Below, in pieces: positions 1 to 40,620 of a stretch of DNA of 40,620 nt. The notes under the pieces were generated by a model that worked only from the letters and a program-made list of their open reading frames with translations, was not told the DNA's origin and did not search any database. The DNA comes from Alphaproteobacteria bacterium (GTDB lineage Bacteria > Pseudomonadota > Alphaproteobacteria > Paracaedibacterales > CAITNM01), in contig CANJXJ010000011.1 of NCBI GenBank assembly GCA_947478955.1, positions 1 through 40,620 of the forward strand, given 5' to 3'. Position 1 is the stretch's first letter, and the number at the start of each line of letters is the position of its first letter. Both the position numbers and the translations under genes were made by a program.

Positions 1-2
1 CA

Positions 3-122
3 CGAGATCCACAAGGCCCAACCACCACCACAAATATTTTAATGGTTAAAGAAAAAAAAGAAATTAAGCAGCAAAAGAAAGTGAAACAAGAGATGAATCT
101 CTCCTCAAAAATAGCTGCTTAG
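3..122 (+). CDS. C-terminal end of an unidentified protein (partial)
   Basis: An open frame enters from the left edge and stops at TAG 120-122. It encodes about 39 residues with a Thr run followed by a Lys/Glu/Gln-rich basic tail (KEKKEIKQQKKVKQE). The stop overlaps the GTG start of the next gene by one base, which would suit an operon. No domain is visible in so short a piece, so it could also be chance open frame. An internal ATG at 42 could alternatively make a 26-residue peptide. Identity unknown. Confidence 0.3.
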   Translation, partial: RDPQGPTTTTNILMVKEKKEIKQQKKVKQEMNLSSKIAA

Positions 123-820
123 TGTTCTTGACTTTGGGGGTCACTTTACATGCTGATTCTGAAACTCCTGGAGTAATTGAATCTTGGGCTTATGATAAAG
201 GGTATGCACTCCAAATTAGCAAACCATACAAAGGAGAAAAGCTACCCAGCACTAGCAATTTTGATTTTCTGATTGTTATGGGAGGGCCTCAAAGCCCGCT
301 AAATTTAGATGATGCCCCCTACCTCATTGACGAAATTAACTTCATCAAAGAATCTATCCAGCAAGATAAGAGAATTTTAGGTTTTTGTCTCGGAGCCCAA
401 CTTATAGGGGAAGCACTAGGTGCCAGAACAGAACGTAGCCCTGAAAAGGAAGTAGGTGTTTATCCTATTACGCTAACCAATGAAGGCTTAAAAGACCCAC
501 TCCTTGAAGGATTATCGCAAAATTTTTTAGTCATCCATTGGCATAATGACATGCCCGGACTTCTTAGCAGTTCTGCATTACTTGGGTATAGTGCAGGCTG
601 TCCTCGTCAAATTGTTCGCTACAAACCTTTGGTTTACGGTTTCCAATGTCATTTAGAAATAACGCTAGATGGCATACAAACTATGATCAGTGCTGTTCCT
701 GAAGATTTAAATCCATCAACATTCACTCAACCTCAAGAGGAATTGATAGCCCAAGATTACGCATCAATCAACAGTATGATGATCCACCTTCTTAATAAAT
801 TCGTTCAATTAAAAAGATAA
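122..820 (+). CDS. Class I glutamine amidotransferase-like protein (GMP synthase GATase type)
   Basis: The 232 residues cover a whole class I GATase domain. The elbow motif GFCLGAQL holds the nucleophile Cys89, and QCHLE supplies His177 and Glu179 of the triad. The early VMGGPQSP is the glycine-rich oxyanion strand, and ETPGVIESWA near the N-terminus is typical of stand-alone family members. Such proteins hydrolyse glutamine or act on gamma-glutamyl compounds; the substrate cannot be read from sequence. No synthetase partner is adjacent. The start is GTG; the only upstream in-frame stop is near 65 and there is no ATG between, so GTG 122 or TTG 128 are the realistic choices. The ribosome site is weak. 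The methyltransferase gene follows after 7 bases, suggesting one transcript. Confidence 0.85.
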   Translation: MFLTLGVTLHADSETPGVIESWAYDKGYALQISKPYKGEKLPSTSNFDFLIVMGGPQSPLNLDDAPYLIDEINFIKESIQQDKRILGFCLGAQLIGEALGARTERSPEKEVGVYPITLTNEGLKDPLLEGLSQNFLVIHWHNDMPGLLSSSALLGYSAGCPRQIVRYKPLVYGFQCHLEITLDGIQTMISAVPEDLNPSTFTQPQEELIAQDYASINSMMIHLLNKFVQLKR

Positions 821-827
821 GCACCCC

Positions 828-1412
828 ATGAATACCATCGCCTACTACAACGCCAATGCTCAATCTTTTTATGAAAGAACGATTAACACCGATTTATCTC
901 ATTTTCACACTAAATTCTTGGATTTTCTGCCAGAAAAAGCTCATATTTTAGACGCAGGTTGCGGAAGTGGGAGAGATACTAAATATTTTCAAAGCCAAGA
1001 GCACACCGTTACTGCATTTGATGCATCCGAAGAAATGGTGAGGATTTCAACCAAAGAAACTAATCAACAAACAAAACTCTTGAAATTTCAAAGCCTTAAT
1101 TTTAAAGAAGAATTTGATGGGGTGTGGGCTAACGCCTCGTTATTACATATTCCTTACGAAGAAATACAAGATGTATATGGTCGTATTTACAATGCTTTAA
1201 AGCCGGGAGGAATTTTTTATGGTTCTTACAAATATGGTGAAGGACATATGTCAGTAAAGGGTCGAGAATTTTATAATATGAATGAAGAAACTGTTTTACC
1301 TTATCTCGAAGACCTATTCGAAGTCATAGAAATATGTCAAACAGAAGATACACGGAGCCAGGTCGCCCCCAGCCCTGATAACGCTTGGCTGAACTTTATT
1401 GTAAGAAAATAA
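828..1412 (+). CDS. Class I SAM-dependent methyltransferase
   Basis: This 194-residue protein has the classical Rossmann methyltransferase order. Motif I is ILDAGCGSGRDTKYF (about 40-54), an acidic residue follows at the end of strand 2 (TAFDAS), motif II is FDGVWANASLLHIP, and the post-motif segment is LKPGGIFYGSYKYG. The size and motifs resemble small TehB-like or Methyltransf_25-type enzymes acting on small molecules. It transfers a methyl group from S-adenosylmethionine; the acceptor is unknown. It lies between the amidotransferase and the AhpD-like gene with gaps of 7 and 10 bases, so the three are probably co-transcribed. The ATG at 828 has no strong Shine-Dalgarno sequence and may rely on coupling to the upstream gene. 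Confidence 0.88.
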   Translation: MNTIAYYNANAQSFYERTINTDLSHFHTKFLDFLPEKAHILDAGCGSGRDTKYFQSQEHTVTAFDASEEMVRISTKETNQQTKLLKFQSLNFKEEFDGVWANASLLHIPYEEIQDVYGRIYNALKPGGIFYGSYKYGEGHMSVKGREFYNMNEETVLPYLEDLFEVIEICQTEDTRSQVAPSPDNAWLNFIVRK

Positions 1413-1422
1413 GGAAGAAATA

Positions 1423-1830
1423 ATGAACTATGCAGAAATATCAAGGGATATTATATCAAACCTTTACAAAAGCTATGAAAACCTAAAGCATTCTCCATTG
1501 AACCAAGAATTACGACTTCTGGTTGAACTGCGTGTATCGCAAATGAATGGCTGTACCTATTGTTGTTCACTGCATACTGAAGAAGCAATAAAACTGGAGA
1601 TTGATGCCAAAAAGATTGGAGACATTAAAAATTGGAAAGCCTCTCCCTATTTTTCCAGAACTGAAAAACTAGCGCTTGAATGGGCTGAAGTTATCACCAC
1701 TCTCGAGCCAGATCAGCATTCCATCAAACAAGAACTATTTACTCATTTTTCTGAACGAGAAATTGTCGACTTGACTGCATGCATAGCGTTAATGAATGCA
1801 CTTAATAGAATTGCGATTAGCTTAAAATAG
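1423..1830 (+). CDS. Carboxymuconolactone decarboxylase / AhpD-like family protein
   Basis: The 135 residues are all-helical and carry the AhpD-type redox site: Cys44 and Cys47 in a CxxC, with His51 four residues on. Proteins of this family are alkylhydroperoxidase-like disulfide reductases or decarboxylases; those with CxxC plus His are usually antioxidant type. LRLLVELRVSQMNGC is the typical core helix before the site. The Shine-Dalgarno AAGGAAG sits just before the ATG. It is the last gene of the three-gene cluster and ends 4 bases from the convergent ABC ATPase gene. A role in peroxide defence is inferred only from the family; no peroxiredoxin gene is visible nearby. Confidence 0.88.
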   Translation: MNYAEISRDIISNLYKSYENLKHSPLNQELRLLVELRVSQMNGCTYCCSLHTEEAIKLEIDAKKIGDIKNWKASPYFSRTEKLALEWAEVITTLEPDQHSIKQELFTHFSEREIVDLTACIALMNALNRIAISLK

Positions 1831-1834
1831 CACC

Positions 1835-2491
1835 TCAACCCAACAATTTAGCCCAGCTTAGTTTTCCTTTTTCCTCAATCATAAAATCCCGAAGTACCGC
1901 AGCTTCATTTAACACAATAATTCTATCGGCAACAGCGCCAACAAAATCAAGGTCATGACTCGCTATTAGCATAGTAACACCTTGGGCTTTTAAGTTTAAA
2001 AAGAGTTCAGCAACACTTTTGCTGCTAGGTCCATCAAGACCTGAAGTGGGTTCATCACACAGTAATAAATCTGGCTCAAGTACGAGTGCCCTAGCTATAG
2101 CTGCCCGCTGCCGTTGACCACCAGAAAGTTGATGGGGCATTTTATTGTAGGCAGTTTTTAAACCAAGCTGCTTAAGGGTGCTTTTGGCTTTTTCTTGTGC
2201 ATCATTTGCAGGTTGTTTTTTTGTAACCCTTAGGGCATATGTCACGTTATCTAAAACGCTTAGATGAGGAAACAACTGAAAGTCTTGAAAGACAAAGCCT
2301 GTAGTACCTTTATGGGTAATCGTACCGCTATCTAGTTTTTCAAGCTTTTGAATACACCGCAGCAGCGTTGATTTTCCGCTACCCGATGGACCTGCTAAGG
2401 CAACAATCTGCCCAGGATTCAAACAGAAGCTAACCTGCTTAAGAATGTTGTGATTGCTATACGCCTTGGTTGCATTTGTGACCTTAAGCAT
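1835..2491 (-). CDS. Amino-acid ABC transporter ATP-binding protein
   Basis: This 218-residue ATPase belongs to the polar-amino-acid (GlnQ/ArtP/HisP) group. Walker A is GPSGSGKST (34-42), the Q-loop is FVFQDFQLF (about 66-74), the signature is LSGGQ (122-126), Walker B ends CDE (145-147), and the switch His is in SHD (179). It is somewhat short (family about 240) but every motif is present. It would power import through the fused receptor-permease encoded just upstream, whose 3' end it overlaps by 8 bases, so the two are co-translated. Divergence from argR and the ARG-box-like sites in the shared promoter suggest arginine or a related basic amino acid as substrate; that is inference. Confidence 0.92.
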   Translation of the reverse strand: MLKVTNATKAYSNHNILKQVSFCLNPGQIVALAGPSGSGKSTLLRCIQKLEKLDSGTITHKGTTGFVFQDFQLFPHLSVLDNVTYALRVTKKQPANDAQEKAKSTLKQLGLKTAYNKMPHQLSGGQRQRAAIARALVLEPDLLLCDEPTSGLDGPSSKSVAELFLNLKAQGVTMLIASHDLDFVGAVADRIIVLNEAAVLRDFMIEEKGKLSWAKLLG

Positions 2492-3842
2492 GGTACCACC
2501 TTTTTTCTAAAGTTTTTCCAAAAAATTCGATTGTCTTAACCAGCAAATAATACACGCACCCCGCCAAACACATAGGCAAAAAGTAGTCATATGTTTCAGC
2601 AGCAAGGGCTTGAGCACGGCGCAAAATATCCATTTCTCCTAAAACAGAAATCAGGGCAGTTTCTTTGGTAAGAGTCACTGCTTCATTAATCAGAGAAGGA
2701 AATACATTACGAAAAACTTGGGGCAAAATAATATCTTTCCAGGAATGCCACTTTGAAACTCCCAACGCTTGGCACGCTTCAAATTGCCCTTTAGGCAAGC
2801 TTTGCAGACCAGAACGTAATATTTCAGTAATATAAGCCGCAGAATTGATACCCAACGTAATAACGCCAGCTGCTAGAACGCTTAATTTAATCCCAATCAA
2901 AGCAGGAAGAGAAAAGTAAACAAACCCAAGCTGCAGTAAAACAGGTGTTCCTCTGATAATCGAAATAATGGAAGCAATCGCCCAAGTTCCATGGTGTAGA
3001 TGCCGAGACACCGCAAAGAAAATGCCAAGAAATCCGCCGAATAGTATTGAGAGAAAGCTATAGGTTAAGGTCGTAGGTAATCCCTTTGCAATAAAAATAA
3101 AATCCTTAAGCAAGGTATGGCTTTTTGATTGCGAATCCCCTTCTATCCATTTTTTGTGTAAGTTATCTAACGTTCCATTTTGTTTTAGCTTTGTGATTGC
3201 CGCATTAATTTTAGTTACAAGTGGTGAACCTTTTCTTGTCATTACAGAGCATCCTTCCTTGGAACGCCCTATTACTGAAAACGCTAAGTTTTTTGAATTT
3301 TTAATAAATTCCCTAGCTTGAATAGCATCAATTAAAACACCATCTACATGGCCAGCCTTTAAAGCTTCAGCCATTTGGGTAGCAACATCCATAGGCACAA
3401 TTTTAGTTTTTGTTGTATGTTCAGTAAGCCACGTATGCATGGCTGATCCCATTTGGCATGCAATAGTTTTACCATTAAGATTTTGTTCACTAATGGGCTG
3501 ATTTTCGTGGTGCAAAATTGCAAGTTCATCAAAATGATAAGGAATAGAAAAATCAAAACTTTTCTTTCTCTCTTGTGTAGAAGTCACAGAAGAAATGATG
3601 ACATCAACATCATTTTGTTTAAGTGCACTCAACAAACTAGCAAATGACATATCTTGAATCTTAATGCTTACGCCAATTTCTTCACCGATTGCTTTTGCCA
3701 GATCCACATCAAAACCAACAATGTCTTCACCCTGTTTGAATTCAAAAGGTGGATAGTCGGCAGAAAGGCCAACAGTGATTTCATTAGAGGCTGCGCCTAG
3801 GTGATGCATAAGGAAAAACACCCACAACAATTTTATCCACAT
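2484..3842 (-). CDS. Fused periplasmic amino-acid-binding protein and ABC permease
   Basis: One polypeptide joins two transporter parts. After a signal segment (WIKLLWVFFLMHHLG), residues about 25-245 are an SBP_bac_3 receptor (ADYPPFEF, GFDVDLAKAIGEEIG, FSIPYHFDELAILH). Residues about 255-450 are a HisM/GlnP-type permease with several membrane helices and the EAA loop GQFEACQALGVSKWHSWKDI that docks the ATPase. The frame can begin at a TTG 12 bases further upstream (3854), but ATG 3842 is preferred because GGA lies about 8 bases before it and the signal peptide starts there. A tethered receptor is a known but less common arrangement. Transcription is likely from the TTGACA promoter under ArgR control. 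An arginine substrate is inferred from context. Confidence 0.92.
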   Translation of the reverse strand: MWIKLLWVFFLMHHLGAASNEITVGLSADYPPFEFKQGEDIVGFDVDLAKAIGEEIGVSIKIQDMSFASLLSALKQNDVDVIISSVTSTQERKKSFDFSIPYHFDELAILHHENQPISEQNLNGKTIACQMGSAMHTWLTEHTTKTKIVPMDVATQMAEALKAGHVDGVLIDAIQAREFIKNSKNLAFSVIGRSKEGCSVMTRKGSPLVTKINAAITKLKQNGTLDNLHKKWIEGDSQSKSHTLLKDFIFIAKGLPTTLTYSFLSILFGGFLGIFFAVSRHLHHGTWAIASIISIIRGTPVLLQLGFVYFSLPALIGIKLSVLAAGVITLGINSAAYITEILRSGLQSLPKGQFEACQALGVSKWHSWKDIILPQVFRNVFPSLINEAVTLTKETALISVLGEMDILRRAQALAAETYDYFLPMCLAGCVYYLLVKTIEFFGKTLEKRWYHA

Positions 3843-3867
3843 AGCACTATCCAATTTTATTCATTAT

Positions 3868-3885
3868 ATTGAATATAAATCCAAA
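3868..3885 (-). promoter_or_regulatory. ARG-box-like ArgR operator over the transporter promoter
   Basis: The 18 bases match the Escherichia coli ARG-box pattern (TGAAT, four A/T, ATTCA, with A/T ends) at all but one position: the right arm reads ATCCA. The site covers the -10 element of the transporter promoter, so bound ArgR would block it. The match is by eye against known consensus. Confidence 0.6.
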
Positions 3886-3900
3886 TGATTGCTTTGTCAA
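3872..3900 (-). promoter_or_regulatory. Sigma-70 promoter for the amino-acid transporter
   Basis: On the minus strand TTGACA (3895-3900) is followed after exactly 17 bases by TATATT (3872-3877). The -35 is a perfect consensus. The -10 ends 30 bases from the preferred start codon at 3842. Confidence 0.65.
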
Positions 3901-3917
3901 CAAAATATGAATATACT
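3889..3917 (+). promoter_or_regulatory. Candidate promoter for argR
   Basis: On the plus strand TTGCTT (3889-3894) and TATACT (3912-3917) are separated by 17 bases. The -10 lies 25 bases before the argR start. It overlaps the divergent transporter promoter, so the two could compete as well as share operators. Confidence 0.45.
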
Positions 3918-3923
3918 TTCAAA
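3906..3923 (+). promoter_or_regulatory. Second ARG-box-like ArgR operator, over the argR promoter
   Basis: TATGAATATACTTTCAAA matches the ARG-box pattern at 16 of 18 positions and covers the -10 of argR, as expected for autoregulation. It is 38 bases from the first site, wider than the usual 21-base pair spacing. Confidence 0.5.
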
Positions 3924-3942
3924 AAAGTGGATTTAAAAGTAT

Positions 3943-4365
3943 ATGAGCCGTCACCCTATTGAAGATGAAATCCTCCTTAAATGCATAAAAGGGACCGCAT
4001 TTGCTGAACAGTCTGACTTACAAATCGCCCTTAAAGCTAAGGGTATAGATATGCCACAGGCAACTCTTTCCAGGAGGCTGAAAAAATTAAATGTGGCAAA
4101 AGTTAATGGCGCTTATCAGATTGTAAAGCAGCGTGCCCAAAGCCCCATTACGCGCATCACACAATTGCCCCCCAATTTAATAGTGATCAACACCCTACCT
4201 GGTCATGCAAATAGCGTTGCTTACATTATTGACGATGAGTTTCTAAATGAACAAACCTTCGGTATTTCAGGCACTATTGCAGGGGACGATACCATATTTA
4301 TAGCAGTTGCTGAACCACGATTAGCAACCGCTTATGGGAAGTTAAAGGAGTTTTTTAGCCTTTAA
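3943..4365 (+). CDS. argR: Arginine repressor ArgR
   Basis: The 140 residues match ArgR in both domains. The N-terminal winged helix-turn-helix (about 1-65) includes the recognition segment PQATLSRRLKKLNVAK. The C-terminal hexamerisation and arginine-binding domain has TLPGHANSVAYIIDD and ISGTIAGDDTIFIAV, the GDDT being the co-repressor contact. Known ArgR is a hexamer that binds ARG boxes when loaded with L-arginine. Here it is divergent from an amino-acid importer, and the 100-base gap contains two ARG-box-like sites, so it probably represses both the importer and itself. No arginine biosynthesis genes are in the window. ArgR is, to my knowledge, uncommon in Alphaproteobacteria, so transfer together with the transporter is possible. 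Confidence 0.93.
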   Translation: MSRHPIEDEILLKCIKGTAFAEQSDLQIALKAKGIDMPQATLSRRLKKLNVAKVNGAYQIVKQRAQSPITRITQLPPNLIVINTLPGHANSVAYIIDDEFLNEQTFGISGTIAGDDTIFIAVAEPRLATAYGKLKEFFSL

Positions 4366-4443
4366 AATTAAAAGATGATATTTTTCTTGTCGCCAGCACA
4401 CTCCCACTTCTAACAACTCAAGCGAATTCATAAAAAATTAATA

Positions 4444-4484
4444 AATATATCTGTAATATATATTATTATTTTACAGAATATATA
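4444..4484. repeat. AT-rich imperfect inverted repeat
   Basis: CTGTAA (4451-4456) and TTACAG (4471-4476), flanked by matching ATATAT tracts, form an imperfect inverted repeat 3' of argR. There is no clear T-run afterwards, so it is a poor terminator. It lies in an AT-only stretch (4366-4515) without other recognisable content. Confidence 0.35.
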
Positions 4485-4515
4485 TTCTTATGTTTTATAT
4501 AAAATAACATGCTAA

Positions 4516-5365
4516 TTATTTATTTTAATTTTTAATTTAGAAGCTTCGATACCAACTATTTCAAGCATTGATACCCCTCCTTATGCTGTTGAGGAAAGAA
4601 AAATATCTACTACCAATACCACGCCTCAGCAAATTTTAGATTTGATATCACAATTTAGTGAAATGAATTTAAAAGGAGAAGAGGAGAAAATAAACACAAG
4701 ACTAACAGAAGCAGTTGGTGAACTCTCTGCAATGCAGGATGATTTCCCAAGCGTGGATACAGCTTCAATGATAAAAAGTGAAGAAAAAGTAGCTCACTCA
4801 CTGTTAAGCCATCATCTCCATAGCCCGAGTGGTATTTATAATAATCCACCATATTATCCAGTGAATATTAGTTGTTGCCAATTCATATAACCCAGGAATC
4901 TATGATTATATAAGAAGTGCGGAGAAAATGTACCAAGTGATTCATGTTGAAGCCGGCACCAGTTTGACAGGATCATTGATAGAAACAATTAAAGGAATCT
5001 TGGAAATTAGAGGTGAATACAGAGCAGGATGTTGCAATTTTTCAATAACTGTGTTTCCCGAGTCTCTCAAGAATTCAGCACCCGATAAGTATATGATTGG
5101 AAAAAATTTATGGGTTACCTTAACTATGGAAGATACTACCTATGAAAGACTAAAGGTGATGTCAGCAGAAGAATATTCCCCCAGCTTAACTGGGGCACTA
5201 GGCGAATTTTACGCAGCAAGAGGATTGGTGTGTATAAAAATGCCTAGGATGTTAGAAATTACAGATTCATGGATAGATTCCAAAGACTTTGCAATGAGTT
5301 TTGATTTTATTCCCAACAAAGATGAACCAGGCGGCGGAATGGTTGTATTAAAACGCGTTAGCTAA
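4516..5365 (+). pseudogene. Frameshifted hypothetical gene (two frames, one likely protein)
   Basis: A frame open from 4516 to TAA 4888-4890 has no ATG until well inside; its first available start is TTG 4642. A second frame (open from 4865, ATG at 4928, stop 5365) continues it. Read back from 4928 the second frame still looks like protein (NSYNPGIYDYIRSAEKM), and it overlaps the first frame's tail. The simplest reading is one ancestral gene of about 270-280 residues broken by a +1 frameshift near 4862-4868, with its start also lost. The second part (145 residues) has EIRGEYRAGCCNF and GALGEFYAARGLVCIKMP and could still be made from 4928, where GGAG precedes the ATG. I recognise no family. 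A programmed frameshift or sequencing error is not excluded. Confidence 0.5.
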
Positions 5366-5461
5366 TGCCATTTTATTTATCTCTATCCATTTAGAAAAAA
5401 TAGCATATCTTTAGTTGCCAAAATACGTGGATTTCTGGTAGCTTGTATAAAGTCAACACGC

Positions 5462-5546
5462 GCGGGCGTGGTGGAATTGGTAGACACACCAGACTTAGGA
5501 TCTGGCGACGCAAGTCATGGGGGTTCAAGTCCCTCCGCCCGCACCA
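5462..5546 (+). tRNA. tRNA-Leu (anticodon UAG)
   Basis: The acceptor arms GCGGGCG (5462-5468) and CGCCCGC pair fully and are followed by encoded ACCA ending at 5546. The anticodon stem-loop CCAGA-CTTAGGA-TCTGG gives anticodon UAG, which reads leucine CUN codons. A long variable arm (class II) and the T-arm segment GGTTCAAGTCC are present. It stands alone, 20 bases before tig. Confidence 0.96.
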
Positions 5547-5566
5547 ATTAAAATACATGGAATACT

Positions 5567-7018
5567 ATGGCTCTTTCTGTTCAAAAAGTGCGTGAGCAAG
5601 ACGCAATAATTGATTTCAAAGCTACACTTGTCTCATCTGACTATGCACAAGAGTTAGCATCATGGTTTAGTAGAAAATCACAAACCGTTCGTCTCGATGG
5701 ATTTCGCCCTGGGAAAGCTCCCCTTTCAGTAGTTCAAAGCCGTTATGCAGACGAAGCAAATCGTGCAGTAATTAATACCATCGTTGATCGTGCGCTCACC
5801 ACCATTGATAAAGAACATAAGCTTCGTGTAGCTGGTCAGCCAAAAGTAACAATTGAAAAAGCTGATTCTAAAGATGGCTTTGAATGCAGCATCAGTGTTG
5901 AATGTCTGCCTACTATTGAATTAAAAGATTTTTCGTCAATTTCTTGTGAAGAACTACTTATAGATATCTCTAAAAAAGAAGTTGATGACGCTGTTGATGC
6001 TCTTTTCAAAAGATATAAATCCCATGAAAAAGAACCTAAAAAAGATAAAGCTGCATGGTGTGATAAAGCCACTATTTCGATTAAAGAAAAAGGAACTCCA
6101 GGCAAAGCACAGCAGCAAGATATTACTCTTGCAGAAGATTCAGATGTAACTTGGCTACCTTTGCATCAAGGTATTCATGGTAAATCTACTGGCGATAATG
6201 TTGACGTAAAAATAACATACCCAAAGGATTTCCACGAAGCTAACGTAGCTTCAAAAACTTTTACCTATGAAATTAACATAGAAGCTATTTATGCACCTAT
6301 TACATTTAAGCTAGATGCAACCTTTGCAAAAGAATTTGACTGCGAAGATCTTGATGGCTTACATAAAAAAATGCACGAGACCTTAAAAAATGATCAAAAG
6401 CATTTAGTAGGCTTGTACCATAAACGTCAAATTCTGGATGCTTTAAATGACCAGTATAAAATGCCTTTACCAAAATCAGCTGTTGAGTTTGAGTTCCAGC
6501 AAATTTGGAAAAAACTACAAGATGAAATTTTCGCAGCACGCGCACGTGGTGAAAAGGAAGATATTGACCTAGCTGAGATTGAAGTTGAGTATCGTCAGAT
6601 TGCTGAACGCAGGGTTAAGCTTGGGCTTCTCGTTTCTGAAATTGCAAAAGAACATAAAATTGCGTTAACCAATGAAGAAATTCAACGGGAAATCATGATG
6701 GAAGCGATGAAATATCAAAACCAAATGAAGGAAGTTGTTGATTATTATATTAAGAACCCACGCATCTTAGAAAAGCTTATTGCTCCTGCTCTCGAAGATA
6801 AAGTTGTTGATTTTGTGTTTGAAAAATCAAAAAAGAAGCAAACAAAAATTACCGTACAAGATTTACCAGCTAAGTTAAAAGGTGTCGTTCCCGGATACGA
6901 AGACGATGACGCATCAGCTTCTCAAAAAACATCGACTACAAAGGCGCCAAAAGAAAGTACATCTGACGGCAAAAAAACACCAGCCAAGAAGGCCAGCACG
7001 AAAGAGAAAGGCGAATAG
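5567..7018 (+). CDS. tig: Trigger factor
   Basis: This 483-residue ribosome-associated chaperone has all three domains. The N-terminal ribosome-binding domain carries the signature GFRPGK (45-50), an FKBP-like prolyl isomerase region spans about 155-245, and a helical C-terminal chaperone region runs to about 430. The last 50 residues form a low-complexity Lys/Thr/Ser tail ([14 protein letters not shown]), longer than in Escherichia coli (432 residues) but common in Alphaproteobacteria. It binds near the exit tunnel via ribosomal protein L23 and shields nascent chains. clpP starts 2 bases after its stop, so the two are co-translated. It begins 20 bases after the tRNA-Leu, whose transcript it may share. 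Confidence 0.96.
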
Positions 7019-7020
7019 GC

Positions 7021-7665
7021 ATGGGTTTTAATGCTCGATCCTCAAGGCAAACTGATGAAATAGTTTCTACACTTGTTCCAATGGTTGTAGAACAAACCGG
7101 TAGAGGTGAACGAGCCTATGATATATTTTCTAGGCTTTTAAAAGAACGTATTATTTTTGTGACAGGACCAATTCACGATGAAATGGCTGCATTAATTTGT
7201 GCTCAGCTTTTGTTTTTAGAGTCCGAGAATCCTGATAAAGACATCTACATGTATATTAACTCTCCTGGGGGAGTTGTGACCTCTGGGTTATCAATGCTTG
7301 ATACCATGAATTACATTCGTTGCGATGTGGCAACTGTGTGCTTAGGACAAGCTTGTTCTTTTGGGTCATTACTCCTTACCGCCGGCACCAAGGGTAAACG
7401 CTACGCTTTAACCAATGCAAGAGTCATGATTCATCAACCCCACGGCGGCGCTCAAGGACAAGCAACTGATATTGAAATTCAAGCTCGTGAAATTTTAAAT
7501 TTGCGTGCACGTTTGAATAGTATTTATGCTGATTACACTGGGCAACCTCTTCAGGTTATTAACGACGCCATGGAACGTGACCGCTTTATGTCAGCTGAAG
7601 AGGCTGTTACCTTTGGTTTAATTGACCATGTAGTTGATAAGCGCCCTACAAGTTTTTCAAGTTAG
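7021..7665 (+). CDS. clpP: ATP-dependent Clp protease proteolytic subunit
   Basis: The 214-residue serine peptidase has Ser113 (in GQACSFGS), His138 (MIHQP) and Asp187 (ERDRFM). The 25- and 49-residue spacing between them equals that of Escherichia coli ClpP, so it should be active. The usual GQAASMG elbow is GQACSFG here, a mild variation. ClpP forms a double heptamer ring and needs ClpX or ClpA as unfoldase; the common neighbours clpX and lon are absent, and the next gene is convergent. The Shine-Dalgarno AAAGG lies inside the end of tig. A hairpin follows 29 bases after the stop. Confidence 0.97.
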
Positions 7666-7694
7666 AAATTAATACCTAGTCATAATAGTAACAG

Positions 7695-7726
7695 TTATGG
7701 GTTCATGCTTCCACGTGAACCCATAA
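7695..7726. terminator. Hairpin between clpP and the convergent cyclase gene
   Basis: TTATGGGTTCA (7695-7705) and TGAACCCATAA (7716-7726) pair perfectly over 11 bases around a 10-base loop. It lies between two converging genes and probably ends both transcripts, although the flanking T-runs are short. Confidence 0.6.
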
Positions 7727-7743
7727 TTTATAGCATGGTTATT

Positions 7744-9906
7744 TTATTTTTCCTTTAGATGAATAATGCCATTCCAATTTTTCTCTGGAGGATTTTTGAT
7801 AAATTCTTCCACCCTGGCAGAATAAATCTCAATAAGCTTGTCTTCAATACTCATCTTTAAAGCGGCTTCACGTAAATTAGAAAATAATTTCTTTGCTTTT
7901 TTCCAATCCCTTTGTACATACGCCTCATAGGCTTCATTGTATTGGGCTAAATAGTCCCTATATTTCTCAGAAATAGGTCTTAGGTACGCATGGTCATCAA
8001 TACCGATAAGCTGATATATTTTTATACCTTCAGCCTTACCTTTAAATGCAACAATATCTACCGGCCTTCTTATAAAATTAGAACTTAATTTTTGGTGGAC
8101 AGGTTCAGAAATTAAAATGTTCGTTCCATATTGCTTATTAGCCCCCTCTAAGCGTGCAGCAAGGTTAACGTTGTCACCAATTGCTGTATAGTTCATCCGC
8201 TCTGATGAGCCAATATTTCCAACAATAGCCCTGCCTTCATGAATTCCAATACGTGTTCTGAATTCACATTGATCACTATTAATCCAATATTTGTTTAAGC
8301 CTATAAGCTTTTCCATACAAATCAATGCAGAAATACATGCGTTCTCCGTTTGATCACTATCTAAATCTGGAGCACCCCAAAAGGACATGATAGCATCACC
8401 GATATATTTATCTATTGTGCCTTTATTTTTAAGAATAACGCTTGAAAGCTCTTCAAGATATTCCGACAACTGCGTCACAAGTTTTGTTGGTTCTCGCGCT
8501 TCTGATAAGGTCGTGAAGTTGGCTATATCCGTAAAAAGCACCGTAATATTTACTTCTTTTCCACCTATTTCAACATCTTCTCCCGAGCGAATAAATTTTT
8601 GAACCAGTTCTTTTGGAATAAATCTTGCAAAATTTTTGACGTTTGTTTTCATATTTTGAATTTCGACTGCAAGATTTGAAATTTCTTTTGTGGAACTTTC
8701 TATGTTAACCGAATCATCAAGATCAAAAGCATGGATTTTGTGAGCTTCAAGTGCCAAGTTTACTATGGGCTGAGAATATTTATTGATCTGAAAATACAAC
8801 CAGAATAGAGCAATCAGTAAAATTACCAGCGAGAATACAAGGCTTCCCTTCTGCATAAGTATCTCTGCTATTTTGGTAAAGTCACTCAATGCACATATCG
8901 AAACCACTTTCCAATCCAGTTTAGACACCGAAGGAAAAGTAGTATTTTCTATCATATAATCAGTGTCATTATAAGAAAAAATAATGCCCTTATCTTGCCG
9001 AGATGCACTGGATTGTTTTGAGGATTTATCAAACCCCACCTTAAAAAGCTTCACATTAGGATTATTCAGATCAAGAATGCCAACGTGCTTGAATTTTTGA
9101 GGCAAGCTAGAATAGGCTACTAAGTTCTGATGATTATCTACAAGAAACAATGAACTGTTTTCGTTGATACGATTAATGTCTAAATAAAGTGCAAGATCAT
9201 TAAACGTAACTTCTGCGTAAATTTTCTCACTACGGCCAGAAGTACTATCTTGAGGACACACAAGAGTTATGACGGGGTTGTTTGTTATTTTGGAATAAAT
9301 TAATGACTTTTTATCTTTACTAGCATTATTCGTAATTAATAAGCTTATTTTTGACAAAACTTCCTTTAATACATTATCATCTACATTGAGTTCTTTAATA
9401 AGCGTGTATTTATCTGAATAATAATACATTTTTCTTGAGATAACATTTTGATCTTGATCTATTTGAACAAACCCTAATATGAAAGCCGCATTGCTATCTA
9501 TAGGCACCCCTAAATATAAATCACTCCCCATCTTGTAATGGCTAATTTGTGATACAAAAACGTAGTTGTTTTTATCTACAGGAATAACAAAGTTAGACAC
9601 ACGCTTGAACTGCCCCATTAAATTCGTAATCTTACTAAGTACCGAAGGATCATGAAGGTTCTTTTCATCACCAATGGCAATGGATAAAATCCGAGCTTCC
9701 TCATCGGCTTCCTCCATGTAATCCATCGCGCGCAAAACCACCGCTTGATTTTGCCGTTTTATCAAATTAAATGCAGTATCGATAACTATATTTTTCACAG
9801 AAAAATAATTATAGCTTGCGATCGCAACTCCAAAAAAACAAATAATTATAAATGTATTAAAAAGGATATTTGCTTTAAGGGAGGTTTGGCCTTTAAATTT
9901 CATCAT
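7744..9906 (-). CDS. Membrane-bound class III adenylate cyclase with periplasmic sensor
   Basis: In this 720-residue protein TM1 (about 13-36) and TM2 (about 354-372) flank a periplasmic region of roughly 315 residues that looks like a Cache-type sensor. A HAMP-like linker (about 373-425) leads to the cyclase domain (about 452-620). The metal aspartates are D460 (FTDIANF) and D504 (YIGDAIM). Purine-selecting K500 and D578 (AIGDNVNLAARLEG) favour ATP over GTP, and N581 and R585 are the transition-state pair, so it should make cAMP as a homodimer. A helical tail (about 640-720) follows. It is the last of five tightly packed genes; its ATG overlaps the preceding stop (ATGA) after AAGGATAAGGA. 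No cAMP receptor is seen in the window. Confidence 0.93.
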   Translation of the reverse strand: MMKFKGQTSLKANILFNTFIIICFFGVAIASYNYFSVKNIVIDTAFNLIKRQNQAVVLRAMDYMEEADEEARILSIAIGDEKNLHDPSVLSKITNLMGQFKRVSNFVIPVDKNNYVFVSQISHYKMGSDLYLGVPIDSNAAFILGFVQIDQDQNVISRKMYYYSDKYTLIKELNVDDNVLKEVLSKISLLITNNASKDKKSLIYSKITNNPVITLVCPQDSTSGRSEKIYAEVTFNDLALYLDINRINENSSLFLVDNHQNLVAYSSLPQKFKHVGILDLNNPNVKLFKVGFDKSSKQSSASRQDKGIIFSYNDTDYMIENTTFPSVSKLDWKVVSICALSDFTKIAEILMQKGSLVFSLVILLIALFWLYFQINKYSQPIVNLALEAHKIHAFDLDDSVNIESSTKEISNLAVEIQNMKTNVKNFARFIPKELVQKFIRSGEDVEIGGKEVNITVLFTDIANFTTLSEAREPTKLVTQLSEYLEELSSVILKNKGTIDKYIGDAIMSFWGAPDLDSDQTENACISALICMEKLIGLNKYWINSDQCEFRTRIGIHEGRAIVGNIGSSERMNYTAIGDNVNLAARLEGANKQYGTNILISEPVHQKLSSNFIRRPVDIVAFKGKAEGIKIYQLIGIDDHAYLRPISEKYRDYLAQYNEAYEAYVQRDWKKAKKLFSNLREAALKMSIEDKLIEIYSARVEEFIKNPPEKNWNGIIHLKEK

Positions 9907-10715
9907 TCCTTATCCTTCTTATGAAAAGCATCAGATTTTGCCTGTATTAGAAGCTGATCAAGCTTATTAATGTATTGTCCAACTAGAGTAACTTTAGATG
10001 CCATGGCGCGCATTTGAGATTTAATAACAGGCTCATCAATTTTACCCAGGTCAATTTTTTTTCCAATATTATTTAAAATATACATAATAGAAATTTCAGT
10101 CATTTTTATCATTTTATTCAAACTTGCTGTGTTTTTTAAAACGGCTATAAAATTTATGCTTATCACAAGAACAAGAGCCAATAAGAGCCGTTGGTAAAGG
10201 CTCTTGATTTCAGAAATCTCCTTCATATGGATTTTATGAAGATCGTAAAAAATTAAAACTCCTCCTTTTTCCTGGTCTGCAACGTTCTTAATACTTAACC
10301 CTGAAAACCCCACGCCCTCATTAAGCGCGCCACTCCAGTAACCTGTTTTTGAGGCTCGTATCCTTTTTCTAACTTGCTCGTTCTCACTGTCAGAAAGTGC
10401 TTGATTTTCAATCGATGCAATCTGATAATTTTTTTCATTTTTCGTCTTAAAAACAATAATGTTCTGAATAGTAGAGTCAAATTTTTTTGTATTTCTAATA
10501 CTCTCAGGAATATTTTTTATATCATCCATTTCTATGCCTAATTTAATGGCGTTATCAATGGGTTGACCTATCCCTGCTGCGGCAACATTCAAACGATCAA
10601 TAACAAGGTTTGAACGTGTCATGTGGTATTTAAAATGCATTAAAACGGTAAGTAATATCATTGTACACGAAGCAACTATCAACAAAACTGAAGAAATTCG
10701 AAATGAAAAATTCAT
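9903..10715 (-). CDS. Two-TM membrane protein with periplasmic sensor-like domain
   Basis: The 270 residues start with a TM helix (about 7-26), followed by about 145 periplasmic residues containing FDSTIQNIIVFK and GYWSGALNEGVGFSGLSI, which resemble a Cache or sCache fold. A second TM (about 178-196) leads to a 70-residue helical cytoplasmic tail. There is no enzymatic or HTH output domain. It resembles the sensor half of its neighbours, so it may pair with the adenylate cyclase or the HAMP-MFS protein. It lies 4 bases after the MFS gene (AAAGAGG precedes its ATG) and overlaps the cyclase start by 4. No family could be named with certainty; function is inferred from location. Confidence 0.75.
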   Translation of the reverse strand: MNFSFRISSVLLIVASCTMILLTVLMHFKYHMTRSNLVIDRLNVAAAGIGQPIDNAIKLGIEMDDIKNIPESIRNTKKFDSTIQNIIVFKTKNEKNYQIASIENQALSDSENEQVRKRIRASKTGYWSGALNEGVGFSGLSIKNVADQEKGGVLIFYDLHKIHMKEISEIKSLYQRLLLALVLVISINFIAVLKNTASLNKMIKMTEISIMYILNNIGKKIDLGKIDEPVIKSQMRAMASKVTLVGQYINKLDQLLIQAKSDAFHKKDKE

Positions 10716-10719
10716 ATGA

Positions 10720-12819
10720 TCAACCTCTTTGGGGGAAAATTTTGTATTTATTTTTGTTTATAAAAATAAACAGTATATTTGTAAGAAATATAAAGGCAGC
10801 AAATGATAACAATGTTTTTTGATAACCAAGGTGTGAAATACAAACAGCAGAGATCAATGGAGAGATCAGCATGGAAACTCTTTCATATGTAAAATAAGCG
10901 CTAATGATTGTGTGGTAATTATCTGACTTATTTTCTGCAGCAAGGTTTCCAAGTACAGCCATCATAGATGAAACATGCAAAACAGTACCTATTGAATACA
11001 TTGTAAGCGCTATAACAACCCCTTGCGTTGTAGGCATAAGCCATTGCACTAACAAAGAAAAACAAATTAAACCATTACAAATAATGCTAGACATTACTGG
11101 CGTTAAAAAGAGAGAGACAAATTTATGCGCATACGGCGATATGCAAAAAACAAAAATACCATAAATCATCATCACTCGCCCAACTATAGACATGGAGTTT
11201 CCTAGGTGAACCAAATACAAAGGATTAAGAACTGTCATCATCGCTCCGTATAGAAACCTTGCCGGAAAAGCAAGACAGATAATAATACTTGCTAGCCTAG
11301 GAACTTTATTAACTTTAAAAGGATTAATTAAAGGATCTTCAAGGCCTTTTTGATCAAATCCTTCGTAATCAACTATGTATTTTTTTGAGTAAATAATAGC
11401 GCTAGCTGTAATAAAAGCACATAAAGTAAATGTATATCCATATCCTATATTATCTACGAGCAACCCCCCCACTGGCATACCTGTTAAATAAGCTGATCCG
11501 AGCGCCACTAGGTAAATAGAGTAGTGTTTAACACGATTGGCGGGTGAACTATACATTCCGACATAATTTTGAAAAGATATATAAACTATTCCAAACCCCA
11601 CTGCATTCATGGCTCTACATGCAAGAAATGCCTCAATACTTTCAGGAAACACGGTAACTATAATAAATCCTGAACAATACAGCGAAAGTCCAATTTGAAA
11701 AGTTTTTCGAAAGTTATATTTTGCGGCAATGCTGAACCCAAAAGGAAAAGATATTATCGAGAGTAAGAAAAATAAAATAACGGGAAGTGTGGCGTATAAT
11801 TGCTTGGAAATGAAAAAGCCCTCGGTATAAAATTGCCCTGCGTACGACGGCGAAATGGTTGTTACAATTCCCTCACATATTAAAAATAGAAAGACAACCA
11901 GCCGTAAATTTTCTATCGCTGGGGCGAGAGGAGCAACGGCCAGGTTGCCATCCTTTGGCGTTAAAATATTTGATTTCATTTCAGAAATATTATCTCTTAT
12001 TAAGTCATATAAATAATTATTTTTACTGATCAATTTGAAATCTGAAGTTATTTTAGAAATACGGGAATAATAATAACTAATTAAATTATTTAATTTTTCT
12101 AAACATTTATAAATACCTGTCTGTGCTCTAATAGACGATATAAGAGAAAGATCACCTTTAGCCATTCGACTAATTCCTGACAAAAAGTCATTTAAGGGCG
12201 TTACCACATAATTCACAAACGTAAAACGTATAAACTCAAAACCAATGACCAGCGAAACAAACAAGATAATAGCTATATCAAAGAAAATATCGCTAATTTT
12301 ATTTTGAACCGCCTTAACAGAAACACCCAAGTGTAAATATCCATATGTCTTCTTTTGAGCATCAATAATAATTGGGATAGGAATGTTAACGTATGAAAAT
12401 ATGTTAAAGGGACGCATTTCATCTTTCAATGCATCTGTTGTCAATGCAAATTGTTTCAAGCTTCCACTTAAAGAACTAGGAGCATTTTCTGTTTGAGCAA
12501 CTACATTACCTTTTAAGTCTGTTACAAATATATATTGCAATTCTTCAATTGCTGTTAATTTCTTATCAAGATATTCCTCAAGCCCCTTAATTTCTGTAAA
12601 GGGAATACCAACCGTAATTGCGCGCTCAATTAACAGCTCAATAGAAGAGCCAATAGTGTGAGTTTTTTCTGCAATTTCATTAAACAAACCTTCTTTTTGA
12701 GCGCCGATATGCAAAAAGTATAAAACGCTACCTATAGCAAAATTCGTTATAACGAAGTATGCAATGATTTTAAAAATCATCGTTTTGAATGATTTTACTT
12801 GGTCTATATAATCATCCAT
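10720..12819 (-). CDS. Periplasmic sensor-HAMP domain fused to a major facilitator transporter
   Basis: About 699 residues from the chosen start combine signalling and transport parts. TM1 (about 14-38) and TM2 (about 178-200) enclose a periplasmic sensor (ELQYIFVTDLKGNVVAQTEN, a Cache-like strand pair). A HAMP-like segment follows (TPLNDFLSGISRMAKGDLSL), then about 75 helical residues, then roughly 12 membrane helices of MFS type including LACRAMNAVGFGIVYISFQN and GSAYLTGMPVGGLLVDNIGY. The frame extends 69 bases upstream, inside the preceding gene; ATG 12819 is preferred because it overlaps that gene's stop and has AAAGG before it. Sensor-HAMP regions normally end in kinases, cyclases or chemoreceptor domains, so this is an odd fusion. 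Ligand and cargo are unknown. Confidence 0.85.
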   Translation of the reverse strand: MDDYIDQVKSFKTMIFKIIAYFVITNFAIGSVLYFLHIGAQKEGLFNEIAEKTHTIGSSIELLIERAITVGIPFTEIKGLEEYLDKKLTAIEELQYIFVTDLKGNVVAQTENAPSSLSGSLKQFALTTDALKDEMRPFNIFSYVNIPIPIIIDAQKKTYGYLHLGVSVKAVQNKISDIFFDIAIILFVSLVIGFEFIRFTFVNYVVTPLNDFLSGISRMAKGDLSLISSIRAQTGIYKCLEKLNNLISYYYSRISKITSDFKLISKNNYLYDLIRDNISEMKSNILTPKDGNLAVAPLAPAIENLRLVVFLFLICEGIVTTISPSYAGQFYTEGFFISKQLYATLPVILFFLLSIISFPFGFSIAAKYNFRKTFQIGLSLYCSGFIIVTVFPESIEAFLACRAMNAVGFGIVYISFQNYVGMYSSPANRVKHYSIYLVALGSAYLTGMPVGGLLVDNIGYGYTFTLCAFITASAIIYSKKYIVDYEGFDQKGLEDPLINPFKVNKVPRLASIIICLAFPARFLYGAMMTVLNPLYLVHLGNSMSIVGRVMMIYGIFVFCISPYAHKFVSLFLTPVMSSIICNGLICFSLLVQWLMPTTQGVVIALTMYSIGTVLHVSSMMAVLGNLAAENKSDNYHTIISAYFTYERVSMLISPLISAVCISHLGYQKTLLSFAAFIFLTNILFIFINKNKYKIFPQRG

Positions 12820-13858
12820 TTGATGCGACCTTTCTAAATATCTCAGCTGTTTCCAACAAGGCAATTTTAGGAGTAGTTCCCAGAGCATTCATCGTGTCTT
12901 CTCTTATTGCAAGAGATGTTTTTGAACCAATTTGATAAGGCATTGTTTTCACATCTTTTCCCTTGAAAAGAATGTCTTCTGCTTGCATACCTGCCATTAA
13001 CCCCATAACAGCAAAACTGGTAAAGTAAGCAAAAAGGCATGCGCCTTCCACTCTCACCATGTCTTCCAATGTTGTATAGATTGGCGCAGCATGAATAGAT
13101 TTATTCTGAATAAATTCATCGATAACAAGACGAATACTCCCCTGCGTCACTCCATCGCTAGGCAAATAAATCATATCGGGTTTTTCAGCTAATACTTTTA
13201 AAACCGCCTTTTTTATACCACCCTCCACAATTTTATTGTCTTTCACTTCAAATTGAACAAGGGCAGTCTCTACTTTTTCAGTGGCTGCTATTTTCTTCAA
13301 TTCTAGACCTCCTGCAACAGAGTTAGGTTCAGGGCTAGATAAAACCACTATTTTTTTTATATTGTCACTAAAGCTTTGCATGATTTTTAGGCTTGTTATA
13401 TTCGGAATATGGTGACCAACGCCTGTCACATTTCGGCCTGTGGGCACTCCTATATCCTTTATAATTTTTGTTGCTACAGGCTCTGAATGGGCAACAGCAA
13501 CAATAGGAATATCTGTTATATGTTTTTTAGGGTCAATTGCATCCCAAGGGCCAGCCACCCCAAGAACAGCGCCTGTACTGTAAACGTATATAAGATCTGG
13601 CCTTATTTGTTTTGCTTCAGCAATAAATCCTTCTAATTTTTGTTTGTTTTGTTCTGCAAAACGTTCAATGAATTCAATATTTAAATTTTTCTCCTTAAGA
13701 TACTTAATAAATGTCTCACCGAGGGCTGTTCTTCCAACCTTCAACCAGTGAATCATGAAGATTTTTTTTGGTTTTTCATTTGCAATAATATCTGGCATCG
13801 TTGCCATCAAAAACATGGCCAAGATGATTGTTCTAGTAATGTTTACAAATATAGACAT
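12812..13858 (-). CDS. ABC-type substrate-binding protein of the TrpX/PF04392 type
   Basis: The mature protein (about 320 residues) follows a signal peptide ending near PDIIANE. The segments DLIYVYSTGAVLGVAG, IPIVAVAHSEPVATKII and RNVTGVGHHIPNITSLKIM match the ABC_sub_bind (PF04392) periplasmic proteins, and PDMIYLPSDGVTQGSI is the matching second lobe. Such proteins normally bind tryptophan, tyrosine or related small molecules for an ABC importer, but no ABC permease or ATPase gene is adjacent. It sits between an aldolase and membrane sensors, so it may present ligand to a sensor instead. ATG 13858 overlaps the aldolase stop (TGATG); a GTG at 13861 is an alternative. It overlaps the next gene by 8 bases. 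Confidence 0.88.
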   Translation of the reverse strand: MSIFVNITRTIILAMFLMATMPDIIANEKPKKIFMIHWLKVGRTALGETFIKYLKEKNLNIEFIERFAEQNKQKLEGFIAEAKQIRPDLIYVYSTGAVLGVAGPWDAIDPKKHITDIPIVAVAHSEPVATKIIKDIGVPTGRNVTGVGHHIPNITSLKIMQSFSDNIKKIVVLSSPEPNSVAGGLELKKIAATEKVETALVQFEVKDNKIVEGGIKKAVLKVLAEKPDMIYLPSDGVTQGSIRLVIDEFIQNKSIHAAPIYTTLEDMVRVEGACLFAYFTSFAVMGLMAGMQAEDILFKGKDVKTMPYQIGSKTSLAIREDTMNALGTTPKIALLETAEIFRKVASNG

Positions 13859-14811
13859 CACTTCTCTTCCGTTTTTAATGTTTTTACAAATTCTTCAAAG
13901 TTAATATTTTGCTTGCTTAATAAGTTCTGAAGCAACATAGGATGCACCCCTGCATTTGTCCCATAGTGATAAAGAGGGCTATACCCCCATCCATACTGCT
14001 TTTTTAAATTAAAGAAATGTGTCTCTATTAAGTTCATAAGAGGCAACAAATCAAATTCATCCTTGTTATTGAGCAAATCTAAAAGCAAACTTTCAAGTTT
14101 GGAATTCCCGGCCCCGCGCCCCATACCCATGATTGTTGCGTCAATATATGTAGCACCCGTTTCAATAGCTGCTACAACATTTGCGGCAGCAAGCCCTCGG
14201 TTATCATGAGCATGAAATCCATACTCTTTTGAAAAATTATCCCGAAGACATTTAAAAATTTTTCTTAATTGATAGGGACTTAAAACTCCAAATGTATCCG
14301 CGAGAATAACCATATCAGCTTTAGTGTTCTTAAGTTTTTGGAATGCCACAAGAATATCATGGTCACTATATGCTGAAATATGGGTAATGTTGTTTGCAAC
14401 ACTATATCCAAGATCTTTAAAAACCTCCGTCACATACAAGATATTTTCTATATCTTTAGCAGATGATGCAACACGAACAAGCTGAATACGGCTTTTATCT
14501 GCAGCTGGTAAAAGCTTTTTAAAACATGATTTATCCAGGTGATCAAAGTCCTTTAGCATAACCATAACGGCCAAGTTAATATTTTGAGGTATTATTAACT
14601 GTTCAATATATTCATCTGTCGTATAAGCAAGGGGGCCACTTTTAGAAGCATTATCAAAATTTCTGAATCCAATTTCTACATAAGGGATAGGCAAACGACT
14701 TAATACATCAAGCGTTTTTTCTACAAGCACCTTGTCAAAGGACCAGTTATTGTAATAACCTCCATCCCGAAACGTGCAGTCAATAAGCTTGCAAGTATTA
14801 TGTTCTTTCAT
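13858..14811 (-). CDS. HMGL-like (DmpG-type) aldolase domain protein
   Basis: This 317-residue TIM-barrel enzyme begins with the family's metal and catalytic motif DCTFRDGGYYNNW (about 11-23). Further on are ADTFGVLSPYQLRKIF and the metal-binding HAHDNRGLAAANVVAA, then GATYIDATIMGMGRGAGNS. These are hallmarks of the HMGL-like superfamily (4-hydroxy-2-oxovalerate aldolase, HMG-CoA lyase, isopropylmalate synthase). The lack of the communication domain makes it closest to stand-alone aldolase-domain proteins. The reaction should be carbon-carbon cleavage or condensation of a 2-oxo acid; the substrate is unknown. It is first in the five-gene minus-strand operon, with a candidate -10 element 42 bases upstream. 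Its link with sensors and a cyclase is unusual. Confidence 0.88.
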   Translation of the reverse strand: MKEHNTCKLIDCTFRDGGYYNNWSFDKVLVEKTLDVLSRLPIPYVEIGFRNFDNASKSGPLAYTTDEYIEQLIIPQNINLAVMVMLKDFDHLDKSCFKKLLPAADKSRIQLVRVASSAKDIENILYVTEVFKDLGYSVANNITHISAYSDHDILVAFQKLKNTKADMVILADTFGVLSPYQLRKIFKCLRDNFSKEYGFHAHDNRGLAAANVVAAIETGATYIDATIMGMGRGAGNSKLESLLLDLLNNKDEFDLLPLMNLIETHFFNLKKQYGWGYSPLYHYGTNAGVHPMLLQNLLSKQNINFEEFVKTLKTEEK

Positions 14812-14852
14812 GGCCTACATTTTAAATATAACTCTACCGATCTTAATAATAC

Positions 14853-14858
14853 ATTATA
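14853..14858 (-). promoter_or_regulatory. Candidate -10 box of the five-gene sensory operon
   Basis: TATAAT on the minus strand lies 42 bases upstream of the aldolase start. The -35 region (TTATTA at 17 bases) is poor, as expected for an activator-dependent promoter. No clear cAMP-receptor site was found by eye. Confidence 0.35.
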
Positions 14859-14938
14859 AAAAGTTAAGATATGTTTAATAAAAATTTAGAGTTACTGGAG
14901 AATGAAAAATATATAAGCGGGGCGGGTTCCGAGGCACC

Positions 14939-15814
14939 TCAGGGTGTACGAAGAGACGAATACCGCAAGGCTTTCTTAAGCTTTTCAAAAGCAGAAATTT
15001 CAAGTTGACGTACCCTTTCTCGGGAAATAGTCATTAACTGGCTCATCTCCTCAAGGGTTTTTGGAGGTTCATCTAAGCGCCTTCCTACGATAATTTCTTG
15101 CTCGCGAGAGTTTAGAGCTTTCATAGCCCCTTGGAAAGCATGGCGTCGCTTATCCATTTCATCCCGTTGCGCCACCTGAATTTCTTGATTGTCACTTTCA
15201 TCGGCCAGCCAATCCATCCATTCCATTGCGCTTTCACTATCTTTAACGGGAGTATTAAGAGAAGAGTCATGGCTCGCAATACGTTGTTCCATTGACCAAA
15301 CTTCATCTTCAGAAACATTAAGCTTAAGGGCTATTTTCTGCACCAATTCAGGAGTTAGCTGATCACTATGTTGCTTACCATCAATACTTTGTGCTTCTTG
15401 AATTAAAGCACGTTTGGTTTTTTTTAAGGAAAAGAATAGTTTTTTTTGGGCGGCGGTTGTACCAATTTTTACCAACGACCAGGTGTGTAAGATATACTCT
15501 TGCATGCTGGCCTTAATCCACCAAACTGCATAAGTAGAAAAACGAAATCCCCGCTCAGGTTCATAATGCTTCATCGCTTGCATCATTCCAATATTACCTT
15601 CGGCAATGAGATCACTAATCGGCAAGCCATAGCCACGATAACCTGCTGCAATTTTCGCTACTAGTTTTAAATGAGCTGCAGCCAATTTCTCCATGGCCTT
15701 TTGATCTTGATTTTCGCGCCAGTCCTTGGCCAGCTTATACTCTTCTTCCAAGCTGAGCATAGCAAAGCTGCGAACTTTTTGCACATATTGGTGATGATCT
15801 TGAGGCTGCGACAA
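14939..15814 (-). CDS. rpoH: RNA polymerase sigma-32 (heat-shock) factor
   Basis: The 291 residues carry sigma-70 regions 2 to 4. Region 2 contains LIAEGNIGMMQAMKHYEPER and FRFSTYAVWWIKASMQEYIL. The RpoH-specific box is QKKLFFSLKK (123-132). Region 4.2 has the helix-turn-helix TLEEMSQLMTISRERVRQLE. It directs polymerase to heat-shock promoters for chaperones and proteases; clpP lies in the same window. Length is typical (about 285-300). The frame has no ATG before the conserved part: TTG 15814 is the best start, and a stop lies 11 codons upstream. A candidate promoter is 31 bases before it. The gene stands alone. Confidence 0.95.
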   Translation of the reverse strand: MSQPQDHHQYVQKVRSFAMLSLEEEYKLAKDWRENQDQKAMEKLAAAHLKLVAKIAAGYRGYGLPISDLIAEGNIGMMQAMKHYEPERGFRFSTYAVWWIKASMQEYILHTWSLVKIGTTAAQKKLFFSLKKTKRALIQEAQSIDGKQHSDQLTPELVQKIALKLNVSEDEVWSMEQRIASHDSSLNTPVKDSESAMEWMDWLADESDNQEIQVAQRDEMDKRRHAFQGAMKALNSREQEIIVGRRLDEPPKTLEEMSQLMTISRERVRQLEISAFEKLKKALRYSSLRTP

Positions 15815-15845
15815 ATGTATTTGATGATAAGCGATCCAGTTGTAA

Positions 15846-15875
15846 GTCTAGCTAGTTTTTTAAAGAGTGTTCAAT
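15846..15875 (-). promoter_or_regulatory. Candidate promoter of rpoH
   Basis: On the minus strand TTGAAC (15870-15875) and TAGACT (15846-15851) are 18 bases apart, and the -10 ends 31 bases before the TTG start. It fits a sigma-70 pattern better than a heat-shock one. Confidence 0.35.
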
Positions 15876-16162
15876 AGGGCAAGTAATAGGCAAAAATAAA
15901 AATACTTAAAATTTTCATCACGCCCCATAAAACGTAACAGAAATTGTCAGAAATATATTTGCTGATTTTGACGCTAAACAGTTACTAAAACACCTCATAT
16001 TTTTCAAATACATCCAGAAAAAAGGGCGTTCCGAAAGCCGTAAAAATAATGATATAAAAATGCATTAATGGATGACAAACACTTACTTAAAGGCTTAATG
16101 TGCATAAGTAGCATATTGCCCATAGTGCTATAGCTCGTGAAGTAGCCGTAGACTATTGATCC
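15876..16162. other. Intergenic stretch between divergent rpoH and rdgB
   Basis: About 290 AT-rich bases upstream of both genes. I see no ORF with coding character, no tRNA-like fold and no strong hairpin. It must hold the rdgB promoter, but no confident -35/-10 pair was found. Confidence 0.4.
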
Positions 16163-16169
16163 AGGAGTA

Positions 16170-16176
16170 GGAGGAG
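16170..16176 (+). promoter_or_regulatory. Strong Shine-Dalgarno site fixing a TTG start
   Basis: GGAGGAG lies 6 bases before TTG 16183, within a purine run AGGAGTAGGAGGAG. It supports TTG as the rdgB start; no ATG is available nearby in this frame. Confidence 0.75.
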
Positions 16177-16182
16177 CCACCA

Positions 16183-16773
16183 TTGAAGCTTAAAGTTGGT
16201 GACACGCTTATTTTAGCAACCCATAATTCAGGAAAATTGAAAGAAATACAGGCGCTTCTTTCTCCCTATAGATTAAATATCGACAGTTCTGGAAATTTAG
16301 GCATTGAAGAACCTGAAGAAACAGAAAACACTTTTGCAGGCAATGCCTTGTTAAAAGCTGAATACACAGCAACCAGAACTGGGCATGTTTCCTTAGCCGA
16401 TGATTCAGGACTTGCGGTCCACTCTCTTGATGGGCTTCCGGGCGTTTATTCAGCCCTTTGGGGCGGGCCTGATCGTGATTTTTCCATGGCTTGCGATAAG
16501 GTTAATCGCTTACTAGGAGGTAAACCCCGCGATGCTACATTTGTCTGCGTGCTAGCAGTTGTGTGGCCGGATGGTACCTCTAAAATTTTCAAAGGACAAA
16601 GCAATGGGCAATTGGTATGGCCAACTCGGGGAGAAAGTGGATTTGGATATGATTCGATGTTTGTACCGAAAGGAGATACACGCACCTATGCCCAAATGAC
16701 ACCAATTGAGAAAACTCAAACATCACACCGAACACGAGCCTTTCAACTTTTTAAGAAATCATTATTGAGATAA
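16183..16773 (+). CDS. rdgB: XTP/dITP pyrophosphatase (RdgB/HAM1)
   Basis: This 196-residue Ham1-family enzyme has the nucleotide-binding start ATHNSGK (12-18), the metal site EETENTFAGNALLKA (about 45-59), the catalytic ADDSGL with D73 and D74, and the C-terminal GFGYDSMFVP and SHRTRA base-binding elements. It hydrolyses non-canonical purine triphosphates (ITP, dITP, XTP) to monophosphates and pyrophosphate, keeping inosine and xanthine out of nucleic acids. Length is normal. The start is TTG with a very strong ribosome site. The first of two paralogous genes follows after 4 bases, probably by read-through rather than functional linkage. Confidence 0.95.
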   Translation: MKLKVGDTLILATHNSGKLKEIQALLSPYRLNIDSSGNLGIEEPEETENTFAGNALLKAEYTATRTGHVSLADDSGLAVHSLDGLPGVYSALWGGPDRDFSMACDKVNRLLGGKPRDATFVCVLAVVWPDGTSKIFKGQSNGQLVWPTRGESGFGYDSMFVPKGDTRTYAQMTPIEKTQTSHRTRAFQLFKKSLLR

Positions 16774-16777
16774 AACT

Positions 16778-17692
16778 ATGAAAAAATTATTCATTCTTTT
16801 TGCTATTTGTTACGGCTGCCTACAGCTCAGTTACACCCTTTTTGATATATCAACGCGTTCCATCGACAACATGGCAAATCCTGACCTTGACGCAAAACAC
16901 AAGCTGTTTAGCAAAGGAGTGTATTTAGTTTCCTATGCCGATGGTGACGAGGTCTTCTTTCAAAATCAAAATGCCTTGGCTCAATCAGCCCTAAACCGGG
17001 GTATTGATTTTATCCTAAATTATCGCCGTTCCCATATTGATGAAGAGTTTTACAAAAAACACCAGGCAATTTTAGATGAAAAATATGGCGCAGGGTATTG
17101 GCTGTGGAAACCTTATGTCATTTTGAAAACCTTGGAAAGCACCCCAGAAGGAAGCATCATTGTTTACATAGATTCAGGCGCTATTTTAACCGGGTCCTTA
17201 ATGCCCATTTTACAGCATCTAGAACATTATGATGGTGTTTTTTATCGGTATACCCGTGAAGTTTACGGCACTTTAAAAGCCAATGCAGATGCCCAGGTTG
17301 CTGAAGAACTAGGCGTTTCAACCCATCCTGAATTTGATAAAACCAGATCACTTTGGGCTGGATTTATGGTGCTTAGGAATTGCCAAGTGACCCGCGATTT
17401 TGTCAAAACGTGGCTTGAATTATGTACCAAGCCAAACCTTGTAAAAGGCTATGGAAAAAGTCGGCATCAACATGATCAAACCTTGTTGAGTATAACTTTA
17501 TTAAAAAATCCCAATCACATGAAATCATTGAACGAAGATGATTTCCGTTTCACTTTAAAATGGCACCATCGTCATAAATCAATGCAGCAATATAGTCTGT
17601 CTATTTACCAACATCCCAGCCTGATCTTTTTCTCTGACCCATGGGCTTTTGCCCCATTAAAGTGGCTTCGATATGTATTATTAAGGGGCTAA
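16778..17692 (+). CDS. Putative glycosyltransferase-like protein, copy 1 of a tandem pair
   Basis: The 304 residues have an N-terminal hydrophobic segment (KKLFILFAICYGCLQLSYTL) that is either a signal peptide or an anchor. The core then has GAGYWLWKPYVILKTL (104-119), a strand with a possible DxD-like site (IVYIDSGA, 128-135), SLWAGFMVLR (191-200) and RHQHDQTLLS (229-238). GYWxWKP plus a HDQxLLS-type motif is typical of poorly characterised GT-A-like glycosyltransferases from surface-polysaccharide loci. That assignment is by motif memory, and donor and acceptor are unknown. The next gene is a close duplicate beginning 2 bases after the stop. Codon use resembles the neighbours. Confidence 0.7.
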   Translation: MKKLFILFAICYGCLQLSYTLFDISTRSIDNMANPDLDAKHKLFSKGVYLVSYADGDEVFFQNQNALAQSALNRGIDFILNYRRSHIDEEFYKKHQAILDEKYGAGYWLWKPYVILKTLESTPEGSIIVYIDSGAILTGSLMPILQHLEHYDGVFYRYTREVYGTLKANADAQVAEELGVSTHPEFDKTRSLWAGFMVLRNCQVTRDFVKTWLELCTKPNLVKGYGKSRHQHDQTLLSITLLKNPNHMKSLNEDDFRFTLKWHHRHKSMQQYSLSIYQHPSLIFFSDPWAFAPLKWLRYVLLRG

Positions 17693-17694
17693 CC

Positions 17695-18612
17695 ATGAAA
17701 AAGTTATTCATTTTTTTTGCTATTTGCTATGGCTGCCTACAGCTAAGTTACACCCTTTTTGATATATCAACGCGTTCCATCGACAACATTACAAATCCTG
17801 ACCTTGATGCAAAGCAAAAGCTGTTTAGTAAAGGAGTGTATTTAGTTTCCTATGCCGATGGGAATGAGGTCTTCTTTCAAAATCAAAATGCGTTGGCTCA
17901 ATCAGCCATAAACCGGGGAATTGATTTTATTTTGAACTATCGTAGATCGCATATTGATGAAGAATTTTACAAAAAACACCAGGCAATTTTAGATGAAAAA
18001 TATGGCGCAGGGTATTGGGTATGGAAACCTTATGTGATTTTAAAAACCATGGAAAATGCCCCAGAAGGAAGCATCATTGTTTACATGGATTCAGGTGCTA
18101 TTTTAACCGGGTCCTTAATGCCCATTTTAAAGCACCTAGAACATTATGATGGAGTTTTTTATCGGTATGACCTCGAAATATATGGAACATTAAAAAAGAA
18201 TACAGATAGTCAAATTGCTGAAGAACTAGCCGTTTCAAATCATCCTGAATTTGATACAATTAGCTCGCTTTGGGCTGGATTTATGGTGCTTAGGAATTGC
18301 CAAGTGACTCGTGATTTTGTCAAAACGTGGCTTGAATTATGCACCAAGCCAAACTTTGTAAAAGGCTATGGAAAAAGTCGACATCAACACGATCAAACTT
18401 TGTTGAGTCTAACTCTATTAAAAAACCCCAATCGCATGGTCGCATTATCTGAAGATAAATTTCAACCTATGGTCAAGTGGCAGCACCGCCACCCACAAGA
18501 AGCATCTTTTAGCTTAATGCCTTATCAACAATCGTCAATGTCATATATTGAACATAAGGCTTGGCGGTTTCCCCCATTAAAATGGCTGCGGTATGTGTTA
18601 TTTAGAGGATAG
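17695..18612 (+). CDS. Putative glycosyltransferase-like protein, copy 2 of a tandem pair
   Basis: The 305 residues are near-identical to the preceding protein through the hydrophobic N-terminus, GAGYWVWKP, IVYMDSGA, SLWAGFMVLR and RHQHDQTLLS. They diverge mostly after about residue 250 and share the ending KWLRYVLxRG. Conservation of the motif residues in both suggests both are functional. The frame extends 54 bases upstream into the end of copy 1, but ATG 17695 is preferred because the N-terminus then matches copy 1 exactly. The role is probably transfer of a sugar to an envelope glycan, by motif inference only. Not certain to be an enzyme. Confidence 0.7.
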   Translation: MKKLFIFFAICYGCLQLSYTLFDISTRSIDNITNPDLDAKQKLFSKGVYLVSYADGNEVFFQNQNALAQSAINRGIDFILNYRRSHIDEEFYKKHQAILDEKYGAGYWVWKPYVILKTMENAPEGSIIVYMDSGAILTGSLMPILKHLEHYDGVFYRYDLEIYGTLKKNTDSQIAEELAVSNHPEFDTISSLWAGFMVLRNCQVTRDFVKTWLELCTKPNFVKGYGKSRHQHDQTLLSLTLLKNPNRMVALSEDKFQPMVKWQHRHPQEASFSLMPYQQSSMSYIEHKAWRFPPLKWLRYVLFRG

Positions 18613-18768
18613 CATAGTAAGCACGGCCATTCAGTATAGTTAGCCCATAAGAAACTCTTCATTGGGTTGCCATACAGACGCTCACAATAACGAACATATG
18701 CCCCCTCATTTTTCATAAAAATAAAAAAGAAAATTAACTAATTTGATAAGAAATGCGTGTCAATTCTT

Positions 18769-18774
18769 TATAAT
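18769..18774 (+). promoter_or_regulatory. Candidate -10 box upstream of ffh
   Basis: A perfect TATAAT lies 62 bases before the ffh start. The best -35 (TTGATA, 18743-18748) is 20 bases away, longer than ideal, so only the -10 is offered. Confidence 0.35.
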
Positions 18775-18836
18775 GCAGAAATCCCTAGTAATTCCCTTTA
18801 AAAATCCTTATTTTATACCCATAGGAATGGAGTGTT

Positions 18837-20189
18837 ATGTACAAGTCATTATCGGATCGTTTAACAGGAATTTTTGATCGCTTAAAAGGACGTGGTACCC
18901 TTTCAGAGGAAGATGTAAACACCGCGCTAAGAGAAATTCGTATTGCGTTGCTTGAAGCTGATGTCGCCCTACCCGTTGTTAAAGAGTTCATAGAACAAGC
19001 TAAAGAAAAAGCCATTGGCCAAGAGTTAGTCAAAAGCATTAACCCAGCACAAATGGTTATCAAAATTGTTAATGATCAGTTGATTCATGCCTTAGGTAAT
19101 GAACCTGAAGCGATTAATTTGAACGCCCCCTCCCCTATGGTAATGCTAATGGTGGGGTTGCAAGGGTCAGGAAAAACAACAACCAGCGCCAAATTAGCCA
19201 AGTTGTTGAGTACGAGGTTTCGTAAAAACGTTTTACTAGCATCGCTCGATGTATATCGCCCAGCAGCCCAGCTTCAGCTAGAAACCTTAGCCAAACAAAC
19301 GGACATCCCAAGTTTACCAATTATAGATGGTGAAAAGCCATTGGCAATTACCAAACGTGCGATAGAAACTGCAAAAGTACAAAATATTGATGTGATCATT
19401 CTTGATACAGCAGGTCGATTGCATATTGATGATGAGTTGATGAATGAACTCAAAAGCATAAAAACCTTATCAAATCCTATTGAAACATTTTTGGTGGCTG
19501 ATAGTTTAACCGGCCAGGATGCGGTAAATATTGCAAAAAGTTTCCATGATGCAATTGGCGTAACATCTATTGTCCTTACTCGTGCCGATGGTGACGGCAG
19601 GGGCGGTGCAGCACTTTCCATGCGACATGTGACTGGATGTCCCATTAAGTTCTTAGGAATGGGCGAGCGCGTTGATCAATTAGAAATATTTGATCCCCAT
19701 CGGGTAGCTAGTAGAATTCTTGATATGGGAGATATTGTAGCCCTGGTTGAACGTGCCGCAGCACTTTCTGAAACCCAAGATCAAGAAAAGCTTGCAAAAA
19801 AGTTAGAAAAAGGGCATTTTGATCTGAATGATATGGCCAAGCAATTGGAAGGTATGCAAAAAATGGGCGGCCTTTCTAGTATGCTTGGTTTTTTGCCTGG
19901 AATTGGCAAAATAAAAGATAAACTAGATGGGGCTGGTCTTGATGACAACCTAGTACGTCGTCAACTTGGTATTATTAGATCAATGACCAAACAAGAACGT
20001 AGAGCCCCTAATATCCTAAATGGTTCGCGTCGCAAGCGTATAGCATTGGGATCTGGGGTACAAGTGATGGAAGTTAATCGCTTACTCAAACAGTTTGAAC
20101 AAATGCAAACAATGTTCAAACGCATGGGCAAGATGGGACAAAAAGGTTTCATGCGTCAAGGTTTAGGCGCAATGATGCGTGGAATGTAA
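18837..20189 (+). CDS. ffh: Signal recognition particle protein Ffh
   Basis: This 450-residue SRP GTPase has an N-terminal helical domain (about 1-90) and a G domain with P-loop [15 protein letters not shown] (about 106-120), DVYRPAA, DTAGR and [10 protein letters not shown]. The Met-rich M domain (about 300-450) contains [10 protein letters not shown] and ends in [12 protein letters not shown]. Ffh binds 4.5S RNA and hydrophobic signal sequences and delivers ribosomes to FtsY. Length is normal. It is the first gene of the ffh-rpsP-rimM series, with rpsP 23 bases downstream. The ATG has GGAATGGAG before it. No 4.5S RNA gene was found in the window. Confidence 0.97.
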
Positions 20190-20212
20190 AGAGTATTTTA
20201 AGGAGTAACATA

Positions 20213-20758
20213 ATGGCATTAAAAATTCGCTTAGCACGTGGTGGAGCAAAAAAGCGTCCTTTCTATCGTATTGTGGTAGCTGAAGCAACAGCTCCTCGTG
20301 ATGGACGTTTTGTAGAACGTATTGGTTCATACAATCCGTTTTTGGAACATGGAAATAGTAACCGCTTAGTAGTAGACACCGAACGTGCAAAATATTGGCT
20401 TTCTGTTGGTGCACAACCAACTGACCGAGTGGTTGGCTTTTTAGCAAGCCTTGACCTTGTTGCAAAACCAGAGCGTAGCGTAACCCCACTAAAGTCACAG
20501 CCAAAGAAAAAAGCACAAGAACGCTTAAAGGCCGCAGGCGCTGCTGCTGAAGCTGAAAAAGCTGCTGCTGAGGCCGCAAAAGCTGCTGCAGAAGCAGAAA
20601 AAATTGCCGCTGCTGAGGCTGCAAAAGCTGCTGCTGCAATGCCAAAGGTTGAAGAAGCACCTGCTGCAGAGCCAGTCGTGGAAGAAGTTGCAGAAGCACC
20701 AGCTGAAGCTGCCACAGAACAAGCTGAAACTACAACTGAAGAAACTTCAGCTGTTTAA
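20213..20758 (+). CDS. rpsP: 30S ribosomal protein S16 with long Ala/Glu-rich tail
   Basis: Residues 1-80 are the S16 core ([47 protein letters not shown]). The remaining 100 residues are a low-complexity tail of Ala, Glu and Lys blocks ([18 protein letters not shown]), then an acidic Pro/Val/Thr section. Total length 181 compares with about 80-90 in Escherichia coli; extended tails are known in Alphaproteobacteria but this one is long. The protein helps 30S assembly. AAGGAG lies 8 bases before the ATG. The tail DNA is full of GCTGCTGA-like repeats, which could change length by slippage. Confidence 0.96.
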
Positions 20759-20768
20759 GTGAAGTTTT

Positions 20769-20845
20769 TTGTCATTCCTATAAGCTCTTTACGTCGTCCC
20801 GAACTTGTTTCGGGATCTAGATGCTGAAATAAATTCGGCATGACA
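20769..20845. repeat. Palindromic intergenic repeat (double hairpin)
   Basis: Two hairpins lie in series. TCCCGAA-CTTGT-TTCGGGA spans 20797-20815, and ATGCTGAA paired with TTCGGCAT spans 20821-20841, the whole bounded by GTCATT and ATGAC. It resembles the short dispersed palindromic elements of many Alphaproteobacteria. It separates rpsP from rimM and provides a false upstream ATG for rimM. Confidence 0.6.
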
Positions 20846-20872
20846 GCGAGTCAAGGGAATGACACTAGCAGT

Positions 20873-21355
20873 ATGGATCCATTAATATTACTGGGGCAAA
20901 TTGTTGCCGCGCATGGCATTAAGGGCCAAGTTAAAATCAAAATTTTGACCTATAATCCAAGCCATCTTACCGACTATGGCCAGCTTGTTAATGAGAAACA
21001 AGAACCAGTTATAATCACGAGCCTTGCTGTAAAATCACCTTCCCTCGCTATTGCCTCAATTAAAGGCATTACCACCCGCAACCAAGCAGAACTGTTAAAG
21101 AACTCTCAATTATTCATATACGAAAATCAGCTCCCCCCCTTATCGGATGAGGAGATTTATCGCAAAAAACTAATAGGCCTACCCCTGATTGCTGATGGTA
21201 AAACCATAGGGCACGTGGTTGATGTATGTAATTTTGGTGCGGGAGATTTTTGCGAAGTGCGCACAGATAAGGGCAAAATCGGAGCGGTGCACTTATCTAG
21301 CTGCACTGTTTATGATGACAAACTTGAATGCTCGCAAGATCACTTTTTGATTTGA
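20873..21355 (+). CDS. rimM: Ribosome maturation factor RimM
   Basis: From ATG 20873 the protein is 160 residues. The N-terminal barrel begins ILLGQIVAAHGIKGQVKIK and includes RNQAELLKNSQLFI; the PRC-barrel half has EEIYRKKLIGLPLIADGKTIGHVVDVCNFGAGDF. RimM binds S19 and assists 16S processing. The frame can be extended to ATG 20840, but that codon lies in a palindromic repeat and adds residues unlike the family start (MDPLILLGQIV), so 20873 is preferred. Its ribosome site is poor. trmD and rplS, which usually follow, are absent: a convergent SemiSWEET-like gene ends 6 bases away. Confidence 0.93.
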   Translation: MDPLILLGQIVAAHGIKGQVKIKILTYNPSHLTDYGQLVNEKQEPVIITSLAVKSPSLAIASIKGITTRNQAELLKNSQLFIYENQLPPLSDEEIYRKKLIGLPLIADGKTIGHVVDVCNFGAGDFCEVRTDKGKIGAVHLSSCTVYDDKLECSQDHFLI

Positions 21356-21361
21356 TGAGCA

Positions 21362-21619
21362 TTATTGATACATTAAAATCGCAACGATTGTTAAAAGAGC
21401 CCCGATAGTGGCCACGGTATTTGCTAAAATGAGAGGTCTGTCACGTAGCATTACACCATAAATAAGCCAACTCGCCACTGAAACAAACCCGCAGATAAAC
21501 CCAAACAAAGAAACATCATGTGCGCTTTTATTTTGAATGATTGCATAGAACTGTGAATAAAAAACAAATTGCCCAAAAATTCCAATAAAAATCATGTATC
21601 TCGCATACCATTTATTCAC
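21362..21619 (-). CDS. SemiSWEET/MtN3-type small sugar transporter
   Basis: The 85 residues form three membrane helices in the MtN3/PQ-loop pattern: GIFGQFVFYSQFYAIIQNKS, a short loop AHDVSLFGF, WLIYGVMLRDRPLILAN, and a last helix rich in Ile/Val. This is the half-transporter form that dimerises to move sugars such as sucrose or glucose down their gradient. The start is GTG, with AAAGGA 9 bases before it. The segment encoding its first 15 or so residues is repeated, degenerate, twice about 300 bases upstream, so the locus once held more copies. Substrate is not deducible. Confidence 0.85.
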   Translation of the reverse strand: MNKWYARYMIFIGIFGQFVFYSQFYAIIQNKSAHDVSLFGFICGFVSVASWLIYGVMLRDRPLILANTVATIGALLTIVAILMYQ

Positions 21620-21816
21620 TGCTTTTTATCCTTTGAAAAAAAATATTATTACTAACCTGTTACGTTATGGGGACTAAAGACTAAAAATAGCAAAGGAAAA
21701 TAATTATAATTTACACGTAGGAACTAAAATTAACTTTATTCGTCATGGCAAGAACATATTAAGAAAAATAGGATTTGCTAATGTAGAACCACACATTAAA
21801 AAATAAAAAATTGTAT

Positions 21817-21975
21817 TTATAAATAAAAATAAATAAGATCATTGTATAAAACTGTAAAAACCAAGTGCATCAAGGTTCCAATAAAAATCATGCACCTTCT
21901 ATACCACTTATTTAGACTAAGCATTTGTCCAAATGTTTCAATAAAAATCACACATCTTCTATACCATTTATTCAT
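21817..21975 (-). pseudogene. 52-codon ORF of two fused SemiSWEET N-terminal fragments
   Basis: This intact small frame encodes NKWYRRCVIFIETFGQ, then LNKWYRRCMIFIGT, then an unrelated hydrophobic end (TVLYNDLIYFYL). Both pieces copy the N-terminus of the SemiSWEET-like protein downstream (NKWYARYMIFIGIFGQ). The DNA copies lie at about 21868-21910 and 21926-21975. A strong Shine-Dalgarno AAGGGAGGG (21984-21992) sits 8 bases before its ATG, better than that of the intact gene. It is most simply a relic of tandem amplification followed by deletion. A one-helix peptide is possible. The rest of 21620-22190 is AT-rich with no gene that I can support. Confidence 0.6.
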
Positions 21976-21983
21976 AGTGAATA

Positions 21984-21992
21984 CCCTCCCTT
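21984..21992 (-). promoter_or_regulatory. Strong ribosome-binding site before the SemiSWEET relic
   Basis: AAGGGAGGG on the minus strand, 8 bases from ATG 21975. It is a near-perfect anti-16S match kept in front of what looks like a broken gene. Confidence 0.6.
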
Positions 21993-22192
21993 AAAAAGAG
22001 AAGAAAAAGATAATACCTAATCTTGCACATTTTATAGTCCTAAAAAAGATAAATATCAACATAAATTATTGATAAAACCCCACGTAATGGAACTATAAAT
22101 CTCTTCATGGGAGCTGCACGCTGAAAAAATTATGAAAGCACAACCAGGCAAGCATGCCGAATACTATCTACCAAATTGCCTCATGTTTGTAA

Positions 22193-22224
22193 TAAAAAAA
22201 GCCCTTCGACATGGCGAAAGACTT
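22193..22224 (-). terminator. Rho-independent terminator of the aquaporin gene
   Basis: On the minus strand AAGTCTTTCG, loop CCATGT and CGAAGGGCTT form a 10-base stem with two G-U pairs, followed directly by a run of seven T. It begins 24 bases past the aquaporin stop. Confidence 0.8.
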
Positions 22225-22247
22225 ACTTTAACACAGTGTTGTAGCCT

Positions 22248-22922
22248 CTATTTTTCTTCCAATGCCTGGAATATAACAACTGCTAATACAACTGCAATAA
22301 GTTGGGCTACGGCAAACAACCACAACTGCTGCACAGCCCATCCACCATGCAATAACGCCACACCAATACTGCGCGCCATGTTAACAGAGGTATTGGTTAC
22401 CGGAATGCTTACCAAATGAACGGCAGCAAGGGTGATCCCCAGAAAAATTCCAGCCATTTCGCTTGGGAATTTTTTACGCGTTGTTGAAAGAATGGCTAAA
22501 AGCAACACCAAAGTCATAACCACTTCTGTAATTAGGCAACTACCTTGAGAATATTTTTCAGGTGAATGTTCACCAAAACCATTACAAGCAAAGCCAGCAG
22601 TATGCACATTAAAATGAGTATGTCCTTGAGCGATGTGTAAAAGGATGTAAGCACCAATAATGCCTCCAACAACTTGAGCAACAATATAAGGCGCCACTTC
22701 CCTGGCTGGGAATTTTTTGGAAAAAGCTAGGGATAAGGTAACTGCTGGATTAAGATGGCAACCCGAAATCGGCCCCAGCCAATAGACAAGCAATAACAAG
22801 GCAAAACCAAATGCTAGGGCAACGCCTGCAAAGCCAATGTGTGCACCAGCCAAGACAGCGCTTCCGCAACCAATAAGTACCAACAAGCACGTTCCTAAAA
22901 TCTCGGCAAGATATTTATTCAT
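22248..22922 (-). CDS. aqpZ: Aquaporin Z-type water channel with a variant second NPA motif
   Basis: This 224-residue MIP-family channel has six membrane helices and two half-helix loops. The first pore motif is HLNPAVT (N58-P59-A60). The second, normally NPA, reads SVNMARS (N181-M182-A183), with the selectivity-filter Arg184 kept. TLAAVHLVSIPVTNTSVN is typical of AqpZ, and His in helix 5 suits a water-selective filter. Single-residue NPA variants exist in other aquaporins, so it may still conduct. AAGGGGAAG precedes the ATG, and a terminator follows the stop. It stands alone between a coiled-coil gene and the SemiSWEET relics. Confidence 0.92.
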   Translation of the reverse strand: MNKYLAEILGTCLLVLIGCGSAVLAGAHIGFAGVALAFGFALLLLVYWLGPISGCHLNPAVTLSLAFSKKFPAREVAPYIVAQVVGGIIGAYILLHIAQGHTHFNVHTAGFACNGFGEHSPEKYSQGSCLITEVVMTLVLLLAILSTTRKKFPSEMAGIFLGITLAAVHLVSIPVTNTSVNMARSIGVALLHGGWAVQQLWLFAVAQLIAVVLAVVIFQALEEK

Positions 22923-22989
22923 AACTTCTTCCCCTTAATTTCCTAAACTAAGTGTTTAAGCGTAATACTACAATAAGTGTAAATTTTAT

Positions 22990-23451
22990 TTAAATTTTTG
23001 TCAAATTGGAGAGGTATCCTTGATTTGCCATTTCGTCTAACTCTTGGGTTTCTTTGCGCCGGTATTCCTTATCAACACGCATTTGCTCATGCTCCCTAAC
23101 TTTTTCAAATTGCTTTTGTTCAACATACGCTACAAATAACTGTTCTTTAATTTCATCTAAAGTGTTTCCAAGCTCTATATTTTCTTGAATGTATCGTTTA
23201 TTTTGAGAGAGTGTATGAGCTACAAAAGCTTCAAGGGTACTGGCACCGGTGATGTTAACTGATGAAATTAACCGTTCGGTATTAATATAACGAATGTTTT
23301 TTTCAATTCTATAAAGACGAGCTTCAATTTGATCATTGACTAATGCCTTTTGTTGGCGTAATTCCTCAATATGATGCTTTTTCAACTTTAGTAATTTATT
23401 TAACGATTCTAAAAGTCGGTTCAACACACACCTAAAATCTTGCCAGTTCAT
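22990..23451 (-). CDS. FliJ/YscO-like coiled-coil protein
   Basis: The 153 residues are almost entirely helical and charged, with heptads throughout (LNRLLESLNKLLKLKKHHIE). The ending FEKVREHEQMRVDKEYRRKE followed by TQELDEMAN resembles the C-terminal signature of FliJ and other type III export stalk proteins (KxxEKLxERxxxEYxxxxxxxExxxLDE). Size (about 150) also fits. FliJ links the export ATPase FliI to the gate FlhA. No other flagellar or injectisome gene is in the window, so the call is tentative. ATG 23451 is preferred over an adjoining TTG at 23454. It diverges from dgkA over a 29-base gap. Confidence 0.55.
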   Translation of the reverse strand: MNWQDFRCVLNRLLESLNKLLKLKKHHIEELRQQKALVNDQIEARLYRIEKNIRYINTERLISSVNITGASTLEAFVAHTLSQNKRYIQENIELGNTLDEIKEQLFVAYVEQKQFEKVREHEQMRVDKEYRRKETQELDEMANQGYLSNLTKI

Positions 23452-23480
23452 CAAAACTTTAGCAAAGTAAGCGTAAATAA

Positions 23481-23834
23481 ATGGTAAGCGATATGATAAA
23501 AAAAATATTAAATAGCATAAAATATTCCTACAATGGCTTTAGCGCCACATTTGCATGTGATTTTTCTTTTCGATTAGAGATAATTGCCCTACCCTTTTTG
23601 GTTGTATTATTAGTATTTTTGCCTGGAACAATTTTTAGAAAAATATTGATGTTTGCTGCGTACTTAATAGTTCCTTGTTTGGAGTTATTAAACAGTGCCA
23701 TTGAAAAACTTGCAGACAGAGTCACCACTGAACATGATGTCATGATCGGATTTGCCAAAGATGCGGCTTCTGCTGCCGTAATGCTGAGTTTGATATTAGT
23801 AGCGATTATTTGGATTGGGTGCCTGTGGTACTAA
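23481..23834 (+). CDS. dgkA: Diacylglycerol kinase DgkA
   Basis: This 117-residue integral membrane kinase has three TM helices. The catalytic signature is ELLNSAIEKLADRVTTEHD (about 68-86), including the general-base glutamate of NSAIE, and GFAKDAASAAVM follows. It forms a trimer that phosphorylates diacylglycerol to phosphatidic acid using ATP. Length is family-normal (about 120). The stop and the next start share a base (TAATG), coupling it to the phosphoethanolamine transferase, whose reaction releases diacylglycerol. ATG 23481 or the in-frame ATG 23493 could be the start; neither has a strong ribosome site. Confidence 0.95.
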   Translation: MVSDMIKKILNSIKYSYNGFSATFACDFSFRLEIIALPFLVVLLVFLPGTIFRKILMFAAYLIVPCLELLNSAIEKLADRVTTEHDVMIGFAKDAASAAVMLSLILVAIIWIGCLWY

Positions 23835-25405
23835 TGCAAAACTTTTTATGTGCAGGCTTTGTAAGCCTGGGAATTTTGCTACCTGATTTATATCTGGGAT
23901 ATTTTTCAAAAATGCTAGCATGCACAATTCCTTATACTACGTTGCTGGGGGTGTTGGGTTTTGCTGGAGTATTAAGCTTTATACATAATCGCTTGGTATT
24001 AGGGTTGGTTGTAGGGTTGATTACCCTTACCCAGACCATTCAACTTAATCACTGGGCGTATTTTGGCGCTCCCATTCACTCTCATGATATTACCAAAGTT
24101 TTTTTCGAGCTTGATGAGATTTTCCAAACAGGCGCCTCTTTAATTCATGTGTTATGGCCTGTGTGGATTGTATTAAGCTCATCAATTGCGTTAATCGTTG
24201 TAGGGTTAATCTACACTAAACATCGTAAGCATTACCCTTACGCACGGGTACTTATTGTGTTGGTTTTAGGAATCACTCCCTTATTGTCATACCTAAAAGG
24301 GCCCTCATTCTTTTATACAAAACCCACCTCAAGCACCATTTATAATACGGTTCGGGCTTTTTCTGATTGGATAATTCATTCAAAAACCAAAGTGAAAAGT
24401 CTTGGATATAAGCCATACTCTATAACATATAGTACACCCAAAATTAAAAACATTATCTTGATTGTGGGCGAAAGCCTAAGCAGCCGATATATGCACTTAT
24501 ATGGCTATGATCAACCCAATACGCCGTTTTTGGATTCTTTAAAAAACACTCCCAATTTTGCTTATGCTAAAGGAATTTCAAGCAGTGTTTCCACTAGAAC
24601 CTGTTTACAGTTACTTTTTAATGTTTTTCACAACCCAGGATTTCTTGAGCTCATTAGAAAAAAAGAAGCTAATCTGTTTCGTTTAGCGCAACATCAAGGA
24701 TATAAAACGGTTATTTTATCAGCCCAAAATGAAAAACTTTTTCATGACGCAGGCACTGAATTTGTAAATACATTTTCCTCAGAAAAAGACATGCGAAAAA
24801 GCTTAAGTGAAAAAGGGGATGTTACCTTACTTGATGCCATGGAAGCGCTTGAGCTGGGAGACAAGAATTTTATCGTCATTCATCTGCGCCATATTCACAC
24901 CCCATTTGGTGGGTACGCTAAATATCATCCCGAGCATACAGCTGGCACAAAACATACAGATAGAATGTCTCAAACAAGCCAGGAGTACTCCGATGCAATC
25001 GCTTACCATGATTATTGGGTCAAACAGTGCGTTGCAACAGTTCAAAAGATTCTCCCATCCGACACGGTTATAGTGTTCACTAGTGACCATGGGCAATTAA
25101 TTGGTGAACGTGGGATGTTTGGTCATAACTTAATGCAACCTGAAGTAACTGACGTACCAGTTTGGGCGTATGCGCTAGGCACTAATGAGGCACTTATCTC
25201 TCCTATCAGAAAGCAACCCATCAGCCATTATGATTTAGGCAAGCTTATCGGGACTTTTTTAGGCGCTGAAATCACTAATCCTAATGAAGATCCAAGTTTA
25301 CAATTTGTCCACGGTAGTGAGGTTTATACAGATTATGAATTCATGCCTTGGAAAAAGTCCAATGGTGTCCCAGAGTTTTTGAAAAATCGGTGGGTTGGCG
25401 GGTGA
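23834..25405 (+). CDS. eptA: Phosphoethanolamine transferase (EptA/sulfatase family)
   Basis: The 523 residues from ATG 23834 hold five N-terminal membrane helices (to about 165) and a periplasmic alkaline-phosphatase-like domain. IILIVGESLSSRYMHLYGYD is the family's metal-binding start, the Thr in SSVSTRTC aligns with the nucleophile, and HLRHIHTPF and VIVFTSDHGQLIGERGMFGH complete the zinc site. Such enzymes move phosphoethanolamine from phosphatidylethanolamine to lipid A or other glycans, affecting resistance to cationic peptides. The MCR-type cysteines next to the nucleophile are mostly absent. A longer frame from TTG 23810 exists, but the TAATG overlap with dgkA favours 23834. The acceptor (lipid A or another sugar) is not certain. 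Confidence 0.85.
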   Translation: MQNFLCAGFVSLGILLPDLYLGYFSKMLACTIPYTTLLGVLGFAGVLSFIHNRLVLGLVVGLITLTQTIQLNHWAYFGAPIHSHDITKVFFELDEIFQTGASLIHVLWPVWIVLSSSIALIVVGLIYTKHRKHYPYARVLIVLVLGITPLLSYLKGPSFFYTKPTSSTIYNTVRAFSDWIIHSKTKVKSLGYKPYSITYSTPKIKNIILIVGESLSSRYMHLYGYDQPNTPFLDSLKNTPNFAYAKGISSSVSTRTCLQLLFNVFHNPGFLELIRKKEANLFRLAQHQGYKTVILSAQNEKLFHDAGTEFVNTFSSEKDMRKSLSEKGDVTLLDAMEALELGDKNFIVIHLRHIHTPFGGYAKYHPEHTAGTKHTDRMSQTSQEYSDAIAYHDYWVKQCVATVQKILPSDTVIVFTSDHGQLIGERGMFGHNLMQPEVTDVPVWAYALGTNEALISPIRKQPISHYDLGKLIGTFLGAEITNPNEDPSLQFVHGSEVYTDYEFMPWKKSNGVPEFLKNRWVGG

Positions 25406-25495
25406 ACGGCTCCTCAAAAAATCAACTCCCTTAACACTTCCTTAAAACACTTATGTTAGGGTATAGTTACGCACATCCACGAAAATGATTATTAA

Positions 25496-25945
25496 ATGCG
25501 GCATAATTTTTTAGAAACGATTACCGGCGCTGTAGTTCTACTGGTAGCAGGAATTTTTTTCGCTTTCGGATATCAATTCTCGAGCTCTTCGAGGATGGAA
25601 ACAATAAGGGTGTTTGCAAAATTTGATCGAATCGATGGCGTTTCTGTCGGTAATGACGTACGTATGGGCGGCGTAACTATTGGTCATGTAGGCCATATCA
25701 CCATTGATAAAAAATCTTTCAAAGCAATTCTAGCCATGGATGTTGACGCTTCTTTAAAACTACCCAAAGATAGTTCCGCTGAAATTTCCAGTGAAAGCCT
25801 AATGGGTGGTAAGTACGTAAACCTATCCCCTGGTGGCGATGATGAAATCCTAAAAGCGGGAGAGACTATTTCCTTAACCCAGTCATCAGTAAGTCTTGAA
25901 AGCCTGCTCAGTAAGTACATTTTCAGTCAGAACGATAAGAAATAA
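25496..25945 (+). CDS. mlaD: MlaD-type lipid-transport MCE protein
   Basis: The 149 residues have one N-terminal TM anchor (about 9-27) and a single MCE domain (about 38-120): VFAKFDRIDGVSVGNDVRMGG and the end SSESLMGGKYVNLSPGG. MlaD hexamers form the periplasmic ring of the MlaFEDB complex that moves phospholipids between outer and inner membranes. Length is typical (about 150-180). mlaF, mlaE, mlaC and mlaB are not next to it, so the operon is split in this genome. A TATAGT lies about 40 bases upstream but has no good -35. uup follows after 16 bases. Confidence 0.92.
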   Translation: MRHNFLETITGAVVLLVAGIFFAFGYQFSSSSRMETIRVFAKFDRIDGVSVGNDVRMGGVTIGHVGHITIDKKSFKAILAMDVDASLKLPKDSSAEISSESLMGGKYVNLSPGGDDEILKAGETISLTQSSVSLESLLSKYIFSQNDKK

Positions 25946-25961
25946 ATAGAAAACACACCTT

Positions 25962-27740
25962 ATGGCAACTGCACTCCTGCGCCTAAAAGATGCTTGCGTC
26001 CGTTTTAGCGGCACGCCCGTTTTTGAAAATCTAACCGCCCAAATCTTAGAAGGTGATCGCATTTGTTTGGTAGGACGCAATGGGTGCGGAAAATCAACCT
26101 TGCTTAAGGCAATTGCTAAGATTTATGAACTAGACGATGGCGAGCATTTCCTAATGCCTGGGCAAAATTTGGTGTATCTTGAACAAGACAAAGCCTATCC
26201 GCTGAATATATCAACTTTAGAACTGTTGGAGTCCTATGACGCAAAGTCCCATGAAGCACGTTCTATTCTTGATAAATTAGGCATTGATCCCAATAGCTCT
26301 TTAAATAATGCATCAGGCGGACAACGGCGACGTTTTGCGTTGGCTGAAAGTTTAGTAAAAAACCCTACTATTCTTTTATTGGATGAACCAACTAACCACC
26401 TTGATCTGCCTAGTATTCAATGGCTGGAAGAGTACCTTACCAAATTCCGAGGTGCGGTAGTGATGATCAGCCATGACCGACGCTTCTTGGAAAACACATC
26501 AAACACAACTTGGTGGATTGATCGTGGAACGCTTCACGTGAACAAAAAAGGGTTTAAAGAATTTGATAGCTGGTCAACAATGCTCATTGAAGAAGAAGAG
26601 CGTCGACTAGAAAAGCTTAATACACGTCTTAGATTAGAAACTGATTGGTTACACTATGGGGTAACGGCACGGCGTAAACGCAACCAAGGTCGCCTGCAAC
26701 GCTTGCATGAATTGCGTGCTGAACGTCGCGATGTCATGCAAAACAAAACCCGATCAATTGATGTAAACCCTGCAAATTTGCCCCGAGGCAGTAAAATTAT
26801 TATTGAGGCTAAAGATATTCAAAAATCTTATGGTGACAGAACCGTCGTACAACCTTTTTCATGCCGCATTTTGCATCAAGATAAAATCGGCATTATCGGC
26901 CCCAATGGAGCTGGAAAAAGTACATTGGTGAAAATGCTGGTAGGCGAATTGCTACCAGATGCTGGAAATGTAAAACAAGGGAATACCTTAAAGGTCACTT
27001 ATATTGATCAAATGCGGTCTGAACTTAATCCAACTGATACATTGTGGGAAACGCTGTGTCCTGCAGGGGGGGATCAGGTGTGGATAGGCAATGAAACCAA
27101 GCATGTGGTTGGATATTTAAAGGAATTTTTATTTAATGAAAGTCAAATTCGTGGGCAGGTAAGTATTTTATCGGGTGGTGAAAAAAATCGTCTGTTATTA
27201 GCTAAAGCGATGGCAAATCCTGGAAATCTGCTAGTGCTAGATGAACCTACCAATGATCTGGATATGGATACCTTAGATTTGCTAGTGGAGTGTTTACAGC
27301 AATACTTAGGCACCCTAATTGTGGTAAGTCATGACCGTGACTTTTTAGATCGCACCGTGACATCTACTTATGTTGTATCAATGACGGGTGAGGTACAAGA
27401 GTATGTGGGTGGTTATAGTGACGCCCAGCAATATATAAAAACCACTCAAAAGCCTGTCTCAAAAGCAAAGCCTAAAGAAGAACCAACAAAAACTTCAGCG
27501 CCTAAGCGATTGTCCTATAATTTAAAACGCGAATGGGATGAACTGCCTAAAAAAATCAAAGTCATAGAGCAACGCATAAGCGTGCTTGAAGTACTTTTAG
27601 AAGGCACAGAACTTTATGAAAAAAATCCTAAAGCATTTCAGGCATACAGTGAAGAATTACAGCAAAAGCAAGAGGCCTTAGATACGGCTGAAACCCGCTG
27701 GCTTGAATTGGAAATGCTAGCAGAAAACATTAAGCAGTAG
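25962..27740 (+). CDS. uup: ABC-F family ATPase Uup
   Basis: This 592-residue soluble protein has two ABC domains. The first has GRNGCGKST (38-46) and signature ASGGQRRRFALAESL with Walker B LLLDEPTNHLD. The second has GPNGAGKST (about 311-319), LSGGEKNRLLLAKAM and LVLDEPTNDLDM. A C-terminal coiled coil (about 515-592) gives the Uup subtype rather than EttA or Ydif. There are no membrane parts. ABC-F proteins act on the ribosome E site; Uup is tied to relief of stalled ribosomes and to transposon precise excision. The gene probably shares the mlaD transcript and converges with the repeat-protein gene. Confidence 0.93.
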   Translation: MATALLRLKDACVRFSGTPVFENLTAQILEGDRICLVGRNGCGKSTLLKAIAKIYELDDGEHFLMPGQNLVYLEQDKAYPLNISTLELLESYDAKSHEARSILDKLGIDPNSSLNNASGGQRRRFALAESLVKNPTILLLDEPTNHLDLPSIQWLEEYLTKFRGAVVMISHDRRFLENTSNTTWWIDRGTLHVNKKGFKEFDSWSTMLIEEEERRLEKLNTRLRLETDWLHYGVTARRKRNQGRLQRLHELRAERRDVMQNKTRSIDVNPANLPRGSKIIIEAKDIQKSYGDRTVVQPFSCRILHQDKIGIIGPNGAGKSTLVKMLVGELLPDAGNVKQGNTLKVTYIDQMRSELNPTDTLWETLCPAGGDQVWIGNETKHVVGYLKEFLFNESQIRGQVSILSGGEKNRLLLAKAMANPGNLLVLDEPTNDLDMDTLDLLVECLQQYLGTLIVVSHDRDFLDRTVTSTYVVSMTGEVQEYVGGYSDAQQYIKTTQKPVSKAKPKEEPTKTSAPKRLSYNLKREWDELPKKIKVIEQRISVLEVLLEGTELYEKNPKAFQAYSEELQQKQEALDTAETRWLELEMLAENIKQ

Positions 27741-27755
27741 AAACTTTCATTTACC

Positions 27756-29669
27756 TTATCCCCAGTAGGATACAACTACTGAAGGTGAGGAATTGGTTAG
27801 TATTGCCGCGAGCGTAGCTAGGGTAAAGGATGGAGCCCCCACAGCTAAAGGCGTGCCAACACGCGGATCCCCTGAACCTGCCACTGGGTATGCGACAACA
27901 CCACCTGTAACACTAGCAGCTGTTGCCGCTGTTACAGCAGCAGCTGGTATAGAAATTGTTATAGTTCCTCTGCGTAAGATACCAGAAGTGGCACTAGTAA
28001 ATAAACCTGAAGGAAGCCCAGCTATACTAGCGGCATTAGAGCTAAGGGTAAACGAACCACTACCACCAAAAAGTCCAGCAAATAAAGAATTTAAATAGGT
28101 AACCGTTGTAGGTAAGGTTGTTGGAGCCAATAAAGGCGAAACAAGAGCTCCCCCACCAGGAGATAATTGCGCAATTATTTGAGTTTGTGCCGTTGTGAAA
28201 CTTGTAATTTGAGCTTGTGCTGCCGTCAAAGCAGCTTGGGCAGTAGTTAATGCAGCAGTAGCAGCAGTAGCGGCAACTGTAGCTGCAGTCGCTGTAGCTT
28301 GGGCGGTAGTCGCTGCAGTTTCGGCGGCAGTCGCTGTAGCTTGGGCGGTAGTCGCTGCAGTTTCGGCGGCAGTCGCCGCGGTTTGGGCAGCAGTCGCAGC
28401 AGCAGTAGCTGAAGCCGCTGTGGCGGTAGCAGCTGCCAAATTATTTTGTGCAGTAATAGCTATAGCAGTTTCGGCGGCAGTAGCAGCCTGAGCTGTATTA
28501 GTGGAAGCTTGTGCTGCAGCCGTTGCAGCTTGCGCTGCAGTTAATGCAGTTTGTGCCGCAGCTGCTGCATTGTTTGCTGCGGTTACAGCAGTTGCTAATG
28601 AGGTTATTGTAGATTGCGAAACGCTCAAATTTGTTTGCGTTGAAGTTAATAATCCTGATAAAGAAGCGACCTGAGTATTTAAGCCAGGAATTGTAGTTGC
28701 TGTTGCCAGGTTTAATTGGGCTAGTACAGCAGTTATTTGAGATCCCAATGTAGTTAATTGCGATGATAGATACGGCCCTGGGCTTGCTGGTGATGCTGCA
28801 TTTAATTGGGTTATTAAGGAAGCTATAGATGTTTGTACCGAAAGTGCTGAAGTTACTTGACTCGATAACGAAGTTAATTGGGATATCAGATCACCTGATG
28901 GCGTTGTTGTTGTTCCTAATGCAGTGTTGAATTGGGTTATTAAAGAAGCCACCTGCGCTTGGGCTCCGGTTAGTATCGTAGCTTCCGTAGCTATTCGCGT
29001 GGTCAGATCTCCTGCTGTTGAGGCTGTATGGTTTAATTGCGTTATTAAGGAAGCCACTGCGGTTTGTGCCGCAGTCAGTAAGGATGCTTCCGTGGCTATT
29101 CGCGTTATCAGATCTCCGTCTGTCGAAGCTGCAGAGTTTGATTGCGTTATTAAAGAAGCCACCGCGGTTTGTGCCGCAGTCAATAATGAAGCTTCTGTTG
29201 TTAACAGGGTTGCCAAGCTTCCAGTTGTGGAGGCTGTATGATTTGACTGGGTTATTAAGGAAGCCGCCTGAGCTTGTGCCGCAGTCAATAATGAGGCTTC
29301 TGTTGTTAACAGGGTTGCCAAGCTTCCAGCTGTCGAAGCTGCAGAGTTTGATTGGGTTATTAAGGAAGACACTGCGGTTTGTGCACCGGTTACCTGCGCT
29401 TGTGCGTCGTTTGCCTGAGCTTGTGCTGCCGTTAGCTGGGCTTGCAGCCCAGGGATTGTGGCCACCTGAGCCTGCAGGGGAGCAACCTGCGCCTGCAAGG
29501 CTTCTAGTTGCGCTAATGTGGTGGGATAATTTGTTATAGCTACCGCTGCAGTGTGAATTCCTTGAGGTGATAGGAGTAAAGGATTGATCACAGCCAAATC
29601 TTGACCAGAAACATGTACGCAAAAACAAGCAAACATTAAAAAAATCAAGCAAATAGATTTTGAACGCAT
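27756..29669 (-). CDS. Secreted Ala/Thr-rich repeat protein with 35-residue coiled-coil repeats
   Basis: After a clear signal peptide (SICLIFLMFACFCVHVSG), residues about 50-110 are an AQxQV coiled coil. Residues about 110-270 hold four full repeats of 35 residues (five heptads), each starting SLITQ and ending with TEASLLTAAQ-like text, plus two diverged copies. Residues about 365-480 are alanine-threonine tracts (ATAAETAATTAQATATAAET). A non-repetitive C-terminal part (about 500-637) ends VVSYWG. It looks like an elongated surface or periplasmic fibre. No autotransporter barrel or LPXTG-like anchor is evident. I recognise no family. It starts only 18 bases past a good -10, so its leader is very short. 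Confidence 0.75.
   Translation of the reverse strand: MRSKSICLIFLMFACFCVHVSGQDLAVINPLLLSPQGIHTAAVAITNYPTTLAQLEALQAQVAPLQAQVATIPGLQAQLTAAQAQANDAQAQVTGAQTAVSSLITQSNSAASTAGSLATLLTTEASLLTAAQAQAASLITQSNHTASTTGSLATLLTTEASLLTAAQTAVASLITQSNSAASTDGDLITRIATEASLLTAAQTAVASLITQLNHTASTAGDLTTRIATEATILTGAQAQVASLITQFNTALGTTTTPSGDLISQLTSLSSQVTSALSVQTSIASLITQLNAASPASPGPYLSSQLTTLGSQITAVLAQLNLATATTIPGLNTQVASLSGLLTSTQTNLSVSQSTITSLATAVTAANNAAAAAQTALTAAQAATAAAQASTNTAQAATAAETAIAITAQNNLAAATATAASATAAATAAQTAATAAETAATTAQATATAAETAATTAQATATAATVAATAATAALTTAQAALTAAQAQITSFTTAQTQIIAQLSPGGGALVSPLLAPTTLPTTVTYLNSLFAGLFGGSGSFTLSSNAASIAGLPSGLFTSATSGILRRGTITISIPAAAVTAATAASVTGGVVAYPVAGSGDPRVGTPLAVGAPSFTLATLAAILTNSSPSVVVSYWG
28918..29385. 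repeat. 105-bp tandem repeats inside the Ala/Thr-rich protein gene
   Basis: Four imperfect copies of about 105 bases encode the 35-residue unit; a phrase like TTGGGTTATTAAGGAAGC recurs at the matching point of each. They are in frame, so unit gain or loss keeps the reading frame. Confidence 0.7.
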
Positions 29670-29686
29670 AATAAAACTACAGTATT

Positions 29687-29715
29687 GCTATAAACACCTA
29701 CTTAAATCTTATCAA
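29687..29715 (-). promoter_or_regulatory. Promoter of the repeat-protein gene
   Basis: On the minus strand TTGATA (29710-29715) and TATAGC (29687-29692) are 17 bases apart. The -10 ends 18 bases before the ATG, leaving a leader of roughly 10 bases and little space for a ribosome site. Confidence 0.45.
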
Positions 29716-30055
29716 AGAAACATTAACGCATTGCTTACATATAATAAAAATTTAATAATATTAAATACATATTATTTATTAATTAAATAAACATCTGATT
29801 TTTAAAAATAACTATCTACCAAATTTTGGATTTTGGGGAGGTTACTGAATCTGCAAAAGCTCTAAATACAAGCCAATCGTAAAGCTTGGGCCCCACTCAG
29901 AGGATTGTAGAATTTTACACATATTTCTTTGAAATTTTATTAAAATTATGCTTGGATGTCCAAAGCGATTATATACCTAAACCACTAGGCTAGTTCCAAG
30001 CAGTAACTGCTTCGGCAACAACGCAAACTGAATTAAATAGCATGTGCTGCAAACT
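29716..30055. other. AT-rich intergenic region between divergent envelope genes
   Basis: About 340 bases with no supported ORF. A small palindrome AGCAGT-A-ACTGCT lies near 30000. AAGG precedes the next ATG. No confident promoter for the outer-membrane gene was found. Confidence 0.4.
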
Positions 30056-30069
30056 AATAAGGTAATTTA

Positions 30070-30810
30070 ATGAAAACATATAAAAAACTACTAATAGCAA
30101 CAATGATGAGCTCTTTAGTTTATGGCGCGAAATCTCCCCCTAAGGAAAAGCCTATCCTTAATGCCAAAGAAAAGCCTACTCTTAATGGTAAAGAAAAATC
30201 CGCTCTTAATGGTTTTGCTGTGGGGTTACAAGTCGGGTACGCAATTTTGAAAACGCCGGCTAAATTTTCCACCCGTAGCAATGCTTCTTCAACATCGAAC
30301 TTCAATGCATCGGGGTTTTTTGGTGGGCTACTACTGGGAGGATATTCTGATATTGGCGATAAGATGAATATAGGACTTGATGTTCAATACTCACTGTCAA
30401 ATGCTTCTGGCACAAACGATAGTCTTTCATTATCTCCCAATGCCTATAAAATCACTTTGAAAATGAAAGATATGCTAACAGCTGCTGTGCGGTTGGGTTG
30501 GCGCATGGGTCAAGTAGTTCCCTATTTAAAAATGGGTGGTTCATCTGCAGCCCTTGAAGCTAGGGCCCAGGTTCCAGCTGCATTTGCTTCCGGCAATCCT
30601 GTGGCTGTGAAAAAGCAACGCTGTCTTGGTTACTTAGGTGGCGTAGGGGTAGATTTTAGTATAGATGGATGCACAACCATTGGTGTGGAAACGTTGGTTT
30701 CTAAGTACAAGAATTTTAAGATGGTACAGTCCCTGCAACAAAATACCTATACCTATTCTTTTAATCCCTTGGTTTACTCAACATCTGTTGTGATGAAATG
30801 TTTCTTTTAA
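30070..30810 (+). CDS. Outer-membrane beta-barrel protein
   Basis: The 246 residues start with a signal peptide (KKLLIATMMSSLVYGA), then a short unit repeated three times (KEKPILNA, KEKPTLNG, KEKSALNG). From about 48 on, alternating amphipathic strands fit an eight-stranded barrel: FAVGLQVGYAIL, GFFGGLLLGGYSD, MNIGLDVQYSLS, LTAAVRLGWRMGQVVPYLKMGG, GYLGGVGVDFSI. The C-terminus ends in Phe (VVMKCFF), the usual signal for BAM insertion. It resembles the OMP_b-brl and opacity-protein group. Function is unknown; such proteins often face the host cell in intracellular Alphaproteobacteria. AAGG lies 7 bases before the ATG. Confidence 0.85.
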   Translation: MKTYKKLLIATMMSSLVYGAKSPPKEKPILNAKEKPTLNGKEKSALNGFAVGLQVGYAILKTPAKFSTRSNASSTSNFNASGFFGGLLLGGYSDIGDKMNIGLDVQYSLSNASGTNDSLSLSPNAYKITLKMKDMLTAAVRLGWRMGQVVPYLKMGGSSAALEARAQVPAAFASGNPVAVKKQRCLGYLGGVGVDFSIDGCTTIGVETLVSKYKNFKMVQSLQQNTYTYSFNPLVYSTSVVMKCFF

Positions 30811-30857
30811 GAACTTTTCTGAAAAACTTAGGTTAAGAAAATTCGGATGTTACCTAC

Positions 30858-30900
30858 TGGACCATCTGGCTAAGCCAGATGGAAGCTAGAGGACTAGCGC
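30858..30900. repeat. Single copy related to the right-edge tandem repeat
   Basis: TGGACCATCTGGCTAAGCCA and the following GATGGAAGCTAGA align with the unit of the array at 40202-40620. It contains a 10-base hairpin CCATCTGGCT (30862-30871) and AGCCAGATGG (30873-30882). It sits between converging genes. Confidence 0.55.
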
Positions 30901-30966
30901 CATATTGAAACATCTAATCACGACCTAGAGTTCATTAAGGGCATACAGCATTGATCAAAATGGGCC

Positions 30967-33894
30967 TTATTCAGCGCCTCGACCGCCCACGCGCGGGCCA
31001 TTATGTTTTACAAAAAAGGCTAACATAGCATGTTGAAGTAAAAAGGTTCTGCCTCTTGCTCCGGTTCCACACCTACCGACATGCATTCTCATAAACTCTG
31101 CCGCATTTTCTTTTATAAGATCCAAAGTACTTTTCTCTCCCCCCGTTATAGCTCCACCTCTTTCCTCAATTACATAGTATTGATAAAGATTTCTTACCAT
31201 CATCATGGTATTAAATAGCCTTTGATTAGCAATTCTTATATCTTCTGAACCGCCAGAGCTTGCTTGAGTAACAGTGTAGTTAATCCCCCCACTCACCCCA
31301 TATTCACTAAACCAGTCTTTTAATTTTTGTTGATTCGTTGCATCTACTGCAACACTAATAGGAATATTAATCTCAGAAAATGCCTTTACTAAAACAGCCT
31401 GCATGTTATCCCGCCATTCTTCTAAAAAGGGCGGCTTATCATTAAACTGCCCAAAATCAAATGCAGAGACCGTTCCATCCATTTCAACTTCAGTCACTTT
31501 AAACATAGGAGTAATTTCTGGTTTTCTACAAGGCAAACTTGTCCCATAGGTCATAATTTCTTCTGCTGCAGTATAACCTGATGCTTCTCGGGCATAATAA
31601 TATCTAAAAGCCCTAATTAATTTTAGGCGATTTTCTATCACCTCAAGTAATTCAGGTGCTGCCAGTCGAGCAACAACAGGTACCACTGGAACGGGAACTG
31701 GAGCAGCATAACGAGGAACTAAAGGAGGTCGTGGCCTGTCATCCACAACTGGAGCAACATAACGAGGAACTAAAGGAGGTCGTGGTATGGCACCCGCTTG
31801 GAGGCGAAAACGTTCTGCTTCTACGCGCTCTCGTTCTGCGGCTAAGCGTTCTTGTGCTGCTCGCGCAATTTCTGCTTGCCGTAGGCGTTCCGCCTCTCGT
31901 ACTTGTTGTTCTTCAAGCTCTCGTGCTTGTGCAGCTAAGAGTTCTTCTGCTGCTCGCTCAATTTCCGCTAATCGCTGACGTTCGCGTTCTGCTGCTGCTT
32001 CTTCTTCTGCTGCCATCAACTCTCTCAAATTCTGTTTGATCGTCATAGAATTTAGATCTCGACCTTTCAAAAACTCCTCTACCGGTACATAATTTTGACC
32101 TAATTCATACTGGGTATATAAATTTAATAATTCTGGTTTGTATTCATATAAGAAATTGCTTTGGTAAACTGGTTTAGCAGTCAAAAACGAACACAGAACC
32201 CTCACATCTGCAGAAAATGAGAATTTATATTGCCTAGCCATTTCTTCCACATCTCCTTGCAGCTGAACAACATCTCTAAGCGCTTGATGCTGCGCATCAC
32301 GAAGTGGACCAGGCGCTGAATGCCACGAAACCAGCTCTCCAATGTCATCGGCAACGCTTGCCTCTACCGTTGATTCTGGCGTTGTTTTTAAATATGCAAT
32401 TAATGCATCTAAACGTTCAAAATATGGGGCATACAAAGCAATGCAGCGTGCTTGATAATTTTTAAAGAATGGTAAAACTTTATTTTGGTCAAGCCGCGAT
32501 TTTCTCAGGGCACTTACTACCTTACCCCGATTTTCTTCAGAAATAGATTCAAAATGCTTCAAGGTATTACCACTTACTGAATTTGCAGATCCAGGATTTG
32601 GATAAAGTAGGGCATTTTTAACTGCTCCTATTCGATCATTAAGCTCATGTTGAATCCGCTTTAAACTATCTTGAATAGCAAAAACTACTGGCTTTGCCAG
32701 CAGGTGCTCGTCTTTTTCATAATCGAAATATCCTGCTGTACGCACTGCCACAGGATCAGGAACTTCATCTTCTGCAAGTAATGCGCGAAGCCGTTCCTCC
32801 AACGCTTCAAGATCAAATAGTCCTATTTTCCTTCGTTGGGTAACAACTATATCTCTTACAAATAATTTCAAACATTTAATTATTTGCCTTTGCCTGTCTG
32901 GATTGATTTGAATAGCTTCGATGCTTACCTTCAAAAACTTTCCTAATAAGGGTAGTGATATTTCCCCACGAACATTTACTTCAACGCATTTAAATCTCTC
33001 GTCTATGATGACATCTTCAATTACAGGTAAACTAAACTGTATTGAGTAAGCTCTAATAGCTTCTATAAAATGGGCTAAAATCTTGCGTTGAAAACGATAT
33101 CTATCTGGCCCATCCTGAAGATTAGGAGCACAAGAGGTCACAAAAGCTCGGTATCCTGGAAGTAATTGATCTACATTGCCCTCATAAATTTCGCCTTGCA
33201 AAAGTTTTACAAAAACAGCTCTAATCGCGGGGCTATCATACTGAAGATAATTTCTATTAGAGTTTTTTACTTTATTTAACAGGGTAGGATATGCAGGATC
33301 GATATAGTTTCTTAGCCTTAGAAGAGCATTGTATTCTGCTGCTATACTTGCTTTTTCTGGATCGTTTTTAACTTCATTCAACCCAAATAAATCAACAGTG
33401 TATTGCCTCACTACAGCAGATGGATCAGTAACACCGTTATTTACCTCAGCAGTAAACCCTCTTAAATGTTGCTGTTCATAAACTTTTGTGGGATTCGCAC
33501 AACTAGTGACATCAAATTGACTTTCCGGCCTTAGATTACGCCCTAAGTTATGCGCCATTCCTTTAAAAATATCAGCTTCTGAAGGAGTCATCGGAACACT
33601 AACAACACCTTGATCAAAACCAATCCCCAAGCCAACTGCTATCCCTAAACTTCCAAAAAAAGCGATACGATCGGTTTGCGGACATATAGCGCCTGTATTT
33701 TCTCCACGCAGTTCCTCTTGGCAGAGTTGAAATATTCCAACGGCATCCCATTGAGAGCCGCCCTTTGCTGCTTTTATTAATTCTGCGTTCATTACGCGAA
33801 AATTCTTAACACCCCGATGGTCTAATGGAACCATTTCAGTTGCAGCATATAAAGAAAAAATTGTAAAAATTGCTATATATAAAGATTTAATCAT
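30967..33894 (-). CDS. Large exported protein of unknown function with coiled-coil and Pro-rich linker
   Basis: The 975 residues start with a signal peptide (IKSLYIAIFTIFSLYAA). Residues about 20-615 are a long, mainly helical region without a family I recognise. At about 620-690 lies a charged coiled coil of Glu/Arg/Ala (AERERQRLAEIERAAEELL), then a proline linker with a doubled phrase (RPPLVPRYVAPVV, RPPLVPRYAAPVP) at about 695-735. A C-terminal domain (about 745-975) contains the segment SVAVDATNQQKLKDWFSEYG. It is probably periplasmic or surface-located. It has no cysteine-rich or catalytic signature that I can identify. The gene is monocistronic, divergent from the peptide-binding protein gene. 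Confidence 0.75.
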   Translation of the reverse strand: MIKSLYIAIFTIFSLYAATEMVPLDHRGVKNFRVMNAELIKAAKGGSQWDAVGIFQLCQEELRGENTGAICPQTDRIAFFGSLGIAVGLGIGFDQGVVSVPMTPSEADIFKGMAHNLGRNLRPESQFDVTSCANPTKVYEQQHLRGFTAEVNNGVTDPSAVVRQYTVDLFGLNEVKNDPEKASIAAEYNALLRLRNYIDPAYPTLLNKVKNSNRNYLQYDSPAIRAVFVKLLQGEIYEGNVDQLLPGYRAFVTSCAPNLQDGPDRYRFQRKILAHFIEAIRAYSIQFSLPVIEDVIIDERFKCVEVNVRGEISLPLLGKFLKVSIEAIQINPDRQRQIIKCLKLFVRDIVVTQRRKIGLFDLEALEERLRALLAEDEVPDPVAVRTAGYFDYEKDEHLLAKPVVFAIQDSLKRIQHELNDRIGAVKNALLYPNPGSANSVSGNTLKHFESISEENRGKVVSALRKSRLDQNKVLPFFKNYQARCIALYAPYFERLDALIAYLKTTPESTVEASVADDIGELVSWHSAPGPLRDAQHQALRDVVQLQGDVEEMARQYKFSFSADVRVLCSFLTAKPVYQSNFLYEYKPELLNLYTQYELGQNYVPVEEFLKGRDLNSMTIKQNLRELMAAEEEAAAERERQRLAEIERAAEELLAAQARELEEQQVREAERLRQAEIARAAQERLAAERERVEAERFRLQAGAIPRPPLVPRYVAPVVDDRPRPPLVPRYAAPVPVPVVPVVARLAAPELLEVIENRLKLIRAFRYYYAREASGYTAAEEIMTYGTSLPCRKPEITPMFKVTEVEMDGTVSAFDFGQFNDKPPFLEEWRDNMQAVLVKAFSEINIPISVAVDATNQQKLKDWFSEYGVSGGINYTVTQASSGGSEDIRIANQRLFNTMMMVRNLYQYYVIEERGGAITGGEKSTLDLIKENAAEFMRMHVGRCGTGARGRTFLLQHAMLAFFVKHNGPRVGGRGAE

Positions 33895-34142
33895 TAAGAC
33901 AGACTTTCATTACTAAGCAAATTTACCTGTTAGAATAATAACATAAAATAGCTTAATAATTATATAAAAAATGTTAGTTAAAGTATTTTAAACTTAGTGG
34001 GGCTACAGCAAAAATTTTTAAGGATAACCCAAGCTCGCTAACTTGAACTGGAAATGTTTACGGCTGAAATGAAAAATTAACCCATGACATTAGTATTCTA
34101 AATCGCTATAACTGGGTCACAGTTTTTAATAATGTAAAAAAG

Positions 34143-36014
34143 ATGTTTCGCTTTCTCTTTATAATTACCACCGCATTTTTTCTAACCTTAAGTGCTGAAA
34201 AAACCCACGCAATCACTCGCTTTGGCCAACCAATGTACCCTCAAGGCTTTTCCAATTTTTCTTATGTGAACGTGAATGCTCACAAAGGCGGGACACTGCG
34301 CCTAAGTACTATTGGTACGTTTGATACCGCTAACCCGCATGCGATTAAAGGCACAAAGGCTGAAGGTGTTATTAACTTATGTTTTGATGCGTTGACTTAT
34401 AGAAACGCAGAAGAACCATTCACTCTGTATGGATTAATTGCGGAATATATTGAGATAGCTCCTGATAACAGTCAGGTTACCTATTACATTAACCCAAATG
34501 CTAAATTCCATGATGGCACCCCGATTACCGCGAAAGATGTCAAATTCACCTATGAGTATTTAGCTGAACAAGGCGCCCCGGTTTATAGAAACTATTATGG
34601 TAAAATTGAAAAGATTGAAATTATAGACCCGCTTACCGTTCGCCTTACTCTTAAAAAAAGTGAAGATGGCACCTATAATCCTGAGTTGCCATTTAATCTT
34701 TCATTGATGCGCCCGTTGCCACAGCATATTTTAGAAGGCAAAGAATTGGCTTCATTCAGCTTTGATGTTTTCTTAGGATCAGGTCCTTACAAAATTGAAA
34801 AAATAGACCAAGGTCGCAGTATTACCTACGTTAAGGCCGATAACTATTGGGCTAAAGATCTAGGCGTAACAAAGGGTATGAATAATTTTGAGCGTATCCG
34901 TATTGATTACTACAAAACGACTCAAGCGCAATTCCAAGGGTTTACAGCTGGCGAATTTGATGCGTTTTTTGAAACAAATCCTAGCAATTGGGAAACCGGC
35001 TATGATTTCCCAGCAATCAAAGATGGCAGAGTTATACGAGTTGATAGGTCCCACCAAAAATCGGTGCTTGTGCGATCTCTTTTATACAACATGAAGCGTC
35101 CTATTTTTACTGATTGGCGTGTCCGTAAAGCATTATCTTTAGCTTTTGACTTTGATACCTTAAATAAGATGATTTTCTCAAGCTCTATGCAACCAATGGA
35201 TAGCTTATTTGCCAACACATATCTTGCTCACAAAGGCCCAGCCAGTGATGGAGAAGCAAAAGCCCTAGAGCCATACAAGGCACAAATTCCCGCCGAGCTT
35301 TATGAATCAATGATTCAAACCGGGTTTAACCCAGCACGTACAAAAGGTGACGGCGACCAACGAGATAATTTAGAAAAAGCAGGAAAACTACTAGATGATG
35401 CAGGCTGGAAAATTGTAAATGGAGTCCGTACGAATAGTAAGGGTGAACCTTTGAAAATTGAGCTGATGTATAAGGATACCAAGCTTGAAAAGATTGTTCT
35501 CTCCTTTAAGGAAAGCCTGCGTAAACTTGGGGTAGAACTGGTTATTCGGATTATGGATAATGCTCAATACGAAACCAGAATTGATGATCGTGATTTCGAT
35601 ATGATCATTCATGCCAATGCCAATAGTCTGTCTCCTGGTGCTGAACAGATATTTTACTACTCCCAAAAAATGGCAGATGTAAAAGGCAGCAGCAATTATG
35701 GAGGATTAAAAGACCCAATCGCTGAGCAGCTTGCTATAAGTCTTGCTGATGCAAAGACCCCTGAAGAATTGACTTCAAGAGTGCATACCCTGGATCGCTA
35801 TATGATGAATATGTATTATTTTGTGCCGATGTTCTTTGACAATACCAACCGTTTTGCTTACTGGGCAGGTAACTTGGCGTTTCCTGAAATCAATCCAAAA
35901 GTTGGCACGAATGTGATGGCTTATGGGTGGAAACCTGAAAGTGTGGAAGCTCCAGCTGATGCATCGGTGGGTGTTATGGGTAGGGTTAAGGCCTTTATAA
36001 AGTCTATATTTTAG
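34143..36014 (+). CDS. Extracellular oligopeptide/solute-binding protein (YejA-like, SBP_bac_5)
   Basis: The 623 residues begin with a signal peptide (FLFIITTAFFLTLSAEKTHA). The family 5 pattern follows: HKGGTLRLSTIGTFDTANPH, FHDGTPITAKDVKFTYEYL, FLGSGPYKIEKIDQGRSITY and RVRKALSLAFDFDTLNKMIF. Length and the GQPMYPQGFSNFSYVN start fit YejA-like receptors, which feed peptides or microcin-like compounds to YejBEF. None of the permease or ATPase genes is adjacent, so partners must lie elsewhere. A palindromic repeat follows the stop. The ATG is preceded by AAAAAAG. Confidence 0.9.
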   Translation: MFRFLFIITTAFFLTLSAEKTHAITRFGQPMYPQGFSNFSYVNVNAHKGGTLRLSTIGTFDTANPHAIKGTKAEGVINLCFDALTYRNAEEPFTLYGLIAEYIEIAPDNSQVTYYINPNAKFHDGTPITAKDVKFTYEYLAEQGAPVYRNYYGKIEKIEIIDPLTVRLTLKKSEDGTYNPELPFNLSLMRPLPQHILEGKELASFSFDVFLGSGPYKIEKIDQGRSITYVKADNYWAKDLGVTKGMNNFERIRIDYYKTTQAQFQGFTAGEFDAFFETNPSNWETGYDFPAIKDGRVIRVDRSHQKSVLVRSLLYNMKRPIFTDWRVRKALSLAFDFDTLNKMIFSSSMQPMDSLFANTYLAHKGPASDGEAKALEPYKAQIPAELYESMIQTGFNPARTKGDGDQRDNLEKAGKLLDDAGWKIVNGVRTNSKGEPLKIELMYKDTKLEKIVLSFKESLRKLGVELVIRIMDNAQYETRIDDRDFDMIIHANANSLSPGAEQIFYYSQKMADVKGSSNYGGLKDPIAEQLAISLADAKTPEELTSRVHTLDRYMMNMYYFVPMFFDNTNRFAYWAGNLAFPEINPKVGTNVMAYGWKPESVEAPADASVGVMGRVKAFIKSIF

Positions 36015-36037
36015 GCGACGAATTGTCTCTTTCTACC

Positions 36038-36103
36038 GTCACGCCCGCACGGGAGAGAATCCAGAAGTTTAGAGAGCTGGATCTCCGCCTGGGCGGGGAT
36101 GAC
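36038..36103. repeat. Palindromic intergenic repeat
   Basis: GTCACGCCCGCACGGGAG and GGATCTCCGCCTGGGCGGGG flank a TTTAGAGAGC spacer and end in ATGACA. The same family of short element appears at 20769, 37448, 40084 and 40161. It may terminate the binding-protein transcript. Confidence 0.55.
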
Positions 36104-36105
36104 AG

Positions 36106-36606
36106 GTGTCGATTGTCTTTCCTTCTTATGATCAAGATCCACTCATGCGATTAGCCCTATACCAACCAGAGATCCCGCAAAATGCTGGCACCTTAATTAG
36201 GCTAGGTGCATGTATGGGTGTACCTATTGATATTATTGAACCCACCGGTTTTGTATGGAACGATAAACACCTAAAGCGTGCTGGCATGGACTATGTTGAT
36301 TTAGCCAATGTCGAGCGTTACGAGAACTGGGAGACTTACCATAACCTATACTCAGATCAGCGCATTGTCTTACTTGATACAAAAGCTGATATCCTTTTTT
36401 GGGATTTCGTCTTTCAACCCAATGACATACTGATGATTGGTCGTGAAAGTTCAGGGGTGCCTGAAGATGTATATCAGTCCATACCAAACCGAGTAAGAAT
36501 CCCTATGTTACCCAACCGGCGCTCCTTGAATATGGCAATTGCGGGTGCTATGGTGCTGTCAGAGAGTTTACGCCAGGTTCCCGGTGATTCCCCCCATTTA
36601 CGCTGA
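36106..36606 (+). CDS. trmL: tRNA (cytidine/uridine-34 2'-O)-methyltransferase TrmL
   Basis: This SPOUT methyltransferase has its trefoil-knot motifs complete: RLALYQPEIPQNAGTLIRLG, LMIGRESSGVPEDVY and IPMLPNRRSLNMAIAGAMVL. TrmL 2'-O-methylates the wobble base of two leucine tRNAs. The frame opens at GTG 36106, at the edge of a palindromic repeat; the family start (MxIALYxPEIPxNxG) fits ATG 36145 better, giving 153 residues. Neither has a clear ribosome site. The hemF start overlaps its end. Confidence 0.93.
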   Translation: MSIVFPSYDQDPLMRLALYQPEIPQNAGTLIRLGACMGVPIDIIEPTGFVWNDKHLKRAGMDYVDLANVERYENWETYHNLYSDQRIVLLDTKADILFWDFVFQPNDILMIGRESSGVPEDVYQSIPNRVRIPMLPNRRSLNMAIAGAMVLSESLRQVPGDSPHLR

Positions 36607-37441
36607 CCAAATTCATCATTGGTATTTGGATTTACAACACCAGATTTGCCAATCATTAGAAGCTATCGAACAAGAATCATTAGCTCTTGATATATATCAA
36701 GAATGGCAACCGCAGCAGTTTGAAAAACGACCATGGGATTATGCCCAATCTGGCGGTGGACAAATGCACATTTTGCAACATGGCCGCGTATTTGAAAAAG
36801 CCGGGGTGAATGTTTCGTGTGTTTGGGGCGAGTTTGCTAAAGAATTTGCCGCCAAAATTCCAGGTGCTGCTGATGATCCAAGGTTTTGGGCTTGCGGAAT
36901 ATCGTTAGTGATTCATCCCCGAAACCCGTATGTGCCAATTGTGCACATGAACACGCGCCACATTGTGACAACAAAATCATGGTTTGGTGGCGGATCAGAT
37001 TTGACACCTTCGATTCCCTATGATGCAGATACCCAAATCTTTCATCAAGCTTTTAAGGAATGCTGTGATGATTTTGACCCAACCTATTATCCCAAATTCA
37101 AGGCAGGTTGTGATGAATATTTCTATCTACCCCACCGTAAAGAAATGCGTGGCGTTGGGGGGATTTTTTATGATTACCACAATACAGGCAATTTTGAAGT
37201 TGATAGCGCATTTAACCAAAGTGTTGGTAAGACATTTTTAAAAACCTACCCACCTATTGTTAGGCGCCGCATGGCACAAGCTTGGGGCACCAAGGAGGTG
37301 CAAAAGCTACAGCATAAGCGAGGCCGGTATGTTGAGTTTAACTTAATCCATGACCGTGGCACTCAGTTTGGCTTAAAAACTGGTGGTAACATCGATGCGA
37401 TTTTAATGTCGCTACCGCCTACCGCAAGTTGGGCTGCTTAG
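36584..37441 (+). CDS. hemF: Oxygen-dependent coproporphyrinogen III oxidase
   Basis: From GTG 36584 the protein is 285 residues, the normal family length. The signatures are all there: GGGQMHILQHGRVFEKAGVN, PYVPIVHMNTRHIV, SWFGGGSDLTPSIPYD, RGVGGIFYDYHN, and RGRYVEFNLIHDRGTQFGL near the end. HemF oxidatively decarboxylates coproporphyrinogen III to protoporphyrinogen IX using O2, so this organism makes heme aerobically. The frame reaches TTG 36539 inside trmL, but GTG 36584 (just after CCAGG) fits the N-terminus and overlaps trmL by 23 bases. A palindromic repeat that could act as a terminator follows after 10 bases. Confidence 0.95.
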   Translation: MIPPIYADQIHHWYLDLQHQICQSLEAIEQESLALDIYQEWQPQQFEKRPWDYAQSGGGQMHILQHGRVFEKAGVNVSCVWGEFAKEFAAKIPGAADDPRFWACGISLVIHPRNPYVPIVHMNTRHIVTTKSWFGGGSDLTPSIPYDADTQIFHQAFKECCDDFDPTYYPKFKAGCDEYFYLPHRKEMRGVGGIFYDYHNTGNFEVDSAFNQSVGKTFLKTYPPIVRRRMAQAWGTKEVQKLQHKRGRYVEFNLIHDRGTQFGLKTGGNIDAILMSLPPTASWAA

Positions 37442-37447
37442 GAATCA

Positions 37448-37475
37448 TTGGATCCCCGCCTTCGCGGGGATGACA
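37448..37475. repeat. Short palindromic repeat, possible terminator of hemF
   Basis: ATCCCCGC (37452-37459), loop CTTC and GCGGGGAT (37464-37471), flanked by TTGG and GACA. It is the shortest member of the dispersed family in this window. No T-run follows. Confidence 0.6.
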
Positions 37476-37483
37476 ATGAAATG

Positions 37484-37527
37484 CTTCAATTCCTAAAAAC
37501 GAATGAAAAACTTCAATTCCTAAAAAC
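37484..37527. repeat. Direct repeat of 17 bases
   Basis: CTTCAATTCCTAAAAAC occurs twice, at 37484-37500 and 37511-37527, in the gap after hemF. Meaning unknown. Confidence 0.6.
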
Positions 37528-37544
37528 TAGGGGAATCTCCACTA

Positions 37545-39920
37545 TTAGTCATCTGAATCAGAACCTGTTGATGACCGACTGCTACTATAACCATGGCTGG
37601 AATGAGGGGAACAATGAGTTCCTTCTTTCCCGTGGTGGCCTCTATCTGATATCTTTACTTTAACAATCGCTAGTGCTGTTCTTCCTCGACCATCGCTAAC
37701 TTGGTATTTAAAGCGATCTTCACCTATAAAATTATGATGGGGTACATAGGTAAACTTTCCATCTGTACCGATGTGAATAGCCCCGTGAGTGGCTTGAGTT
37801 TCGATGCCATAGGTTAATAGATCTCCAACAGCATGAATTGCTGACGGTAATTTCCCTATAATATTTATATTCTTTTTACCCTCAACTATCCCATTTTGTG
37901 CTTTTAGGGGGGCGCGGACAGGAGAAGGACAGGAAGAACGATCGGAATCACTAGCGGAAAAATCATCGCTCGAATCATCACTAGAATCATCACTAGGTAC
38001 AGGTGTCCTAGGAACTGGCTTAAGAGAACCATCTTTTACTTTTATTCTAACAATAGCTGTATCCTTTCCTCCATTACCATCATCAACTAGATACATGAAT
38101 TCGTCTGTACCAATAAAATCATGAACTGGTTTATAGACAAAGCTTCCATCTGTCGATACCGTAACTAAACCATTGGCTGCACCAGTATTTATTTTATAAG
38201 TTAAGGTATCACCATCAGCATCGTCTGCTTTAGGCAATTTACCTGCAATGTCTTTGTTTTTTTTACCTTCCACGATTCCGTTATGCGCTACTGGTGGAGT
38301 ATTTACATGAATAACAGTTATTTTCATTGTAGCAGTTGCCGTTCCACCATTGCCATCTTCAACTTCGTAGGTAAATGTGTCGGGGCCCACAAAATTATAT
38401 GTTGGTCTGTAGACAAACTTTCCATCAGCAGCAACGGTTACCAGACCACCCGCAGCAGCAGTCTTCAATTTATAAGTTAATGGGCCAGCGTCAACATCAG
38501 TTGCTACTGGTACGCTACCCGTTATATCCTTATTTTTTTCACCAGAGGCGCTTCCATCTATTGCTACTGGAGGAGCGTTAACATGAGCAACATTTATTGT
38601 AATGGTGGCAGTAGTTTCTTCGTATCCATCGCTCACCTTATAGGTAAAGCTATCAGTGCCATGATACTTAGCAGTGGGCGTGTACGTATAACTGCCGTCG
38701 GGGCGAACCACAACCGTACCATGGGCAGCCTGATTCCCTAGGCTATATATTAGCGGATCCCCCTCAGCATCAGTTGCTACTAATTGTTTTGAAAAGATCT
38801 TATCTTGTATAGCAGTAACGGTTTCACTCGTTGCGACGGGAGGAGTATTTACAAAATGTATTTTTCTAACAGTATGGTTATAGTAATCTGCTACAAAAAT
38901 ATTTCCTCGACTATCCATTGTAATCCCCCATGGAAGATAGAATCTAGCACGCGCTGCGGGCCCATCAACAGATCCATGAGCCCCTGCAAGGCCTGCAATA
39001 GTAGATACTGCACGACTTGCAATATTAATCCTTCGAATAGTATAGTTATTAGCATCTGTTACAAAAATATAGTCGCCAGCAACTACTAATCCGAATGGAC
39101 TGTGAAAACTGGCGTCCAGGCCAATCCCATCGTCTGAACCAGGCTTGCCCGCCCGCCCCGCAACAGTAGAAACTACACCTGCTGCTGTAATTTTTCTAAT
39201 TAGGTGATTTTGTGAGTCTGCTATATAAAAGCCACCATCAGGGGCAAGCGCAATTCCCGACGGATGCTCAAATCTAGCGTCTGTGCCCAATCCATTTGTA
39301 TGCCCCTTTGCCCCAATTAGTCCTGCAAATGTAGAAACTACTCCATCTTTAATTTTTCGTATCGCATGATTTCCTGAATCAACAACATAAACAGTGCCAT
39401 CTGCCGTAACCACTGTTCCAAAAGGACGACGAAATGTAGCTATATCTATAGGTCCATCCAAGCCGCCCTTAACACCTGCTAATCCTGCGATGGTAGAAAT
39501 TTCACCTGTAGCTGCCATCATTTTTCGTACCATATGATTACCCGAGTCTGTTATGTAACGGTTTCCAAGTGCATCAATTGTTATGCCAAAAGGACTAGAA
39601 AAACTGGCCGCCCTACGCGCCCCATTTTTGTTTCCCGGGCTTCCTGTTCCCGCAAGGGTTGTAACCGCTCCATCTGTCGTCATTTGTCGTATCTCATGGT
39701 TACCCCCATCAACAATAAAAAGTGTGTCATTTCCATCAATTGCCATGTCGCTAGGGTGAAAAAATCTGGCAGATGTCGTTGTTGAATCTGTAGGTCCTGG
39801 ACTTCCAACAGCTCCTGCAATGGTATCTACCCAGTAATGCTCAGCGGCATTAATAGGGGATGGTAGGCAAAGAGTTATAACTATGTACCACCTTAAGCTA
39901 TTATATTTTTTCATCGCCAT
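37545..39920 (-). CDS. Secreted six-bladed NHL-propeller protein with Ig-like repeats
   Basis: The 791 residues have a signal peptide ending near SPINAA. Six NHL blades follow (about 30-355), each of the form ARFxxPxGIAxDxxGxxYVADxxNHxIRKI with STIAG between. Three bacterial Ig/cadherin-like modules of about 92 residues follow (each with DGxFVYxPxxxFxGxDxFTYxVxDG). Then comes an acidic linker (SDDSSDDSSDDFSASDSD), a fourth module, and a Ser/Asp/His tail. Such modules form rigid stalks, and NHL propellers bind proteins or ligands. No sortase, barrel or type I secretion end was found, although the acidic tail is suggestive of RTX-like export. ATG 39914 is an alternative start. Likely adhesin or surface receptor. 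Confidence 0.85.
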   Translation of the reverse strand: MAMKKYNSLRWYIVITLCLPSPINAAEHYWVDTIAGAVGSPGPTDSTTTSARFFHPSDMAIDGNDTLFIVDGGNHEIRQMTTDGAVTTLAGTGSPGNKNGARRAASFSSPFGITIDALGNRYITDSGNHMVRKMMAATGEISTIAGLAGVKGGLDGPIDIATFRRPFGTVVTADGTVYVVDSGNHAIRKIKDGVVSTFAGLIGAKGHTNGLGTDARFEHPSGIALAPDGGFYIADSQNHLIRKITAAGVVSTVAGRAGKPGSDDGIGLDASFHSPFGLVVAGDYIFVTDANNYTIRRINIASRAVSTIAGLAGAHGSVDGPAARARFYLPWGITMDSRGNIFVADYYNHTVRKIHFVNTPPVATSETVTAIQDKIFSKQLVATDAEGDPLIYSLGNQAAHGTVVVRPDGSYTYTPTAKYHGTDSFTYKVSDGYEETTATITINVAHVNAPPVAIDGSASGEKNKDITGSVPVATDVDAGPLTYKLKTAAAGGLVTVAADGKFVYRPTYNFVGPDTFTYEVEDGNGGTATATMKITVIHVNTPPVAHNGIVEGKKNKDIAGKLPKADDADGDTLTYKINTGAANGLVTVSTDGSFVYKPVHDFIGTDEFMYLVDDGNGGKDTAIVRIKVKDGSLKPVPRTPVPSDDSSDDSSDDFSASDSDRSSCPSPVRAPLKAQNGIVEGKKNINIIGKLPSAIHAVGDLLTYGIETQATHGAIHIGTDGKFTYVPHHNFIGEDRFKYQVSDGRGRTALAIVKVKISDRGHHGKEGTHCSPHSSHGYSSSRSSTGSDSDD

Positions 39921-40083
39921 CTCGCAATTTTTAAAGTTCCGTGTGGAGTATTGCGCAATATAGTTAATATTTTATTGCCAAACTAAATATTTTTATTTTT
40001 TTGATATGATTTTTTCATCGATTAGCTGTCATAAGAGGACAGCGAAGTGGCTATGCCCTACCATAACGATTGATGTTACTGAC

Positions 40084-40117
40084 TGGATTGCCGCGGGCTT
40101 ACAGGGCTCGCAATGAC
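40084..40117. repeat. Palindromic repeat of the TGGATTGCC type
   Basis: The element begins TGGATTGCCGCGGGC and ends GGCTCGCAATGAC. It has the paired-end look of dispersed elements common in intracellular Alphaproteobacteria. Confidence 0.5.
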
Positions 40118-40160
40118 GACCTTCTTTCTTGCATTCTCTCTCCTCCTACTTCTACTCTTT

Positions 40161-40188
40161 GTCATTCCGGCTTGATCCCCGGATCCAG
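40161..40188. repeat. Palindromic repeat of the GTCATTCCGG type
   Basis: GTCATTCCGG, then CTTGATCCCCGGATCCAG; the inner part CCGGCTTGA-CC resembles the end of each tandem-array unit that follows. Confidence 0.5.
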
Positions 40189-40201
40189 AAATTATAGATA
40201 T

Positions 40202-40620
40202 GGACCCTACGGTCAAGCCATATGGAAACTAAGGAAGGTTACTACCGCTAGTTTTCCTCCGGCTTGACCGGGGGATCCAATTAAAAAATATTGATACTAC
40301 TCAATGGACCATATGGTCAAGCCATATGGAAACTAAAGAAGGTTACTACCGCTAGTTTTCCTCCGGCTTGACCGGGGGATCCAATTGAAAATATTGATGC
40401 TACTCAATGGACCATATGGTCAAGCCATATGGAAACTAAAGAAGATTACTACCTCTAGTTTTCCTCCGGCTTGACCGGGGGATCCAATTGAAAAATATTG
40501 ATGCTACTCAATGGACCATATGGTCAAGCCATATGGAAACTAAAGAAGATTACTACCTCTAGTTTTCCTCCGGCTTGACCGGAGGATCCACAAAACTATA
40601 GACATCATTCACTGGATCCC
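40202..40620. repeat. Tandem array of about 104-bp units running to the window edge
   Basis: Units begin at 40202, 40306, 40409 and 40513 (spacing 104, 103, 104) with GGACC[A/C]TA[T/C]GGTC. Each carries the palindrome GACCATATGGTC (altered in unit 1), then CCATATGG, then TAGTTTTCCTCCGGCTTGAC and GGGGGATCCAATT. The first three ends match; the last reads GGAGGATCCACAAAAC. There are no unique spacers, so it is not CRISPR. The true end of the array is beyond the window or at its last unit. Confidence 0.85.

Follow-up and report, generated by a model that had tools for sequence, protein, structure and literature searches.

A Cache-transporter fusion, an orphan binding protein and an adenylate cyclase in one operon: a candidate modular small-molecule sensing system in Alphaproteobacteria

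Why should an aldolase, a periplasmic binding protein, a major facilitator protein, a small membrane sensor and a cyclase be encoded in one unbroken run of genes, and what might such a set accomplish? The question is raised by positions 7744-14811 of an alphaproteobacterial stretch of 40,620 nucleotides, the whole of which is referred to here as the window. The features concerned, from upstream to downstream, are as follows.

TATAAT, 14853-14858, minus strand: possible but weak -10 element of an operon promoter 5' of ALD, read from the sequence
ALD, 13858-14811, minus strand: HMGL-like (DRE-TIM) aldolase family enzyme, 317 aa (PF00682)
SBP, 12812-13861, minus strand: periplasmic binding protein, 349 aa (PF04392)
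MFS, 10720-12888, minus strand: TM-Cache-TM-HAMP-like linker-12TM major facilitator fusion (PF07690, MFS_1)
SMALL, 9903-10715, minus strand: TM-single Cache-TM-coiled coil sensor, 270 aa, lacking an output domain
CYC, 7744-9906, minus strand: membrane class III cyclase, 720 aa, the signal output (PF00211)

The five reading frames lie exactly where the sequence-only reading had placed them, all co-oriented and overlapping or nearly abutting, with 4 bp overlaps at the ALD/SBP and SMALL/CYC junctions and a 4 bp gap between MFS and SMALL (ORF coordinates). The longest MFS frame overlaps SBP by 77 bp; a start at Met24 (position 12819), which is invariant in 6/6 aligned homologues, reduces this to 8 bp and is likely the true translation start. 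The proposal of one likely promoter fared less well: the TATAAT hexamer is present upstream of ALD (at 14858-14853), but no good -35 box accompanies it, promoter-like sites are unspecific in this AT-rich stretch (45, compared with 29.9 expected in shuffles), and rpoH lies upstream of ALD on the same strand, with no terminator-like site found in the rpoH-ALD interval.

Such a run could consist of unrelated genes that came to share a transcript by chance in a compact genome, and the absence of the operon from 10 congeners, together with its position next to clpP, a site at which congeners have other genes, would fit that explanation. The same five-gene order, however, recurs in two other alphaproteobacterial families, in genomes G001 (locus L045) and G047, the latter copy being split over two contigs (L062/L176 and L087) whose ends share 60+ bp. 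Because the order is kept at 38-54% identity it is old and probably selected, and its recurrence renders chance adjacency untenable. Within the five-gene set lies a smaller and more widespread conserved core, a trio composed of the SMALL Cache sensor, the Cache-HAMP-like-MFS protein and the PF04392 binding protein, the genes of which overlap or lie close together in ~31 genomes (contig-truncated parts counted), chiefly of Alphaproteobacteria but also of other Pseudomonadota. In the class sample, 16/16 genomes with a SMALL match have a trio locus, contig truncation aside. For the trio, chance is refuted, and as an account of the operon we consider it extremely improbable; the claim of a conserved unit is thus borne out.

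The window MFS protein as a lone query found no relative in the genome contigs, whereas an alignment of MFS proteins reached seven loci; since a phylum-level profile of the MFS N terminus yields many partial, linker-limited matches, only its strong full-span matches were used. PF04392 proteins in two genomes (G026 and G027) were rejected as trio members, being without the trio and having neighbours that include an ATP synthase subunit and PheS, and SBP-like genes beside histidine kinases or larger HAMP sensors (L162, L171 and L172) represent a different arrangement and were not counted. The expectation that all five families co-occur therefore holds in part: the trio, and the trio plus a signal output, do so, but the full five-gene set was found in only three genomes. 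Around the trio, the roles of output and of small-molecule enzyme are exchangeable.

With respect to the output, CYC (PF00211, 4.4e-23) has a TM-periplasmic sensor-TM-HAMP-like-cyclase architecture, and its best solved relatives are CyaB (3r5g) and CyaC (1wc1). All of its catalytic residues are kept, in agreement with its earlier assignment to class III, D460, K500, D504, T574, N581 and R585 being identical in 10 homologues, 7 of which have dCache_1 and 6 of which have HAMP. From alignment to CyaB/CyaC and family knowledge, we take D460 and D504 to be the metal aspartates, K500 and T574 to be the adenine residues and N581-R585 to be those of the transition state. CYC is accordingly annotated here as a putative class IIIb-type adenylate cyclase, with cAMP as its probable product. 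Proteins that bind cNMPs are encoded in the window's own genome, among them a stand-alone domain of 116 aa. Cyclase loci recur, a cyclase adjoining the trio in G000, G001, G004, G005, G025 and G047 and, in G300 and G203, closing a second sensor set, but the proposed role of the cyclase as signal output is not universal: in G021 the trio has no adjacent cyclase, and a SpoIIE-type phosphatase is the output in relatives (G091, G152, G162, G286, G305, G312, G315, G326 and G762). Conversely, a related cyclase is carried by 39/42 genomes of the window's order, mostly without any trio, so that the enzyme also works without it.

The membrane proteins of the trio appear to be sensors, as had been proposed, with Cache folds in the AF2 models of both SMALL and the MFS N terminus. 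SMALL has no match in Pfam or NCBIfam; its model (pLDDT 76) matches the sensor domains of Tlp1, WalK and DcuS in Foldseek, and places a PAS-like Cache fold outside the cytoplasm, flanked by two TM helices, with a predicted coiled coil following. In G410, SMALL is fused to the MFS protein (L173:7298-9865, 855 aa). The label 'HAMP-MFS protein' is upheld in its transporter half (MFS_1, 1.2e-24); its HAMP half has no direct Pfam match in the window protein, although indirect support comes from the N-terminal profile, which matches the membrane-proximal linker of many sensors (profile positions ~147-270), and from two histidine kinases (L162 and L170) that match most of the N terminus and carry Pfam sCache_3_2 and HAMP. 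The window protein itself matches sCache_3_2 at 3e-5, below the cut-off, and the HAMP and Cache calls are to be read as based on profiles below Pfam cut-offs and medium-confidence models.

The binding protein (PF04392, 2.9e-19; solved relatives 3lft, 6hni and 3lkv) has a hydrophobic N terminus of the signal-peptide type, and its gene adjoins that of the MFS protein in nearly every complete trio locus. It scores 85.9 bits against the NCBIfam TrpX model, far below the cut-off of 390. PF04392 proteins are ABC uptake receptors, yet no ABC permease or ATPase was detected by Pfam among the nine window genes scanned around SBP, and its description as an orphan is upheld to that extent.

Taking these observations together, we favor, at a probability of roughly 0.55, a modular transmembrane small-molecule signaling system in which the trio acts as a multi-component ligand receptor, the output here being cAMP. 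SBP, the Cache-HAMP-like-MFS protein and SMALL would most likely form one receptor complex, in which SBP would capture a ligand and dock on the Cache domains, presumably transferring it. The MFS domain would either carry the ligand, or something derived from it, through the inner membrane or serve as a recruited receptor. A conformational signal would then pass to a neighboring effector that has a Cache-type periplasmic domain of its own, in the window the class IIIb-type adenylate cyclase making cAMP and in relatives the SpoIIE-type phosphatase. The aldolase may make or consume the ligand, a part taken in other lineages by other small-molecule enzymes. Domain content, gene order, catalytic residues and the recurrence of the trio with varying enzyme and output are observed; complex formation, ligand identity and transfer, transport direction, the cAMP product and its target are all points that we infer.

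An alternative, which we consider unlikely, is a nutrient uptake operon under sensory control, with SBP feeding an MFS importer, the aldolase degrading the nutrient and the cyclase reporting it. ALD is a well-supported family member (PF00682, 2.4e-26, 93 bits against a cut-off of 29), the nearest solved structure being 3dxi, a 'Putative aldolase' (5e-45). It is 43-45% identical to the G047 and G001 copies, and of its metal-site motifs DCTFRDGG is kept in the three orthologues, in which the HxH site is HAH, HAH and HMH; no match was found in PHROGs. Its resemblance to the catabolic 4-hydroxy-2-oxovalerate aldolases (TIGR03217, 1.2e-24), at 87 bits far below the curated cut-off of 286, and the uptake role of PF04392 receptors both speak for a nutrient. 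The MFS protein, however, does not: in its model (pLDDT 73.5), which best matches VMAT, VAChT, NorA, YajR, LmrP and SotB in Foldseek, the fold of the 12-TM domain is nearest to DHA1 structures (VMAT, NorA and SotB), and DHA1 proton antiporters are usually exporters. Several trio MFS proteins (L088, L090, L095 and L166) retain motif C (GPxxGG). Import, which had been proposed for the window, is therefore only partly supported and not favored. We are aware of no case of an MFS importer supplied by a binding protein, and the companion enzymes of relatives (GNAT, formyltransferase, PanB-like and ATP-grasp) are transferases or ligases rather than catabolic enzymes. Since motif C is degenerate in the window protein (GMPVGG), that protein may not transport at all.

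The companions also bear on a further possibility, namely that the enzyme makes a diffusible compound that the MFS protein exports and whose return is read by SBP and the Cache sensors so as to set cAMP or SpoIIE activity. An exporter-like MFS protein and the occupation of one slot beside the trio by five families of small-molecule enzymes unrelated to one another (aldolase, GNAT, formyltransferase, PanB-like and ATP-grasp) are as such self-signaling would predict, as is the finding that the GNAT proteins are one family in 8 loci. Yet no enzyme was seen beside the trio in G004, G005, G021, G025 and G080, nor in the type VI secretion system (T6SS)-linked loci of G632, G466 and G410, and the substrate of the enzyme could just as well be an imported ligand; we thus regard self-signaling as distinctly unlikely. 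The aldolase, present in the five-gene loci, is one of several exchangeable enzymes.

What the receptor might control is indicated by four genomes in which the trio lies beside or inside T6SS clusters, which suggests T6SS as one downstream target. In G632 and G466 the trio is directly 5' of VgrG, with TssF ~10 kb away; in G410 it adjoins ClpV-TssG-TssF; and in the alphaproteobacterium G312 a trio-PanB-SpoIIE set is just 5' of ClpV/VgrG/TssF/TssG. The stronger proposal, that the trio senses a ligand and, via cyclase or SpoIIE, adjusts T6SS expression or activity, is tentative, and on balance we consider it rather unlikely. Cyclase and TssF are absent from exactly the same 2/31 near-complete genomes of the window's order, which are of different families (Fisher p = 0.002), but the association is not significant across all 42 genomes of the order (p = 0.27), T6SS genes are absent from most trio loci in the stretches examined, and the T6SS of the window genome lies on a different contig (L214). 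In congeners, cyclase and TssF are 23-31 kb apart, a distance reflecting synteny shared inside one genus and a single case besides; a direct genetic connection between the congeners' cyclase and T6SS was set aside because it rests mostly on such one-genus synteny. In protist-associated Alphaproteobacteria, T6SS is regarded as the chief machinery of host interaction, although its function there is without experimental data (PMC11909080). A composite proposal, of an as yet undescribed and widespread architecture in which a lineage-specific enzyme's product is exported and monitored by the MFS-receptor fusion, SBP and Cache sensor, with cAMP or SpoIIE switching T6SS, social or host-directed behavior, is speculative and we consider it improbable.

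In the open-access literature searched we found no description of the module, and nothing relevant on SpoIIE/MFS/PF04392, Cache-MFS-cyclase, an orphan SBP with an MFS sensor, Holosporales with adenylate cyclase, or T6SS with the trio families. It appears that the operon embodies a so far undescribed modular arrangement for detecting a small molecule and changing cell behavior. If so, a transporter fold within a receptor complex, combined with an exchangeable ligand enzyme and output, would constitute a new bacterial signaling design, and would provide a concrete candidate input to cAMP signaling, possibly to T6SS, in protist-associated Alphaproteobacteria; in each lineage, the candidate ligand would be what the companion enzyme uses as substrate or yields as product.

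Partial precedents exist. In the NspS-MbaA system of Vibrio cholerae and Sinorhizobium meliloti, encoded by an overlapping gene pair, an ABC-type binding protein activates a membrane second-messenger enzyme without transport (PMC9993111). The window SBP similarly has no cognate ABC transporter among the nine genes scanned around it and lies next to a membrane transducer, but NspS is a PotD homologue rather than a PF04392 protein, the output is c-di-GMP via GGDEF-EAL in one protein rather than a PF00211 domain, and the MFS fusion, small sensor and metabolic enzyme, all present in the window, are lacking. In Escherichia coli UhpABC, the MFS protein UhpC has the role of sensor and acts upon a membrane signaling enzyme distinct from it (PMC7607045), a pairing that the window operon shares in its MFS_1 protein and cyclase. 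UhpC, however, is a plain MFS protein for glucose-6-phosphate, working with no SBP, Cache domain or cyclase, and its output is a histidine kinase, whereas the window operon has neither histidine kinase nor response regulator. The binding protein belongs to the family of the TrpXYZ/PF04392 ABC importers, but its neighbor is the MFS fusion instead of a permease or ATPase. The catalytic domain has all six key residues of the class IIIb cyclases CyaC and CyaB, yet that of the window belongs to a receptor cyclase that has two TM segments and a divergent periplasmic part, in a transporter-sensor operon. Finally, the 12-TM domain shares the fold of the DHA1 antiporters NorA, SotB, YajR and VMAT, and in several homologues motif C, but the window protein differs from these in its degenerate motif and in the N-terminal TM-Cache-TM-HAMP-like extension that joins a transporter fold to a sensor.

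The small Cache sensor, the Cache-HAMP-like-MFS fusion protein and the PF04392 binding protein of the operon constitute a trio that is a real and conserved module, apparently undescribed as a unit; searches of an open-access library found no description of it. An alignment search of the class with the small sensor gave matches in 16 of 289 genomes, at the loci of which a Cache-MFS gene adjoins the sensor gene, as does a PF04392 gene where the contig extends. Searching with the MFS N terminus revealed further trio loci in Alphaproteobacteria and other Pseudomonadota, and the trio is also present in a record labelled Methylibium, bringing the tally to about 31 genomes, with a few loci cut by contig ends. 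In one genome (G410) the small sensor and MFS protein are fused into a single 855-residue protein with 14 TM segments, which hints directly at their joint working.

The sequence-only reading, which proposed a five-gene module, named the right module, but its fixed boundary was too wide, the aldolase and cyclase being exchangeable.

Output and small-molecule enzymes accompanying the trio (G, genome; G000, that of the window)
Class III cyclase output: G000, G001, G004, G005, G025, G047
Class III cyclase output, terminal in a second sensor set: G300, G203
SpoIIE phosphatase output with membrane sensor: G091, G152, G162, G286, G305, G312, G315, G326, G762
HMGL-like aldolase: 3 loci
One GNAT-like family: 8 loci (mutual E-values down to 1e-36)
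PanB-like enzyme: 2 loci
ATP-grasp pairs: 2 loci
Formyltransferase: 1 locus

By-eye reading suggests another GNAT in the G152 ORF between the binding protein and SpoIIE genes, and some trio loci have no companion enzyme. At several loci a second small-sensor-like gene and a Cache-HAMP-like protein adjoin the output enzyme; the latter matches nothing in Pfam, and its membrane part, with numerous predicted TM segments, looks like a degenerate MFS. Examples of this pair are at loci L088:5448-8095, L089:9314-11973, L100:11359-14164 and L167:11797-14078. At two loci the gene immediately after that for the PF04392 protein encodes a further binding protein from a different family (NMT1-like at L098:3887-4867; SBP_bac_3 at L173:5581-6306).

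ORF reading confirmed the five window genes at the positions given for them (7744-14811), all on the minus strand, and their tight spacing: the aldolase/binding protein and small sensor/cyclase pairs each overlap by 4 bp, a 4-bp gap separates the MFS and small sensor genes, and the binding protein/MFS overlap is 77 bp with the longest MFS ORF, or more likely 8 bp with a Met24 start. The Pfam scan identified the aldolase-like (PF00682), binding protein (PF04392), MFS_1 and cyclase (PF00211) domains and gave no match for the small sensor. With respect to the proposed single promoter, a TATAAT precedes the start of the aldolase by ~41 nt, but the claim that there is one promoter is not established; in a promoter scan, promoter-like sites were non-specific in this AT-rich stretch. 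Upstream of the aldolase lies rpoH, on the same strand, and no terminator-like site was found in the interval. The G+C content of the operon is 34.6%, compared with 39.3% for the window, which is one entire contig of a 1.64-Mb genome. Other features of that genome (positions without a locus name are those of the window) are:

2484-3854: fusion of an SBP_bac_3 binding protein and a BPD_transp_1 domain (ABC permease)
16778-17692: GMA12/MNN10-family galactosyltransferase (PF05637), a type more familiar in eukaryotes
27756-29669 (637 aa) and 30967-33894 (975 aa): large proteins, no match in the Pfam search
37545-39920: NHL, cadherin-like and bacterial Ig repeats, likely a large surface or secreted protein
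L051:9575-10561 (G000:C5): second PF04392 protein, 30% identical, without small sensor or MFS neighbours

The predicted structure of the small sensor (pLDDT 76) is TM-Cache-TM-coiled coil, with nearest solved folds including the sensor domains of Tlp1, WalK and DcuS. That of the MFS protein (pLDDT 73.5, pTM 0.70) is TM-Cache-TM-helical linker-12 TM, nearest to the DHA1-type antiporters VMAT, NorA, SotB and YajR; its motif C (GPxxGG) is degenerate in the window and intact in several homologues. Cyclase residues D460, D504, K500, T574, N581 and R585, to which family knowledge assigns catalytic roles, are invariant across ten sequences, the Lys/Thr pair being ATP-type, as in class IIIb. The aldolase retains its DCTFRDGG motif and an HxH site.

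Relatives with the operon bear the labels Candidatus Paracaedibacteraceae, Holosporales or Alphaproteobacteria, from which the window probably belongs to a Holosporales-type alphaproteobacterium. The complete set in identical order is present in G001 (L045), and in G047 it spans two pieces, aldolase-binding protein-MFS (L062/L176) and MFS-small sensor-cyclase (L087), both terminating in the MFS gene, with end sequences that coincide over 60 bp or more. The operon proteins of these two genomes are 38-54% identical to those of the window (MFS, 46% and 48%), and the common gene order therefore does not reflect recent common descent. Within the same taxonomic order, G004 and G005 have MFS-small sensor-cyclase-binding protein, G025 has small sensor-MFS-binding protein divergent from the cyclase, and G021 has the trio with no adjacent cyclase, all without the aldolase. 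No matches to the MFS protein, binding protein or aldolase were found in 10 genomes of the window's genus; in the seven of these where the clpP region was read, genes other than the operon follow clpP, in six a conserved pair (~620 and 1054 aa). Acquisition and differential loss both fit this distribution.

Beyond gene order and domain content, we infer each step of the mechanism. Most likely, the binding protein would capture a periplasmic ligand and present it to the Cache domains of the MFS protein and small sensor; the MFS domain may transport ligand or act as a receptor, nutrient import having been favoured in the sequence-only reading without evidence; and the cyclase, a two-TM receptor enzyme, would be switched, raising cAMP. 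The window's genome encodes cNMP-binding proteins, including a stand-alone 116-residue domain (L210:9563-9913; G000:C30), which has relatives in G004, G005 and G021 and might serve as a minimal cAMP receptor. None turned up in G025 and G047, where cAMP may therefore be received in another way.

Type VI secretion (T6SS) is a lead, rather than a result, as regards the module's target. In lineages other than the window's, the trio can sit within or next to T6SS clusters. VgrG is the next gene after the trio in G632 and G466, with TssF ~10 kb off; in G410 ClpV, TssG and TssF flank the trio on one side, with an FHA T6SS protein two genes past the binding protein; and in the alphaproteobacterium G312 trio-PanB-SpoIIE is followed by ClpV, VgrG, TssF and TssG. 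At the T6SS-linked loci L160:13350-13928 and L161:13386-13973, a DUF6931 protein immediately follows VgrG downstream of the trio. A published account describes T6SS as conserved in nearly all Holosporineae, its function being without experimental data (PMC11909080). Of the 42 genomes of the window's order, 38 have TssF and 39 have the cyclase. When only the 31 near-complete ones are counted, the same two, G007 and G020, lack both (p = 0.002), but for the full set of 42 the association does not reach significance (p = 0.27). These two, from different families, are the only near-complete genomes without the receptor cyclase. TssF of G011 is split into two ORFs (L237:2577-4390; G011:C40:35577-37390), possibly a broken gene or an assembly error.

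In its inferred working, the module resembles a combination of NspS-MbaA, where a binding protein acts on a second-messenger enzyme without transport, and UhpC, an MFS protein serving as a sensor. It differs in having neither the GGDEF/EAL output of the former nor the histidine kinase output of the UhpC system and, since one defining feature thus fails for each, we assign it to neither type.
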